Of a stretch of DNA of 46,431 nt, positions 1 to 46,431 are shown piece after piece; position 1 is the first letter of the stretch, and each line of letters opens with the position of its first letter. The position numbers were made by a program, and so were the translations under genes. The stretch comes from Actinomycetes bacterium (GTDB taxonomy: Bacteria; Actinomycetota; Actinomycetes; Mycobacteriales; Cryptosporangiaceae), in assembly GCA_025963185.1 (NCBI GenBank), contig JAOPVE010000303.1, forward strand, positions 1 through 46,431, in the 5' to 3' direction. The notes below the pieces were generated by a model that searched no databases, was not told where the DNA came from, and saw nothing but the letters and a program-made list of their open reading frames with translations.

Positions 1-16
1 ACGCCGGGCTCGCCGC

Positions 17-925
17 CTACGTCAGGAGCCTGGCCTGGGCGGATCGGTAGGAGCGCCATTCGGCCACCAGCCAGATGATGCCGATGACCGAGAGCAGGGC
101 CATGCCGGACCACTCCAGGGTCGGCACGAGCCGTGCCTGCTCCGGGGTGGGCTGGACGATCCAGCCGTGCGCGGTCGGGACGTACCGCTCGCCCTGGGTG
201 AGGATCAGCGTCAGCCGGATCACCAGGACGTGCATCCAGTCCCAGAGTCCGTGCAGCAGCGAGACGCCGAGGAAGGCGCGCACCAGACGGCCCGTGATCC
301 GGAGGTGGCCGTCCTGACTCGACGCGAACAGGGCGCCGCCGGCGATCGCGGTCCACAGCCCGTGGCCGAACGGGGCGAGCAGGCCCCGCAGCACCTCGGT
401 CTCGACGACCTGCGAGAGCGAGAGACCGTTGGTGGTGAACAGCGCCGTGAAGGCGTAACCCGCCGACTCGAACGCGGCGAACCCGAAGCCCGTGGCCGCA
501 CCCAGGATGATCCCGTCCCGCATCGACCGGACCCGCAGGTGCCGGGTCACGAACGCCAGCGCGGCGAGCTTCGCGGCCTCCTCGATCAGGCCCACCCCGA
601 GGAACAGCCACCAGGACGGGCGGAGCAGGAAGGTTTCGAGCACCGAGGCGCCCAGGACGCCGAGCACCCCGCCGGTGACGAACGTGGAGAACAGCAGGCC
701 GGGAGTGATCTCGCCGGCCTGCTGGCGCTGCCACGCCCACACCACGAACGTCACCGGCACCAGGAAGCTGCCGAGCAGGATGATCGTCGGGATGAGGTTG
801 GTGTTGCTGGTCCAGAACGTGACGGCCACCGAGGCGACCCACAGCGCGAGACCGGTGAGGAAGATCCGCAGCCAGAGCCGGCGGGGCCGGCTCGTGGTCA
901 CGGGCCTTTCGGCAGTGCTGAACAC
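17..925 (-). CDS. PrsW-family intramembrane metalloprotease
   Basis: This is a 302-residue polytopic membrane protein with about seven to eight hydrophobic segments. It carries the PrsW/CAAX-like motif E115-E116-x-x-K119 at the start of a membrane helix (GVGLIEEAAKL), followed by F..E (FAAFESAGY) and two later HG-L-W motifs (GHGLWT, LHGLWDW) that would supply metal-binding histidines. PrsW proteases cleave membrane-bound anti-sigma factors in Bacillus; the substrate here is unknown. The start is GTG at 925 with AGGGAGG about 9 bases upstream. It is the last gene of the dnaK-to-prsW run, 25 bases after the HdeD-like gene, so it may process a membrane regulator during envelope stress (inference). 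Its stop is close to the window edge. Confidence 0.85.
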   Translation of the reverse strand: MFSTAERPVTTSRPRRLWLRIFLTGLALWVASVAVTFWTSNTNLIPTIILLGSFLVPVTFVVWAWQRQQAGEITPGLLFSTFVTGGVLGVLGASVLETFLLRPSWWLFLGVGLIEEAAKLAALAFVTRHLRVRSMRDGIILGAATGFGFAAFESAGYAFTALFTTNGLSLSQVVETEVLRGLLAPFGHGLWTAIAGGALFASSQDGHLRITGRLVRAFLGVSLLHGLWDWMHVLVIRLTLILTQGERYVPTAHGWIVQPTPEQARLVPTLEWSGMALLSVIGIIWLVAEWRSYRSAQARLLT

Positions 926-950
926 CGTGGTTTCCTCCCTCGCTGCCCGG

Positions 951-1532
951 TCACGCCGGAGCGGGGCGGTGGGTGCCCGCCATGGATCCGCCCTTGTGCG
1001 CGATCCGCCGGAGCCGGAGCGCCAGTGCCAGTTCCAGCACGCCGAAGACGATCGCGTAGACGCCGATCAGCCACGCGAGCGCGAGCGCGCCGGGTCCGGG
1101 CAGGGCGATCAGCAGCACGCCGAAGAACACCGACGCGATCCCGGCGAGAATGAGCATCCACTCCCCCTCGATCTCCTTGCGCAGCCGGATCGCCGCGGCG
1201 ATCTCCAGCACGCCGGTGACCACGGCCCAGCCGCCGATCAGCCAGACCAGCACGACCGCGGTGATGCCGGGCCACAGCAGGGTCAGGATCCCGGCGGCCA
1301 GCCCGGCGATGCCTTCGAGTACGAGCCAGCCGCGCCGGCCCATCGCCCGCGGCCCGCCGCGGATCGCGGTGAATAAGGCGGTGACCCCGTCGACCAGCGC
1401 GTACGCGCCGAACAGCGCGACGAGGACGAGGACGGTCATGCCCGGCCAGACCAGGGCCAGTACGCCGAAGAGGACGGCGACCCCGCCGCGCAGCGCGACG
1501 GCTCCCCAGTTCCGGGCGAGTGCTTCCAGCAT
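951..1532 (-). CDS. HdeD-family acid-resistance membrane protein
   Basis: The 193-residue protein has six predicted membrane helices arranged as three repeats of a helical hairpin. Each repeat carries the G-(I/V)-x-x-L-x-W-P-G / ALPGPG turn typical of the HdeD/DUF308 family (for example VLALVWPGMTVLVLVALFGAYALVDG). Family members are linked to acid or general stress, but their biochemical activity is not established. The ATG start has AAGGAG six bases upstream. It lies 21 bases downstream of the reductase-like gene and 25 bases upstream of the PrsW gene, so it is probably transcribed with the chaperone operon. The C-terminal tail after the last helix is basic and cytoplasmic. Confidence 0.85.
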   Translation of the reverse strand: MLEALARNWGAVALRGGVAVLFGVLALVWPGMTVLVLVALFGAYALVDGVTALFTAIRGGPRAMGRRGWLVLEGIAGLAAGILTLLWPGITAVVLVWLIGGWAVVTGVLEIAAAIRLRKEIEGEWMLILAGIASVFFGVLLIALPGPGALALAWLIGVYAIVFGVLELALALRLRRIAHKGGSMAGTHRPAPA

Positions 1533-1553
1533 GGCGTTCTCCTTCGGGGTTGC

Positions 1554-3242
1554 TTACCGTTCGGCGTCCGCGCGGACGCCGCCGAGGTAGGTGTGCACGA
1601 GGCGGACCGCCATGGAGCCCTCGCCGACAGCGGAGGCCACCCGCTTGACGGATCCGCTGCGGACGTCCCCGACGGCGAAGACGCCGGGAAGGCTGGTTTC
1701 CAGGACGAGCGGCTCGCGGCCGAGGTCCCGCCAGGTGTCGCTGGCCGCGGTGGCCGCGGTGGGGCCGGTGAGGACGAAGCCACGGCCGTCGAGGGCGACC
1801 TGGCCGCCGAGCCAGTCCGAGTGCGGCTCGGCGCCGATGAAGACGAACAGGGCGCGGGCGGGGATCGTGGACCACTCGCCAGTCTGCGTGTTCTCGACGG
1901 TGAGCTCGTGCAGCTCGTGGTCCTTGCCGCGGAGCTCGCGAATCTCGGTGCTGGTCAGGACGGTGATGGCGGGGCTGCGGCCGATCCGGTCGACGAGGTA
2001 GCGGGACATGTCCTTGCCCAGGTCCGCGGCGCGGACGATCAGGTTTACCTGGGCCGCGGTCCTGGCGAGGAACAGCGCGGCCTGGCCGGCCGAGTTGCCA
2101 CCGCCGGCCACCGCCACCGGATCCCCGGCGCAGAGCCGGACTTCCACGTCGGTGGCGGCGTAGTACACGCTCGAACTCTCGTAGGTGTCCATCCCCGGGA
2201 CGACGAGCCGGCGATACCGGGCGCCGCTGGCGACGAGCAGCGTATGGCCGGTCACCTCGGTGCCCCCGGCACAGCGCACCGTGAAGTGGCCGTCCGCTCG
2301 CTCCATCGACACGGCCTCGATCGGGACCGTCAGCTCGGCGCCGAACTTGCGCGCCTGAACCACGGCCCGGTCGCTGAGCTCGGCGCCGGAGATCCCGGCG
2401 GGGAAGCCGAGGTAGTTCTCGATCCGGGACGCGGTGCCCGCCTGGCCGCCGGCGGCGATCCCGTCCATGACGATGGTCCGCAGTCCCTCCGACGCCCCGT
2501 ACACCGCCGCCGCGAGACCGGCCGGACCCGCGCCGACCACCACCAGGTCGCCGCTGACCTGCCGCTGGGCCGGGACGGGCAGCCCGACCGCCCTGGCCAG
2601 CTCGGCGGGGCTCGGGTGGCGCAGGATCGCCTGGCGTCCGCAGATCACCACGGGGGTGTCCTCGGGCCGGACCCCGAGCTCACGCAGCAGGTCCTCGGAG
2701 TGCGGGTCGTCTTCGAGGTCGATCCACCGGTGCGGGATCCGGTTGCGGGTGGCGAACTCGCGCAGCCGCCGGGTGTCCGGATCGAACCGGGAGCCGAGAA
2801 TGCGGCACCCCGCACCGATCCCGGTCAGCGCCGAGTGCCGGACCAGGAACGCCCGCAGGATCAGGTCGCCGAGCGCCTGGTCACTGGCGAGCACCTCGCG
2901 CAGCCGCGGCACGGGCACGGCGAGCACCTCGCCCGCCTCCCGGACGACCGCCGTGAGCAGCATGGCTCTCCCGGTGAACAGCGACAGCCCGCCGAGGAAG
3001 CGGCCCGGCCCGTGCACCCCGGTGACCTCCTCGTCGCCGGTGCCCCACGACTCGGCGAGCGCCACCAGGCCGCTCAGCACCACGTAGAAGTCGCGGCCGC
3101 GGTCGCCCTCGGCGTAGAGCACCTCGCCCTCGGCGGTGGGGCGGCGCTCGCCCTGGGCGGCGAGCGCGCCGATCTGCTCCTGGGTCAGCCGGGGGAACGC
3201 ACCCGTGGTGTCGGGCGTCTCGGCCGGCCGCCCGGACGTCAT
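1554..3242 (-). CDS. Cyclic-nucleotide-binding thioredoxin-reductase-like FAD oxidoreductase
   Basis: The 562-residue protein has three domains: a CRP-like cyclic-nucleotide-binding domain (about 15-135), a thioredoxin/glutaredoxin-like insert (about 145-220) and a thioredoxin-reductase fold (about 230-562) with FAD motif VVVGAGPAGLAA (234-245) and NADPH motif GGGNSAG (380-386). The position where classical thioredoxin reductases have the redox CxxC reads V-Y-Y-A-A-T (359-364), so the usual active-site disulfide is absent. The start at 3242 was chosen because its ATG overlaps the stop of the upstream thioredoxin (ATGA); the open frame extends further but loses homology. The coupling suggests it works with that thioredoxin or senses redox/nucleotide state (inference). 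It could instead reduce another acceptor. Confidence 0.88.
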   Translation of the reverse strand: MTSGRPAETPDTTGAFPRLTQEQIGALAAQGERRPTAEGEVLYAEGDRGRDFYVVLSGLVALAESWGTGDEEVTGVHGPGRFLGGLSLFTGRAMLLTAVVREAGEVLAVPVPRLREVLASDQALGDLILRAFLVRHSALTGIGAGCRILGSRFDPDTRRLREFATRNRIPHRWIDLEDDPHSEDLLRELGVRPEDTPVVICGRQAILRHPSPAELARAVGLPVPAQRQVSGDLVVVGAGPAGLAAAVYGASEGLRTIVMDGIAAGGQAGTASRIENYLGFPAGISGAELSDRAVVQARKFGAELTVPIEAVSMERADGHFTVRCAGGTEVTGHTLLVASGARYRRLVVPGMDTYESSSVYYAATDVEVRLCAGDPVAVAGGGNSAGQAALFLARTAAQVNLIVRAADLGKDMSRYLVDRIGRSPAITVLTSTEIRELRGKDHELHELTVENTQTGEWSTIPARALFVFIGAEPHSDWLGGQVALDGRGFVLTGPTAATAASDTWRDLGREPLVLETSLPGVFAVGDVRSGSVKRVASAVGEGSMAVRLVHTYLGGVRADAER

Positions 3243-3688
3243 GGCCGCTGCCCCGCCAGCGCGCCGTCGACCCACTGCCGCAGCGCGGGAGCCGGGAGCG
3301 CGCCGATCTGCCGTGCGACCACCTCGGATCCGCGCATCAGGAGGAGCGTCGGGATCGACTGCACCTCGAACCGCTGCGAGACCTGGGGCGAGTCGTCCAC
3401 ATTGACCTTGACCAGCTTGAGCTGGCCGGCCAGGTCGTGGGCGATCTGGTCCAGCGCGGGGCTGACCCACCGGCACGGCCCGCACCAGGGCGCCCACAGG
3501 TCGACCACCACGGGCAGCGCCGAGTGCTCGACGACCGCGGCGAAGTCACTGTCGGACGCCTCGGCGGTCCACGGCAGCGGCTGGTGGCAGTTCCCGCACC
3601 GGGGGATCCCCTCGGCGGCCGCGGGGACCCGGTTCTTGCGGCCGCAGTGGGCGCAGGTCACGACCGTGGCGGCCGTGGCGGTGGTCAT
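3239..3688 (-). CDS. trxC: Thioredoxin with N-terminal zinc ribbon (Trx2/TrxC type)
   Basis: The 149-residue cytoplasmic thioredoxin has the catalytic motif W-C69-G-P-C72 and the conserved IPT cis-proline loop (QSIPTLLL). A 35-residue N-terminal extension holds two CxxC pairs (C12/C15 and C31/C34), the zinc ribbon that defines TrxC/Trx2 proteins. These reduce disulfides in oxidised proteins and are often induced by oxidative stress. The gene overlaps clpB upstream (ATGA at 3685-3688) and the reductase-like gene downstream (ATGA at 3239-3242), so all three are translationally coupled. Its presence in a chaperone operon links disulfide repair with disaggregation, which fits heat or oxidative protein damage. 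Confidence 0.93.
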
Positions 3689-6312
3689 CGGTGCTCCCCC
3701 GGCGGATCGCCGAAGCTGATCGTCAGCTCGCCCTCGGCCATGTCCAGCCGGATCACCGAGCCGTCCAGGATCGTCCCGGCGAGCATCGCCCGCCCGAGCT
3801 TGGTCTCCACCTCCCTGGCGATGTACCGGCGCAGCGGCCGCGCCCCGTACACGGGGTCGTAGCCCTGCCGGGCGATGAAGCGGCGGGCGTCCTCGCTGAC
3901 TTCGAGCGCCATCCGCCGGCTGGAGAGCCGAAGCCGCAGGTCGTTGAACATCAGGTCCACGATCTGCTCGATCTCGTCCTGCGTGAGCGGCTTGAACAGC
4001 ACGATGTCGTCGAGCCGGTTGAGGAACTCGGGCCGGAAGTGCGCCCGCAGCTCAGCCATCACCAGATCGCGGCCCTCGGGCTTGATCTCCCCGGCCGGGG
4101 TGACGCCGTCGAGCAGGTACGGCGATCCGATGTTGGAGGTCATGATGATGACGGTGTTGCGGAAGTCGACGGTCCGGCCCTGCGCGTCCGTGAGGCGGCC
4201 GTCGTCGAGCACCTGGAGCAGCGTGTTGAACACGTCCGAATGGGCCTTCTCGACCTCGTCGAACAGCACGACCGAGTACGGCTTGCGGCGGACGGCCTCG
4301 GTGAGCTGGCCGCCCTCCTCATATCCCACGTATCCCGGCGGCGCCCCGACCAGGCGGCTCACGGTGTGCCGCTCCTGGTACTCGCTCATGTCGATCCGGA
4401 CCATGTTGTCCTCGGTGTCGAACAGCGCCTCGGCGAGCGCGCGGGCCAGCTCGGTCTTTCCCACCCCGGTCGGGCCCAGGAAGATGAACGAGCCGATCGG
4501 GCGCTTGGGATCCTTGATCCCGGCCCGGGCGCGGATGATCGCATCCGCCACGGCCTGGACCGCCTCGTCCTGCCCGATCACGCGGTAGTGCAGGATCTGG
4601 TCGAGCCGCAGCAGCTTCTCCCGCTCGCCCTCCTCCAGGCGGCTGACGGGGATCCCGGTCCAGCGGGAGACGATGTTCGCGATCTCGTCGATCGTCACCA
4701 CCTCGCGCAGCAGCCGCTTGCCGCCCTGCTTCGACGCGAGCTGTTCCTCCTCGCCGGCCAGCCGCCGCTCCAATTCGGCGAGCGTGCCGTAGCGCAGCTC
4801 CGCCGCGCGGTTCAGGTCGTAGCCGCGCTCGGCCTCCTCGGCCTCCCGGCGCACCTGCTCGATCTGCTGGCGCAGCTCCTGGACCTTGCGCAGGGCCTGC
4901 CGCTCGGCCTCCCACTGGGCCCGCAGCGCGCCGGCCTCCGCCCGCAGATCCGCGAGTTCCCTGCGCAGCTCGCCGAGGCGCTCCTTGCTGGCCGGATCGG
5001 GCTCTTTGGCGAGCGCCGCCTCCTCGATTTCGAGCCGGGTGACCCGCCGGGTCAGCTCGTCCAGTTCGGCGGGCATCGAGTCGATCTCGGTGCGCAGCAT
5101 CGCGCAGGCCTCGTCCACCAGGTCGATCGCCTTGTCGGGGAGGAACCGGTCGGAGATGTACCGGTGGCTCAGGGTCACGGCGGCGACGAGCGCGGTGTCC
5201 TGGATCTTGACCCCGTGGAACACCTCCAGCCGCTCCCGCAGGCCGCGCAGGATCGAGATCGCGTCCTCTTCGGACGGCTCGTCCACCACCACCGGCTGGA
5301 ACCGGCGCTCGAGCGCGGCGTCCTTCTCGATGTGCTTGCGGTACTCGTCCAGCGTCGTCGCGCCGATCATGTGCAGTTCGCCCCGGGCGAGCATCGGCTT
5401 GAGCATGTTTCCGGCGTCCATCGCGCCCTCGGCAGCACCGGCCCCGACCACGGTGTGCAGCTCGTCGACGAACAGCAGGATCCGGCCCTCGGCGGCGACC
5501 ACCTCGGTCAGCACGGCCTTGAGCCGCTCCTCGAACTCGCCCCGGTACTTGGCCCCGGCCACCAGCGAGCCCATGTCCAGGGCGAACACGGTCTTGTCCT
5601 TGAGCCCCTCCGGGACGTCCCCCTGGACGATCCGCTGGGCCAGCCCCTCGACGATCGCGGTCTTGCCGACCCCCGGATCGCCGATCAGCACCGGGTTGTT
5701 CTTGCTCTTGCGGGACAGGATCTGCACCACCCGGCGGATCTCCCCGTCCCGCCCGATCACCGGGTCGAGCTTGTCCTCGCGCGCGGCGGCCACCAGATCG
5801 CGGCCGTACTTGGCCAGGGCCTCGTAAGCCACCTCCGGCATCGCGGAGGTGACGCGCTGGTTCCCGCGGATCGTGGTGAGGGCCGCCAGGAACCGGTCGC
5901 GGGTCAGGCCCGCGTCGCGCAGGACCCGGCCGGCCGCGGTCTGCGGGCCCTCCTCGATCAGCGCGATGACCAGGTGCTCGACCGAGACGTAGTCGTCCTT
6001 GAGCCGCCTGGCCTCCCGGTCCGCGGTGTCGAGGAGGCGGGCGAGCCGCTGGGTGATGAACACCTTTCCCGGATCCGCGCCGGGGCCGGTCACCCGTGGG
6101 CGGCGTTCCAGTTCGGCCTCCAGGTCCGCCCTGATCCGCGCCGGATCGGCCCCGGCCGCCGACAGCAGCCGCGGGACGATCCCCTCGGGCTGGTCGAGGA
6201 GTGCGAGCAGCAGGTGCTCACCGTCCACCTCGGAGTGCCCGAACCGCAGCGCCTTGGTCTGCGCGTCGTGCAGGGCCTCCTGGGACTTCTGGGTCATCCG
6301 GTCGGCGTCCAC
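3685..6312 (-). CDS. clpB: ATP-dependent disaggregase ClpB
   Basis: The 875-residue protein is the usual ClpB length. It has an N-terminal Clp repeat domain (1-150), AAA+ module 1 with Walker A GDPGVGKT and Walker [10 protein letters not shown], a long charged coiled-coil middle domain (about 410-530, rich in E/R/L/A) and AAA+ module 2 with GPTGVGKT and [10 protein letters not shown]. ClpB works with DnaK, DnaJ and GrpE to extract polypeptides from aggregates, and all three partners are encoded just upstream. The start is taken as GTG at 6312 because [14 protein letters not shown] matches the typical ClpB N-terminus; an ATG at 6297 is the alternative. It begins one base after the cbpM stop. 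In many actinomycetes clpB is a separate locus, so its place in this operon is notable. Confidence 0.97.
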
Positions 6313-6313
6313 G

Positions 6314-6628
6314 TCACCCTCCCTGCCGTCGCCGCTGGGTCACCCTGACCGCGGCTTCCAGTTCGCTGATCCGGTCGAGCAGGTCGGCCACGAGGCCCAC
6401 CGCCGCGTAGTTGAGTGAGAAGCCGGCGCGCAGCCGCTGGATCCTCGCCAGGACGGCGAGCTGGGCCGGATCGAGCCAGAGTTCCCCGGCGGAGTCCGTG
6501 GTGGCTTCGAGCAGGCCGAGGGCGACGAGCCGGGGCACCAGGTCCGGGTGCATCCCCGCTGCCCTGGCGAAACCGTCGCGGTCGAGCAGCGGGCGGCCGC
6601 GGCCGATCCGCACCAGCGCGAAGCTCAT
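6314..6628 (-). CDS. cbpM: CbpM-like chaperone modulator (MerR-like fold)
   Basis: The 104-residue protein has a winged-helix-like N-terminal half ([25 protein letters not shown]) and a helical C-terminal half ending in a coiled segment ([17 protein letters not shown]). CbpM proteins bind the J-domain of CbpA-type DnaJ and modulate its action. The gene directly follows the zinc-finger-less dnaJ, overlapping it by ATGA. In Streptomyces the equivalent position after dnaJ is occupied by HspR, a MerR-family repressor. This protein is shorter and resembles CbpM more, so I call it a modulator; a role as a DNA-binding repressor of its own operon cannot be excluded from sequence alone. Confidence 0.75.
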
Positions 6629-7593
6629 CGGGACCCCCTCGGGTCGAAGGTGGACAGCCGGCCGAGCTCCTCGTAGGCCGTGCGCTCGGCGTCGCTGAGC
6701 GTGGGCGGGACCATGATCCTGGCTTCGGCGTACAGATCCCCCGGCTGGCCTTGGGGGTTGGGCATGCCCTTGCCGCGCAGCCGCAGCCGCCGCCCGCACG
6801 ACGTGCCCGGCGGCACGGTGACCTTCGCCTCGCCGCCCGGGATGTCGACCGGGACCCTGGCGCCGAGCGCCGCCTCGTGGGGAGCCAGCGGCAGCGTCAC
6901 CGTGATGTCCCTGCCCTCGACCCGGTACCGCGGGTGCGGCGCGAGCCGGACCACGAGGTACAGGTCGCCAGCCCCCGCGCCGTCGCTGCCTCGCCCGCCC
7001 TGGCCCGAGAGCCGGATCCGCTGCCCGTCGGTCACCCCCGGCGGGATCGTCACGTCGTAGGTGCGCTGGCCGTCCGGTCCGGTCAGGGTGATGGTCCGCT
7101 GGCCGCCGCGGTAGGCCTCCTCGACGCTCAGCTCGATCGCGGCCTCCTGGTCGGCGCCGGGGACGGGTCCCCAGCCCCGGCCACCGCCCCGGGCACCCCG
7201 CCCGGCCCGGCCGCGGAACATGCCGCCGAACAGGTCCTCGATGTCGATCCCCTCGGCGCCGAACCACTCGTCCGGGTCGCCGCCGGGCTGCGGGCCCGGC
7301 GCCGTCCGCCGCCCGCCGCCCCGTGCTTGTTGCGCCCGCGCCCAGGCGTCCGGGTCGGTGCCCTCGGGGACCTGCCTGAAGTTCGGCCCGAACGCGTCGT
7401 AGCGGCGGCGCTGCTCGGGATCCGAGAGCACGTCGTAGGCCTCGGCGACCTCCTTGAACCGGGCCTCCGCGCCGGGATCCTTGTTGACGTCCGGGTGGTA
7501 GGCCCTGGCCAGCTTGCGGTAGGCCCGCTGGATCTCGTCCTGGCTCGCGGTCCTCGGCACCCCCAGGGCCTCGTAGAAGTCCGTCGCGGCCAT
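6625..7593 (-). CDS. cbpA: DnaJ/CbpA-type co-chaperone without zinc finger
   Basis: The 322-residue J-domain protein has the HPD motif at 33-35 ([13 protein letters not shown]), a Gly/Arg-rich linker (about 75-145) and two DnaJ C-terminal substrate-binding barrels ([32 protein letters not shown]). The four CxxCxGxG zinc-finger repeats of DnaJ are missing, so it is a class II (CbpA-like) J-protein. It stimulates DnaK ATPase activity and delivers substrates. The ATG at 7593 overlaps the grpE stop by one base (TGATG), and cbpM follows with an ATGA overlap, so grpE, cbpA and cbpM are translationally coupled. The long upstream extension of the frame is non-homologous and was discarded. Confidence 0.93.
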
Positions 7594-8147
7594 CAGGGCG
7601 ACCTCGTCGCCACCACCACCGCGGCGGGGCGCAACTGGCGCTCGCCGTCGCCGTACCCGGGCCGGAGCACGCGCACGACGGTGCCCTCGGCCGCGCCCGG
7701 ATCCGCCACGGTGGCCGCGGCCTCGTGCCGGGCCGGATCGAACCGGGTACCCACGTCGTCCTCGCGCCGGGGGTACCCCAGGTTCGCGAGCACGGACTGG
7801 GCCTGGTCGCGGACCGCCTCGACGCCCTTGACGATCGAGACCGGATCGGACTCGGCGTGCTGAAGCGCCAGGTCGAGGTTGTCGATCACCGGCAGCCACT
7901 CGGAGGCGACCCTGGCCCGCTCGCCGGCCTGCAGACTCGCGGCCTCCCTGGCCATCCGCTTGCGCACGTTGTCCAGGTCGGCGAGCGCCCGCCGCCACAG
8001 GTCCTCCAGCTCGGCGATCCTGGCCTGGAGCGCGTCCGTGCCCTCGGCGGCACCGGCACCCCCGGCAGGATCGGCGGGCTCGGTGCCGTCGTCTCGGCCG
8101 GTCGCTCCGTGGTCCGGGGGCCGCGCTTCGGCATCTCGGGGCGTCAT
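7593..8147 (-). CDS. grpE: GrpE nucleotide exchange factor
   Basis: The 184-residue protein has a disordered acidic N-terminus (about 1-40), a long coiled-coil dimerisation helix ([26 protein letters not shown]) and the beta-domain with the GrpE signature region ([12 protein letters not shown], then [12 protein letters not shown]). It releases ADP from DnaK. It begins six bases after dnaK and overlaps the downstream J-protein gene by one base. The beta-domain ends in [17 protein letters not shown], which replaces the common GY.L..RVLRPA.V.V ending and is slightly diverged. This is compatible with a specialised second dnaK cluster rather than the only housekeeping copy (inference). Confidence 0.94.
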
Positions 8148-8153
8148 GGCGGA

Positions 8154-10070
<1,917 letters not shown>

Positions 10071-10146
10071 GTCTGCCTCCTCCGGGGCGCGGACGCACGC
10101 CGCATGGGGCTCTCACCGCGGGATCCGCGGCCCACGCCGTGAATTC

Positions 10147-10177
10147 TTCGCGGCGAAAGGATGAGCGGGCCTCATCC
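10147..10177. promoter_or_regulatory. Paired inverted repeats between dnaK and a LuxR-type gene
   Basis: A perfect inverted repeat GGATGAG-CGGGC-CTCATCC spans 10159-10177. Just before it lies TTCGC-G-GCGAA (10147-10157). Both sit in the 222-base divergent region, about 80-105 bases from the dnaK start and 115-145 bases from the LuxR-type start, a good place for a shared operator. The binding protein is unknown. The divergent regulator or CbpM are candidates by position only. Confidence 0.45.
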
Positions 10178-10292
10178 CGTGGGGGTGGTCCGGTGGGGGT
10201 ATGTCGGGGGCCTGTTGTGCGGGAAACTTGGTGTGAGCCGGTGGATCGGGGGAACAAGCGGGCTGACGACGGATCCGATCCGGGAATCACCT

Positions 10293-12008
10293 ATGGGCAA
10301 CGAACCTGCGCGAACCCCGCTGGAGCGCTCGGTGAGCGGCGGACCGGGCGGCCTGCCGCTGCTCGCGTCCAAACTCGCGATCCCGTCGGCCCAGGTGGGG
10401 ATGCTCAGCCGCCCGCGGCTCGAACACGCCCTGGACGAGGCCGTCCGGCGGCCAGTCACCGTCGTGTCCGCCCCGCCGGGCTGCGGCAAGAGCACGCTGC
10501 TCGCGATGTGGGCCGTCTGCGCGGTACCGCGGCTGCCGATCGCCTGGCTGACACTCGACGCCGCGGACGGGGCCGATCGGTTCTGGCAGTACCTGCACGC
10601 CGCGCTGCTCACCTTCCCGCTGCTGGCCGCCGGCGGCGACAGCCTGCCGGCCCCGGCCCGGGGCGCGGACGCGGCCTTCCTCACCCGGATCGCCGACGCG
10701 CTCGCCAGGCTCACCCACCCAGTGGTACTTGTCCTCGACGACTTCCACGAGGTCACGGATCCGGTCGCGCTGGCGGGCCTGTCCTTCCTGGTCCGGCACG
10801 CCAACGGTCAGCTCCGGCTGGTGCTGTCGACCCGGACCGATCCGGCGCCGGCCATGCCGATCCAGCGCTGGCGGGTACAGGACGAGCTCGCCGAACTGCG
10901 GGCGGCCGACCTCGCGTTCACCCCGGCCGAGTGCGCCGAGCTGCTCGGCCGCGAACAGTACGTGCTCAGCCAGTCCCAGCACGCGACCCTGCAGACCCGC
11001 ACGGAGGGCTGGCCGGCCGGGCTCCGGCTCGCCGCCCTGTCGCTGCGCGGATCCGAGGATCGCGACCGGGACGTCCGCCAGTTCGGGGGCGGTCACGGCA
11101 ACGTGGCGGACTACCTGGTGGAGGAGGTCTACTGCGCGCAGCCGCCGGAGGTCCGTGAGTCGCTCGCCGCCGGATCCGTCCTCGGCCGGCTATGCGGCGA
11201 CCTGCTCGACGCCCTGACCGGCCGGGCGGACGGCGAGCGGGTCCTCGCCGGGCTCGCCCACGCGAACTCCTTCGTCGTGGCCACTGGGGGAGACCTCGGC
11301 TGGTACCGCTACCACCGGCTGTTCCGCGACCTGCTGTTCGCCGAACTGCACCAGCAGGCGCCACACCGGATCGGCGAACTGCACCGCAGGGCCGCCGGCT
11401 GGCACGCGTGCTGGGGCAGCCCCCTGCTGGCGATGCGGCACGCGCTCGCGGGCGAGGACTGGCCCTGCGCCGTCGCCTCCCTCGCGGCGCACTGGGACGA
11501 GTTCGGCCCGGATCCGGACAGCGAGTCGCTCTGGCCCGTACCCGCGCCGCCGCCCCAGCAGGCGATCCTCGCCGATCCGCAGCTCGCACTGGCCTTCGCC
11601 GCGGACCGGCTCGCGATGTGCGACGTCCCCGGCGCCGAGACCTACCTGCGGACGGCCGGTGCCCACCGGCGGCTGGTCGCGCCCGAGCACGGCGACCGGT
11701 TCGCGCTGATCCTGAGCGCGTTCCAGCTCGCCTGCTGGCAGCTGCGCGGGGATCCGGCCGCGATCACGCCGCTGGCGAACGGGCACGCCGTCGATGCGGA
11801 CTCCGGCGTCGCCGCCGAGGTGCTGAGCGAGCGCGAGCTGACGGTCCTGCACTACCTGCAGAGCCCGCTGTCCAACGCGGAGATCGCCGGCCAGCTCACA
11901 GTGTCGGTGCACACGGTGAAGACGCACGTCCGCAACATCTACCGCAAACTCGGCGTGGCCCGCCGCCGCGAGGCGATCCGCCGAGCCCGCCACCTCAACC
12001 TGCTGTGA
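10293..12008 (+). CDS. LuxR-family ATPase transcriptional regulator (short MalT/LAL type)
   Basis: The 571-residue regulator has a STAND-type P-loop (SAPPGCGKSTLL, about 59-70), a Walker B-like stretch (VVLVLDDFHEV), the following winged-helix region (QTRTEGWPAGLRLAALSL) typical of MalT-like proteins, and a C-terminal LuxR HTH (LSERELTVLHYLQSPLSNAEIAGQLTVSVHTVKTH...). Typical MalT/LAL regulators are about 900 residues; here the TPR sensor region is largely missing, so the protein goes from ATPase to HTH through a short helical segment. The start at 10293 (MGNEPARTPLERS) is chosen because residues upstream are not family-like; no strong ribosome-binding site is visible. It is divergent from dnaK. 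Its inducer and targets are unknown. Confidence 0.85.
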   Translation: MGNEPARTPLERSVSGGPGGLPLLASKLAIPSAQVGMLSRPRLEHALDEAVRRPVTVVSAPPGCGKSTLLAMWAVCAVPRLPIAWLTLDAADGADRFWQYLHAALLTFPLLAAGGDSLPAPARGADAAFLTRIADALARLTHPVVLVLDDFHEVTDPVALAGLSFLVRHANGQLRLVLSTRTDPAPAMPIQRWRVQDELAELRAADLAFTPAECAELLGREQYVLSQSQHATLQTRTEGWPAGLRLAALSLRGSEDRDRDVRQFGGGHGNVADYLVEEVYCAQPPEVRESLAAGSVLGRLCGDLLDALTGRADGERVLAGLAHANSFVVATGGDLGWYRYHRLFRDLLFAELHQQAPHRIGELHRRAAGWHACWGSPLLAMRHALAGEDWPCAVASLAAHWDEFGPDPDSESLWPVPAPPPQQAILADPQLALAFAADRLAMCDVPGAETYLRTAGAHRRLVAPEHGDRFALILSAFQLACWQLRGDPAAITPLANGHAVDADSGVAAEVLSERELTVLHYLQSPLSNAEIAGQLTVSVHTVKTHVRNIYRKLGVARRREAIRRARHLNLL

Positions 12009-12043
12009 CCCCGCACCGCGAAGCGCTGCACTCCCTTTTCCGC

Positions 12044-12093
12044 GAAGCGCGGTAACTCCGGCCGGTCGGGACCGGCCGGAGTTACCGCACTTC
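12044..12093. repeat. Intergenic palindromic element, copy A (likely bidirectional terminator)
   Basis: A near-perfect inverted repeat has 24-base arms (one mismatch) separated by GG; the left arm begins GAAGCGCGGTAACTCC and the right arm ends GGAGTTACCGCACTTC. It lies between the converging LuxR-type and YibE/F genes and supplies the last codons and stop of the latter (GAA GTG CGG TAA). The same element recurs at 14478 and 29016, with a variant at 44874. A perfect GC-rich hairpin between convergent ends suggests transcription termination; no T-run follows. Confidence 0.8.
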
Positions 12094-13341
12094 CGAGGAG
12101 GTGGCGTGGCGGCCGCGGGTACGGGCCGGGGCTGCGGGGGTGGCGGCGTCCACGGGGGCGGTGGCGCGGGGCAGGCGGCTCGCGGCGAGGGCGGCGAGTG
12201 CCGTGGTGACCGGCACGGCGGCGATCAGCCCGAGAGTGCCAACCCCGCTGCGGACCAGTTCCTCGGCGATCTGCTGGCTCGTCAGAAGCTGCCCGAGCGG
12301 CTGGCTGGCCGCGGCGATGAGGATCAGGACTGGGAGCGAGGCCCCGGCGTAGGCCAGGATGATCGTGTTGATCACCGAGGCGATGTGCGCGCGCCCGACC
12401 CGGGTGGCCGCCCGGTACAGCTCGCGGAACCGGTACGCGGGATTGGCGGCCGCGAGTTCGGTGACCGTGACGGATTGGGTCACCGCCACGTCGTCGAGCA
12501 CCCCGAGCGATCCGATGACGATCCCAGCGAGCAGCAGGCCCTGCATGTTCACCCCGGCGAACGTGGTGCTCACGAACGTGGTGTCGTCACTGGACACGCC
12601 GGTCAGGTGCGCGGCCGCGGAGAACAGGGCGCCGAGCACGCCGGTCAGGACCAGGCTCACCAGGGTGCCCATGACCGCGATGGCCGTGGGCAGGTTGATC
12701 CCGTGGGTCAGGAACAACACCGAGAGCATGATCGCCGCGGATCCGGCGATGGCCACGAGCAGCGGTGACTCCCCCGCCAATATCGCCGGGACGATGAACA
12801 CGAGCAGCACCGCGAACGTCAGCGCGAGCCCGGCGAGCGCGCTGAGCCCCCGCCAGCGCCCGAACGCGATCACCGCGAGGGCGAACGCCGCCATGAGCGC
12901 CCACAGCGAGGTGGACCGCTGCTGGTCGATGATGTGGTAAGCACTCGCCGGATCGACGTCGGGCAGGTAGACGAGCACCACCGAGTCGCCGGGGGACACC
13001 TGCGGCGCTCCGGGGCCGAACGGGATCCCGGTCCTGATCCGGTGGCCAGAGTCCTTGCCGCTGGTCAGCCGGACCTGGACGTCGCCGCAGGTCTGGCCGT
13101 CCGGCGTGTCCCCGGGGGTGGCGGGCGGGCAGGCCGTGCGGGTGACCGACAGCACGTCGCCGTTGGCCTGCGTGGGCGCGGTGCCGAGGTCGGGCCGGTG
13201 CGCGGACGAGCCCGGCCACAGCCACACGAGCGCGACGAGGGTGAGCACCGCGCAGGGCACGAGGATCGCGGCGAGGACCGCCGCGGTGCGTCCCCGCAGC
13301 GGCGGCCCGGCGGATGCGTCGTGGGAGTGACTGTGGCCCAT
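12082..13341 (-). CDS. YibE/F-family membrane protein
   Basis: The 419-residue protein has a His-rich N-terminus (MGHSHSHD), one N-terminal membrane helix, an extracytoplasmic segment of about 100 residues and then seven or eight further helices (for example STSLWALMAAFALAVIAFGRW; GLLLAGIVIGSLGVLDDVAVTQ). The last matches the conserved YibE/F segment G.LG.L.DVAV.Q. The family has no settled function; transport of an unknown solute has been suggested. The start is the ATG at 13341, immediately before the HSHSH motif; the frame upstream is not conserved. The C-terminal residues EVR and the TAA stop come from intergenic palindrome copy A. The His-rich start and nearby Zur-type sites make a metal link possible, but no such site precedes this gene. 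Confidence 0.85.
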   Translation of the reverse strand: MGHSHSHDASAGPPLRGRTAAVLAAILVPCAVLTLVALVWLWPGSSAHRPDLGTAPTQANGDVLSVTRTACPPATPGDTPDGQTCGDVQVRLTSGKDSGHRIRTGIPFGPGAPQVSPGDSVVLVYLPDVDPASAYHIIDQQRSTSLWALMAAFALAVIAFGRWRGLSALAGLALTFAVLLVFIVPAILAGESPLLVAIAGSAAIMLSVLFLTHGINLPTAIAVMGTLVSLVLTGVLGALFSAAAHLTGVSSDDTTFVSTTFAGVNMQGLLLAGIVIGSLGVLDDVAVTQSVTVTELAAANPAYRFRELYRAATRVGRAHIASVINTIILAYAGASLPVLILIAAASQPLGQLLTSQQIAEELVRSGVGTLGLIAAVPVTTALAALAASRLPRATAPVDAATPAAPARTRGRHATSSEVR

Positions 13342-13560
13342 GGGGTGACCTCGGGGGGCTGTGGGGCGGGGGCTGGCTGCCGCCACTGTACGTAGCGCGG
13401 CGGTCCGGCGCGGGACACGGGCGGGCGGCGCCCGGCGGTCCGGCGGCGACGTTTTCATCCCGCGCGGGCGACCCACACACACCCCGAGGCGTCCTACCAT
13501 CGGCGAGACGGCAGGGCGCGAGCCCCGGGCGACGGACCTCGGCACAAGGCGGTGACCAGC

Positions 13561-13929
13561 ATGAGCGTGACACTCAACGAGCGGGCCTACGAGCACGCGC
13601 GGCGCCTCGCGGGCGAGGGAAAGGCCGTTCTGGACGAGCGAGACGACTGGAGCGAGCACCGGCCCTCGGCGCAGCAGGAGAACGACTTCCTCGCCGAGCA
13701 CGGCTACGACGAGTACGGCAGGTGGTACCTCGGGATCGACGACGAGCATCCGGCCGACACCAAGGGCCACTACAAGTTCCCGTACGGCGACTTCGAGCGG
13801 GTACACCGCTGCGGGGTCCTGTCCGCCGAGTCCCGGGCGGCGCAGAACGACTACACCGACATCGAGGTCGCGGCGGCCCACCTGCACGGGCTGCTCGACG
13901 GCAGCACGAGCCCCGCCCCGCGCCGCTGA
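13561..13929 (+). CDS. Conserved actinobacterial hypothetical protein
   Basis: The 122-residue soluble, acidic protein (MSVTLNERAYEHARRLAGEGKAVLDERDDWSEHRPSAQQENDF...) resembles short conserved proteins I associate with Streptomyces and relatives. It contains a W-S-E-H-R-P-S segment, a GYDEYGRWYLGID core and a KGHYKFPYGDFERVHRCGVL motif. No function is known to me. The ATG at 13561 is preferred over GTG at 13552 because AAGGCGG (13545-13551) is nine bases upstream of the ATG but abuts the GTG. It is divergent from the YibE/F gene and converges on the next gene, separated by a strong hairpin. Confidence 0.8.
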   Translation: MSVTLNERAYEHARRLAGEGKAVLDERDDWSEHRPSAQQENDFLAEHGYDEYGRWYLGIDDEHPADTKGHYKFPYGDFERVHRCGVLSAESRAAQNDYTDIEVAAAHLHGLLDGSTSPAPRR

Positions 13930-13941
13930 TGCGCCGGGCTG

Positions 13942-13968
13942 CCCGGCCCGCCGCCGGGGCGGGCCGGG
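13942..13968. terminator. GC-rich hairpin between convergent genes
   Basis: A perfect 11-base stem (CCCGGCCCGCC with GGCGGGCCGGG) and a 5-base loop lie in the 48-base gap between two converging genes. No T-run is present on either side. Position and stability suggest a bidirectional terminator. Confidence 0.6.
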
Positions 13969-13977
13969 GAGCCGGGG

Positions 13978-14379
13978 TCAGCAGTTCACCAGGTCCGGCG
14001 ACTGGTTGAGCAGCTGGGCGGGCACCGAGGTGAAGCGGGCGAGCGCGCCGTCGGCGTCCGCCCCCGCCGCGAACACGGCCACCCGGTGACAGTTCTGGAA
14101 CGCGATCCGGACCGCGAAGTGCCGTCCGAGCACGCCCCGGATCGCGTCGCTCGCCATCGCCCGCAGCAGTTGCGCCCGGTGCTGCTCCGACGGCGGCTCG
14201 GTGCGGTTGTCGGCGAAGATCCGGTCCTGCGGGTTCTGATCGCCGAGCTGCGCGGCGAGTCCCGCGACCAGGTCGTAGGCGTAGGGCAGCGACTCGCGGA
14301 CGCACTGGGCGAACTCGGCGTCGGTGACGTCGCCGGCCTCGGCTTTCTGGAGCAGGTCGGGCGCGACGGTGAGGGACAT
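13978..14379 (-). CDS. Conserved hypothetical protein under a putative Zur site
   Basis: The 133-residue soluble, mostly helical protein contains LPYAYDLVAGLAAQL, a central RAQLLRAMASDAIRGVLGRHF segment and a strongly motif-like FQNCHRVAVF, and ends NQSPDLVNC. I recall similar actinobacterial hypothetical proteins but no function. It has two cysteines plus histidines (NCHRV; terminal C) that could bind metal, which is only an inference. The ATG at 14379 is chosen over 14385 because GGGAG (14386-14390) is six bases upstream of the former and abuts the latter. A Zur-like palindrome lies 27-45 bases upstream of the start, so it is probably derepressed in zinc starvation together with the permease modules. 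Confidence 0.78.
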   Translation of the reverse strand: MSLTVAPDLLQKAEAGDVTDAEFAQCVRESLPYAYDLVAGLAAQLGDQNPQDRIFADNRTEPPSEQHRAQLLRAMASDAIRGVLGRHFAVRIAFQNCHRVAVFAAGADADGALARFTSVPAQLLNQSPDLVNC

Positions 14380-14405
14380 GGGCATCTCCCGTGATTCGAG
14401 TTATT

Positions 14406-14424
14406 GATAACGGTAATCATTACC
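14406..14424 (-). promoter_or_regulatory. Putative Zur box, site A
   Basis: GATAACGGTAATCATTACC includes the perfect palindrome GGTAAT-C-ATTACC and aligns with three other sites in the window (16449, 16498, 20071). Invariant positions across all four are GATAA, T at 9, C at 13 and TAC at 16-18. It ends 27 bases upstream of the ATG at 14379. AT-rich sequence is rare in this window, which makes these sites stand out. Confidence 0.7.
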
Positions 14425-14477
14425 AACCCTTACTCAGCAGTCAACGCCCCGGCGTGGTGACGCGCCGGCCTTGCTTC

Positions 14478-14529
14478 CGAAGTGCGGTCACTGTGGCCGG
14501 TCGGGACCGGCAGCAGGTACCGCACTTCG
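14478..14529. repeat. Intergenic palindromic element, copy B
   Basis: The arms begin CGAAGTGCGGT and end ACCGCACTTCG, with a GCCGGTC-GG-GACCGGC core; the outer and inner arm parts pair and the middle is diverged. It lies 11 bases downstream of the TIGR03943-type gene stop and before the next gene on the same strand, consistent with a terminator. It shares outer arms and core with copies A and C. Confidence 0.75.
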
Positions 14530-14539
14530 CGGGCGGGGG

Positions 14540-15277
14540 CTACTCGTACGGGTTCTCGGGGCGGGAGGTCAGGGTGGCGGTGGCCGCGTGGATCCGCGGT
14601 ACGGCCCGCGCCGGATCCCGCTCGGCGCTGGCGGTCCACGATCCGGTCACCGTGACCCAGGCGTCGGTGGCGAAGCTGCTCCGCGATCCGTCGACCTCGA
14701 CCTTGACGGTCCGGGCGTCGGCGGCGCAGCAGGTCAGAGTGGCGCGCGCGAGGTACCAGCCGCCTCCCGCCTGCGGCACCGCGAAGCCGGACAGGCGGAC
14801 GGTCCGGCCGCTCAGGGTGCGGCCCTGGTCCCAGGTGGCGCGCGCCGCGTAGTCCCGCACAAGCAGCGCCACGATGCCACCGGACCGCAGCGGCGCGAAC
14901 CGCAGGGACGCCGGCCTGGGCACCGTCGCCCCGGTGCGATTGGCCGCGTAGGACCCCAGTGGCGGCGGCGGGACCAGCAGGATCACCGCCATCGGGATCC
15001 CGAACAGCCACCCGGACCACGGTGCGCGTCCGCCGTGATCGTGCCCGTCATCGGCCCCAGCCTGACCCGGATCAGCCTGACCCGGATCAGCCTGCCGTGG
15101 GAACACCGCGTCGAGCAGGAAGCTCGCGAGCCCGAGGACGGTGACCCCGAGGGATGCCGCGACCAGGTACGGCTGGAGCGACGGCTTGACGTAGTTGAGG
15201 TACTCCCCGAACAGGGCGAGCCGCAGCATGATGACCCCGGCGACGGCCACGAAGACGCCCTGCACCTCCCGGCTCAC
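14540..15277 (-). CDS. TIGR03943/DUF1980-family permease partner, copy 1
   Basis: The 245-residue protein has two N-terminal membrane helices, a cytoplasmic loop, a third helix (WLFGIPMAVILLVPPPPLG) and an extracytoplasmic domain with the family motif T-C-C-A-A-D-A (GWYLARATLTCCAADARTVKV). It belongs to the partner family of COG0701 permeases (YcgQ-like). The GTG start overlaps the permease stop (GTGA), so the pair is translationally coupled. The paired cysteines are conserved in copy 2 (21169-21903). The loop holds an in-frame tandem repeat (QADPGQADPGQAG) and DDGHDHGG, which may bind metal. Zur-like sites upstream of the permease suggest a role in zinc acquisition or handling; the transported species is not established. 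Confidence 0.85.
   Translation of the reverse strand: MSREVQGVFVAVAGVIMLRLALFGEYLNYVKPSLQPYLVAASLGVTVLGLASFLLDAVFPRQADPGQADPGQAGADDGHDHGGRAPWSGWLFGIPMAVILLVPPPPLGSYAANRTGATVPRPASLRFAPLRSGGIVALLVRDYAARATWDQGRTLSGRTVRLSGFAVPQAGGGWYLARATLTCCAADARTVKVEVDGSRSSFATDAWVTVTGSWTASAERDPARAVPRIHAATATLTSRPENPYE
15058..15094. repeat. 15-bp in-frame tandem repeat in the TIGR03943-type gene
   Basis: CAGCCTGACCCGGAT occurs twice in tandem (15058-15072, 15073-15087), followed by the first seven bases of a third copy. On the coding strand it encodes repeated Gln-Ala-Asp-Pro-Gly in the cytoplasmic loop. Being a multiple of three, it can change length without frameshift. Confidence 0.85.
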
Positions 15278-16245
15278 AGCAGCACCGTTCCGGTGACGGC
15301 GGCGGCCACGACGGCGACCACGAAGACCATCGGCGCGAACCGGGTCGCGAACGCGCGGCCGAAGGTGGCCGACTGCAGGGCGATCAGCTTGAGGTCCACG
15401 ACCGGCCCGACGACGAGGAAGATCAGCCGGGCCGTCATCGGGAAACCGGCGAGGCTGGCCGCGACGAAGGCGTCCGCCTCGGAACACACCGCCAGCAGCA
15501 CCGCGAGCACGGCGAGGACCAGCGCCGACACCACGGGGATCCCGGCCACCGCGGTGATCCAGCCCGGCGGCACGGCCACGTTGAGGGTCGCCGCCATTGC
15601 CGCTCCGACCACGAGGAACCCACCGGCGTGCAGGAGGTCGTGCTGCACGGTGAGCCGGAAGGCCTCGGTGCCCGGCCGGGTGCCGCCGAACCGCCGCTGG
15701 GGGATCCGCAGCCAGCCCGGCCGCCCGAACCGCGCCCACAGCCAGCCCACCACCACGGCGGTGCCCAGCGAGGCGGCGAAACGCGCCAGAACCATGTTCG
15801 GGACCTGCGGAAACGCCACCGCCGTCGACACCAGCACCACCGGGTTGATCGCCGGGGCGGACAGCAGGAACGCCAGCGCGGCGGGCACGGTGACCCCGCG
15901 GGCGACCAGTCCCCCGGCGACCGGGACGGACGCGCACTCACACCCCGGCAGGATCGCGCCGGCCAGCCCCGCCGCCGGTACGGCGATCGCCGGGTGCCTC
16001 GGCAGCCGGGCGAACACCGAATCGGGCACGAACGCCGCGATCAGCCCGGACAGCACCACCCCGAGCACGAGGAACGGGAACGCCTGGACCACCACGGCGA
16101 TGAAGATCGTCGACCAGGTCTGCAGGGCGTGACTGCTCCCGCTCAGCAGGTAGTACGCGTTCGGGCCGACGAGCGCCGCGAGGATCGCCCCCATCACGAA
16201 CGTCAGCGCGGGCGGCCTGCGCAGCCGGCCGGTCACCTCGCTCAT
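15274..16245 (-). CDS. COG0701/DUF318-family permease, copy 1
   Basis: The 323-residue protein has about eight to nine membrane helices in two halves. It carries the family motif PGCECASVPVAGGLVARG followed by ALAFLLSAPAINPVVLV, and in the second half CSEADAFVAASL and GPVVDLKL. The buried Cys-x-Cys and Glu are typical of this family (YcgR-like, also related to arsenite-permease-like COG0701 proteins). It is clearly homologous to the permease at 20144-21172. The ATG at 16245 is followed by its coupled partner gene. Zur-like sites lie about 200-270 bases upstream, so this module is probably expressed when zinc is scarce. Direction and substrate of transport are unknown. Confidence 0.85.
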   Translation of the reverse strand: MSEVTGRLRRPPALTFVMGAILAALVGPNAYYLLSGSSHALQTWSTIFIAVVVQAFPFLVLGVVLSGLIAAFVPDSVFARLPRHPAIAVPAAGLAGAILPGCECASVPVAGGLVARGVTVPAALAFLLSAPAINPVVLVSTAVAFPQVPNMVLARFAASLGTAVVVGWLWARFGRPGWLRIPQRRFGGTRPGTEAFRLTVQHDLLHAGGFLVVGAAMAATLNVAVPPGWITAVAGIPVVSALVLAVLAVLLAVCSEADAFVAASLAGFPMTARLIFLVVGPVVDLKLIALQSATFGRAFATRFAPMVFVVAVVAAAVTGTVLL

Positions 16246-16448
16246 GTCCGCTCCCCAGTGCGTGCCGTGACGATCCCGGCGCGTGCCCCACCGCGGACGC
16301 TACCTGCACAAAGGCCGTCGGGCGCAGACCCGCAACGGTGGCGGCGCGCTCGGTGCCGGCGAACCCGGAGTCCGACCTCGGGGCACCTCCGGTGTAGCGC
16401 CTTCACCGTGCCGGTTCCGACGATCCCGTCGATGTCGCCGGGGGGACT

Positions 16449-16466
16449 GTAGTGAAAATAGTTATC
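16449..16466 (-). promoter_or_regulatory. Putative Zur box, site B1 (toward permease module 1)
   Basis: Read on the minus strand this is GATAACTATTTTCACTAC, matching the four-site consensus at every invariant position. It also overlaps TGAAA...TTTCA (16453-16472), an inverted repeat of the classical Zur/Fur style. It lies about 205 bases upstream of the permease start and 32 bases from site B2, so one intergenic region could control both directions. Confidence 0.65.
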
Positions 16467-16497
16467 GTTTCAGTAGACTCCGGGCACTTTGTGGTCC

Positions 16498-16515
16498 GAT
16501 AATCATTTCCGTTAC
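16498..16515 (+). promoter_or_regulatory. Putative Zur box, site B2 (toward HTH regulator)
   Basis: GATAATCATTTCCGTTAC matches the consensus shared with sites A, B1 and C. It ends 31 bases upstream of the GTG start of the HTH regulator, where it would overlap or abut the promoter and block it when Zur binds zinc. Confidence 0.68.
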
Positions 16516-16546
16516 TGACCTGTCCGGCTCGCTCGCGGAGGCACTG

Positions 16547-17494
16547 GTGGATCCCGCTGGCACGACGTCCGCGGATCCCAACCCCGCCGGCGATCCGGAT
16601 CCGGGGCAGCCCGCGTTCCACATCGCGCTGCGGGCGGCGATCGAGGCGCGCGGCCTGACGCTCGAGCGGCTCCACGTGCGGCTCGCCCAGCGCGGGATCC
16701 AGGTGTCGGCGGCGAGCCTGAGCTACTGGCAGCACGGCCGCACCAGGCCCGAGCGGCCGGACTCGCTGCGCGCGCTCGACGTCCTCGAAGAGGTGCTCGG
16801 CGTGGCCACCGGATCCCTGCGCTCGCTGCTCGGTCCCCGCCGGCCGCCCGGCCCGCGGAGCCTGCGGGGCACGGTGGCAGATCGCCCGGAGGAGCTCATG
16901 GGCGTCGGCGAGCCCCTGACCAGGCTGCTCGACCAGTTACCCCGGTCCCGCAACAACGACCTGGACCTGGTCAGCCAGCACGAGTGCGTGACCGTCGACG
17001 CCCACCGGCGGATCGCCGAGGTGTCGAGCACCGCCCTGGCCGCCGCACGGCGCGACGGCGTCGACCGGTACTACACCGTCTACCAGGGCGATCCGGGCTG
17101 TGACGTGCGCCGGATGGAGGTCGAGGCGGTCCGCGACTGCACGGTCGGGCGGGTGCTGCGCGACCCCGCCGCGGGACTGCTGGTGGGCGAACTGCTCCTC
17201 GGCTGGGAACTGGCCCGCGGCGATACCCACCTGTTCGGCTTCCGGATCACCGACGGCACGGCCGTGAGCACGATCCACAGCCACGGGTTCCGCTACCGGG
17301 TGAGCCAGTTCGTGCTGCAGGTGCGGTTCTCTGCGGCGGCCGTGCCGATCCGCGTGGACGGTTTTGCCCAGACCACATTGGACGGTGACCTCCGGCCCAC
17401 CGGCCAGCTCCACCTCACCCCCCACCACACCGCCCAGCTCGTGTGCAGCGACGCGGATCCCGGTGGCGCGGGCATCGCCTGGACCTGGGAGTGA
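16547..17494 (+). CDS. HTH-domain regulator, probably Zur-controlled
   Basis: The 315-residue soluble protein has an N-terminal XRE-like helix-turn-helix (ALRAAIEARGLTLERLHVRLAQRGIQVSAASLSYWQHGRTRPERPDSLRALDVLEEVLGV, about 25-85) and a C-terminal half (about 130-315) of mostly beta-strand character that I do not recognise, with several histidines (STIHSHGFRYRV; LTPHHTAQ). The GTG at 16547 is chosen because GGAG lies six bases upstream and the HTH begins shortly after; the longer frame runs through the Zur boxes and is unlikely. Site B2 just upstream suggests it is a second-tier regulator within the zinc response (inference). The C-terminal domain might bind a metal or small ligand. Confidence 0.75.
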   Translation: MDPAGTTSADPNPAGDPDPGQPAFHIALRAAIEARGLTLERLHVRLAQRGIQVSAASLSYWQHGRTRPERPDSLRALDVLEEVLGVATGSLRSLLGPRRPPGPRSLRGTVADRPEELMGVGEPLTRLLDQLPRSRNNDLDLVSQHECVTVDAHRRIAEVSSTALAAARRDGVDRYYTVYQGDPGCDVRRMEVEAVRDCTVGRVLRDPAAGLLVGELLLGWELARGDTHLFGFRITDGTAVSTIHSHGFRYRVSQFVLQVRFSAAAVPIRVDGFAQTTLDGDLRPTGQLHLTPHHTAQLVCSDADPGGAGIAWTWE

Positions 17495-17530
17495 CGGGCG
17501 GACCCCAAAACGACGCGAAGCGCCGTTAAG

Positions 17531-17550
17531 TGAACAGAAGGCGCTGTTCA
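17531..17550. promoter_or_regulatory. Perfect inverted repeat upstream of the subtilase
   Basis: TGAACAG-AAGGCG-CTGTTCA is a perfect 7+7 inverted repeat in the 179-base gap between the HTH gene and the secreted subtilase. It could be a weak terminator for the upstream gene or an operator for the downstream one. No T-run follows. Confidence 0.4.
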
Positions 17551-17673
17551 GGCGGCCCGGCGGTCCCGTATACCCCTTTCAGCACAGTCCGTCTCCACCG
17601 CGCTCTGTCTCCACCACCGTTCAGCCTGTCCCCCACCCGCAGCCTCCCCTATCCCTAGCCAGGAGGAATCGCC

Positions 17674-19308
17674 GTGACCGACTTAGTCCCTCGCCGGAGA
17701 TCCGTGCACACGCGCCAGCTGGCCGTGGTTACCGCGGCCGCCGCCACCGCTCTGCTCGCGACCGCCCTGCTCGCCGCCGCGCCCGCGATGGCCGCGCCAG
17801 CCGCGGCCCAGGGCGTCATCGTGAACGCCGGTGGCAGCGGCGCGATCCCGGACAGCTACATCGTCGTCCTCAAGAACTCGGCGTCCCTGCGCTCGGCCGC
17901 GAGCGTCACAGCCACCGCGGACGGGCTCGCCGGCCGCCACGGCGCCAAGGTCACCCGCACCTACCACTCGGCGCTCACCGGATTCGCCACGACGGTGAAC
18001 GAGGCCGGCGCCAAGGCGCTCGCGGCGGATCCGTCGGTCGCCATGGTCGAGCAGGACCACGCCGTGCACCTCGACGGCACCCAGGCCAGCCCGCCGTCCT
18101 GGGGCCTGGACCGGATCGACCAGCGCAACCTGCCGCTCGACAACTCGTACACGTACCCGACGACAGCGTCGAACGTGCACGCCTACATCATCGACACCGG
18201 CATCCGGCTGACCCACGTAGCATTCGCCGGCCGCGCGGTCTCCGGCCATGACTTTGTGGACAACGACAACGACGCCACCGACTGCCAGGGGCACGGAACG
18301 CATGTCGCCGGCACCGTCGGCAGCGCGGCCTACGGCGTCGCGAAGGGCGTCGCGCTGGTCGCCGTCCGGGTGCTCGACTGCCAGGGCAGCGGCACGGACG
18401 CCGGCGTCATCGCGGGCATCGACTGGGTGACCGCGAACGCGATCAAGCCGGCCGTGGCGAACATGAGCCTGGGCGGCAGCGCCAGCCCCACCCTCGACGC
18501 GGCCGTGGTCAAGTCGATCGCCGCGGGCATCACCTACGGCGTCGCGGCCGGCAACGGCGACGCCTTCGGCAACCCGGCCGACGCCTGCGGCGACTCACCC
18601 GCCCGGGTGCCCGCCGCGATCACCGTCGGCGCCACCCAGAGCAACGACGCCAAGGCCTCGTTCTCCAACTACGGCACCTGCCTAGACATCTTCGCCCCGG
18701 GCGTGAACATCACCTCGTCGTGGGGAACCAGCGACACCGGGACCAACACGATCAGCGGGACGTCGATGGCGACGCCGCACGTCGTGGGCGCGGCCGCGCT
18801 GGTGCTCTCCGCCCACCCGGACTACACCCCCGCCCAGGTGCGTGACCAGCTCGTCGCCGACGCCACCTCCGGCAAGGTCACCAGCCCGGGCACCGGATCC
18901 CCGAACAAGCTGCTCTTCGTCACCGGCAGCGGCACCACCCCGCCGCCGCCCCCGCCGCCGCCGGGCAAGTACTTCGAGAACACCGCGGACGTGCAGATCC
19001 CGGACGCCGGCGCTGCCGTCACCAGCTCGATCGCCGTCACCGGCATCACCGGGAACGCGCCTGCCGCCCTCGCAGTCGGCGTGCACATCAAGCACACCTA
19101 CATCGGTGACCTGGTCGTCGATCTCCTCGCGCCGGACGGCACGGTCTACAACCTCCAGAACCGCACCGGCGGCAGCACCGACAACATCGACCAGACGTAC
19201 CCGGTCAACGCCTCCTCCGAGGTCGCGAACGGCACCTGGAAGCTGCGGGTGCAGGACAAGGCCGCGATCGACACCGGCTACGTCGACTCGTTCAGCCTGC
19301 AGTTCTGA
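17674..19308 (+). CDS. Secreted S8 subtilisin-like protease with P-domain
   Basis: The 544-residue preproprotein has a long actinobacterial signal peptide (basic RRR, then an Ala/Leu-rich core ending AMAAPA near residue 40), an I9-type propeptide ([14 protein letters not shown]...), the S8 catalytic domain with Asp174 (YIIDTGI), His207 (GHGTHVAGT) and Ser364 (GTSMATPH), a poly-proline linker (about 424-431) and a C-terminal proprotein-convertase P-domain (about 435-544, [22 protein letters not shown]). It is exported, autoprocessed and acts as an extracellular endopeptidase. The GTG start is preceded by AGGAGG at good spacing. It sits between two Zur-linked genes but has no Zur-like site of its own. 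A very strong hairpin follows. Confidence 0.95.
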
Positions 19309-19312
19309 CCTC

Positions 19313-19358
19313 ACGTACCGGGCGCCCGGCGGATCCGCCCGCCGGGCGCCCGGTACGT
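19313..19358 (+). terminator. Strong terminator hairpin after the subtilase
   Basis: A perfect 20-base stem (left arm 19313-19332, right arm 19339-19358) has a six-base loop ATCCGC and begins five bases after the subtilase stop. Only two T residues follow, as is common for GC-rich actinobacterial terminators. Confidence 0.85.
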
Positions 19359-19579
19359 TCCCTGCGCCACGACGAGCCCGGAGGGCCCTGCCACCAGCAC
19401 GAACGCCGTAGCGGACCAGCGCCGCACCACCTCCACCATCATCGCGAAACCCCTGTTCACCAACTCGGGCACGCAAACCGACCGCGAACCGCGGCGACCA
19501 CCCGGTGCCGCAAGGGCGGTCCGGATCCGCCGGCGCAGTAGGGTCTTAGCGGAGCCAGAGGAGGATGGACGGTCTCGTG

Positions 19580-20017
19580 ATGAGCAGTGAAGCCGTGGAA
19601 TCGAAGAGCCGGTCGACGCGCCAGGCCGCCGCGATCGAGAGTGCGATGAGCGGTACCGAGGCCTTCCGGAGCGCCCAGGACGTCTACTCCGAGCTGCGCA
19701 GCCGGGGCGAGTCCGTGGGGCTGACGACCGTCTACCGCCGTCTGCAGGCGATGGCCGAGGCCGGATCGCTCGACATCCTCCAGCAGCCCGGCGGCGAGGT
19801 CCTCTACCGGCTGTGCAGCAGCGACCGGCACCACCACCACCTGGTCTGCCGGGTCTGCGGGCGCACGGTCGAGGTCGAGGGGCCTGGTGTCGAGACCTGG
19901 GCCCGCAAGGTCGCCGACCAGCACGGATTCGCGAACCTCGAACACACCCTCGAGCTGTTCGGCACCTGCCTCGACTGCGCCGCCGACGCCGCTCCCCCGG
20001 TGCGCGACGGCAGCTGA
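19580..20017 (+). CDS. zur: Zinc-responsive Fur-family repressor Zur
   Basis: The 145-residue protein has the Fur-family winged helix (AQDVYSELRSRGESVGLTTVYRRLQAMAEAG) and the metal-binding/dimerisation domain with an H-rich strand (SDRHHHHLVCRVCGRTVEVEG) and a closing C-x-x-C (GTCLDCAAD). The VGLTTVYR recognition helix and HHHHLVCR.CG arrangement are characteristic of actinobacterial Zur. It represses zinc-uptake genes when zinc is bound. AGGAGG at 19559-19564 abuts an ATG at 19565 and is 12 and 15 bases from GTG 19577 and ATG 19580, so the start is uncertain. It directly precedes permease module 2, and the four Zur-like sites within about 6 kb are its probable targets. Confidence 0.9.
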   Translation: MSSEAVESKSRSTRQAAAIESAMSGTEAFRSAQDVYSELRSRGESVGLTTVYRRLQAMAEAGSLDILQQPGGEVLYRLCSSDRHHHHLVCRVCGRTVEVEGPGVETWARKVADQHGFANLEHTLELFGTCLDCAADAAPPVRDGS

Positions 20018-20070
20018 GCCACCGGACTCGCCGGCCCGGGGGCCGAGGCCACGAGCGTGCGACCGGTACC

Positions 20071-20088
20071 GTAATGGAAACGGTTATC
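20071..20088 (-). promoter_or_regulatory. Putative Zur box, site C (permease module 2)
   Basis: GTAATGGAAACGGTTATC reads on the minus strand as GATAACCGTTTCCATTAC, matching sites A, B1 and B2 at all ten invariant positions. It ends 55 bases upstream of the GTG start of the second permease and 54 bases after the zur stop. Confidence 0.7.
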
Positions 20089-20143
20089 GGCCCACGTTCA
20101 GCCGCTGACCGGCGGTAGCTGGCGGAGGGATCGAGGACGTGTC

Positions 20144-21172
20144 GTGACGGCCGGCGAACACACCGAGATCGCCCACGGATCCGGCGCGCCCCCGGCCGGC
20201 GGAACCCCGGGAGCGGGATCGCGGTCCTGGGTGCGTCCGGTCGAGGTCCTCGCGGTGGTGCTGGTGCTGGCGCTCGTGAGCCGGGGCTGGATCGTCGGGC
20301 ATACCGGATCGGCGCGGGTGCAGAGCTGGCTGACGATCTTCGTGTCGATCGTGATCCAGGCGTCGCCGTTCGTGGTGCTGGGCACGGTGGTGTCGGCGGC
20401 GATCGCGGTGCTGGTGCCCCCGGCGTTCTTCGCCAGGGTGCTGCCCCGGCGCCCCGCCCTGGCGGTGTCAGTGGCGGCGTGCGCGGGAGTGGTGCTGCCG
20501 GGTTGTGAGTGCGGCTCGGTGCCGGTCGCCGGGGCGCTGGTCCGGCGGGGGGTGACCCCGGCCGCGGCGCTGGCGTTCCTGCTGTCGGCCCCGGCGATCA
20601 ACCCGGTGGTGCTGGTGGCGACCGCAGTCGCGTTCCCCGGCCGGCCCGTCATGGTGCTGGCCCGGCTCGGGGCGAGCCTGCTCACCGCGGTGGTGATGGG
20701 CTGGCTGTGGCTCTGGGCCGGCCGCGCGGACTGGTTCCGCCCACCCGCCCGCCCCGAGCTGGACGGGCTGTCCCGCCCGGCGGCGTTCCTGGCCGCGTGC
20801 CGCCACGACATGACCCAGGCAGGGGGCTTCCTGGTGATCGGCGCGATCACCGCGGCCACCATGAACGTCGCCGTCCCGCCCTCGTGGCTGCACACCGTCG
20901 CCGGGATGCCGATCGTGTCCGTGCTGGCCCTGGCGCTGCTCGCCGTGGTCCTGTCGATCTGCTCCGAGGCCGACGCGTTCGTCGCCGCCTCCCTCACCCA
21001 GTTCTCCCTGACCGCCCGGCTGGCGTTCCTCGTGGTCGGCCCGATGGTCGACCTCAAGCTGTTCGCGATGCAGGCCGGGGCATTCGGGCGCCGGTTCGCG
21101 ATCCGGTTCGCGCCCGCCACGTTCACCGTCGCGGTCCTGGCCGCCGCCGCGGTCGGGGCGCTGGCGTGGTGA
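20144..21172 (+). CDS. COG0701/DUF318-family permease, copy 2
   Basis: The 342-residue polytopic membrane protein is closely similar to the permease at 15274-16245. Shared motifs are PGCECGSVPVAGALVRRG, ALAFLLSAPAINPVVLV, CSEADAFVAASL and GPMVDLKLFAMQ. About 20 hydrophilic residues precede the first helix. The GTG start has GAGGA six bases upstream. The stop overlaps the start of its TIGR03943-type partner (GTGA), and a Zur-like site lies 55 bases upstream. The pair probably forms a membrane complex induced in zinc limitation; substrate and direction are unknown. Two diverged copies in one locus may differ in affinity, metal or assembly state (inference). Confidence 0.87.
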   Translation: MTAGEHTEIAHGSGAPPAGGTPGAGSRSWVRPVEVLAVVLVLALVSRGWIVGHTGSARVQSWLTIFVSIVIQASPFVVLGTVVSAAIAVLVPPAFFARVLPRRPALAVSVAACAGVVLPGCECGSVPVAGALVRRGVTPAAALAFLLSAPAINPVVLVATAVAFPGRPVMVLARLGASLLTAVVMGWLWLWAGRADWFRPPARPELDGLSRPAAFLAACRHDMTQAGGFLVIGAITAATMNVAVPPSWLHTVAGMPIVSVLALALLAVVLSICSEADAFVAASLTQFSLTARLAFLVVGPMVDLKLFAMQAGAFGRRFAIRFAPATFTVAVLAAAAVGALAW

Positions 21173-21903
21173 GCCGGCAGCTGCACGCGCTGATCCTCGG
21201 GCTGGCCGGCGGGGCGCTGGCCAGACTCGCGATCACCGGGGACAGCAGCCGGTACGTGCGGGCCGGACTGCGGCCCTACCTGATCGCCGCCGCCGCCGTA
21301 CTCGTGATCGTCGCGGTCGCCTCCCTCTGGTACCGGCCCGCACCCCAGCCGGACGGCGACCCGCACGAGCACGAGCACGCGCATGGGAACGGGCACGCGC
21401 ATGGGCGGTTCGACGTGGCCTGGCTGCTGGTGGTCCCCATGCTCACCGCCGTGCTCGTGGCCCCGCCCGCCCTGTCCTCGTTCTCGGCGTCCCGGTCCGG
21501 GACCGCGCTGTCGGCCGCCGCGAACTCGGCCATGCCGCCGCTGCCCGCCGGGGACCCCGTCCGAGTCTCGGTGCTGGAGTACGCCAGCCGCGCCGTCTAC
21601 GGCCATGGCACCTCCCTCACCGGCCGGCACCTCACCCTGTCCGGGTTCCTCGTCTCGGGCGGCCCCAACGGCTGGTACCTCACCCGCATGGTCATCACCT
21701 GCTGCGCCGCCGACGCCCAGCCCATCAAGGTCGGGCTCGACGGGGCGATCCCGGCCGGGCTGCACGCCGGGAACTGGATCGAAGCCACCGGCGCCTACAC
21801 CAGTCGCGTCGTCAAGGACAGCGTCAACGGCGAGGACATCCCCTTCCTGCAGGCCAGCACCGTCAAGCCGATCCCCGCCCCCGACCAGCAGTACGTGTCA
21901 TGA
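21169..21903 (+). CDS. TIGR03943/DUF1980-family permease partner, copy 2
   Basis: The 244-residue protein has two N-terminal helices, a histidine-rich loop (HEHEHAHGNGHAHG), a third helix and an extracytoplasmic domain with the conserved T-C-C-A-A-D-A motif (GWYLTRMVITCCAADAQPIKVGLDG). The His loop is richer than in copy 1 and is the type of sequence that binds zinc in transporters. The GTG at 21169 overlaps the permease stop, and the gene's own stop overlaps the ATG of the next gene (ATGA), so three genes are translationally coupled. The shared CC motif suggests a metal or thiol function for the outer domain (inference). Confidence 0.86.
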   Translation: MSRQLHALILGLAGGALARLAITGDSSRYVRAGLRPYLIAAAAVLVIVAVASLWYRPAPQPDGDPHEHEHAHGNGHAHGRFDVAWLLVVPMLTAVLVAPPALSSFSASRSGTALSAAANSAMPPLPAGDPVRVSVLEYASRAVYGHGTSLTGRHLTLSGFLVSGGPNGWYLTRMVITCCAADAQPIKVGLDGAIPAGLHAGNWIEATGAYTSRVVKDSVNGEDIPFLQASTVKPIPAPDQQYVS

Positions 21904-23042
21904 CCAGCACACTCACCACGCCCGTCGCGGACGTTGCCCGGCCCGTGCCCTGGCGGTCCAGAGCCGGGCTCGCCGCGGCCGCCGCCGGAATCGCCGCCGT
22001 GCTCGCCGCACCGGCCCCGCACCGCGCCCCCGCCACCGCGCCAGGACCAGCCCAGACCGGGCCACCCGCCCTCACGGACCGCTGGCCCGGAGCCCGGCCG
22101 TTCCCGATCCGGGCCGTGCTGCCCGGCGGGTTGTCCTACAGCCCGGAGCTGATCCTCGGCCCGTCGCTCACCGCCGGGCTCGCGACCAGTGCGGATCAGG
22201 AGCACCTCTCGGTCGCCGTCGCCCGGTCGGCCGGCCCGGCGCGGATCCTCCAGACCGACATCCCCGGCCTCTCCTCGTTCGACGCCCTCACGGCCAGCGG
22301 CGGATCGCTGTTCTGGATGCGCAGCCGCACCGACGAGTCCGGCCACCAGCACACCAGCCTGTGGACCGCCAGCCTGACCAGCGGATCCGCCCGCCAGCTC
22401 ACCACCGACGCGGGCGCACCGGAGTTCGGCGGCACCCGGTACTCCCTGCAGGCCGAGTCCGGCCACCTGCACTGGACCGGCGGCAATCCCGACGGCGCCG
22501 CGGCCACCACGCTCTACTCGATCGCGGTCACCGGGGGTGCGGTCACCACCCGCAAGATCCCCGGTGTCTGGCAGCTCTCGGCCTGGCCGTGGCTCACCAC
22601 CCCGCCGTCGCCCGGATCCGTGGTGACGCTGCTGAACGCGGTCACTGGCGAGCGCGTCGCGGTGCGGGCGCCCGCGGCCCAGATCACGGTGTGCGGCCCG
22701 GCCTGGTGCCGGATCAGCGCCGGCGACAGCGCGCAGCCACAGGACACCACGGTCATGCACCCCGACGGATCGGCCCGCAGGCGGATCGCCACCGGCGGGA
22801 CCACCGCGATCTCCGACGAGGTCGCCCTCGAAGGCCGGTTCGAGCCGCTCGGCGGGACGATCGACCCGAACGCCGTCACCGCCGCCACGGCGCTCACCCT
22901 CTACGACCTGCGCACCGGGCGCACCGTCATGGTGGATCCGGCGGCCACGGAGGCGCGGGCGTCCGGCGACTACCTGTGGTGGTCCAGCGGCGACAACGAG
23001 ACCCGCGCCTGGCACGGTCTCGACCTGCGCACTCTGCGCTGA
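21900..23042 (+). CDS. Exported protein of the Zur-linked operon, possible beta-propeller
   Basis: The 380-residue protein has a basic N-terminus, a hydrophobic Ala-rich segment (about 21-45, SRAGLAAAAAGIAAVLAAPAP) acting as signal or anchor, and a secreted domain with recurring beta-strand blades (SLFWMRSRTDESGHQHTSLWTASL; YSLQAESGHLHWTGGN; DYLWWSSGDNETRAWHGLDL). The W-rich strands at about 60-residue spacing resemble a six- or seven-bladed propeller, but I recognise no named family. The ATG overlaps the upstream TIGR03943-type gene by ATGA, so it belongs to the putative zinc module. It could be a periplasmic or surface subunit of the transporter. No counterpart accompanies permease copy 1. 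Confidence 0.72.
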   Translation: MTSTLTTPVADVARPVPWRSRAGLAAAAAGIAAVLAAPAPHRAPATAPGPAQTGPPALTDRWPGARPFPIRAVLPGGLSYSPELILGPSLTAGLATSADQEHLSVAVARSAGPARILQTDIPGLSSFDALTASGGSLFWMRSRTDESGHQHTSLWTASLTSGSARQLTTDAGAPEFGGTRYSLQAESGHLHWTGGNPDGAAATTLYSIAVTGGAVTTRKIPGVWQLSAWPWLTTPPSPGSVVTLLNAVTGERVAVRAPAAQITVCGPAWCRISAGDSAQPQDTTVMHPDGSARRRIATGGTTAISDEVALEGRFEPLGGTIDPNAVTAATALTLYDLRTGRTVMVDPAATEARASGDYLWWSSGDNETRAWHGLDLRTLR

Positions 23043-23169
23043 AGCCCCGTGTGTCGCCTGTGGCGCGCCGTGCGATGCCGGCCGGCCGCGACATTGCACG
23101 GGCCGATCGGGTGTGAGGCGGGCTGTCGACGGTATGGCACAGGGGAGCCGTGACCCAAGGAGGCAAGCA

Positions 23170-23712
23170 ATGGAAGTGACAGGCACCACGACGATCCGCA
23201 GGCCGGTCTCTGAGGTTTTCGCCTTCTGGCGGCGCCTGGAGAACCTGTCGATGTTCATGGAACAGCTCGACGACGTGCGGACGACCGGAGAACGCACGAG
23301 CCACTGGCGGTCCAGCGCCCCGTTCGGCCGGAACGTGGAGTGGGACGCCGAGATCACCGAGGACGTGACCGGCGAGCGGCTCGGCTGGCGCTCGTCGGCG
23401 GGCGCCGAGCTGCCGAACGCCGGCGTCGTGATCTTCGCGCCGGCCCCCGACGGGATCAGCACCGAGATCCACGTGGCCATGGAGTACGACATCCCCGGCG
23501 GCGAGGCCGGCAAGGCCATCGCGAAGTTCTTCGGCGACGAACCGAGCCAGCAGCTCGACGACGACCTGCGCCGCCTCAAGCAGCTCCTGGAGACCGGCGA
23601 GATCGTGCGCTCGGACGGCGCCCCCTGGGGCAAGCGCGCCCGCGAGGAGTTCCCGCAGCGCCCCGCCCAGCCACTGACCCCCGAGGAGCGCAAGGAGGTG
23701 CTCGGATCATGA
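23170..23712 (+). CDS. SRPBCC-family (polyketide cyclase/dehydrase-like) protein
   Basis: The 180-residue cytoplasmic protein has a START-like SRPBCC fold: N-terminal strand [28 protein letters not shown], then [31 protein letters not shown] and a long C-terminal helix. Such proteins bind small hydrophobic ligands. AAGGAGG (23157-23163) is six bases upstream of the ATG. The stop overlaps the start of the alcohol dehydrogenase gene (ATGA), so they are translationally coupled, and this SRPBCC-dehydrogenase pairing may form a stress or detoxification unit. The C-terminal 30 residues ([28 protein letters not shown]) are charged and probably disordered. The ligand is unknown. Confidence 0.88.
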
Positions 23713-24884
23713 AGGCCACCGTCTGGGCCGGGCGCAACAGCGTCGAGGTCCGCGAGGTCCCGGATCCGTCGATCCTGAGCCGCCGGGACGCGATCGTCCG
23801 GATCACGTCCACCGCGATCTGCGGCTCGGACCTGCACCTGGTCGACGGGTACATCCCGACGATGCAGAACGGCGACGTGATGGGCCACGAGTTCATGGGC
23901 GAGGTCGTCGAGGTGGGCCCGGGCGTCCCTCCGGACCGGCTGCGGCCCGGCGACCGGGTCGTCGTGCCGTTCCCGATCGCCTGCGGGGCGTGCGCCGCGT
24001 GCGCCAGCGAGCTGTACTCGTGCTGCGAGAACAGCAACCCCAACGCGGGGATCGCCGAGAAGATGTTCGGCCACCCGGTCGCGGGCATCTTCGGCTACTC
24101 GCACCTGACCGGCGGCTTCGCGGGCGGCCAGGCCCAGTACGCGCGGGTGCCGTTCGCCGACGTGGGTCCGCTCAAGATCACCTCGGACCTGTCCGACGAG
24201 CAGGTGCTGTTCCTCTCCGACATCCTGCCCACCGGCTACATGGGCGCCGAGATGTGCGACATCCAGCCCAGTGACGTCGTCGCGGTCTGGGGCGCCGGAC
24301 CGGTCGGCCAGTTCGCGATGGACAGCGCGCGGGCGCTCGGCGCGGCCGCCGTCATCGCCATCGACAAGGAGCCCTACCGGCTGCGGATGGCCGCGGAGGC
24401 CGGGCACATCCCGGTCGACTTCACCGAGGTCGACGTGCGGTCCCAGCTGCTCGAACTCACCGGCGGCCGGGGCCCGGACAAGTGCATCGACGCGGTCGGG
24501 ATGGAGGCCGTCCACGGCGCCTCGCACATCCACGCCTACGACCGGCTCAAGCAGGCCGCCCGCCTGGAGACGGACCGCCCGCACGCGCTGCGCCAGGCGA
24601 TCCTGTCCTGCCGCAGCGGCGGGATCGTCTCGGTGATCGGCGTCTACGGCGGATTCATCGACAAGTTCCCGGCCGGGGCCTGGATGAACCGCGCGCTCAC
24701 CCTGCGGACCGGCCAGTGCCACGTCCACCGGTACATGCAGCCGCTGCTGGAGCGGATCGAGCGTGGCGAGCTCGACCCGACCCGGATCATCACCCACCGC
24801 CTCTCCCTCGACGAGGCGCCGCACGGCTACGACATCTTCAAGAACAAGCAAGACGACTGCGAGAAGGTCGTCCTAACGCCCTGA
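23709..24884 (+). CDS. Zinc-dependent alcohol dehydrogenase (MDR family)
   Basis: The 391-residue medium-chain dehydrogenase has catalytic zinc ligands in [14 protein letters not shown] and [12 protein letters not shown], a structural-zinc cysteine cluster ([22 protein letters not shown], slightly rearranged from C-x2-C-x2-C-x7-C) and the Rossmann motif [29 protein letters not shown]; the Asp after the second strand favours NAD over NADP. It resembles the glutathione-independent formaldehyde/threonine dehydrogenase-like subgroup by its long C-terminal half ([14 protein letters not shown]). It oxidises an alcohol or aldehyde not identifiable from sequence. It is translationally coupled to the SRPBCC gene. 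Its stop lies inside a short tandem repeat followed by a clear terminator. Confidence 0.92.
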
Positions 24885-24912
24885 CGCGCTGACGCCCTGA
24901 CGCCCTGACGCT
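24881..24912 (+). repeat. 8-bp tandem repeat at the dehydrogenase stop codon
   Basis: Four consecutive copies of CTGACGCN (G, C, C, T in the last position) span 24881-24912. The first copy contains the TGA stop of the dehydrogenase, and the repeat puts further TGA trinucleotides after it. Confidence 0.85.
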
Positions 24913-24933
24913 CGTCCAGGCCGCCCGCAGGCC

Positions 24934-24973
24934 CAGCCGCCCACCGGTCGAAGCCGGCGGGCGGCTGTTTGTT
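24934..24973 (+). terminator. Rho-independent terminator after the SRPBCC-dehydrogenase operon
   Basis: CAGCCGCCC-A-CCGG pairs with CCGG-C-GGGCGGCTG around the loop TCGAAG and is followed by TTTGTT. This is the most canonical intrinsic terminator in the window. Confidence 0.92.
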
Positions 24974-25166
24974 GTCCGCGTGGCCGGCCAGCCGTCAGCG
25001 AGGACCCCCAGCGGCCGGCCGCGGCGCGGCGCAGCGCATCCACAGGCTGGATGTCAACTCTTGTCGCCGCACTCGCGATACAGCAGGATTGCCGCGATTC
25101 TCGGACACTCTTCGCGACCCCCGAAGCGGTGCCGCACCGTCTTTCAGACCCCCAGAAGGGAACCTG

Positions 25167-27251
25167 ATGCGAGCTCGAACGTTAGGCGCCGCGCTGATCC
25201 TGGCCGCCGGCGCACTGTCCGCGGCGACGGGAGCCTCCCCCGCCTCGGCCGCGGTGTGCGGTGCCCAGGTCGTCAGCAACGGCGGCTTCGAGAGCGGCGC
25301 CACCGGCTGGACGGCGACCGCCGGTGTCCTGTCCACCTCCGGTACCAGCCAATCCGCGCACGCCGGCACCGGTTTCGCCTGGCTCGACGGGTACGGCAGC
25401 ACCCACACCGACACCCTCAGCCAGTCCGTGACCGTGCCGTCCGGGTGCCAGTCGGCGAGCCTGACCTACTGGCTGCACGTCGACACCGCCGAGACCGCGG
25501 CCACCGCGAAGGACACCCTCAGCGTCAAGCTCGGCAGTACCACCCTCGCCTCGTACTCCAACCTGGACAAGGTCACCGGCTACATCCAGCGCACGGCCGA
25601 CGTGTCCGCCTTCATCGGGCAGACCGCCACCCTGACGTTCGCCGGGGCCGAGAACTCGACCCTGCAGACCAGCTTCACGGTGGACGACGTGGGCCTCACC
25701 ACCACCGGCGGATCCACCGGCCAGGATCCGGCCGTCACCAGCCCGGGTGCCCAGACGGGCACAGTCGGCGTCCCGGCGAGCCTGCAGATCCAGGCCTCCG
25801 ACCCGGCTGGCCTGGCCCTGACCTACTCGGCCACCGGCCTGCCCGCGGGGCTCTCGATCAACGGCACCTCAGGTGTGATCAGCGGGACCCCCACCACCGC
25901 GGGCACCTCGGCGGTGACCGTGACGGCGGCGAACACCGCAGGGCGCAGCGGATCGGCGCAGTTCAGCTACACGATCAGCCCGCCGTCCGCGGCGGACGGC
26001 ACCCGCACCCCGGCGAACCCGGCCTACACGGTCAAGCTGACCAGCGACACGAGCGGCTTCACCTGGACCGGCCACCAGAGCGTCAGCTTCACCAACGCCT
26101 CACCCACGGCGCTGCCCGAGGTGTACCTGCGGCTGTGGGACAACTACCACGGCAGCTGCCCGTCGACGCCGATCACGGTCACCAACGTCACCGGCGGCAC
26201 GGCGAGCGCCCTCACGGTGAACTGCACCGCCCTGAAGATCACGCTGCCCACTCCCCTCGGCCAGGGCCAGAGCGGCACGATCGGCTTCGACCTCTCGATC
26301 GTGGTGCCCAGCGGCAGTGACCGGTTCGGCCACGACGGCGCGTACTCGTTCATCGGCAACGCGCTGCCGGTGCTCGCGGTCCGCGACGCGAAGGGCTGGC
26401 ACCTCGATCCGTACACCAACAACGGCGAGTCCTTCTACAGCCTGGCCAGTGACTTCTCGGTGACGCTCGACCACCCGACGGCCCTGGCGGTCCCGGCGAC
26501 CGGCACCTCGGTGGACACCCCGGGCACGTCCGGCCGCACGGTCACGACGGCGACGGCCGCCAAGGTCCGCGACTTCGCCTGGGCGGCCGGCGCCTTCCCG
26601 AAGCTCACCGGCACCACGGCCGGCGGCGTGACGGTGAACATCTACCGGGTCAGCTCGATCACCGCGGCGCAGGCGCAGAGCATGCTCTCGGTGGCGACCT
26701 CGGCTCTGGACCAGCACTCGGGCCGCCTCGGCGCGTACCCCTACAAGGAAGCCGACGTCGTCCTGGACAACAACTTCTGGTTCGGCGGCATGGAGTACCC
26801 GGGCTTCGTACTGGACCTCGTCAGCACGACCGCGCTGGCCCACGAGCTCGCGCACCAGTGGTTCTACGGGATCGTCGGTGACGACGAGTACAACGATCCG
26901 TGGCTCGACGAGGGCTTCACCGACTACATGACCGACCTCTACAACGGCGTCACCGGCAGCGGGTGCTCGATCACGTGGGCGTCCACGGCCGAGAAGCTGA
27001 CCAACTCGATGGCGTACTGGGACTCGCACAGCAGCCGCTACTCCACCGTGATCTACGGGTACGGCAAGTGCACCCTGCACGACCTGCGCCGGCTCATCGG
27101 CGACACCGCGATGACGAACCTGCTCAAGTCCTACGCGCAGTCGCACTGGTACGGCGTCTCGACGGTGGCCGACTTCAAGGCCGCTGCCCAGCAGGCCGCG
27201 GGCACGACCAGCCTGACGTCGTTCTGGACCCAGCACCGGGTCGAGGGCTGA
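25167..27251 (+). CDS. Secreted M1-family metallopeptidase with N-terminal sugar-binding-like and Ig-like domains
   Basis: The 694-residue exported protein starts with a signal peptide cleaved near ASAAV (about 30). A CBM4/9-like jelly-roll domain (about 31-185, VVSNGGFESGATGWTATAG..) and a putative Ig/cadherin-like domain (about 190-275, GLPAGLSINGTSGVISGTPTTAGTSAVTVTA) follow. The rest is an M1 aminopeptidase core with the GGMEYPG substrate loop and zinc site H559-E560-x-x-H563-x18-E582 (AHELAHQW...WLDEGF). It is a zinc peptidase acting outside the cell; the extra domains probably tether it to polysaccharide or cell wall. The ATG has AAGGGA upstream. A hairpin terminator follows. It lacks the large C-terminal ERAP-type domain, as in short bacterial M1 enzymes. 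Confidence 0.92.
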   Translation: MRARTLGAALILAAGALSAATGASPASAAVCGAQVVSNGGFESGATGWTATAGVLSTSGTSQSAHAGTGFAWLDGYGSTHTDTLSQSVTVPSGCQSASLTYWLHVDTAETAATAKDTLSVKLGSTTLASYSNLDKVTGYIQRTADVSAFIGQTATLTFAGAENSTLQTSFTVDDVGLTTTGGSTGQDPAVTSPGAQTGTVGVPASLQIQASDPAGLALTYSATGLPAGLSINGTSGVISGTPTTAGTSAVTVTAANTAGRSGSAQFSYTISPPSAADGTRTPANPAYTVKLTSDTSGFTWTGHQSVSFTNASPTALPEVYLRLWDNYHGSCPSTPITVTNVTGGTASALTVNCTALKITLPTPLGQGQSGTIGFDLSIVVPSGSDRFGHDGAYSFIGNALPVLAVRDAKGWHLDPYTNNGESFYSLASDFSVTLDHPTALAVPATGTSVDTPGTSGRTVTTATAAKVRDFAWAAGAFPKLTGTTAGGVTVNIYRVSSITAAQAQSMLSVATSALDQHSGRLGAYPYKEADVVLDNNFWFGGMEYPGFVLDLVSTTALAHELAHQWFYGIVGDDEYNDPWLDEGFTDYMTDLYNGVTGSGCSITWASTAEKLTNSMAYWDSHSSRYSTVIYGYGKCTLHDLRRLIGDTAMTNLLKSYAQSHWYGVSTVADFKAAAQQAAGTTSLTSFWTQHRVEG

Positions 27252-27256
27252 TCCCC

Positions 27257-27292
27257 CGGGCGGGCGGGCCCTTTCCCGGGTCCGCCCGCCCG
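27257..27292 (+). terminator. Hairpin terminator after the M1 peptidase
   Basis: Arms of 15 bases with one mismatch (CGGGCGGGCGGGCCC with GGGTCCGCCCGCCCG) enclose the loop TTTCCC, starting five bases after the stop codon. There is no T-run. Confidence 0.75.
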
Positions 27293-27331
27293 CTCGCACT
27301 CCGCTTCGTAACTCTGCGTAGTCATCGCCGT

Positions 27332-27372
27332 TCGGACAGTTCTGGTCCGACGGAGGGCCGAACTTGGCCCTC
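27332..27372. promoter_or_regulatory. Two adjacent inverted repeats upstream of the second subtilase
   Basis: TCGGAC-AGTTCTG-GTCCGA (27332-27350) is followed two bases later by GAGGGCC-GAACTT-GGCCCTC (27353-27372). Both are perfect and lie 113-153 bases upstream of the subtilase ATG, so they may be operators or structured leader elements. Confidence 0.45.
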
Positions 27373-27484
27373 GCGCCTATCCCTGGCACAGCAGAACCGG
27401 TCACAGTGGTCGTGGCGGCGCGATGCGGAACAAATCCGTAAATGCGCTCCGCACTCCACGGATCGGGCACGGGGAAGGCAAAGG

Positions 27485-29002
27485 ATGGCCATGGCACTCA
27501 ATCGGACCAGGCTCCGGACCGCGGCGGCAGCCGCCGGCGCGGCGACGGCGCTGGCCATGGTCGCGGGCGCCCTGCCCGCCCAGGCAGCGGCCAGCAGGAC
27601 CGTCACCGGTCTGACCACCACCGGCGCCGAGTGGACCTTTCCCGCCGGCCAGACCGGCATCTCCGATATCGCCAAGAGCATCCGGGCCGACGTGGCCTAC
27701 CAGCAGGGCTACACCGGCAAAGGCGTCGGCGTCGCCCTCATCGACACGGGCGTAGCGCCGGTCCCAGGTCTGACCAGCGGAAACATCGTCAACGGCCCGG
27801 ACCTCTCGCTGGAGAGCCAGGTGCCGTCCTTGCTGCACAAGGACGGGTACGGCCACGGCACCCACATGGCCGGGATCATCGCCGGGCGCGACAACACCGG
27901 TGGCACCGGCTTCCGCGGCATCGCCCCCGACGCCAAGCTCACCTCGATCAAGGTGGGCATGTCGAACGGGGCCGTCGACGTGTCCCAGATGCTCGCCGCG
28001 ATCGACTGGGTGGTGAAGCACCGCAACGACGATCCGAAGAACCCGATCCGGGTGCTGAACCTCTCCTACGGCACCGACAGCACGCTGGGCCAGGCGACCA
28101 ACCCGCTCGCCCTCGCGGTCGAGAACGCCTGGTGGGCCGGGATCGCCGTCGTCGTCGCCGCCGGGAACACCGGCCACGCGTTCACGGTCCCCGCCACCGA
28201 CATGCACCCCATCGTCGTCGGATCGACCGATCCGCTCGGCACCACCAACCCCGCCGACGACGCGCTGTCCTCGTTCACCAGCTGGCAGGGGCGTACCTGG
28301 CCGATCGACGTCCTGGTGCCCGGCCGGTCCGTGGTGTCCCTGCGCGATCCCGGATCCTATGCGGACACCTACTACCCGTCCGCCCGGGTCGGGGACCGGT
28401 ACTTCAAGGGCAGCGGGACCTCCCAGGCGGCCGCCGTCGTCTCCGGCGCCATCGCGCTGATCCTGCAGAAGTACCCGAACGCCACGCCGTGGCAGATCCG
28501 GTCGCAGTTCTGGGACAGCTCGACCCCGCTGCCCAAGGCCACGGTCGCCCAGCGCGGCGAGCTGAACCTCACGAACATTTTCAACGGCGGCGTCGGCACC
28601 GGCTGGCAGACCACGACGAGGGGCACGGGCGACGGATCCCTGCAAGCGGCGCGTGGCACGAGCATCGTCACGTCCGGACCGCAGGGCACGGCCCTGACCG
28701 GTGAGAACGACATCTTCGGGCCGTTCAGCACGGCGGCCTGGGCCAAGGCGAGCACCGCGGGCACGTCCTGGAACGGCGGATCGTGGATGGGCCACCCGTG
28801 GACCGGCGCGAGCTGGGGAGCGGCCACCGACAACCAGGCGAACTGGTCCGGCACGAGCTGGGCGGGCCGGGCGTGGTCCGGCCGGGCCTGGTCCGACGTC
28901 GCCTGGTCGGGGCGCGCGTGGTCCGGCCGGGCGTGGTCCGGCGACGGTTTCACGGGCGCGGCCTGGTCCGGCGTCAGCTGGTCCGGCGCGCTCTGGCTCT
29001 AG
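27485..29002 (+). CDS. Secreted S8 subtilase with C-terminal tryptophan-repeat tail
   Basis: The 505-residue protein has a signal peptide (LRTAAAAAGAATALAMVAG, cleavage near AQAAA at about 35) and an S8 domain with catalytic Asp87 (ALIDTGV), His124 (GHGTHMAGI) and Ser313 (GSGTSQAAAVVSG). From about residue 420 to the end runs a low-complexity tail in which Trp recurs every 4-6 residues in W-S-G-x-(A/S)-W units (AWSGRAWSGRAWSG). A classical I9 propeptide is not obvious. ATG 27485 or 27491 could be used; GGGAAGG and AAGG give each about six bases of spacing. The tail resembles repeats I have seen in actinobacterial S8 proteins and may anchor or self-associate the enzyme (inference). Confidence 0.92.
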   Translation: MAMALNRTRLRTAAAAAGAATALAMVAGALPAQAAASRTVTGLTTTGAEWTFPAGQTGISDIAKSIRADVAYQQGYTGKGVGVALIDTGVAPVPGLTSGNIVNGPDLSLESQVPSLLHKDGYGHGTHMAGIIAGRDNTGGTGFRGIAPDAKLTSIKVGMSNGAVDVSQMLAAIDWVVKHRNDDPKNPIRVLNLSYGTDSTLGQATNPLALAVENAWWAGIAVVVAAGNTGHAFTVPATDMHPIVVGSTDPLGTTNPADDALSSFTSWQGRTWPIDVLVPGRSVVSLRDPGSYADTYYPSARVGDRYFKGSGTSQAAAVVSGAIALILQKYPNATPWQIRSQFWDSSTPLPKATVAQRGELNLTNIFNGGVGTGWQTTTRGTGDGSLQAARGTSIVTSGPQGTALTGENDIFGPFSTAAWAKASTAGTSWNGGSWMGHPWTGASWGAATDNQANWSGTSWAGRAWSGRAWSDVAWSGRAWSGRAWSGDGFTGAAWSGVSWSGALWL

Positions 29003-29015
29003 CCCTCACGCTTCA

Positions 29016-29055
29016 CCGAAGTGCGGTAACCGCGGCCGGTCCCGACCGGTCCCAG

Positions 29056-29069
<14 letters not shown>
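29016..29069. repeat. Intergenic palindromic element, copy C
   Basis: The outer arms CCGAAGTGCGGTAAC and GTTACCGCACTTCGG pair perfectly, as does the inner CCGGTC-CC-GACCGG; five middle bases are diverged. It lies between the converging subtilase and ABC-ATPase genes and supplies the final codons GAA GTG CGG and TAA stop of the latter, exactly as copy A does for the YibE/F gene. Confidence 0.8.
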
Positions 29070-30062
<993 letters not shown>

Positions 30063-30066
<4 letters not shown>

Positions 30067-31139
30067 CGGGCCGCCTCCGCCACAATCGTGTCGCCGCCGG
30101 TGTCGCCGCCGTCCGGGTCGCCGCCTGCCGCGCCGCCGGACGGTGGCCGGGCCAGGACGGGCGTGAAGCCGACGCGCATCCGGACCGTCTGCCCCGACGC
30201 CGTCTTGACCCTGGTCTTGCCCGCGTTCCGCAGCCGGGGACTGACGAACTCGTCGATCCCGAAGTTGACCAGCGACAACGCGGTCCCGAGGATCGCGATT
30301 GCGAGACCCGCCGGGACGAACCACCACCACGCGCCCTGGGCGAGCCCCTGCTCGCTCTGCGCCCAGAACAGGATCTCGCCCCAGTTCCACGTGCCGCTCG
30401 ACGAGATCCCGATGAACGCCAGCGTGATCTCGGACATCACCGCGAAGATCACGGTGCCGATGAAGCCCGAGGCGATGATCGCGGTGAGGTTGGGCATGAT
30501 CTCGAACCCGATGATCCGCCAGGTCGTCTCGCCGGTGGCGCGGGCGGCCTCGATGTACTCGCGGCGGCGCAGGGACAGGGTCTGCGCGCGCAGCACCCGG
30601 GCGCCCCAGGCCCAGGACGTGAGGCCGATGACGAGCGCGACGACGCTGTCGCCCGCGTTGTTGATCGTCGAGGTCAGGATGATGATGAGCGGCAGCGCGG
30701 GGATCACGAGGAACACATTCGACAGTGCAGAGAGCCCGTCGTCCCAGGGGCCGCCGAGGTAGCCGGCCGTGACACCGATCAGCACGGACAGGACCGTCGC
30801 GACCACCCCGGCGGTGAGCCCGACGACCATCACCCCGCGGGTGCCCACGAGCAGCTGGCTGAGCACGTCCTGACCGAGGTGGGTGGTGCCGAGCCAGTGC
30901 GCGGAGCTGGGCGGCTGGACCAGCTCGCTGCTGCGCGCCGACGGATCGTAGGGCGCGACCCACGGACCGATGACCGCGAACAGCACGTAGATCCCGAGCA
31001 GGGCGAGCCCGATGCTGGACTTGGCGTTGGCGAAGAACCGGAAGCGGCGCCGCCGGGCCCGTCCGGGGGCGATCTCCGGCTGGGCCATCGCCCCCTGACC
31101 GGGGATGACTTGGTCGATGCTGGAGGTCGGGATGGTCAT
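30063..31139 (-). CDS. ABC importer permease (DppC-like)
   Basis: The 358-residue permease begins with a cytoplasmic segment and an RRRRFRFF basic stretch, then six membrane helices. The BPD_transp_1 EAA motif (EYIEAARATGETTWRIIGFEIMPNLTAIIA) faces the ATPase. It carries the DppC/OppC N-terminal extension (GPWVAPYDPSARSSELVQPPSSAHWLGTTHLGQDVLSQLLVG). An unusual Gly/Asp-rich C-terminal tail (GGAAGGDPDGGDTGGDT) follows the last helix. It sits four bases downstream of the DppB-like permease and is coupled to the downstream ATPase. Together with the DppB-like protein it forms the membrane channel of the importer. Confidence 0.92.
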
Positions 31140-31143
31140 CGCC

Positions 31144-32120
31144 TCAGCCCTCCTTGCGGGTGCGCGGGTCGAGCATCAGGTACGCGACGTCCGCCAGCAG
31201 GTTGGCGACGAGCACCGAGATCGTGATGACCAGGAAGATCCCCTGCATGAGGGGGTAGTCCTTGGCGCCGACGGCCCGGAAGAGCTGGAAGCCCAGGCCG
31301 GGGTAGGAGAAGACGATCTCGACCAGCAGGGTGCCTCCGACGATGAACCCGAGCGCGAGCGCGAAGCCCGAGACGTTGGGCAGCAGCGCGTTGCGGGCCG
31401 CGTAGCTCAGCGCGACCCGCCGCTCGGGCAGGCCCTTGGCGTGCGCCACCGTGATGTAGTCCTCGGCGGCGACGGTCACCATCATGTTGCGCATGCTGAG
31501 GATCCAGCCGCTCACCGACGAGATCAGGATCGTCAGCGCGGGCAGGATGCTGTGCTGGATCGCGCTGCTGAGGAAGTAGCTGTCGAAGGCGGGCACCAGT
31601 CCGGGCTCGTACCCGCCGGACGACGGGAAGTAGCTGCCCGGACCCGCGAGCAGCGCGATCGCGACCAGCCCGAGCCAGAAGTAGGGGATCGACGAGAGGA
31701 ACGTCGTCACCGGCAGCAGCCCGTCGACCCAGGATCCGCGTCGCCAGCCCGCGATCACACCGAGCCCCGTGCCGAGCAGGAAGCTGATGATCGTGGTGAT
31801 GCCGACCAGTGCGAGGGTCCACGGCAGGCTGGAGGCGATGATCTCCGAGACCGGGGTCGGGAACGAGGTGAACGACAGCCCGAGGTCGCCGTGCGCGAGC
31901 TGCTTCCAGTACTTGAGGTAGTCGCTCCACAGGCTGGCGTGCTTGTCGATCCCGAACAGCACGTACAGCGAGGCGATGGCGTCGCTGCTCATCTGCCCCT
32001 TGTAGCGGGCGATCAGAGCCTGCACCGGGTCACCGGGGATCAGCCGGGGGATGAAGAAGTTGACGGTGATGGCCGCCCAGGCCGTGAACAGGTAGAACAG
32101 CACGCGCTGGAGCAGGTGCT

Positions 32121-32124
<4 letters not shown>
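31144..32124 (-). CDS. ABC importer permease (DppB-like)
   Basis: The 326-residue permease has the DppB/OppB N-terminal signature ([32 protein letters not shown]), six helices and the EAA loop ([31 protein letters not shown]). The GTG at 32124 overlaps the stop of the upstream ATPase gene (GTGA); the open frame upstream of it is not homologous. It pairs with the DppC-like permease four bases downstream. Confidence 0.92.
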
Positions 32125-33185
<1,061 letters not shown>

Positions 33186-33221
33186 TCGGTGGTCCCGTCT
33201 GGAAGAGGGTTGAACGGCACG

Positions 33222-33259
33222 CGCGTTCCCCGGGCGGCGCTCGCCACCCGGGGAACGCG
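33222..33259 (-). terminator. Perfect hairpin between binding-protein and ATPase genes
   Basis: A perfect 13-base stem (CGCGTTCCCCGGG with CCCGGGGAACGCG) and 12-base loop lie just after the binding-protein stop codon on the transcribed strand. A hairpin here usually lowers read-through or protects the upstream message, raising binding protein relative to transporter. No T-run. Confidence 0.7.
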
Positions 33260-33268
33260 GTGCGGGAA

Positions 33269-34936
<1,668 letters not shown>

Positions 34937-35229
34937 CGTTCTCCTCGGTGATCCGGTGGGGCTGTCCGGTGGGGGTGTCCGGGGTGGTCCGTGGTGCTGG
35001 TGTGGCTGTCCGCGCGGGGCCAGGCGGCCGGGAAGACGGAGCGGATCCGGCCCGCGGCGAGGCGGGATCCGGGCACGCCCACGGAAGGCCCCGGATCTCC
35101 CGGCCCGCGCGACCGGGCCGACGCTCGTGTGTGGATGGATCCTCGGGCGTGCGCGTGACCGGCTTGCACGCGGGGTTTCCCGTGCACGCCGGTGACTGGG
35201 CCGGACCCTGGCCCTGGGCCTCGGGAGCC

Positions 35230-35367
35230 CTAGAACTCGCCGGGGCGAGCGACCGGATCGGTCCTGAAGATCGGCACGGCGTCGTGCGCCGCGACGGATG
35301 GTGTGCGGGCCGGAGGCTCAGCGGCCACCGCGTCCGCGACCAGCACTGCTGTGACGGTTCCGCGCAT
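35230..35367 (-). CDS. Possible 45-residue small protein upstream of the importer
   Basis: A short ORF begins [19 protein letters not shown] and ends VARPGEF before TAG. The ATG is preceded by CAGGAG with AGGAG exactly six bases upstream, a better ribosome-binding site than most annotated genes here. Third codon positions are mostly G/C. There is no cysteine, signal peptide or recognised motif. It lies on the same strand as the ABC importer, 293 bases before the binding-protein start, downstream of a promoter-like sequence. It may be a leader peptide, a small protein or spurious. I recognise no family. Confidence 0.4.
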
Positions 35368-35416
35368 TCACCACTCCTGAACGGGGGCCGGAGAGGAAAC
35401 GGGAAGAAGGAGACCG

Positions 35417-35445
35417 TTTGTAACCGCCAGCTGCCAATTAGGCAA
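35417..35445 (-). promoter_or_regulatory. Putative promoter and operator of the importer operon
   Basis: On the minus strand TTGCCT (35440-35445) and TACAAA (35417-35422) are separated by 17 bases, each matching four of six consensus positions. The inverted repeat TGCC-AATTA-GGCA (35432-35444) overlaps the -35, suggesting an operator. The predicted transcript would start about 40 bases before the small ORF. Confidence 0.45.
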
Positions 35446-35562
35446 CAGCCGGATTTCCGGTGATCCACTTCGTCTAGACCCGGCGGGCGCGTGGGCCTAG
35501 GATCCAGCGCCACTTTTGTGGCCTGCCGGTTCGGGGACGCAGTGCGCTGGAGTGAAGTTTTG

Positions 35563-35576
35563 AGAGAGCGCTTCCC
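35563..35576. promoter_or_regulatory. LacI/CebR-like operator O1
   Basis: The sequence AGAGAGCGCTTCCC is centred on the AGCGCT core (35567-35572). On the minus strand it reads GGGAAGCGCTCTCTCA, resembling the TGGGAGCGCTCCCA operator of CebR-type cellobiose regulators. It shares the 12-mer AGCGCTCTCTCA with O2, in inverted orientation. Confidence 0.7.
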
Positions 35577-35633
35577 AGGCCTGCGACCAGGCATTGACAT
35601 GTTTGCGGGGAGGCGTCCACAGTGTGTCGCTAT

Positions 35634-35647
35634 AGAGCGCTCTCTCA
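35634..35647. promoter_or_regulatory. LacI/CebR-like operator O2
   Basis: AGAGCGCTCTCTCA contains the perfect palindrome AGAGCGCTCT (35634-35643). It lies about 60 bases upstream of the GH16 start and 69 bases centre-to-centre from O1. The LacI-family regulator encoded at 39943-41019 is the likely ligand. Confidence 0.75.
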
Positions 35648-35704
35648 CTATTTCGACTTCTGCTCGTAACCGAGGCGACACATCGCCTCCCGATGGGAGC
35701 ACTG

Positions 35705-37945
35705 ATGACACGTGCGATCCCGCTAGCGCCCCGCCCCGCACGATCCCGCCCCTGGGGATCCCGCCCCTTACGATCCCGCCGCGCCCGCGCCGCGATCCTC
35801 GCCGCCGCGCTGGCCGCCCTGCTGTCCACGTACGCCGCCGCGCAGGTCTCGGCCGCGCGGGCCGCCGACTCCCTGCTCTCACAGGGCCGGCCGGCGACCG
35901 CCTCGTCCACCGAATCCGCCGGCACCCCCGCCTCGTCCGCCGTCGACGGTGACGCCGGAACGCGCTGGTCCAGCGCGTACAGCGATCCACAGTGGCTACA
36001 GGTCGATCTCGGCGCCGCCGCCGCGATCAGCCGCGTCACGCTGAACTGGGAGGCGGCGTACGCGCGCGCCTTCACGATCCAGACCTCGGCCGACGGCAGC
36101 ACCTGGACGCCGGTCTACTCGACCACCACCGGGCCCGGCGGCGCGCAGGACCTCGCCGTCACCGGATCCGGCCGCTACGTCCGGCTGACCACCACCCAGC
36201 GCGCGACCCAGTACGGGGTCTCGCTGTGGGAGTTCGGGGTCTACGGATCCGCGGGCCAGGCCGCCCCGTGCGGCACCGCCAACGCCGCCCAGGGCCGCCC
36301 TGCCACGGCGTCCTCCAGCGAGTCGGCCGCCACCCCGGTGAGCGCCGCAGTCGACGGGAACACCGGCAGCCGGTGGTCGAGTGTCTGGGCCAGCGATCCG
36401 CAGTGGATCCAGGTCGACCTCGGCACCAGCCAGCCGATCTGCGGGGTCACGCTGAACTGGGAGGCCGCGTACGCCACGGCGTTCCAGCTCCAGACCTCGC
36501 CCGACGCCAGCACCTGGACGCCGGTCTACTCGACCACCACCGGATCCGGCGGGACCCAGACCCTCGCCGTCTCCGGATCCGGCCGGTACGTGCGGATGTA
36601 CGGCACGGCCCGCTCGCTGGCCATGTACGGCTACTCGCTGTGGGAGTTCGCGATCCGCGTCGGCACCGGATCGTCGAGCCCACCGCCCACGAGCCCGCCC
36701 ACCAGCCCACCGCCGACGATCCCGCCCACCAGCCCGCCACCGAGTAGCCCGCCACCCGGGGGCAGCGTGCTGCTCTCCTACCACAAGCCGGGCGCGTCCT
36801 CGACGGACCAGAACGACGGCAACTGCTTCGGCTGCACCCCGGACAAGGCGTTCGACCTCGACCCGGCGAGCCGCTGGGCCACCAGTTCCACGACCGGCTG
36901 GGTCGACCCGGGCTGGATCTACGTCGACCTCGGGGCGACCGCCAGCGTCACCCAGGTCGTGCTCCAGTGGGATCCGGCGTACGCCACCGGCTACCAGATC
37001 CAGGTCTCGGCCAACGCCAGTACCTGGACCACGATCTACACCACGACCACCGGCAAGGGCTTCAAGGAGACCCTCAACGTCTCCGGCACCGGGCGGTACG
37101 TGCGCATGTACGGCACCACCAGGGCCACCGCGTACGGGTACTCCCTCTACGAGTTCCAGGTGTACGGCACCGGCGGCGCGCCGATCACCCCGCCGGCCAA
37201 GCCCGCGGATCCGGCGTTCCCGGCCACCCACCTCGTCTGGAGCGACGAGTTCAACGGCCCGGCCGGCACCAAACCCGACCCCGCCAAGTGGACGATCGAC
37301 CCGGGCACCGGCCAGAACGGCGAGCAGCAGTACTACACCGACAACAACAACGCGGCCACGGACGGCGCCGGATCGCTCGTCATGGAGGCCCGCAAGGAGG
37401 CCGTCGGCGGCGCGCAGTACACGTCACACCGGATGAACACGGGCAACAAGTTCTCGTTCCAGTACGGCCGGGTCGAGGCGCGGATCAAGGTGCCGAAGGG
37501 CAACGGCTTCTGGCCGGCCTTCTGGATGATGGGCTCGGACTTCCTCACCGGCCGGCCGTGGCCCTACAACGGCGAGGTCGACATCATGGAGGTCCTCGGC
37601 CGCAACACGCTGCAGTCGTACTCGACGCTGCACGCGCCCGCCTACAACGGCGGCAACGGCTACGGCCAGATGTACACCGCCCCGGGCGGCGCGGACTTCT
37701 CCGCCGGGTACCACGTGTGGGCCGCCGAGTGGGACAGCAAGGGCATCACGTTCAAGGTCGACGACCAGACGGTCTTCTTCGCCAGCAAGGCGACGGTCGA
37801 AGCCACCCGCGGCCCGTGGATCTACGACCACCCGTTCTACATCATCCTCAATCTCGCCGTCGGCGGTGACTGGCCCGGACCGGTGGACGCAACCACGCCG
37901 TTCCCGTCCCGGATGCTCGTCGACTACGTCCGCGTCTACCAGTAG
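35705..37945 (+). CDS. Secreted GH16 endo-beta-1,3-glucanase-type enzyme with three discoidin modules
   Basis: The 746-residue exported enzyme has an Arg-rich signal peptide (cleavage near AARAADS, about 50), two F5/8-type C (discoidin) modules (about 52-185 and 195-325, each with the DG..GTRWSS / Q(W)IQVDLG pattern), a Pro/Thr/Ser linker (about 332-356), a third discoidin-like module (about 360-500) and a C-terminal GH16 catalytic domain (about 505-746). The motif E624-V-D626-I-M-E629 is the laminarinase-type ExDxxE active site with the inserted Met. It should cleave beta-1,3(-1,4) glucans outside the cell. ATG 35705 has GGGAG five bases upstream and is preferred over 35693. Two LacI-type operators precede it. 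Confidence 0.94.
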   Translation: MTRAIPLAPRPARSRPWGSRPLRSRRARAAILAAALAALLSTYAAAQVSAARAADSLLSQGRPATASSTESAGTPASSAVDGDAGTRWSSAYSDPQWLQVDLGAAAAISRVTLNWEAAYARAFTIQTSADGSTWTPVYSTTTGPGGAQDLAVTGSGRYVRLTTTQRATQYGVSLWEFGVYGSAGQAAPCGTANAAQGRPATASSSESAATPVSAAVDGNTGSRWSSVWASDPQWIQVDLGTSQPICGVTLNWEAAYATAFQLQTSPDASTWTPVYSTTTGSGGTQTLAVSGSGRYVRMYGTARSLAMYGYSLWEFAIRVGTGSSSPPPTSPPTSPPPTIPPTSPPPSSPPPGGSVLLSYHKPGASSTDQNDGNCFGCTPDKAFDLDPASRWATSSTTGWVDPGWIYVDLGATASVTQVVLQWDPAYATGYQIQVSANASTWTTIYTTTTGKGFKETLNVSGTGRYVRMYGTTRATAYGYSLYEFQVYGTGGAPITPPAKPADPAFPATHLVWSDEFNGPAGTKPDPAKWTIDPGTGQNGEQQYYTDNNNAATDGAGSLVMEARKEAVGGAQYTSHRMNTGNKFSFQYGRVEARIKVPKGNGFWPAFWMMGSDFLTGRPWPYNGEVDIMEVLGRNTLQSYSTLHAPAYNGGNGYGQMYTAPGGADFSAGYHVWAAEWDSKGITFKVDDQTVFFASKATVEATRGPWIYDHPFYIILNLAVGGDWPGPVDATTPFPSRMLVDYVRVYQ

Positions 37946-37964
37946 CGGACGGGAAGGACTCGTC

Positions 37965-39329
37965 ATGCACCCCACACCCCGCTCCCGGATCCGCCTGCTC
38001 GCGCTGACCGCCTCGGCCGCTGCCCTGCTGGGCACCTACCTGACGGTCACGACCAGTAGCGCCAGCGCCGCGGACGCCCTGATCTCCCAGGGCCAGAGCA
38101 CCACCGCCTCGTCCCTCCAGACCCCCGCCTACCCCGCGTCCTCGGCCACGGACGGCGACGCCACGACCCGCTGGTCCAGCGCCGCCGGGGATCCACAGTG
38201 GATCCAGGTCGACCTCGGCGCGCCCGCGACCGTCAGCTCCGTGGCGCTGAACTGGGAGGCGGCCTACGCCACCGCCTTCACGATCCAGGTGTCGCCCGAC
38301 GCCGCGGCGTGGACGACCGTGTCCACCGTCACCAACGGCACCGGCGGCCGCCAGACTCTCGCCGTGTCCGGCACTGGCCGGTACGTCCGGCTCAACGCCA
38401 CCGCACGCGCCAGCGCCGCCTGGGGAATCTCGCTGTTCGAATTCCAGGTGTTCGGCAGCGGCGGCGCCCCGCCCGGAACCGGACCCGGCTGGATCTCGGT
38501 GGACCCGGCGCAGCAGGCCGCGGCGGTCGCCGCGTTCTACGCCCGGACCCCGCGCACTCCCCCGGCGAACGCCGTGCGCGTGCCCGAGTTCCACGCGTCC
38601 TGCTTCGTCAGTCACCACGCCAACGACGATCCGATCGTGTTCCCGAACCTGCCCGGCGCCTCGCACAACCACACGTTCCTCGGCAACACCACCACCAACG
38701 CGGCCAGCACATTCGACTCGCTCAAGGCCGGCGCGACCAACTGCACCCCCACCGGCGACCACGCCTCGTACTGGATCCCGACCCTCTACCACCACGGCGT
38801 CGCGGTGGATCCGCAGAACGACACGACCATCTACTACGGATCCCGGCTCGTCGACACCAGCAAGGTGATCCCCTTCCCGCCGGGCCTGCGGATGATCGTC
38901 GGGGACGCCAAGCTCCAGACCTCACCCGACGACAGCCACTTCTACTGCGCCGGCCCGATCGGCGAGATCGGCCGCAGCGCCGACGGGAAGTTCCCCAAGT
39001 GCGCGGCCGGGGACGTGCTGATGCGCCAGCTCATGTTCCCGGACTGCTGGGACGGCAAGCACCTCGACAGCCCGAACCACAAGGACCACATGGCGTGGAT
39101 GGACGGCACCGGCAAGTGCCCGGCCAGCCACCCGTGGGGCACCCCGTCCATCTCGATGATGCTCGTCTATCCGCTCAACACCGACACGGACGGGATCACG
39201 CTCGCGTCGGGCACCTACGCGTCCATGCACGGCGACTTCTTCAACGCCTGGGACGAAAACGAACTGGCCCGCCGGGTGCGGGACTGCATCGACCAGAGCG
39301 TCAAGTGCAACGCGAACGGCGACTTCTAG
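37965..39329 (+). CDS. Secreted discoidin-DUF1996 protein
   Basis: The 454-residue exported protein has a signal peptide (cleavage near SASAADA, about 38), one F5/8-type C module (about 40-165) very similar to those of the upstream glucanase, and a C-terminal DUF1996 domain (about 185-454). The latter has the hallmark FHASCFVSHHANDDPIVFPNLPGASHNHTFLGN at its start, several Asp/His-rich motifs (DSPNHKDHMAWMDGTGKCP) and multiple cysteines. DUF1996 occurs in secreted fungal and actinobacterial proteins without a firmly known activity; a role in polysaccharide processing is likely from context. It starts 19 bases after the glucanase stop with GGGAAGG upstream, so it is probably co-transcribed and under the same operators. 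Confidence 0.9.
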   Translation: MHPTPRSRIRLLALTASAAALLGTYLTVTTSSASAADALISQGQSTTASSLQTPAYPASSATDGDATTRWSSAAGDPQWIQVDLGAPATVSSVALNWEAAYATAFTIQVSPDAAAWTTVSTVTNGTGGRQTLAVSGTGRYVRLNATARASAAWGISLFEFQVFGSGGAPPGTGPGWISVDPAQQAAAVAAFYARTPRTPPANAVRVPEFHASCFVSHHANDDPIVFPNLPGASHNHTFLGNTTTNAASTFDSLKAGATNCTPTGDHASYWIPTLYHHGVAVDPQNDTTIYYGSRLVDTSKVIPFPPGLRMIVGDAKLQTSPDDSHFYCAGPIGEIGRSADGKFPKCAAGDVLMRQLMFPDCWDGKHLDSPNHKDHMAWMDGTGKCPASHPWGTPSISMMLVYPLNTDTDGITLASGTYASMHGDFFNAWDENELARRVRDCIDQSVKCNANGDF

Positions 39330-39352
39330 GCAGAAGAACTGTCGTTGGCAGA

Positions 39353-39377
39353 GCCCGGTCCCCTAGTGGGGCCGGGC
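39353..39377 (+). terminator. Hairpin between DUF1996 and DUF305-like genes
   Basis: GCCCGG-T-CCCC pairs with GGGGCCGGGC around the loop TAGT, with a one-base bulge. It lies in the 74-base gap within the putative operon and has no T-run, so it may be a partial terminator or mRNA-stability element. Confidence 0.5.
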
Positions 39378-39403
39378 ACCTGCCGGCTGGGGAAAGGAGA
39401 GCG

Positions 39404-39946
39404 ATGAGACGACTCGGGTGCGTGGCGGTACTCGCCGTGCTCGCCGCGGCGTGCGCGAGCCCGGCGCGCCCGGCCACCCGGGCCGCAGTGACCACCAGCC
39501 TCGGGGGCACCGATGTCGCCTGGACCCAGCTGATGATCCCGATGACCGCGCAGGCCGTGAGCCTGCTCGGGCTGACCGCGGCCCGCGCCTCCAGCCCCGG
39601 GCTGCCGGCTCTCGCCACCCGGCTCCGCTCCGATTACCGCGCTGACCTGGCCCGGCTCCGCGCCGTCCTCAGCCGCGCCGGGATCGCCGAGACGCACGAA
39701 CACGACGGCCACGACCTGCCCGGCATGGTCACCCCGGCCGACCTGGCGGCGATCGGCGCGGGCACCGGCCCGGGGTTCGACGCCCTGGCAGCCCGGCACC
39801 TGCGCGAGGAGATGGAGCAGTCCGTGCGGCTCGCGCGATCCGAACAGCGATCCGGCCACAGCCCCGAGTGCACGGCCCTCGCGGCCTCGATAGAGAGGGC
39901 CCGCGGATCCGCGCTCGCCCGGCTCAGCGCCGTGATCGGGCCATGA
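39404..39946 (+). CDS. DUF305-like lipoprotein lacking the family's His pairs
   Basis: The 180-residue protein has a lipoprotein signal (VLAVLAAAC18, lipobox AAAC) and a four-helix DUF305-type body with the central H-E-H-D-G-H-D-L-P-G-M-V-T motif typical of the family. In usual DUF305 proteins two MIxHHxxA motifs carry histidine pairs; here the first reads MIPMTAQAV and the second LREEMEQSV, so both pairs are gone while the central His-rich loop remains. DUF305 proteins are sometimes linked to copper. AAAGGAGA precedes the ATG at ideal spacing. The stop overlaps the lacI start (ATGA), suggesting coupling. Its function in a glucan locus is unclear. Confidence 0.78.
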   Translation: MRRLGCVAVLAVLAAACASPARPATRAAVTTSLGGTDVAWTQLMIPMTAQAVSLLGLTAARASSPGLPALATRLRSDYRADLARLRAVLSRAGIAETHEHDGHDLPGMVTPADLAAIGAGTGPGFDALAARHLREEMEQSVRLARSEQRSGHSPECTALAASIERARGSALARLSAVIGP

Positions 39947-41019
39947 CCGAGGGTGCTATAACAGGATCCATGTCGACCGGGTGGGTGCGCGGCTCGCGGC
40001 CTCCCACGCTGGACCAGGTCGCCGAGCTCGCCGGGGTGTCCCGCGCCACCGTGTCGCGCGTGATCAACGGCGCGCCGACCGTCGACTCGAAGATCCGCGC
40101 CACCGTCGAGAACGCGATCGCCGAGATCGGTTACGTGCCCAACCTCGCCGCCCGCAGCCTGGTCACCCGGCGCACGGACTCCGTCGCCCTGGTGATCTCC
40201 GAGTCCGACGTGCGGGCCTCGGGGGCGGGGTTCTTAAACCAGGTGTTCACCGATCCGTACTTCGGTCGGATCACCGCGGGCGCCCAGGAAGTGCTGCGCC
40301 GCAACGGGATCCACCTGGTGATCATTCCCGCCGACGCCGCCGCGCAGCAGCAGGTCGTCGGCTACCTGCGCCAGGGCCACGTCGACGGGGTGCTGCTCAT
40401 CTCCAGCCACCACACCGATCCGCTGCCGCAGCAGGTCAGCGGGCTGGCGATCCCGGTGGTGATCTCCGCCCGGCCCGCCCACCGGATCCCGGCCAGCTAC
40501 GTCGACATCGACCAGGGCCTCGGCGCCTCGCTGGCCGCCGAGCACCTCTACGCCCGCGGCGCCCGGCGGCTGGCCACGATCACCGGCCCGCTCGACACCG
40601 CCGCCGGGCACGACCGGCTCGACGGGTTCCGCAAGACCCTCGCCACCCACGGAATCGCGGACGTGCCCTACGTCGAGAGCGACTTCACCCGGGCCGGCGG
40701 CGAGGACGCGGCCCGGGACCTGCTCGCCGGGCACCCGGACCTCGACGGGCTGTTCGTCGCCAACGACCTGATGGCCTCGGGCGCGCTCCAGGTCCTGCAG
40801 GATCTCGGCCGCCGGGTACCGGACGACGTCGCGGTCGTCGGATTCGACGACAGCAGCGCTGCCCTGGCGTGCCGGCCGCTGCTCACGACGATCCGGCAGC
40901 CGGTCGAGGAGATGGCCGGGGAGATGGCGCGGCTCCTGCTCGCCCACATCCGCGAGCCGGACCGGCTGCCCCGCTCGGTCATCTTCCAGCCGACCCTGGT
41001 GGTCCGGCAGTCCGCGTGA
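39943..41019 (+). CDS. LacI-family transcriptional regulator
   Basis: The 358-residue regulator has an N-terminal LacI HTH (TLDQVAELAGVSRATVSRVINGAPTVDSKIRATVENAIAEIGYVPN) with hinge helix region (AARSLVTRRT) and a periplasmic-binding-protein-like effector domain (DPYFGRITAGAQEVLRR; HVDGVLLISSHH; DLDGLFVANDLMASGALQVL; VAVVGFDDS). The effector is probably a beta-gluco-oligosaccharide (inference). The first ATG overlaps the upstream stop (ATGA). A second ATG at 39970 follows a TATAAC hexamer at -14, so a separate, nearly leaderless transcript is possible and would give a 349-residue protein. The two AGCGCT-core operators upstream of the glucanase are likely targets. Confidence 0.93.
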   Translation: MTEGAITGSMSTGWVRGSRPPTLDQVAELAGVSRATVSRVINGAPTVDSKIRATVENAIAEIGYVPNLAARSLVTRRTDSVALVISESDVRASGAGFLNQVFTDPYFGRITAGAQEVLRRNGIHLVIIPADAAAQQQVVGYLRQGHVDGVLLISSHHTDPLPQQVSGLAIPVVISARPAHRIPASYVDIDQGLGASLAAEHLYARGARRLATITGPLDTAAGHDRLDGFRKTLATHGIADVPYVESDFTRAGGEDAARDLLAGHPDLDGLFVANDLMASGALQVLQDLGRRVPDDVAVVGFDDSSAALACRPLLTTIRQPVEEMAGEMARLLLAHIREPDRLPRSVIFQPTLVVRQSA

Positions 41020-41189
41020 CGGGGCCCATTCTGGGGGTCCGTTCGGCCGTTCGGCTCGGATGCGCGGCCGGCAATGGCCCCCTCTGCGCGGCTCTGTGCC
41101 GATCCATCGCCTCCACCCGGGGGCTACTGAAGATAACGTCAGTGACTGGCCGCGCCACGCGGTGATCCGCGGGTCGTTGGGAGGGGTCC

Positions 41190-43841
41190 ATGGCCGCACG
41201 GGAGTCCGGTGGGCCAACCGCGCTGATCGACGACGTCGACGCCTACGTCCGGCAGCTCGCCACGGCCTCGTCGCGGGCCGGCGGCGCGGCGGAACTGGCC
41301 GTGCAGGCGGCCGCGCTCGCCGAGGCGCAGCGGGTGTCGGCGTGGGGCCTGCGAGCCGCCGTGTCGGCAGCTCGCGACCAGGGACTGAGCTGGCGCGAGC
41401 TCGCCGAACTACTCGACGTGCCCGCGGCGACCCTGCACCGGCAGTACCGCGCCGGGCACGCCCTCACGACGCCTGAGGACACCGGTCCCCCGGCCAGCCG
41501 GGCGCTGGCCGTGGCGCCGGAACCGCCCGCGCCGCCACCACCCGCCCGCGCCGAGCTCTCGCCGATCCCCGTTGGCCTTGACCTGTTCGTCGGCCGGGAC
41601 CAGGCACTCGCGGACGCGCCGAAACTGCTCGCGAGCGTGCGGATGCTCACGCTCGCCGGGCCGGGCGGGGTCGGCAAGACGCGGCTGGCGGGCGAGCTCG
41701 CGGGACGGGTCCGCAACTCCTACCGGGGCGGAATCCTGTGGGCCGAGCTGGCGCCCATCACCGCGGCACCCGCGGCACCGGCGGCACCCGCGGCTCCGCG
41801 CCGGAGCAGTGCCGCCGGGATCGAGGCCGTGATCGTGGCCTCCGCCGGATTGCAGGCCCAGGGCAAGAGCGTCCACGACGTGCTCGGGACCGCATGCGAG
41901 CGCGGCCAGGTTCTGCTGGTGCTCGACAACTGCGAGCACCTCGTCGACGACGCCGCGAGCACCTCGGTCGCGCTGTTACGAGCCCACCCCCACCTGCGGA
42001 TCCTCGCGACGAGCCGGGAGCCGTTGCGGATCGCGGGCGAGACGGTCATGACCGTCCCGCCGCTGTCCACCGAGCCCGCCGGGGTCCGTGGCGGTCCGCC
42101 GGCGGCGGTCCGGCTGTTCAGCGACCGGGCCCGCGCCGCGGCTGGATTCGATCCCGCCGAGCACCTGGATGCCATCGCCGAGCTGTGCCGCAAACTCGAC
42201 GGCCTGCCGCTGGCGATCGAGCTCGCGGCCCGCCAGGTCGCGGTCCTGCCGCCGGAGACACTGCTCACCCGGATCGGCGAGCGCCTGGACCTGCTCACCG
42301 GCGGCCCGCGTGATGCCCCCGACCGGCAGCACAGCCTGCGCGCGGCGATCGAGTGGAGCTACCAGCTCCTCGACCCCACCGAGCAGGCGATGTTCCGGCG
42401 GCTCGCGGTCCTGCCCGGCGGGTTCGACCAGCACACCGCCGCGGCCGTCACGGCGGATCTCGGCCTCACCCGCGCCGCGCTGTGGGGCCTGCTGGCTACG
42501 CTCGCGGGCAAGTCGCTCGTGGCCCCGGATCCGCGGTTGCCCGGCCGGTACCGCATGCTCGAATCGCTGCGCGCGTACGGGCTGGAACAGCTCGACGCCG
42601 AGCAGGAGCGGGCGGGCACCTACGACCGGCTCCTGGACTGGTACGCGGGCCTGGTCACGCAGATGTACACGACGTTCGCCAGCCGCAGTGACCTGCTCGC
42701 CGCCTGGGAGGCCGAGCGCGACAACATCCGGGACGCGGCCAGGGTCGCCTGCGACGCCGGTGACCCGCGCTATCCGGGGATCGCCAACGTGCTCGCCGCG
42801 ATCTGGAACTGGCGCGGCGAGCTCACCCGGGCACGGGCGATCCTCACCGGCCTGCTCGACGGCCGGCCGATCTCGCCCACCGACGAGATGGAAACGCTGC
42901 GGCGGCTGTCCGTGGCGTGCCAGATGACCGGCGACGGCGCAGCGGCGGCCGAGTACGCCGAGCGGGGACTGGCCCTGGCGCGATCCGTCGGCGACTCGGT
43001 GCGGATCGGCGAGGCGCTGAACGTGACGATGGCTGCCCACGGATCCCTGGGCGAGCACGCGATCGTCGTCGAGCTGGCGCGCGATCACCTGGAGCTGGTC
43101 CGTTCGCTCGGTCACCCCGACGGCCTGATCCAGTTCCTGGGCAACCTGTGCTGTGCCCTCCTCGCGACCGGCCAGTTCGACGCCGCGCAGGAGGCCATCG
43201 ACGAGGCGCTCGCCGTCAACGGGACGAATGACATGACGCTCGACACCGCGGCCGTCACCAGCGCGATGCGCGGCGACCTGCCCGCGGCGAACGCCCACGT
43301 GACGCGGGCACTTACGGTCGCCCACCCGGGGCGCACCGAGGTCGTGGACTGCTGTGAGGTCATGGCCGTCGTCGCGGCCGAGCGCGGCGAGCCCGAGCGC
43401 GCCCTGCGGCTACTCGGGGCGACCGCCCGGATCCGCGAGCAGCACGCGCTCAGTGCGGATCCGTGGTGGTACGACCGGCTCTGCGGCGCCGAAGCACTGG
43501 CCCGCGCCGCGGTCACCCCCACCGCGGCGAGGGCGGCCACCGAGGCTGGCGCGCGGCTCAGCACGTCCGAGACCGTCGAATACGTGCTGCACGGCACGCT
43601 GCCCGGCACGACGGCCGCGGCCGGATCGCCGCTGACCGAGCGAGAGCAGCGCATTGCCGAACTCGTCGCGCGCGGGTACACGAACCACCAGATCGCGGCG
43701 CGGCTGTTCATCAGCAACCGCACGGTCGCCGCCCACGTCAGCCACATCCGCGCCAAGCTCGGCCTCGCGAGCCGCGTCCAGATCGCCGCCTGGGTGGCCA
43801 ACGGCCAGTCCACTCCGGCCACCACCCCGGACGAGCGGTGA
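41190..43841 (+). CDS. NB-ARC/TPR/LuxR transcriptional regulator
   Basis: The 883-residue regulator has an N-terminal helical segment with an HTH-like stretch (LSWRELAELLDVPAATLHRQYRAG, about 66-90), a Pro-rich linker (about 95-122), a STAND/NB-ARC ATPase (P-loop AGPGGVGKTRLA, about 156-167; Walker B VLLVLDNCEHL; ATSREPL sensor; GLPLAIELAA), a TPR-like region (about 540-770) and a C-terminal LuxR HTH (LTEREQRIAELVARGYTNHQIAARLFISNRTVAAHVSHIRAKLG). An Ala/Pro insertion (ITAAPAAPAAPAAPRR) lies within the ATPase just after the WAEL strand. GGGAGG precedes the ATG. The target genes are unknown; the gene stands alone. DNA-binding elements at both ends would be unusual if the N-terminal HTH is real. 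Confidence 0.88.
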   Translation: MAARESGGPTALIDDVDAYVRQLATASSRAGGAAELAVQAAALAEAQRVSAWGLRAAVSAARDQGLSWRELAELLDVPAATLHRQYRAGHALTTPEDTGPPASRALAVAPEPPAPPPPARAELSPIPVGLDLFVGRDQALADAPKLLASVRMLTLAGPGGVGKTRLAGELAGRVRNSYRGGILWAELAPITAAPAAPAAPAAPRRSSAAGIEAVIVASAGLQAQGKSVHDVLGTACERGQVLLVLDNCEHLVDDAASTSVALLRAHPHLRILATSREPLRIAGETVMTVPPLSTEPAGVRGGPPAAVRLFSDRARAAAGFDPAEHLDAIAELCRKLDGLPLAIELAARQVAVLPPETLLTRIGERLDLLTGGPRDAPDRQHSLRAAIEWSYQLLDPTEQAMFRRLAVLPGGFDQHTAAAVTADLGLTRAALWGLLATLAGKSLVAPDPRLPGRYRMLESLRAYGLEQLDAEQERAGTYDRLLDWYAGLVTQMYTTFASRSDLLAAWEAERDNIRDAARVACDAGDPRYPGIANVLAAIWNWRGELTRARAILTGLLDGRPISPTDEMETLRRLSVACQMTGDGAAAAEYAERGLALARSVGDSVRIGEALNVTMAAHGSLGEHAIVVELARDHLELVRSLGHPDGLIQFLGNLCCALLATGQFDAAQEAIDEALAVNGTNDMTLDTAAVTSAMRGDLPAANAHVTRALTVAHPGRTEVVDCCEVMAVVAAERGEPERALRLLGATARIREQHALSADPWWYDRLCGAEALARAAVTPTAARAATEAGARLSTSETVEYVLHGTLPGTTAAAGSPLTEREQRIAELVARGYTNHQIAARLFISNRTVAAHVSHIRAKLGLASRVQIAAWVANGQSTPATTPDER

Positions 43842-43858
43842 CGGCGGGCCGGTCACCG
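43836..43858 (+). terminator. Hairpin overlapping the regulator's stop codon
   Basis: CGGTGAC pairs with GTCACCG around a nine-base loop. The left arm contains the TGA stop of the LuxR-type regulator. There is no T-run, so the assignment as a terminator is tentative. Confidence 0.4.
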
Positions 43859-44018
43859 CACGTCACCGAGGCGGCGGCTCACCCGCAGCGGATCCATTCC
43901 AGCTGGTAGACGCAGGTGGTCATCGACGGCTTTCGCCAGGGGAACGCGCTGCGCTAATCCGGGCGGCTTTCGCCGTGGCCCGGCGATTCTGCCGGCGCCG
44001 CGCGGCATGATCGGGGGC

Positions 44019-44648
44019 ATGGAGAAACCGGAAATCGTCTCGGCCGGCGACTGGCAGAAGGCCCGCGACGAGCTACTCGTGTCCGAGAAGGAAGCGACCC
44101 GCGCCCTCGACGCGCTCGCGGCCCGGCGCCGCCGCCTCCCGATGGTGCCGTTCACGAACGACTACACGTTCGCGGGGCCTGACGGCCCGGCGACGCTGCT
44201 CGGCCTCTTCGGCGGGCTGGATCAGCTCCTCGTCTACCAGTTCATGGACAACGGTCCCGATCACTACTGCCCGGGCTGCACGTGGTTCACGAGCAACATC
44301 CCGGCCGGCGGCCTGGCCGGGCTCGCCGCGGACGGCGTCGCGTGGGCCACCGTCTCGGACATGCCGCTGGACCAGATCGAGGCGTGCAAGGCCGAGAAGG
44401 GCTGGACGCTGCCGTTCGTGTCGTCGCACGGCACGTCGTTCGCCGCCGACTGCGGCGCCGGCGGCGGGTTCCTGCTCAGCGCGTTCCTGCGCGACGGCGA
44501 CGACATCTACCGCACGTACAGCACCACCCAGCGCGGCGTAGACCGGCTCGTCTTCACCAACAACATGCTCGACCTCACCGTGTACGGGCGCCAGCAGGAC
44601 TGGGAAGACTCCCCGCCCGGCTGGCCCCAGCACCCGACCTACGGCTGA
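44019..44648 (+). CDS. DUF899-family thioredoxin-like protein
   Basis: The 209-residue protein begins MEKPEIVSAGDWQKARDELLVSEKEATRALDALAARRRRLPMV, the standard DUF899 N-terminus, followed by DYTFAGPDGPATLLGLFGGLDQLLVYQFM and a YCPGCTWFTSN segment holding a CxxC pair. The fold is thioredoxin-like, and members are often annotated as dithiol-disulfide isomerases without direct proof. ATG 44019 matches the family start; an in-frame ATG at 44007 is the alternative. It is a single gene downstream of the LuxR-type regulator with a 177-base gap. It has no signal peptide and is probably cytoplasmic. Its redox partners are unknown. Confidence 0.88.
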   Translation: MEKPEIVSAGDWQKARDELLVSEKEATRALDALAARRRRLPMVPFTNDYTFAGPDGPATLLGLFGGLDQLLVYQFMDNGPDHYCPGCTWFTSNIPAGGLAGLAADGVAWATVSDMPLDQIEACKAEKGWTLPFVSSHGTSFAADCGAGGGFLLSAFLRDGDDIYRTYSTTQRGVDRLVFTNNMLDLTVYGRQQDWEDSPPGWPQHPTYG

Positions 44649-44655
44649 CCCACTC

Positions 44656-44705
44656 GGCGTTACTGGCACGCGGTATTTACTGCCACTCGGTATTTGCTGC
44701 CACTC
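44656..44705. repeat. Short tandem repeat of 17 bp downstream of the DUF899 gene
   Basis: GGTATTTACTGCCACTC (44672-44688) is followed directly by GGTATTTGCTGCCACTC (44689-44705), one mismatch. The preceding GGCGTTACTGGCACGC (44656-44671) looks like a third, decayed 16-base unit. The AT content is well above the surroundings. Confidence 0.8.
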
Positions 44706-44878
44706 GTAGGGCGAGACCGCGACGACCGGGTGCGCTCCGCCGCCGATCACCCGGACGTACCGGCCTGAGTGGAGCACCTCGCGGGTGTCCCACGCCGTGC
44801 CCGTTCCGCCGGGCTGGCCGGCGGTCGACTGAGTGATCCGCACCATCCGGCCGTCGCGGGTCCGGCCGTAGCCGAAGT
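44706..44878 (-). pseudogene. Possible remnant of an unidentified gene
   Basis: On the minus strand a stretch of about 57 codons has coding-like G/C third positions (HFGYGRTRDGRMVRITQ...GTAWDTREVLHSGRYVRVIGG...VSPYEWQQ). It has no proper end: upstream it enters palindrome variant D with atypical codons, and downstream it enters the 17-bp tandem repeats and then reads antisense through the DUF899 gene without a stop. I recognise no family. It may be a truncated gene fragment or chance. Confidence 0.3.
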
Positions 44879-44922
44879 GCGTGCCGTCAGACGGCCCCGA
44901 CCGGCACGACGGCACACACTTC
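44874..44922. repeat. Intergenic palindromic element, diverged variant D
   Basis: The 15-base arms GAAGTGCGTGCCGTC and GACGGCACACACTTC pair with one mismatch around a 19-base centre containing CCCGACCGG. The outer GAAGTGC/CACTTC and CCGACCGG core resemble copies A-C, but the middle arm differs, so membership in the same family is uncertain. Confidence 0.5.
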
Positions 44923-45215
44923 CGTGAGATCGGACCGCGCAATCCGCGCAGCACAACCACCCCGCCCGGGGTTACGCAGCCAGTCCGGGGGTCGGTGCTG
45001 GACGGATCTGGTGGGCGCGAAGGCGCGCTTGCGGGGGGTGGGGAAGCACGTAGGGATCCGCGTATTTACACGGTGTTCCCCTTCCGAGGTGGCGTGGTCG
45101 GATGCGGGCTGGCCCGCCCCGGGCCTTGCCGCGGCTGGCGGCCGAATGTGGGGAGTCCCGTGACCTGCCTATCTGCGCCCTCGCCCGGCCGGACCACCGT
45201 CCACGGAGGTGAGTC
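44923..45215. other. Intergenic stretch with no recognised gene
   Basis: Together with the repeats and remnant before it, this forms a 567-base gap between the DUF899 gene and the RsbW-like gene. I see no credible ORF, terminator or recognised operator in this part; it should hold the promoter of the RsbW-like gene. Confidence 0.5.
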
Positions 45216-45641
45216 GTGAGCGAGTTCCGGCTGGGGCTGGTCCGGGGGAACGGGGCCAGGGACGCCCGCGAGCTGATCGCCAGGGCCCTCCGGACGTGGG
45301 ACGTCGAGGATCCGGACGCCAGTCTTCTGCTCGTCGTCACCGAACTCGTCGAGAACGTGTACCAGCACACCCGCGGCGACGGCGAGTTACGGCTCGCGCT
45401 GCGCACCGGCACGGTTCTCGTCGAGGTGTCCGACACCAGCGCGGATCTTCCCCTCGACGGGCACGCCCGGGCGGATCCCAGCCAGGGCCGCGGCCTCGCG
45501 CTGGTCCGGACCCTGGCCGCGACGTGGGGCGCTCGGCCGGGATCCGGCGGCAAGGTGGTCTGGGCCGAACTCGCGCTCACCCCGGACGGCCACCCCGGCG
45601 CCCGGCGGATCGCCAGCGCGCCGGCCGCGGAGGACCGCTAG
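45216..45641 (+). CDS. RsbW-like ATP-binding protein (anti-sigma factor kinase type)
   Basis: The 141-residue HATPase_c protein has the N-box E-L-V-E-N-V-Y-Q-H-T, a G1-like VEVSDTSADLP and the G2 region GRGLALVRTLAATWG, as in RsbW/SpoIIAB-type small kinases common in actinomycetes. Such proteins bind sigma factors or phosphorylate STAS antagonists. The GTG start has GGAGG about seven bases upstream. A STAS-domain gene follows about 200 bases downstream, which could be its partner. No sigma factor gene is visible in the window. The C-terminal 20 residues are non-conserved. Confidence 0.85.
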   Translation: MSEFRLGLVRGNGARDARELIARALRTWDVEDPDASLLLVVTELVENVYQHTRGDGELRLALRTGTVLVEVSDTSADLPLDGHARADPSQGRGLALVRTLAATWGARPGSGGKVVWAELALTPDGHPGARRIASAPAAEDR

Positions 45642-45844
45642 GCGGGTTCCGGGGACGACAGCGCGCACCACCTGCCCCACGGAGACGCGGCAGCCCCACA
45701 TCCGGGGAAGGCACGCACCGGAGGCCGGCACGGGGCTCGGCAAAGTGGAATGCTCCTCACAGGGGCGCCATCCGGCAGAGCGGCGGCGCGCGGCCATCTC
45801 GCCGCGCCATGGCCAGGTAGCACGCGGACTGCATGGGGCGAGCG

Positions 45845-46225
45845 ATGAGGCGCACGTGGACGATCCCGGGAGTGGGACGGGGATCGGGCGTTACCGAGAT
45901 CCGCTGCGTGCTGGACGACGAGCCGATCCGGGTGACCATGCGCGGCGAGGTCGACCTGCTCACGAGGCCCGCGCTGGACGACCTGCTGGCACTGCTGGCC
46001 CGCCGGACCCGTGCCGACGTGCTCGTCGACCTGCGCCCCGCCACACTGCTGAGCTGTGTCGGAGTGAGTTTCCTGGACGCCGCCGCCGAGCAGCGTGCGC
46101 CGTGGGGCGGCACCGTCTACGTGCGGGTGTCCCCCGGGCCGGTCGCGCGGATCCTCGAACTGCTCAGTGTCGAGGACCTGGTGACGATCGTCCACACGTC
46201 GCAAGACCCAGGCGCACCGGCCTGA
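45845..46225 (+). CDS. STAS-domain anti-sigma factor antagonist
   Basis: The protein (about 126 residues) has a STAS fold: strand VTMRGEVDLLTRPALDDLL, then VLVDLRPATLLSCVGVSFLDAAAEQ, where the usual phosphorylatable serine of the D-x-S-S/G loop corresponds to the Ser in L-L-S-C-V-G, and a C-terminal helix-strand (RILELLSVEDLVTIV). When dephosphorylated such proteins sequester RsbW-type kinases. The start is uncertain: ATG 45845 has GGGGCGAG just upstream; ATG 45833 is also possible. It probably pairs with the ATP-binding protein about 200 bases upstream, although each has its own promoter space. Confidence 0.82.
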   Translation: MRRTWTIPGVGRGSGVTEIRCVLDDEPIRVTMRGEVDLLTRPALDDLLALLARRTRADVLVDLRPATLLSCVGVSFLDAAAEQRAPWGGTVYVRVSPGPVARILELLSVEDLVTIVHTSQDPGAPA

Positions 46226-46323
46226 CCCGCCAGCCCGGCCAGCAACCAGGTAACCGGGTAGCCGCGCGGACGCGGGTAATTCCACGGGCGCGCGCACCCC
46301 GGGCGGCGGCCTAGCGTCGGGGC

Positions 46324-46431
46324 ATGAGCAACGGCACTCCCCACACGTACCGTCCGGCCAGCGGCGCGCACGACGCGATCCGCCGCTGCCATTCACCGCA
46401 CCGCGCCCCCACCGCCGGGCGGCGTGGCGCG
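46324..46431 (+). CDS. Possible start of a gene cut by the window end
   Basis: An open frame starts at ATG 46324 (MSNGTPHTYRPASGAHDAI...) and stays open to the window edge, giving 36 codons with G/C-rich third positions. TAGCGT (46311-46316), a TANNNT-like -10, lies just upstream, so a leaderless start is possible. There is no ribosome-binding site. The product cannot be identified. Confidence 0.3.
   Translation, partial: MSNGTPHTYRPASGAHDAIRRCHSPHRAPTAGRRGA

Follow-up and report, generated by a model that had tools for sequence, protein, structure and literature searches.

Gene content of the locus

The window analysed here comprises 46,431 nucleotides of contig JAOPVE010000303.1 from an actinomycete of the Cryptosporangiaceae (GCA_025963185.1). 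It holds a zur gene, two modules that pair an ArsP_1 permease with a TIGR03943 partner, a small SCO5389-family gene and four operator-like sites (Table 1).

Table 1. Genes and predicted Zur operators of the locus
Feature	Position	Strand	Remarks
SCO5389-family / KH_NucS_shadow protein, 135 aa	13978..14385	-	PF20704, NF040488
Predicted Zur operator A	14405..14425		Two overlapping 7-1-7 palindromes; core ~20 bp from the SCO5389-family start (ATG 14385)
TIGR03943 (DUF1980) partner, module 1	14540..15277	-	TIGR03943 133.8 bits, cut-off 88.8
ArsP_1 (COG0701-type) permease, module 1	15274..16245	-	PF03773 E 1.2e-42
Predicted Zur operator B	16453..16467		7-1-7; ~207 bp upstream of permease module 1 (ATG 16245)
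Predicted Zur operator C	16497..16511		7-1-7; ~35 bp from the 16547 gene (GTG 16547); contains the -10 of a promoter-like site pointing to that gene
315-aa protein	16547..17494	+	No family assigned with confidence; start assumed
zur (Fur family, actinobacterial Zur type)	19565..20017	+	ATG 19580 also possible; PDB matches
Predicted Zur operator D	20075..20089		7-1-7; ~55 bp upstream of permease module 2 (GTG 20144)
ArsP_1 permease, module 2	20144..21172	+	PF03773 E 9.9e-44
TIGR03943 partner, module 2	21172..21903	+	159.8 bits, cut-off 88.8; start overlaps the ArsP_1 stop
Uncharacterised 380-aa protein	21900..23042	+	Start overlaps the TIGR03943 stop

A preliminary description, made from the letters alone, had placed a Zur-type regulator at 19580, and comparison with proteins of solved structure bears this out. 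The nearest of these are S. coelicolor Zur (3mwm, E 6.2e-49) and M. tuberculosis FurB (2o03, E 2.8e-43), with Fur and PerR at 2.5e-18 or weaker. In the residue numbering of S. coelicolor Zur (ScZur), all 12 ligands of three zinc sites are intact (D70, C84, H90 and H92; H89, H91, E110 and H127; C95, C98, C135 and C138). Eleven of the 12 also agree with the ligand list in PMC2823685. Three Fur-family genes were found in the genome, and the window copy alone is nearest to known Zurs; the other two, on contigs C58 and C206, have 3eyy as their nearest PDB entry, which is not a Zur.

Both permease modules combine the ArsP_1 and TIGR03943 families in adjacent genes, each above its cut-off. The gene at 21900..23042, whose product had no family in Pfam or NCBIfam searches, is probably the third gene of module 2. 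Scores of 70.5 and 76.1 bits against the SO_0444 Cu/Zn efflux model NF033936 fall well short of its cut-off of 300, and the NCBIfam equivalogs that come nearest to the permease, which are efflux transporters, scored far under cut-off. The small protein belongs clearly to the SCO5389 family (PF20704, E 3.3e-54 and 182.7 bits, cut-off 27; NF040488, 180.3 bits, cut-off 75), and its one match in the genome makes it the only copy found. A single-sequence AlphaFold2 model of it reached a mean pLDDT of 48.3.

The 16547 protein, previously called an HTH regulator, matched nothing in Pfam, NCBIfam or the PDB, its best hit being DUF6471 at E 0.02. PDB sequence searches with this protein, ArsP_1, TIGR03943 and the SCO5389-family protein returned nothing useful, and weak PDB matches to aerolysin (E 0.006-0.06) and P450 (E 0.021) were dismissed as chance. 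Rfam at gathering scores found no RNA in 12000-24000, and PADLOC found no match for three proteins.

Zur-type boxes in the window and the genome

The preliminary description had also proposed four aligned 18-bp sites with ten invariant positions in DNA of about 70% G+C. Each detail proved exact: GATAAYNRTWWYCRYTAC is matched with 0 mismatches at 14406-14423 (+), 16449-16466 (-), 16498-16515 (+) and 20071-20088 (-), ten columns are invariant across the four rows, and 12001-22000 is 70-75% G+C. The sites are indeed interrupted palindromes, but the 18-bp register lies off the symmetry axis, and the symmetric core is 15 bp long (7-1-7). Site 14406 consists of two such cores offset by 6 bp (14405-14419 and 14411-14425). 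Site counts in the window are far above chance in either register. At up to three mismatches the 18-mer has eight matches against 0.15 expected from dinucleotide shuffles, made up of the four sites, a further match at 4534, and three matches where site 14406 or 16449 overlaps itself; the 15-bp core at up to one mismatch has five against 0.04. In the better register the predicted operators correspond in sequence to the known actinobacterial Zur box, a 7-1-7 / 10-1-10 inverted repeat close to TGAAAATGATTTTCA, a consensus taken from published boxes. Operator A equals the C. glutamicum cg0042 motif at 18 of 21 bases (PMC2823685).

Each site had been assigned to the gene downstream of it. This pairing stands for the small protein, the 16547 gene and permease 2, with gaps of about 20-55 bp, and is looser for operator B and permease 1 because of the longer distance. 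Only two sigma-70-like promoters occur in 14000-20300 (0.2 expected), with their -10 elements inside boxes A (14421-14416, - strand) and C; the overlap carries less weight than it might, because any AT-rich box within G+C-rich DNA will look like a -10 element. On the half-site weights used here as our own scale for ranking boxes, the best score upstream of zur is 9.6 against 12.1-13.3 for the four sites, so no box precedes zur itself. A subtilase gene (17674-19308) was rejected as a regulon member, with no box before it (best 8.9 on the same scale).

A genome-wide motif search, which the preliminary description had suggested, covered 5,380,199 bases in 547 contigs (93% complete) and lands on two znuA promoters, as a Zur regulon predicts. 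Perfect 18-mer matches are confined to the four window sites. Perfect 7-1-7 matches occur at eight places: four in the window, two before znuA on contig C5, one before znuA on C143 and one on C202, where no recognised zinc gene lies nearby and the role of the box is uncertain. Pfam confirmed ZnuA, an ABC ATPase and an ABC-3 permease at both znuA loci. The importer is indeed missing from the window, as described, but occurs elsewhere as two znuA-led sets with boxes of their own. A stricter 24-mer consensus, built from published M. tuberculosis and M. avium boxes (PMC7174638), finds three places in the genome, namely both znuA promoters and site 20071 (box D), with 0 and 1 for the reversed control; one of the C5 boxes and, in the window, boxes A, B and C escape it.

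Allowing one mismatch adds 28 further 7-1-7 places (reversed control, 2 per strand), a control that may understate the background because many of these places are of the G+C-rich CGGTNAC kind. One of the 28 lies in box A, and another (C143:7698) just beyond the TIGR03943 gene on C143, while four inspected places (C216, C180:15004, C518 and C450) showed no recognised zinc gene nearby. Inspection by eye beside the inspected boxes of this 93% complete genome saw no alternative ribosomal protein or COG0523 genes. The genome has four TIGR03943 modules, two of them around zur; the module on C5, ranked by the same half-site weights, lacks a strong box of its own, and the boxes there stand only before znuA, about 6 kb upstream.

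That the sites serve a different Fur-family protein, or the 16547 protein, is very improbable. The genome does carry two more Fur-family genes, and the 16547 gene sits between two of the sites. However, both znuA promoters carry this motif, which agrees with published actinobacterial Zur boxes (PMC7174638, PMC2823685), and neither contig that bears another Fur-family gene (C58, C206) holds a 7-1-7 place, perfect or with one mismatch. Furthermore, no 16547 homologue was labelled in 18 hand-picked neighbourhoods (filtered open reading frames, E 1e-5), despite boxes there as ranked by the half-site weights.

Recurrence of boxes near TIGR03943 and SCO5389-family genes

Comparable boxes are found in other genera beside both kinds of gene; the 33 TIGR03943 and 26 SCO5389-family loci counted below were scanned with the plain consensus YGAWAAY N RTTWTCR at up to two mismatches. 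TIGR03943 was found in 66 of 121 sampled genomes of the order, about half, and the model also matches B. subtilis and a cyanobacterium. Ten of the 66 have no ZnuA among the matches listed, leaving 56 scorable genomes, of which at least 19 have TIGR03943 no more than 10 kb from znuA (0.36 expected; the count includes this genome and G035, whose TIGR03943 match is below cut-off). A box occurs within about 1.5 kb on either side in 18 of 33 TIGR03943 loci, compared with a mean of 1.3 and a maximum of 4 for 30 permuted motifs; the other 15 have none. They are what remains of 34 loci fetched from other genomes, out of a longer list of matches, once the partial match L098 is set aside; the four modules of this genome are not counted. 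A separate set of 45 loci, fetched by their similarity to Zur, contained neither ArsP_1 nor TIGR03943 nor SCO5389-family genes within the DNA retrieved.

For the SCO5389 family, 18 of 26 loci have a box within 150 bp of the start (60 permuted motifs, mean 0.47, maximum 9). The loci come from 25 genomes and include fragment L149, whose start is kept, with the own copy and fragments L151-L153 left out. Because near relatives make these loci non-independent, they were also tallied by genus (7 of 11) and by family, where all six have at least one box. Across 26 aligned sequences, now with the own copy and without L149, C26, H87, C97, H98 and the C-terminal C133 are near-invariant, numbered from the second Met (14379).

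The family could still lie outside the zinc response, its box serving another promoter or being a by-product. Pfam describes it only as a NucS shadow ORF, the one literature mention of SCO5389 found is a proteomics table in a redox-status study, and eight of the 26 loci lack a near box. This reading is nonetheless unlikely, since each of the six families has at least one member with a box 34-97 bp before the SCO5389-family start. In addition, the gene follows a box-led CbiA/ParA-type NTPase gene at two loci (L156 and L162), and in G030 (L154) it has zur and ArsP_1 no more than 3 kb away.

A predicted zinc-scarcity regulon and its known relatives

Collectively, the computed sites, their genome distribution, the type and ligands of the regulator and the conservation in the order make it highly probable, at roughly 0.9, that the locus is part of a genome-wide Zur regulon. 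Binding of Zur to the boxes, repression, a response to zinc, and what the modules transport and in which direction are predictions from this. The zinc-starvation reading proposed from the letters alone is thereby supported on three counts: the motif marks znuA promoters, the regulator is of the Zur type, and the boxes recur in other genera. With ample zinc, a zinc-loaded Zur dimer would sit on the 7-1-7 boxes and block the overlapping promoters. When zinc drops, its release would allow the two ZnuABC importers encoded elsewhere to be made, along with the ArsP_1 and TIGR03943 membrane modules, the cytosolic SCO5389-family protein and, probably, the 16547 protein. The membrane pair would work in zinc scarcity; its candidate metal-handling sites are the GCEC and CSE.D motifs, which are invariant in ArsP_1, and the CC pair in TIGR03943. 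The SCO5389-family protein may hold or hand on zinc, a role suggested by its near-invariant Cys and His residues.

Binding by Zur could also have the opposite outcome, with Zur activating the ArsP_1 modules at high zinc for efflux, as for zitB in S. coelicolor. Zur can activate, since a review tabulates zitB as Zur-activated (PMC6103462), and the authors of the B. anthracis study took the placing of the boxes at BAS1632 to mean positive control (PMC6336718); the permease weakly resembles the SO_0444 family, and box B is far from permease 1. Such a scheme is improbable here. MAP3766 of M. avium paratuberculosis, a 'putative permease' that its layout suggests to be ArsP_1, goes up 6.83-fold under the zinc chelator TPEN, not down (PMC4298942). 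TIGR03943 genes cluster with znuA, and boxes A and C enclose -10 elements, albeit those of the small protein and the 16547 gene rather than of either permease.

Repression released by zinc scarcity is the preferred scheme, and a broader proposal builds on it. The SCO5389 family would be a conserved, unrecognised member of the zinc-starvation response, a Zur-controlled cytosolic protein binding zinc through C26, H87, C97, H98 and the C-terminal Cys to hold it or pass it on, partnered in some lineages by a CbiA/ParA-type P-loop NTPase, while ArsP_1 with TIGR03943 would form a widespread second transport module for zinc scarcity beside ZnuABC. Both parts together are put forward tentatively, at somewhat less than even odds. 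If true, the SCO5389 family adds a Cys/His-bearing player to the actinobacterial zinc economy, and it seems new as a Zur target: the redox-status proteomics passage that names SCO5389 draws no link to zinc. Tying pairs of the ArsP_1 and TIGR03943 type to zinc scarcity also offers a direct test of their role.

ScfAB of group A Streptococcus and YcgR/YcgQ of B. subtilis are presumably kin of this pair. The linked scfAB membrane-protein genes, with 8 (ScfA) and 2 (ScfB) predicted spans, are reported as important in skin infection, and their function as unknown (PMC5584981). Unlike the pairs described here, neither is linked to zinc in the literature passages on them.

Control of ArsP_1 by Zur is not new, as there are precedents in Bacillus anthracis and M. 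avium paratuberculosis. In B. anthracis, the ArsP_1-superfamily permease BAS1632 has two Zur boxes, and purified Zur shifts its upstream DNA in vitro (PMC6336718). That system differs in having a Firmicute Zur, a 9-1-9 box and proposed positive control, whereas the boxes here are 7-1-7 and repression is proposed. The C. glutamicum regulon likewise has an actinobacterial Zur, znuABC targets and a 21-bp (10-1-10) box close to site A, and binding was shown there by shift assay (PMC2823685). The targets in its Table 1 are the znuABC genes and yciC (COG0523), plus genes for an oxidoreductase and a secreted protein, and no ArsP_1/TIGR03943 or SCO5389-family gene appears there.

In M. avium paratuberculosis, TPEN induces MAP3765-MAP3776c, a region that holds, besides a PPE gene and the permease gene, cobW and genes for alternative ribosomal proteins, a Fur-family protein and ABC transporters; the PPE gene MAP3765, which adjoins MAP3766, rises 24-fold and has two predicted Zur boxes (PMC4298942). 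Locus L158 resembles this region in layout. The M. avium paratuberculosis list contains one such permease gene, whereas the present genome has four TIGR03943 modules, two of them placed around zur itself.

Predicted Zur operators and their regulator

As far as its sequence can tell, the window carries part of a Zur regulon that would comprise two ArsP_1/TIGR03943 modules, an SCO5389-family protein and the product of the gene at 16547. This agrees with the preliminary description, which predicted such a regulon from four 18-bp sites. All four stand where they were placed (14406, 16449, 16498 and 20071) with 0 mismatches. The chance expectation for the 18-mer in the window is 0.15 matches at up to 3 mismatches, and no perfect copy occurs outside the four sites in 5.38 Mb of genome. 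The sites are real, but the 18-mer covers only one side of a symmetric operator: properly centred, each is a 7-1-7 inverted repeat, and site A contains two, offset by 6 bp. In PMC2823685, the S. coelicolor Zur core is TGAAAATGATTTTCA, the same core as in the window sites, and it is lengthened to 10-1-10 in C. glutamicum and M. tuberculosis. The cg0042 motif from Table 1 of that paper shares 18/21 bases with site A.

Among solved structures, the nearest relatives of the proposed Zur-type regulator are the Zur of S. coelicolor and the FurB of M. tuberculosis, and the regulator retains 12/12 ligands of three zinc sites (ScZur numbering). At least 11 of these ligands agree with the list in PMC2823685. 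Two further Fur-family genes occur in the genome, on contigs C58 and C206. Among PDB entries the C58 protein most resembles 3eyy, the S. coelicolor Nur structure (E 5e-44, against 2e-20 or weaker for Zur structures); 3eyy is also the sole PDB match of the C206 protein (E 3e-12). By eye, the C206 gene precedes a catalase frame and the C58 gene a YgfZ-like frame; nur precedes a YgfZ-like gene in S. coelicolor and some Frankia, according to PMC4531530.

A sigma-70-like scan of 14000-20300 recognised two promoters where 0.2 would be expected; their -10 elements fall within boxes A and C. This would be a repression layout, with the reservation that AT-rich boxes resemble -10 elements in any case. 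The scan recognised no permease promoter, so we can only infer the sign of permease control.

Coordinates of predicted Zur boxes and neighbouring features (window positions without prefix; C, contigs of the same genome, G000; L, fetched loci, from this or other genomes of the order)
Feature	Position	Predicted target or setting
SCO5389-family gene	13978-14385 (-)	PF20704, NF040488; single copy found in genome
Box A	14405-14425	SCO5389-family protein
Box B	16453-16467	With box C: module 1 (ArsP_1 + TIGR03943) on one side, 16547 protein on the other
Box C	16497-16511	As box B
16547 protein gene	16547-17494 (+)	
Subtilase gene	17674-19308	Secreted type with proprotein convertase P-domain; between 16547 gene and zur
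zur	19565-20017 (+)	
Box D	20075-20089	Module 2 (ArsP_1 + TIGR03943) and third overlapping gene without family
Perfect YGRWAAYNRTTWYCR	C5:14784; C5:14892	Both before one ZnuA gene
Perfect YGRWAAYNRTTWYCR	C143:10416	Before a second ZnuA gene
Perfect YGRWAAYNRTTWYCR	C202:10042-10056 (L085)	Upstream of small predicted membrane protein
Weaker TGAATNTCTNATTCA-like palindrome	L001:340-354 (G000:C143:5832)	At or before predicted start of C143 ArsP_1 gene
Near-identical palindromes	L091:3310; L092:3248; L093:449	At or before predicted starts of ArsP_1 counterparts, three sister-genus genomes
Three overlapping 7-1-7-like cores, 6-bp steps	L098:2050-2076	Near ZnuA and ZnuC genes, sister genus; coincides with L155 box 14041
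Box, PPE-family gene, ArsP_1 gene	L158:2198-5129	Mycobacterium-like genome; COG0523 and ribosomal L31 genes nearby

Boxes across the genome

The genome-wide search that had been suggested places perfect boxes before znuA on C5 and C143 as well: YGRWAAYNRTTWYCR has 8 perfect places, 4 of them in the window. Pfam identifies ZnuA, an ABC ATPase and an ABC-3 permease behind the C5 and C143 boxes. One mismatch adds 28 places (reversed control: 2 per strand), a control that may be too kind because many of these share one G+C-rich type; what counts most is the location of the perfect places. As a guard against circularity, the genome was also scanned with the consensus that PMC7174638 derives from published boxes of M. 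tuberculosis and M. avium. At up to 3 mismatches it finds 3 places, both znuA promoters and site D (control 0 and 1); boxes A, B and C do not match this mycobacterial consensus at that threshold.

The C202 place may be a further Zur target; a TauE/SafE-like permease gene comes next after the small membrane protein (labels by eye). The TGAATNTCTNATTCA-like palindrome is perhaps a degenerate Zur box. On C5, a large protein without Pfam match is encoded between znuB and ArsP_1.

Conservation across the order

ZnuA occurs in 117/121 sampled genomes of the order, TIGR03943 in 66/121 and PF20704 in 26/81. In at least 19 of 56 genomes, a TIGR03943 gene stands no more than 10 kb from a listed ZnuA (chance 0.36). 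With boxes defined as the plain Zur consensus at up to 2 mismatches, 18/26 SCO5389-family starts have one within 150 bp (permuted motifs: mean 0.47, maximum 9), with at least one match in 6/6 families and 7/11 genera. The consensus also occurs in 18/33 TIGR03943 loci, about 1.5 kb searched each side (mean 1.3, maximum 4).

Among SCO5389-family starts lacking a near box, L137, L139 and L150 have one about 1 kb upstream, before the preceding gene, which is CbiA/ParA-type by Pfam in L139 and L150 and has no assigned Pfam family in L137. L134 has a box at -172, and L142, L145, L147 and L148 show only weaker boxes. A CbiA/ParA-type P-loop NTPase gene directly precedes the SCO5389-family gene in L156, L162, L164 and L165, itself preceded by a Zur-like box in L156 and L162. 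In L154 the NTPase gene follows two genes further on, behind its own box, a luciferase-like monooxygenase gene intervening.

Five of eight hand-picked ArsP_1 regions (L154, L157, L158, L161, L170) contain a Zur or Zur-like gene. L158 runs box-PPE-ArsP_1, then boxes, COG0523, L31, the Zur-like gene and ZnuBCA. The Zur neighbourhood is not universal, since 45 loci fetched by Zur similarity contained no ArsP_1, TIGR03943 or SCO5389-family gene.

Module function and known systems

Nine ArsP_1 residues (C121, E122, C123, C273, S274, E275, D277, D303, K305) are invariant in 37 rows, TIGR03943 retains C177 and C178 in 29/31, and C26, H87, C97, H98 and C133 of the SCO5389 family are each retained in at least 92% of 26. 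These residues would be compatible with metal handling, short of proof. The ArsP_1/TIGR03943 module probably acts in zinc scarcity (roughly 0.8), and may do so by import, metal-ligand export or mobilisation; direct zinc import is possible but less likely than not.

Searches of open-licence literature found no mention of TIGR03943, nor of COG0701 together with Zur; DUF1980 appeared in one table entry of unknown function and SCO5389 in one proteomics table, and the papers found on COG3689, YcgQ or UPF0703 do not, judged by title, concern zinc. PMC8000910 and PMC9066942 contributed nothing further. B. anthracis Zur binds DNA upstream of the ArsP_1 gene BAS1632 (PMC6336718). The 'putative permease' MAP3766 rises 6.83-fold under TPEN, and the adjoining MAP3765 has two predicted Zur boxes (PMC4298942). 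Given the BAS1632 binding and the MAP3766 rise, ArsP_1 under Zur was already known. The kind of regulon is familiar; what seems new is its composition, above all the SCO5389-family target.

Follow-up and report, generated by a model that had tools for sequence, protein, structure and literature searches.

An apparently recurrent operon joining COG0701-TIGR03943 permease pairs with an exported, probable beta-propeller protein in actinobacteria

Pairs of a COG0701 permease and a TIGR03943 protein are widespread, and they have no settled function. The window, which is the whole stretch of 46,431 nucleotides analysed here, comes from a soil-type actinobacterium with a genome of 5.38 Mb and contains two such pairs, one of which runs on into a third gene for an exported protein. 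The locus raises the question of whether the third gene makes the pair a three-component system and, if so, what this system does. The features concerned are collected in Table 1.

Table 1. Genes and predicted Zur-box-like sites around the two permease pairs of the window
Feature	Position	Strand	Remark
Two overlapping predicted Zur-box-like sites	14405..14425	(.)	~20 bp upstream of SCO5389-family gene 13978-14385 (-)
TIGR03943 permease subunit, copy 1 (QADPG repeat, DDGHDHGG loop)	14540..15277	(-)	TIGR03943 133.8 bits
COG0701/ArsP_1 permease, copy 1 (323 aa)	15274..16245	(-)	PF03773 146.5 bits
Predicted Zur-box-like site TGAAAATAGTTATCG	16453..16467	(+)	1 mismatch to published motif; between copy 1 and divergent gene 16547-17494
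Second predicted Zur-box-like site CGGAAATGATTATCG	16497..16511	(-)	copy 1 / 16547-17494 intergenic region
zur, P0006 (Fur family, 150 aa)	19565..20017	(+)	nearest PDB sequences are Zur proteins
Predicted Zur-box-like site TGGAAACGGTTATCG	20075..20089	(+)	54 bp upstream of copy-2 permease start
COG0701/ArsP_1 permease, copy 2 (342 aa, GTG start)	20144..21172	(+)	PF03773 150.1 bits
TIGR03943 permease subunit, copy 2 (DUF1980 N+C; TCCAADA)	21169..21903	(+)	TIGR03943 159.8 bits
Third gene, P0005, exported or membrane-anchored probable beta-propeller (380 aa)	21900..23042	(+)	ATGA overlap; orthologue in L004

Both permeases of the window score above the Pfam gathering score of PF03773 (32.3 bits) and both partners above the curated NCBIfam cut-off of TIGR03943 (88.8 bits), so all four belong to their families. 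In each copy the permease gene and the partner gene overlap by GTGA, and the motifs LPGCEC(A/G)SVPVAG and TCCAADA are present in both. The histidine loops of the TIGR03943 proteins differ, being QADPGQADPGQAGADDGHDHGG in copy 1, with its QADPG repeat and DDGHDHGG, and HEHEHAHGNGHAHG in copy 2. Copy 2 alone is followed by a third gene, which overlaps the TIGR03943 gene by ATGA. In these structural points the earlier note, which had been made from the letters of the sequence, was accurate. However, its description of the module as duplicated is wrong if a recent copy is meant. The permeases are 64% identical over 274 aa and the partners 34% over 247 aa, and the host genome contains four COG0701-TIGR03943 pairs. 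In a permease tree of 71 rows, copy 2 is the sister of the permease of L004, a locus from a soil MAG (support 100/99), and falls together with the two other copies of the genome in one clade of 14 rows (99/99); copy 1 lies outside this clade, apart on a long branch. A recent local duplication was therefore rejected, and the copies are deep paralogues. The 4-bp overlap was also discarded as a sign of special kinship, since most permease and TIGR03943 genes of the class overlap in this way (41 of 56 pairs in the class sample).

The gene directly upstream of the copy-2 operon is zur. Among PDB sequences its product comes closest to Zur of S. coelicolor (3mwm/7vo0; 6e-49), followed by FurB of M. 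tuberculosis (2o03; 3e-43). All Fur/PerR proteins trail these by over 20 orders of magnitude (next best 2.5e-18), and judged by these matches P0006 is a Zur orthologue. Using the published actinobacterial Zur motif taaTGaNAANNNTTNtCANta (quoted in PMC5472717) and allowing at most 2 mismatches, six matches were found in the window versus 1.2 expected, three of them at the promoters considered here. Across the genome, a motif drawn from the window itself matched 20 sites, whereas its reversed pattern, used as a control, matched 2. Four of the sites have at most 1 mismatch, and each of these precedes either one of these operons or znuA; as the window supplied the motif, independent support comes from the znuA sites only. 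The other two pairs of the host genome adjoin znuABC sets. In the class sample, 26 of the 78 pair loci have a zur or znu gene close by. A good Zur box, with at least 8 of 11 positions matching, precedes 11 of 56 pair permeases and about 6% of 548 other genes, so that such boxes are about three times commoner in front of the pairs. From gene neighbourhoods and predicted sites, the zinc link of the pairs proposed in the earlier note is well supported. Control by Zur is likely for the host genome, and for only part of the family. No Zur box was found at the other two operons with the three-gene order (L004 and L193), and the window is the only place where this exact form is linked to Zur.

Some of the predicted sites may serve other genes. 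The two sites in front of copy 1 (at 16453 and 16497) could belong to the divergent gene (16547-17494, (+)) instead, whose product of 315 aa has only a weak DUF6471 match. By its upstream boxes, the SCO5389-family / KH_NucS_shadow gene (13978-14425 with the boxes, (-)) is a candidate Zur target; it is not known in this role.

The earlier note had described the third product as an exported, possibly beta-propeller protein of a family it did not recognise, and this reading stands. Single-sequence searches of Pfam, NCBIfam and PDB with P0005 returned no match. Its signature is LWWSSGDNETxAWHxLDLRTL, and in the alignment of its family (A3) the pair C265/C270 is invariant, as are D289 and D336. When the profile of A3 was compared with PDB, the designed Kelch propeller SAKe (6e-7) and the propeller of DPP IV (0.0014) were matched. 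The structure models of P0005 and P0004 used the window and L004 proteins only and are poor (pLDDT 49 and 58); the AlphaFold model of P0005, built on two sequences and with pLDDT 49, shows repeated strands, and its top fold matches are propellers. Taken together, profile and model suggest that P0005 probably belongs to the beta-propeller fold class. Aerolysin-like PDB matches of P0004 were weak (E 0.006 and above) and were set aside.

A profile search of the class revealed a wide family of P0005 relatives. A sigma-factor gene lies just upstream in 32 of the 34 distant-relative loci, 23 of which have a 4-bp overlap, and six sampled sigma proteins all belong to the SigE family (TIGR02983). P0005 is homologous to the extracytoplasmic domain of these sigma-linked membrane propellers (single-sequence match, E 2.5e-10), with the same WPW motif, the C/C pair and an ATGA-type coupling to the upstream gene. 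It differs from them at the N-terminus and in its neighbourhood: the propeller of the SigE-linked proteins is preceded by a cytoplasmic segment of ~40 residues and a membrane helix, whereas this segment is absent from the window and L004 proteins, and there is no sigma gene directly upstream of the window third gene.

The close subfamily, with an ending of LWWSxGDNE..WH type, was found in 24 genomes. Three members are located in ATGA-coupled permease operons (window, L004 and L193), a count that is slightly favourable because L004 was found through its TIGR03943 protein. Two more are found at a distance of ~5-6 kb from a TIGR03943 gene. The remaining 19 are elsewhere; where their contexts were read, the neighbours are mostly HAD hydrolase, acyltransferase or folP genes, with no sigma or permease gene among them. 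Thus the third protein does not always adjoin COG0701-TIGR03943 pairs, a point that the earlier note had raised; it is not permease-specific, and by the distribution of its homologues it is a widely used surface domain of several contexts.

In the permease operons, the arrangement is constant. L004 encodes a 44% identical orthologue (P0007) at the same operon place with the same ATGA overlap, and the three-gene order and the ATGA coupling of the window recur in both L004 and L193, whose permeases fall with that of the window in the 14-row clade. A single clade of the permease-linked third proteins was rejected (AU p 0.015, with long branches and a group that was named after seeing the data), which disfavours a single origin without being final. 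The three-gene order therefore probably arose on two or more occasions, each of them involving a permease of the 14-row clade. This bears on the reading that the third gene encodes a promiscuous cell-surface propeller, a passenger or relocated sensor which is co-expressed behind the permease operon and does not work with the transporter. In favour of it are the HAD hydrolase, acyltransferase and folP neighbours of close relatives in other genera, the SigE-family sigma genes beside distant ones, and the rarity of the third gene in the genus of L193 (2 of 81 genomes). We nevertheless consider a passenger somewhat unlikely: in two or more lineages of separate origin the gene directly follows TIGR03943 with ATGA coupling, always with permeases of one clade, and the analogous exported propeller-like protein of f51 has this position in 49 of 50 genes checked.

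This second case comes from another actinobacterial family (f51), in which a different exported protein (alignment A4) directly follows TIGR03943. It has an Ig-like start and propeller-like repeats, and its profile matches WRAP-T propellers and prolyl oligopeptidase. The position after TIGR03943 was seen in 10 of 10 complete loci at first, and then in all 30 best matches and 19 of 20 weaker ones; the protein is present in 54 of 120 f51 genomes. Like the window protein, it is exported, propeller-like and directly downstream of permease and TIGR03943, and some of its loci lie near znu/zur, several in the order znuB, zur, permease, TIGR03943, propeller-like protein. However, there is no convincing homology between the two: hhalign gave a probability of 41% over 56 columns, and a common descent was not accepted. 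With the third gene in place in nearly every f51 case checked, the three-component system seems real and recurrent. Moreover, the open-access literature on TIGR03943, DUF1980, COG0701/COG3689 and UPF0718 yielded no description of a three-part system. The earlier idea of an undescribed, Zur-linked metal system of three components therefore holds in part: the operon recurs in L004 and L193, has an analogue in f51 and looks undescribed, but the third protein is not specific to these permeases and the Zur linkage of the three-gene form is confined to the window.

We propose, with about even confidence, that copy 2 and the third gene together make up a membrane transport module that responds to zinc and includes an exported accessory subunit; its transport function, its metal and direction, the docking and the regulation in vivo are what we infer. 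In this module the COG0701 permease would be the channel. The TIGR03943 protein, which combines three membrane helices with a His-rich loop and with a beta-domain carrying the TCCAAD cysteine pair, would deliver metal to the channel or take it over from there. The third protein would be a membrane-anchored beta-propeller outside the membrane, which may dock on the pair as a scaffold, gate or ligand-capture subunit. Zur would repress the operon when zinc is plentiful, and the module would most likely act in uptake or scavenging under zinc starvation. The 19 relatives of the third protein away from permeases and the lack of a Zur box in L004 and L193 weigh against this proposal, as do the poor structure models and, taken up below, the exporters among COG0701 proteins and the scarcity of shared histidines in the propeller. 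A broader version is more tentative, and we rate it somewhat below an even chance: COG0701-TIGR03943 would be a metal transport system to which several actinobacterial lineages independently added an exported propeller as the third subunit, drawing on families unrelated to each other. The window, L004 and L193 would have used the family shared with SigE partners, and f51 the Ig/propeller-like one.

The opposite direction of transport is conceivable as well. Under zinc starvation, the module might expel a competing metal or move thiol-metal complexes outward, and some COG0701 relatives of known function are indeed efflux proteins (NF033936 and SaoE, both matched weakly); the similarity to the Cu/Zn efflux family NF033936 is far below its cut-off. 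A box alone does not settle the direction, since Zur of S. coelicolor is able to activate an exporter (PMC5472717). Zur-type boxes together with co-location with znuABC importers fit uptake, and we regard export as unlikely.

Another candidate role for the propeller is that of a zinc metallochaperone, which would load zinc onto the TIGR03943 cysteines. The model for this is AztD of the AztABCD system, an exported beta-propeller zinc chaperone with a role in zinc transfer and His ligands at two zinc sites (PMC6689063). The window protein resembles it as an exported, probable beta-propeller near zinc transport genes; AztD works with an ABC transporter, whereas the window protein is joined to a COG0701 permease. 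P0005 and P0007 share H151, D365-N366-E367 and H372, which are rare or absent in the sigma-linked relatives. However, no AztD chain appeared among the PDB matches of P0005 or of the A3 profile, and the His ligands of the two AztD zinc sites have no conserved counterpart: there is no conserved triple-His site, and the histidines are few and mostly unshared, with only two (H151 and H372) common to P0005 and P0007. Membership in AztD was rejected on these grounds. With two shared histidines, zinc binding by the propeller has no sequence support and metal capture by it little, and a metallochaperone appears quite improbable.

Compared with the linked pairs already known, YcgR/YcgQ of B. subtilis, ScfAB of S. 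pyogenes and SMU.746-747 of S. mutans (PMC5584981), the pairs of the window consist of the same two gene families, and B. subtilis was matched by the TIGR03943 search as a control. The function is unsettled there too. These systems differ from copy 2 in that no exported third subunit has been described for them, and what has been reported ties them to ECF sigma factors, to acid stress or to virulence and not to Zur. If our proposal is right, transport is a further use of an extracellular domain that sigma-factor partners also have. The recurrence of propellers in zinc neighbourhoods would give a concrete handle on the pair, and since the three-gene operon is conserved in f51 genomes, a culturable member of this family could serve for a study of zinc uptake.

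Further genes were noticed around the pairs. Genes for YibE/F-like membrane proteins lie close downstream of TIGR03943 pairs in the window (12082-13341, (-), past the SCO5389-family gene) and in L146 (4379-5542, (-), with a gap of 3 bp). Secreted peptidases are encoded near pairs in the window (S8 family, 17704-19308) and in L119 (3846-5444, sedolisin-like by eye), and L038 has a gene for an unassigned 664-aa protein (4810-6804) between znuABC and the pair. Two f14 genomes (L204:1692-7145 and L205:3498-8390) contain TIGR03943, a metallophosphoesterase, an MFS transporter, a 299-aa exported protein and a relative of the third gene in a row. In L039 (G184:C266:29254-30696), one permease gene is followed by two tandem TIGR03943 genes.
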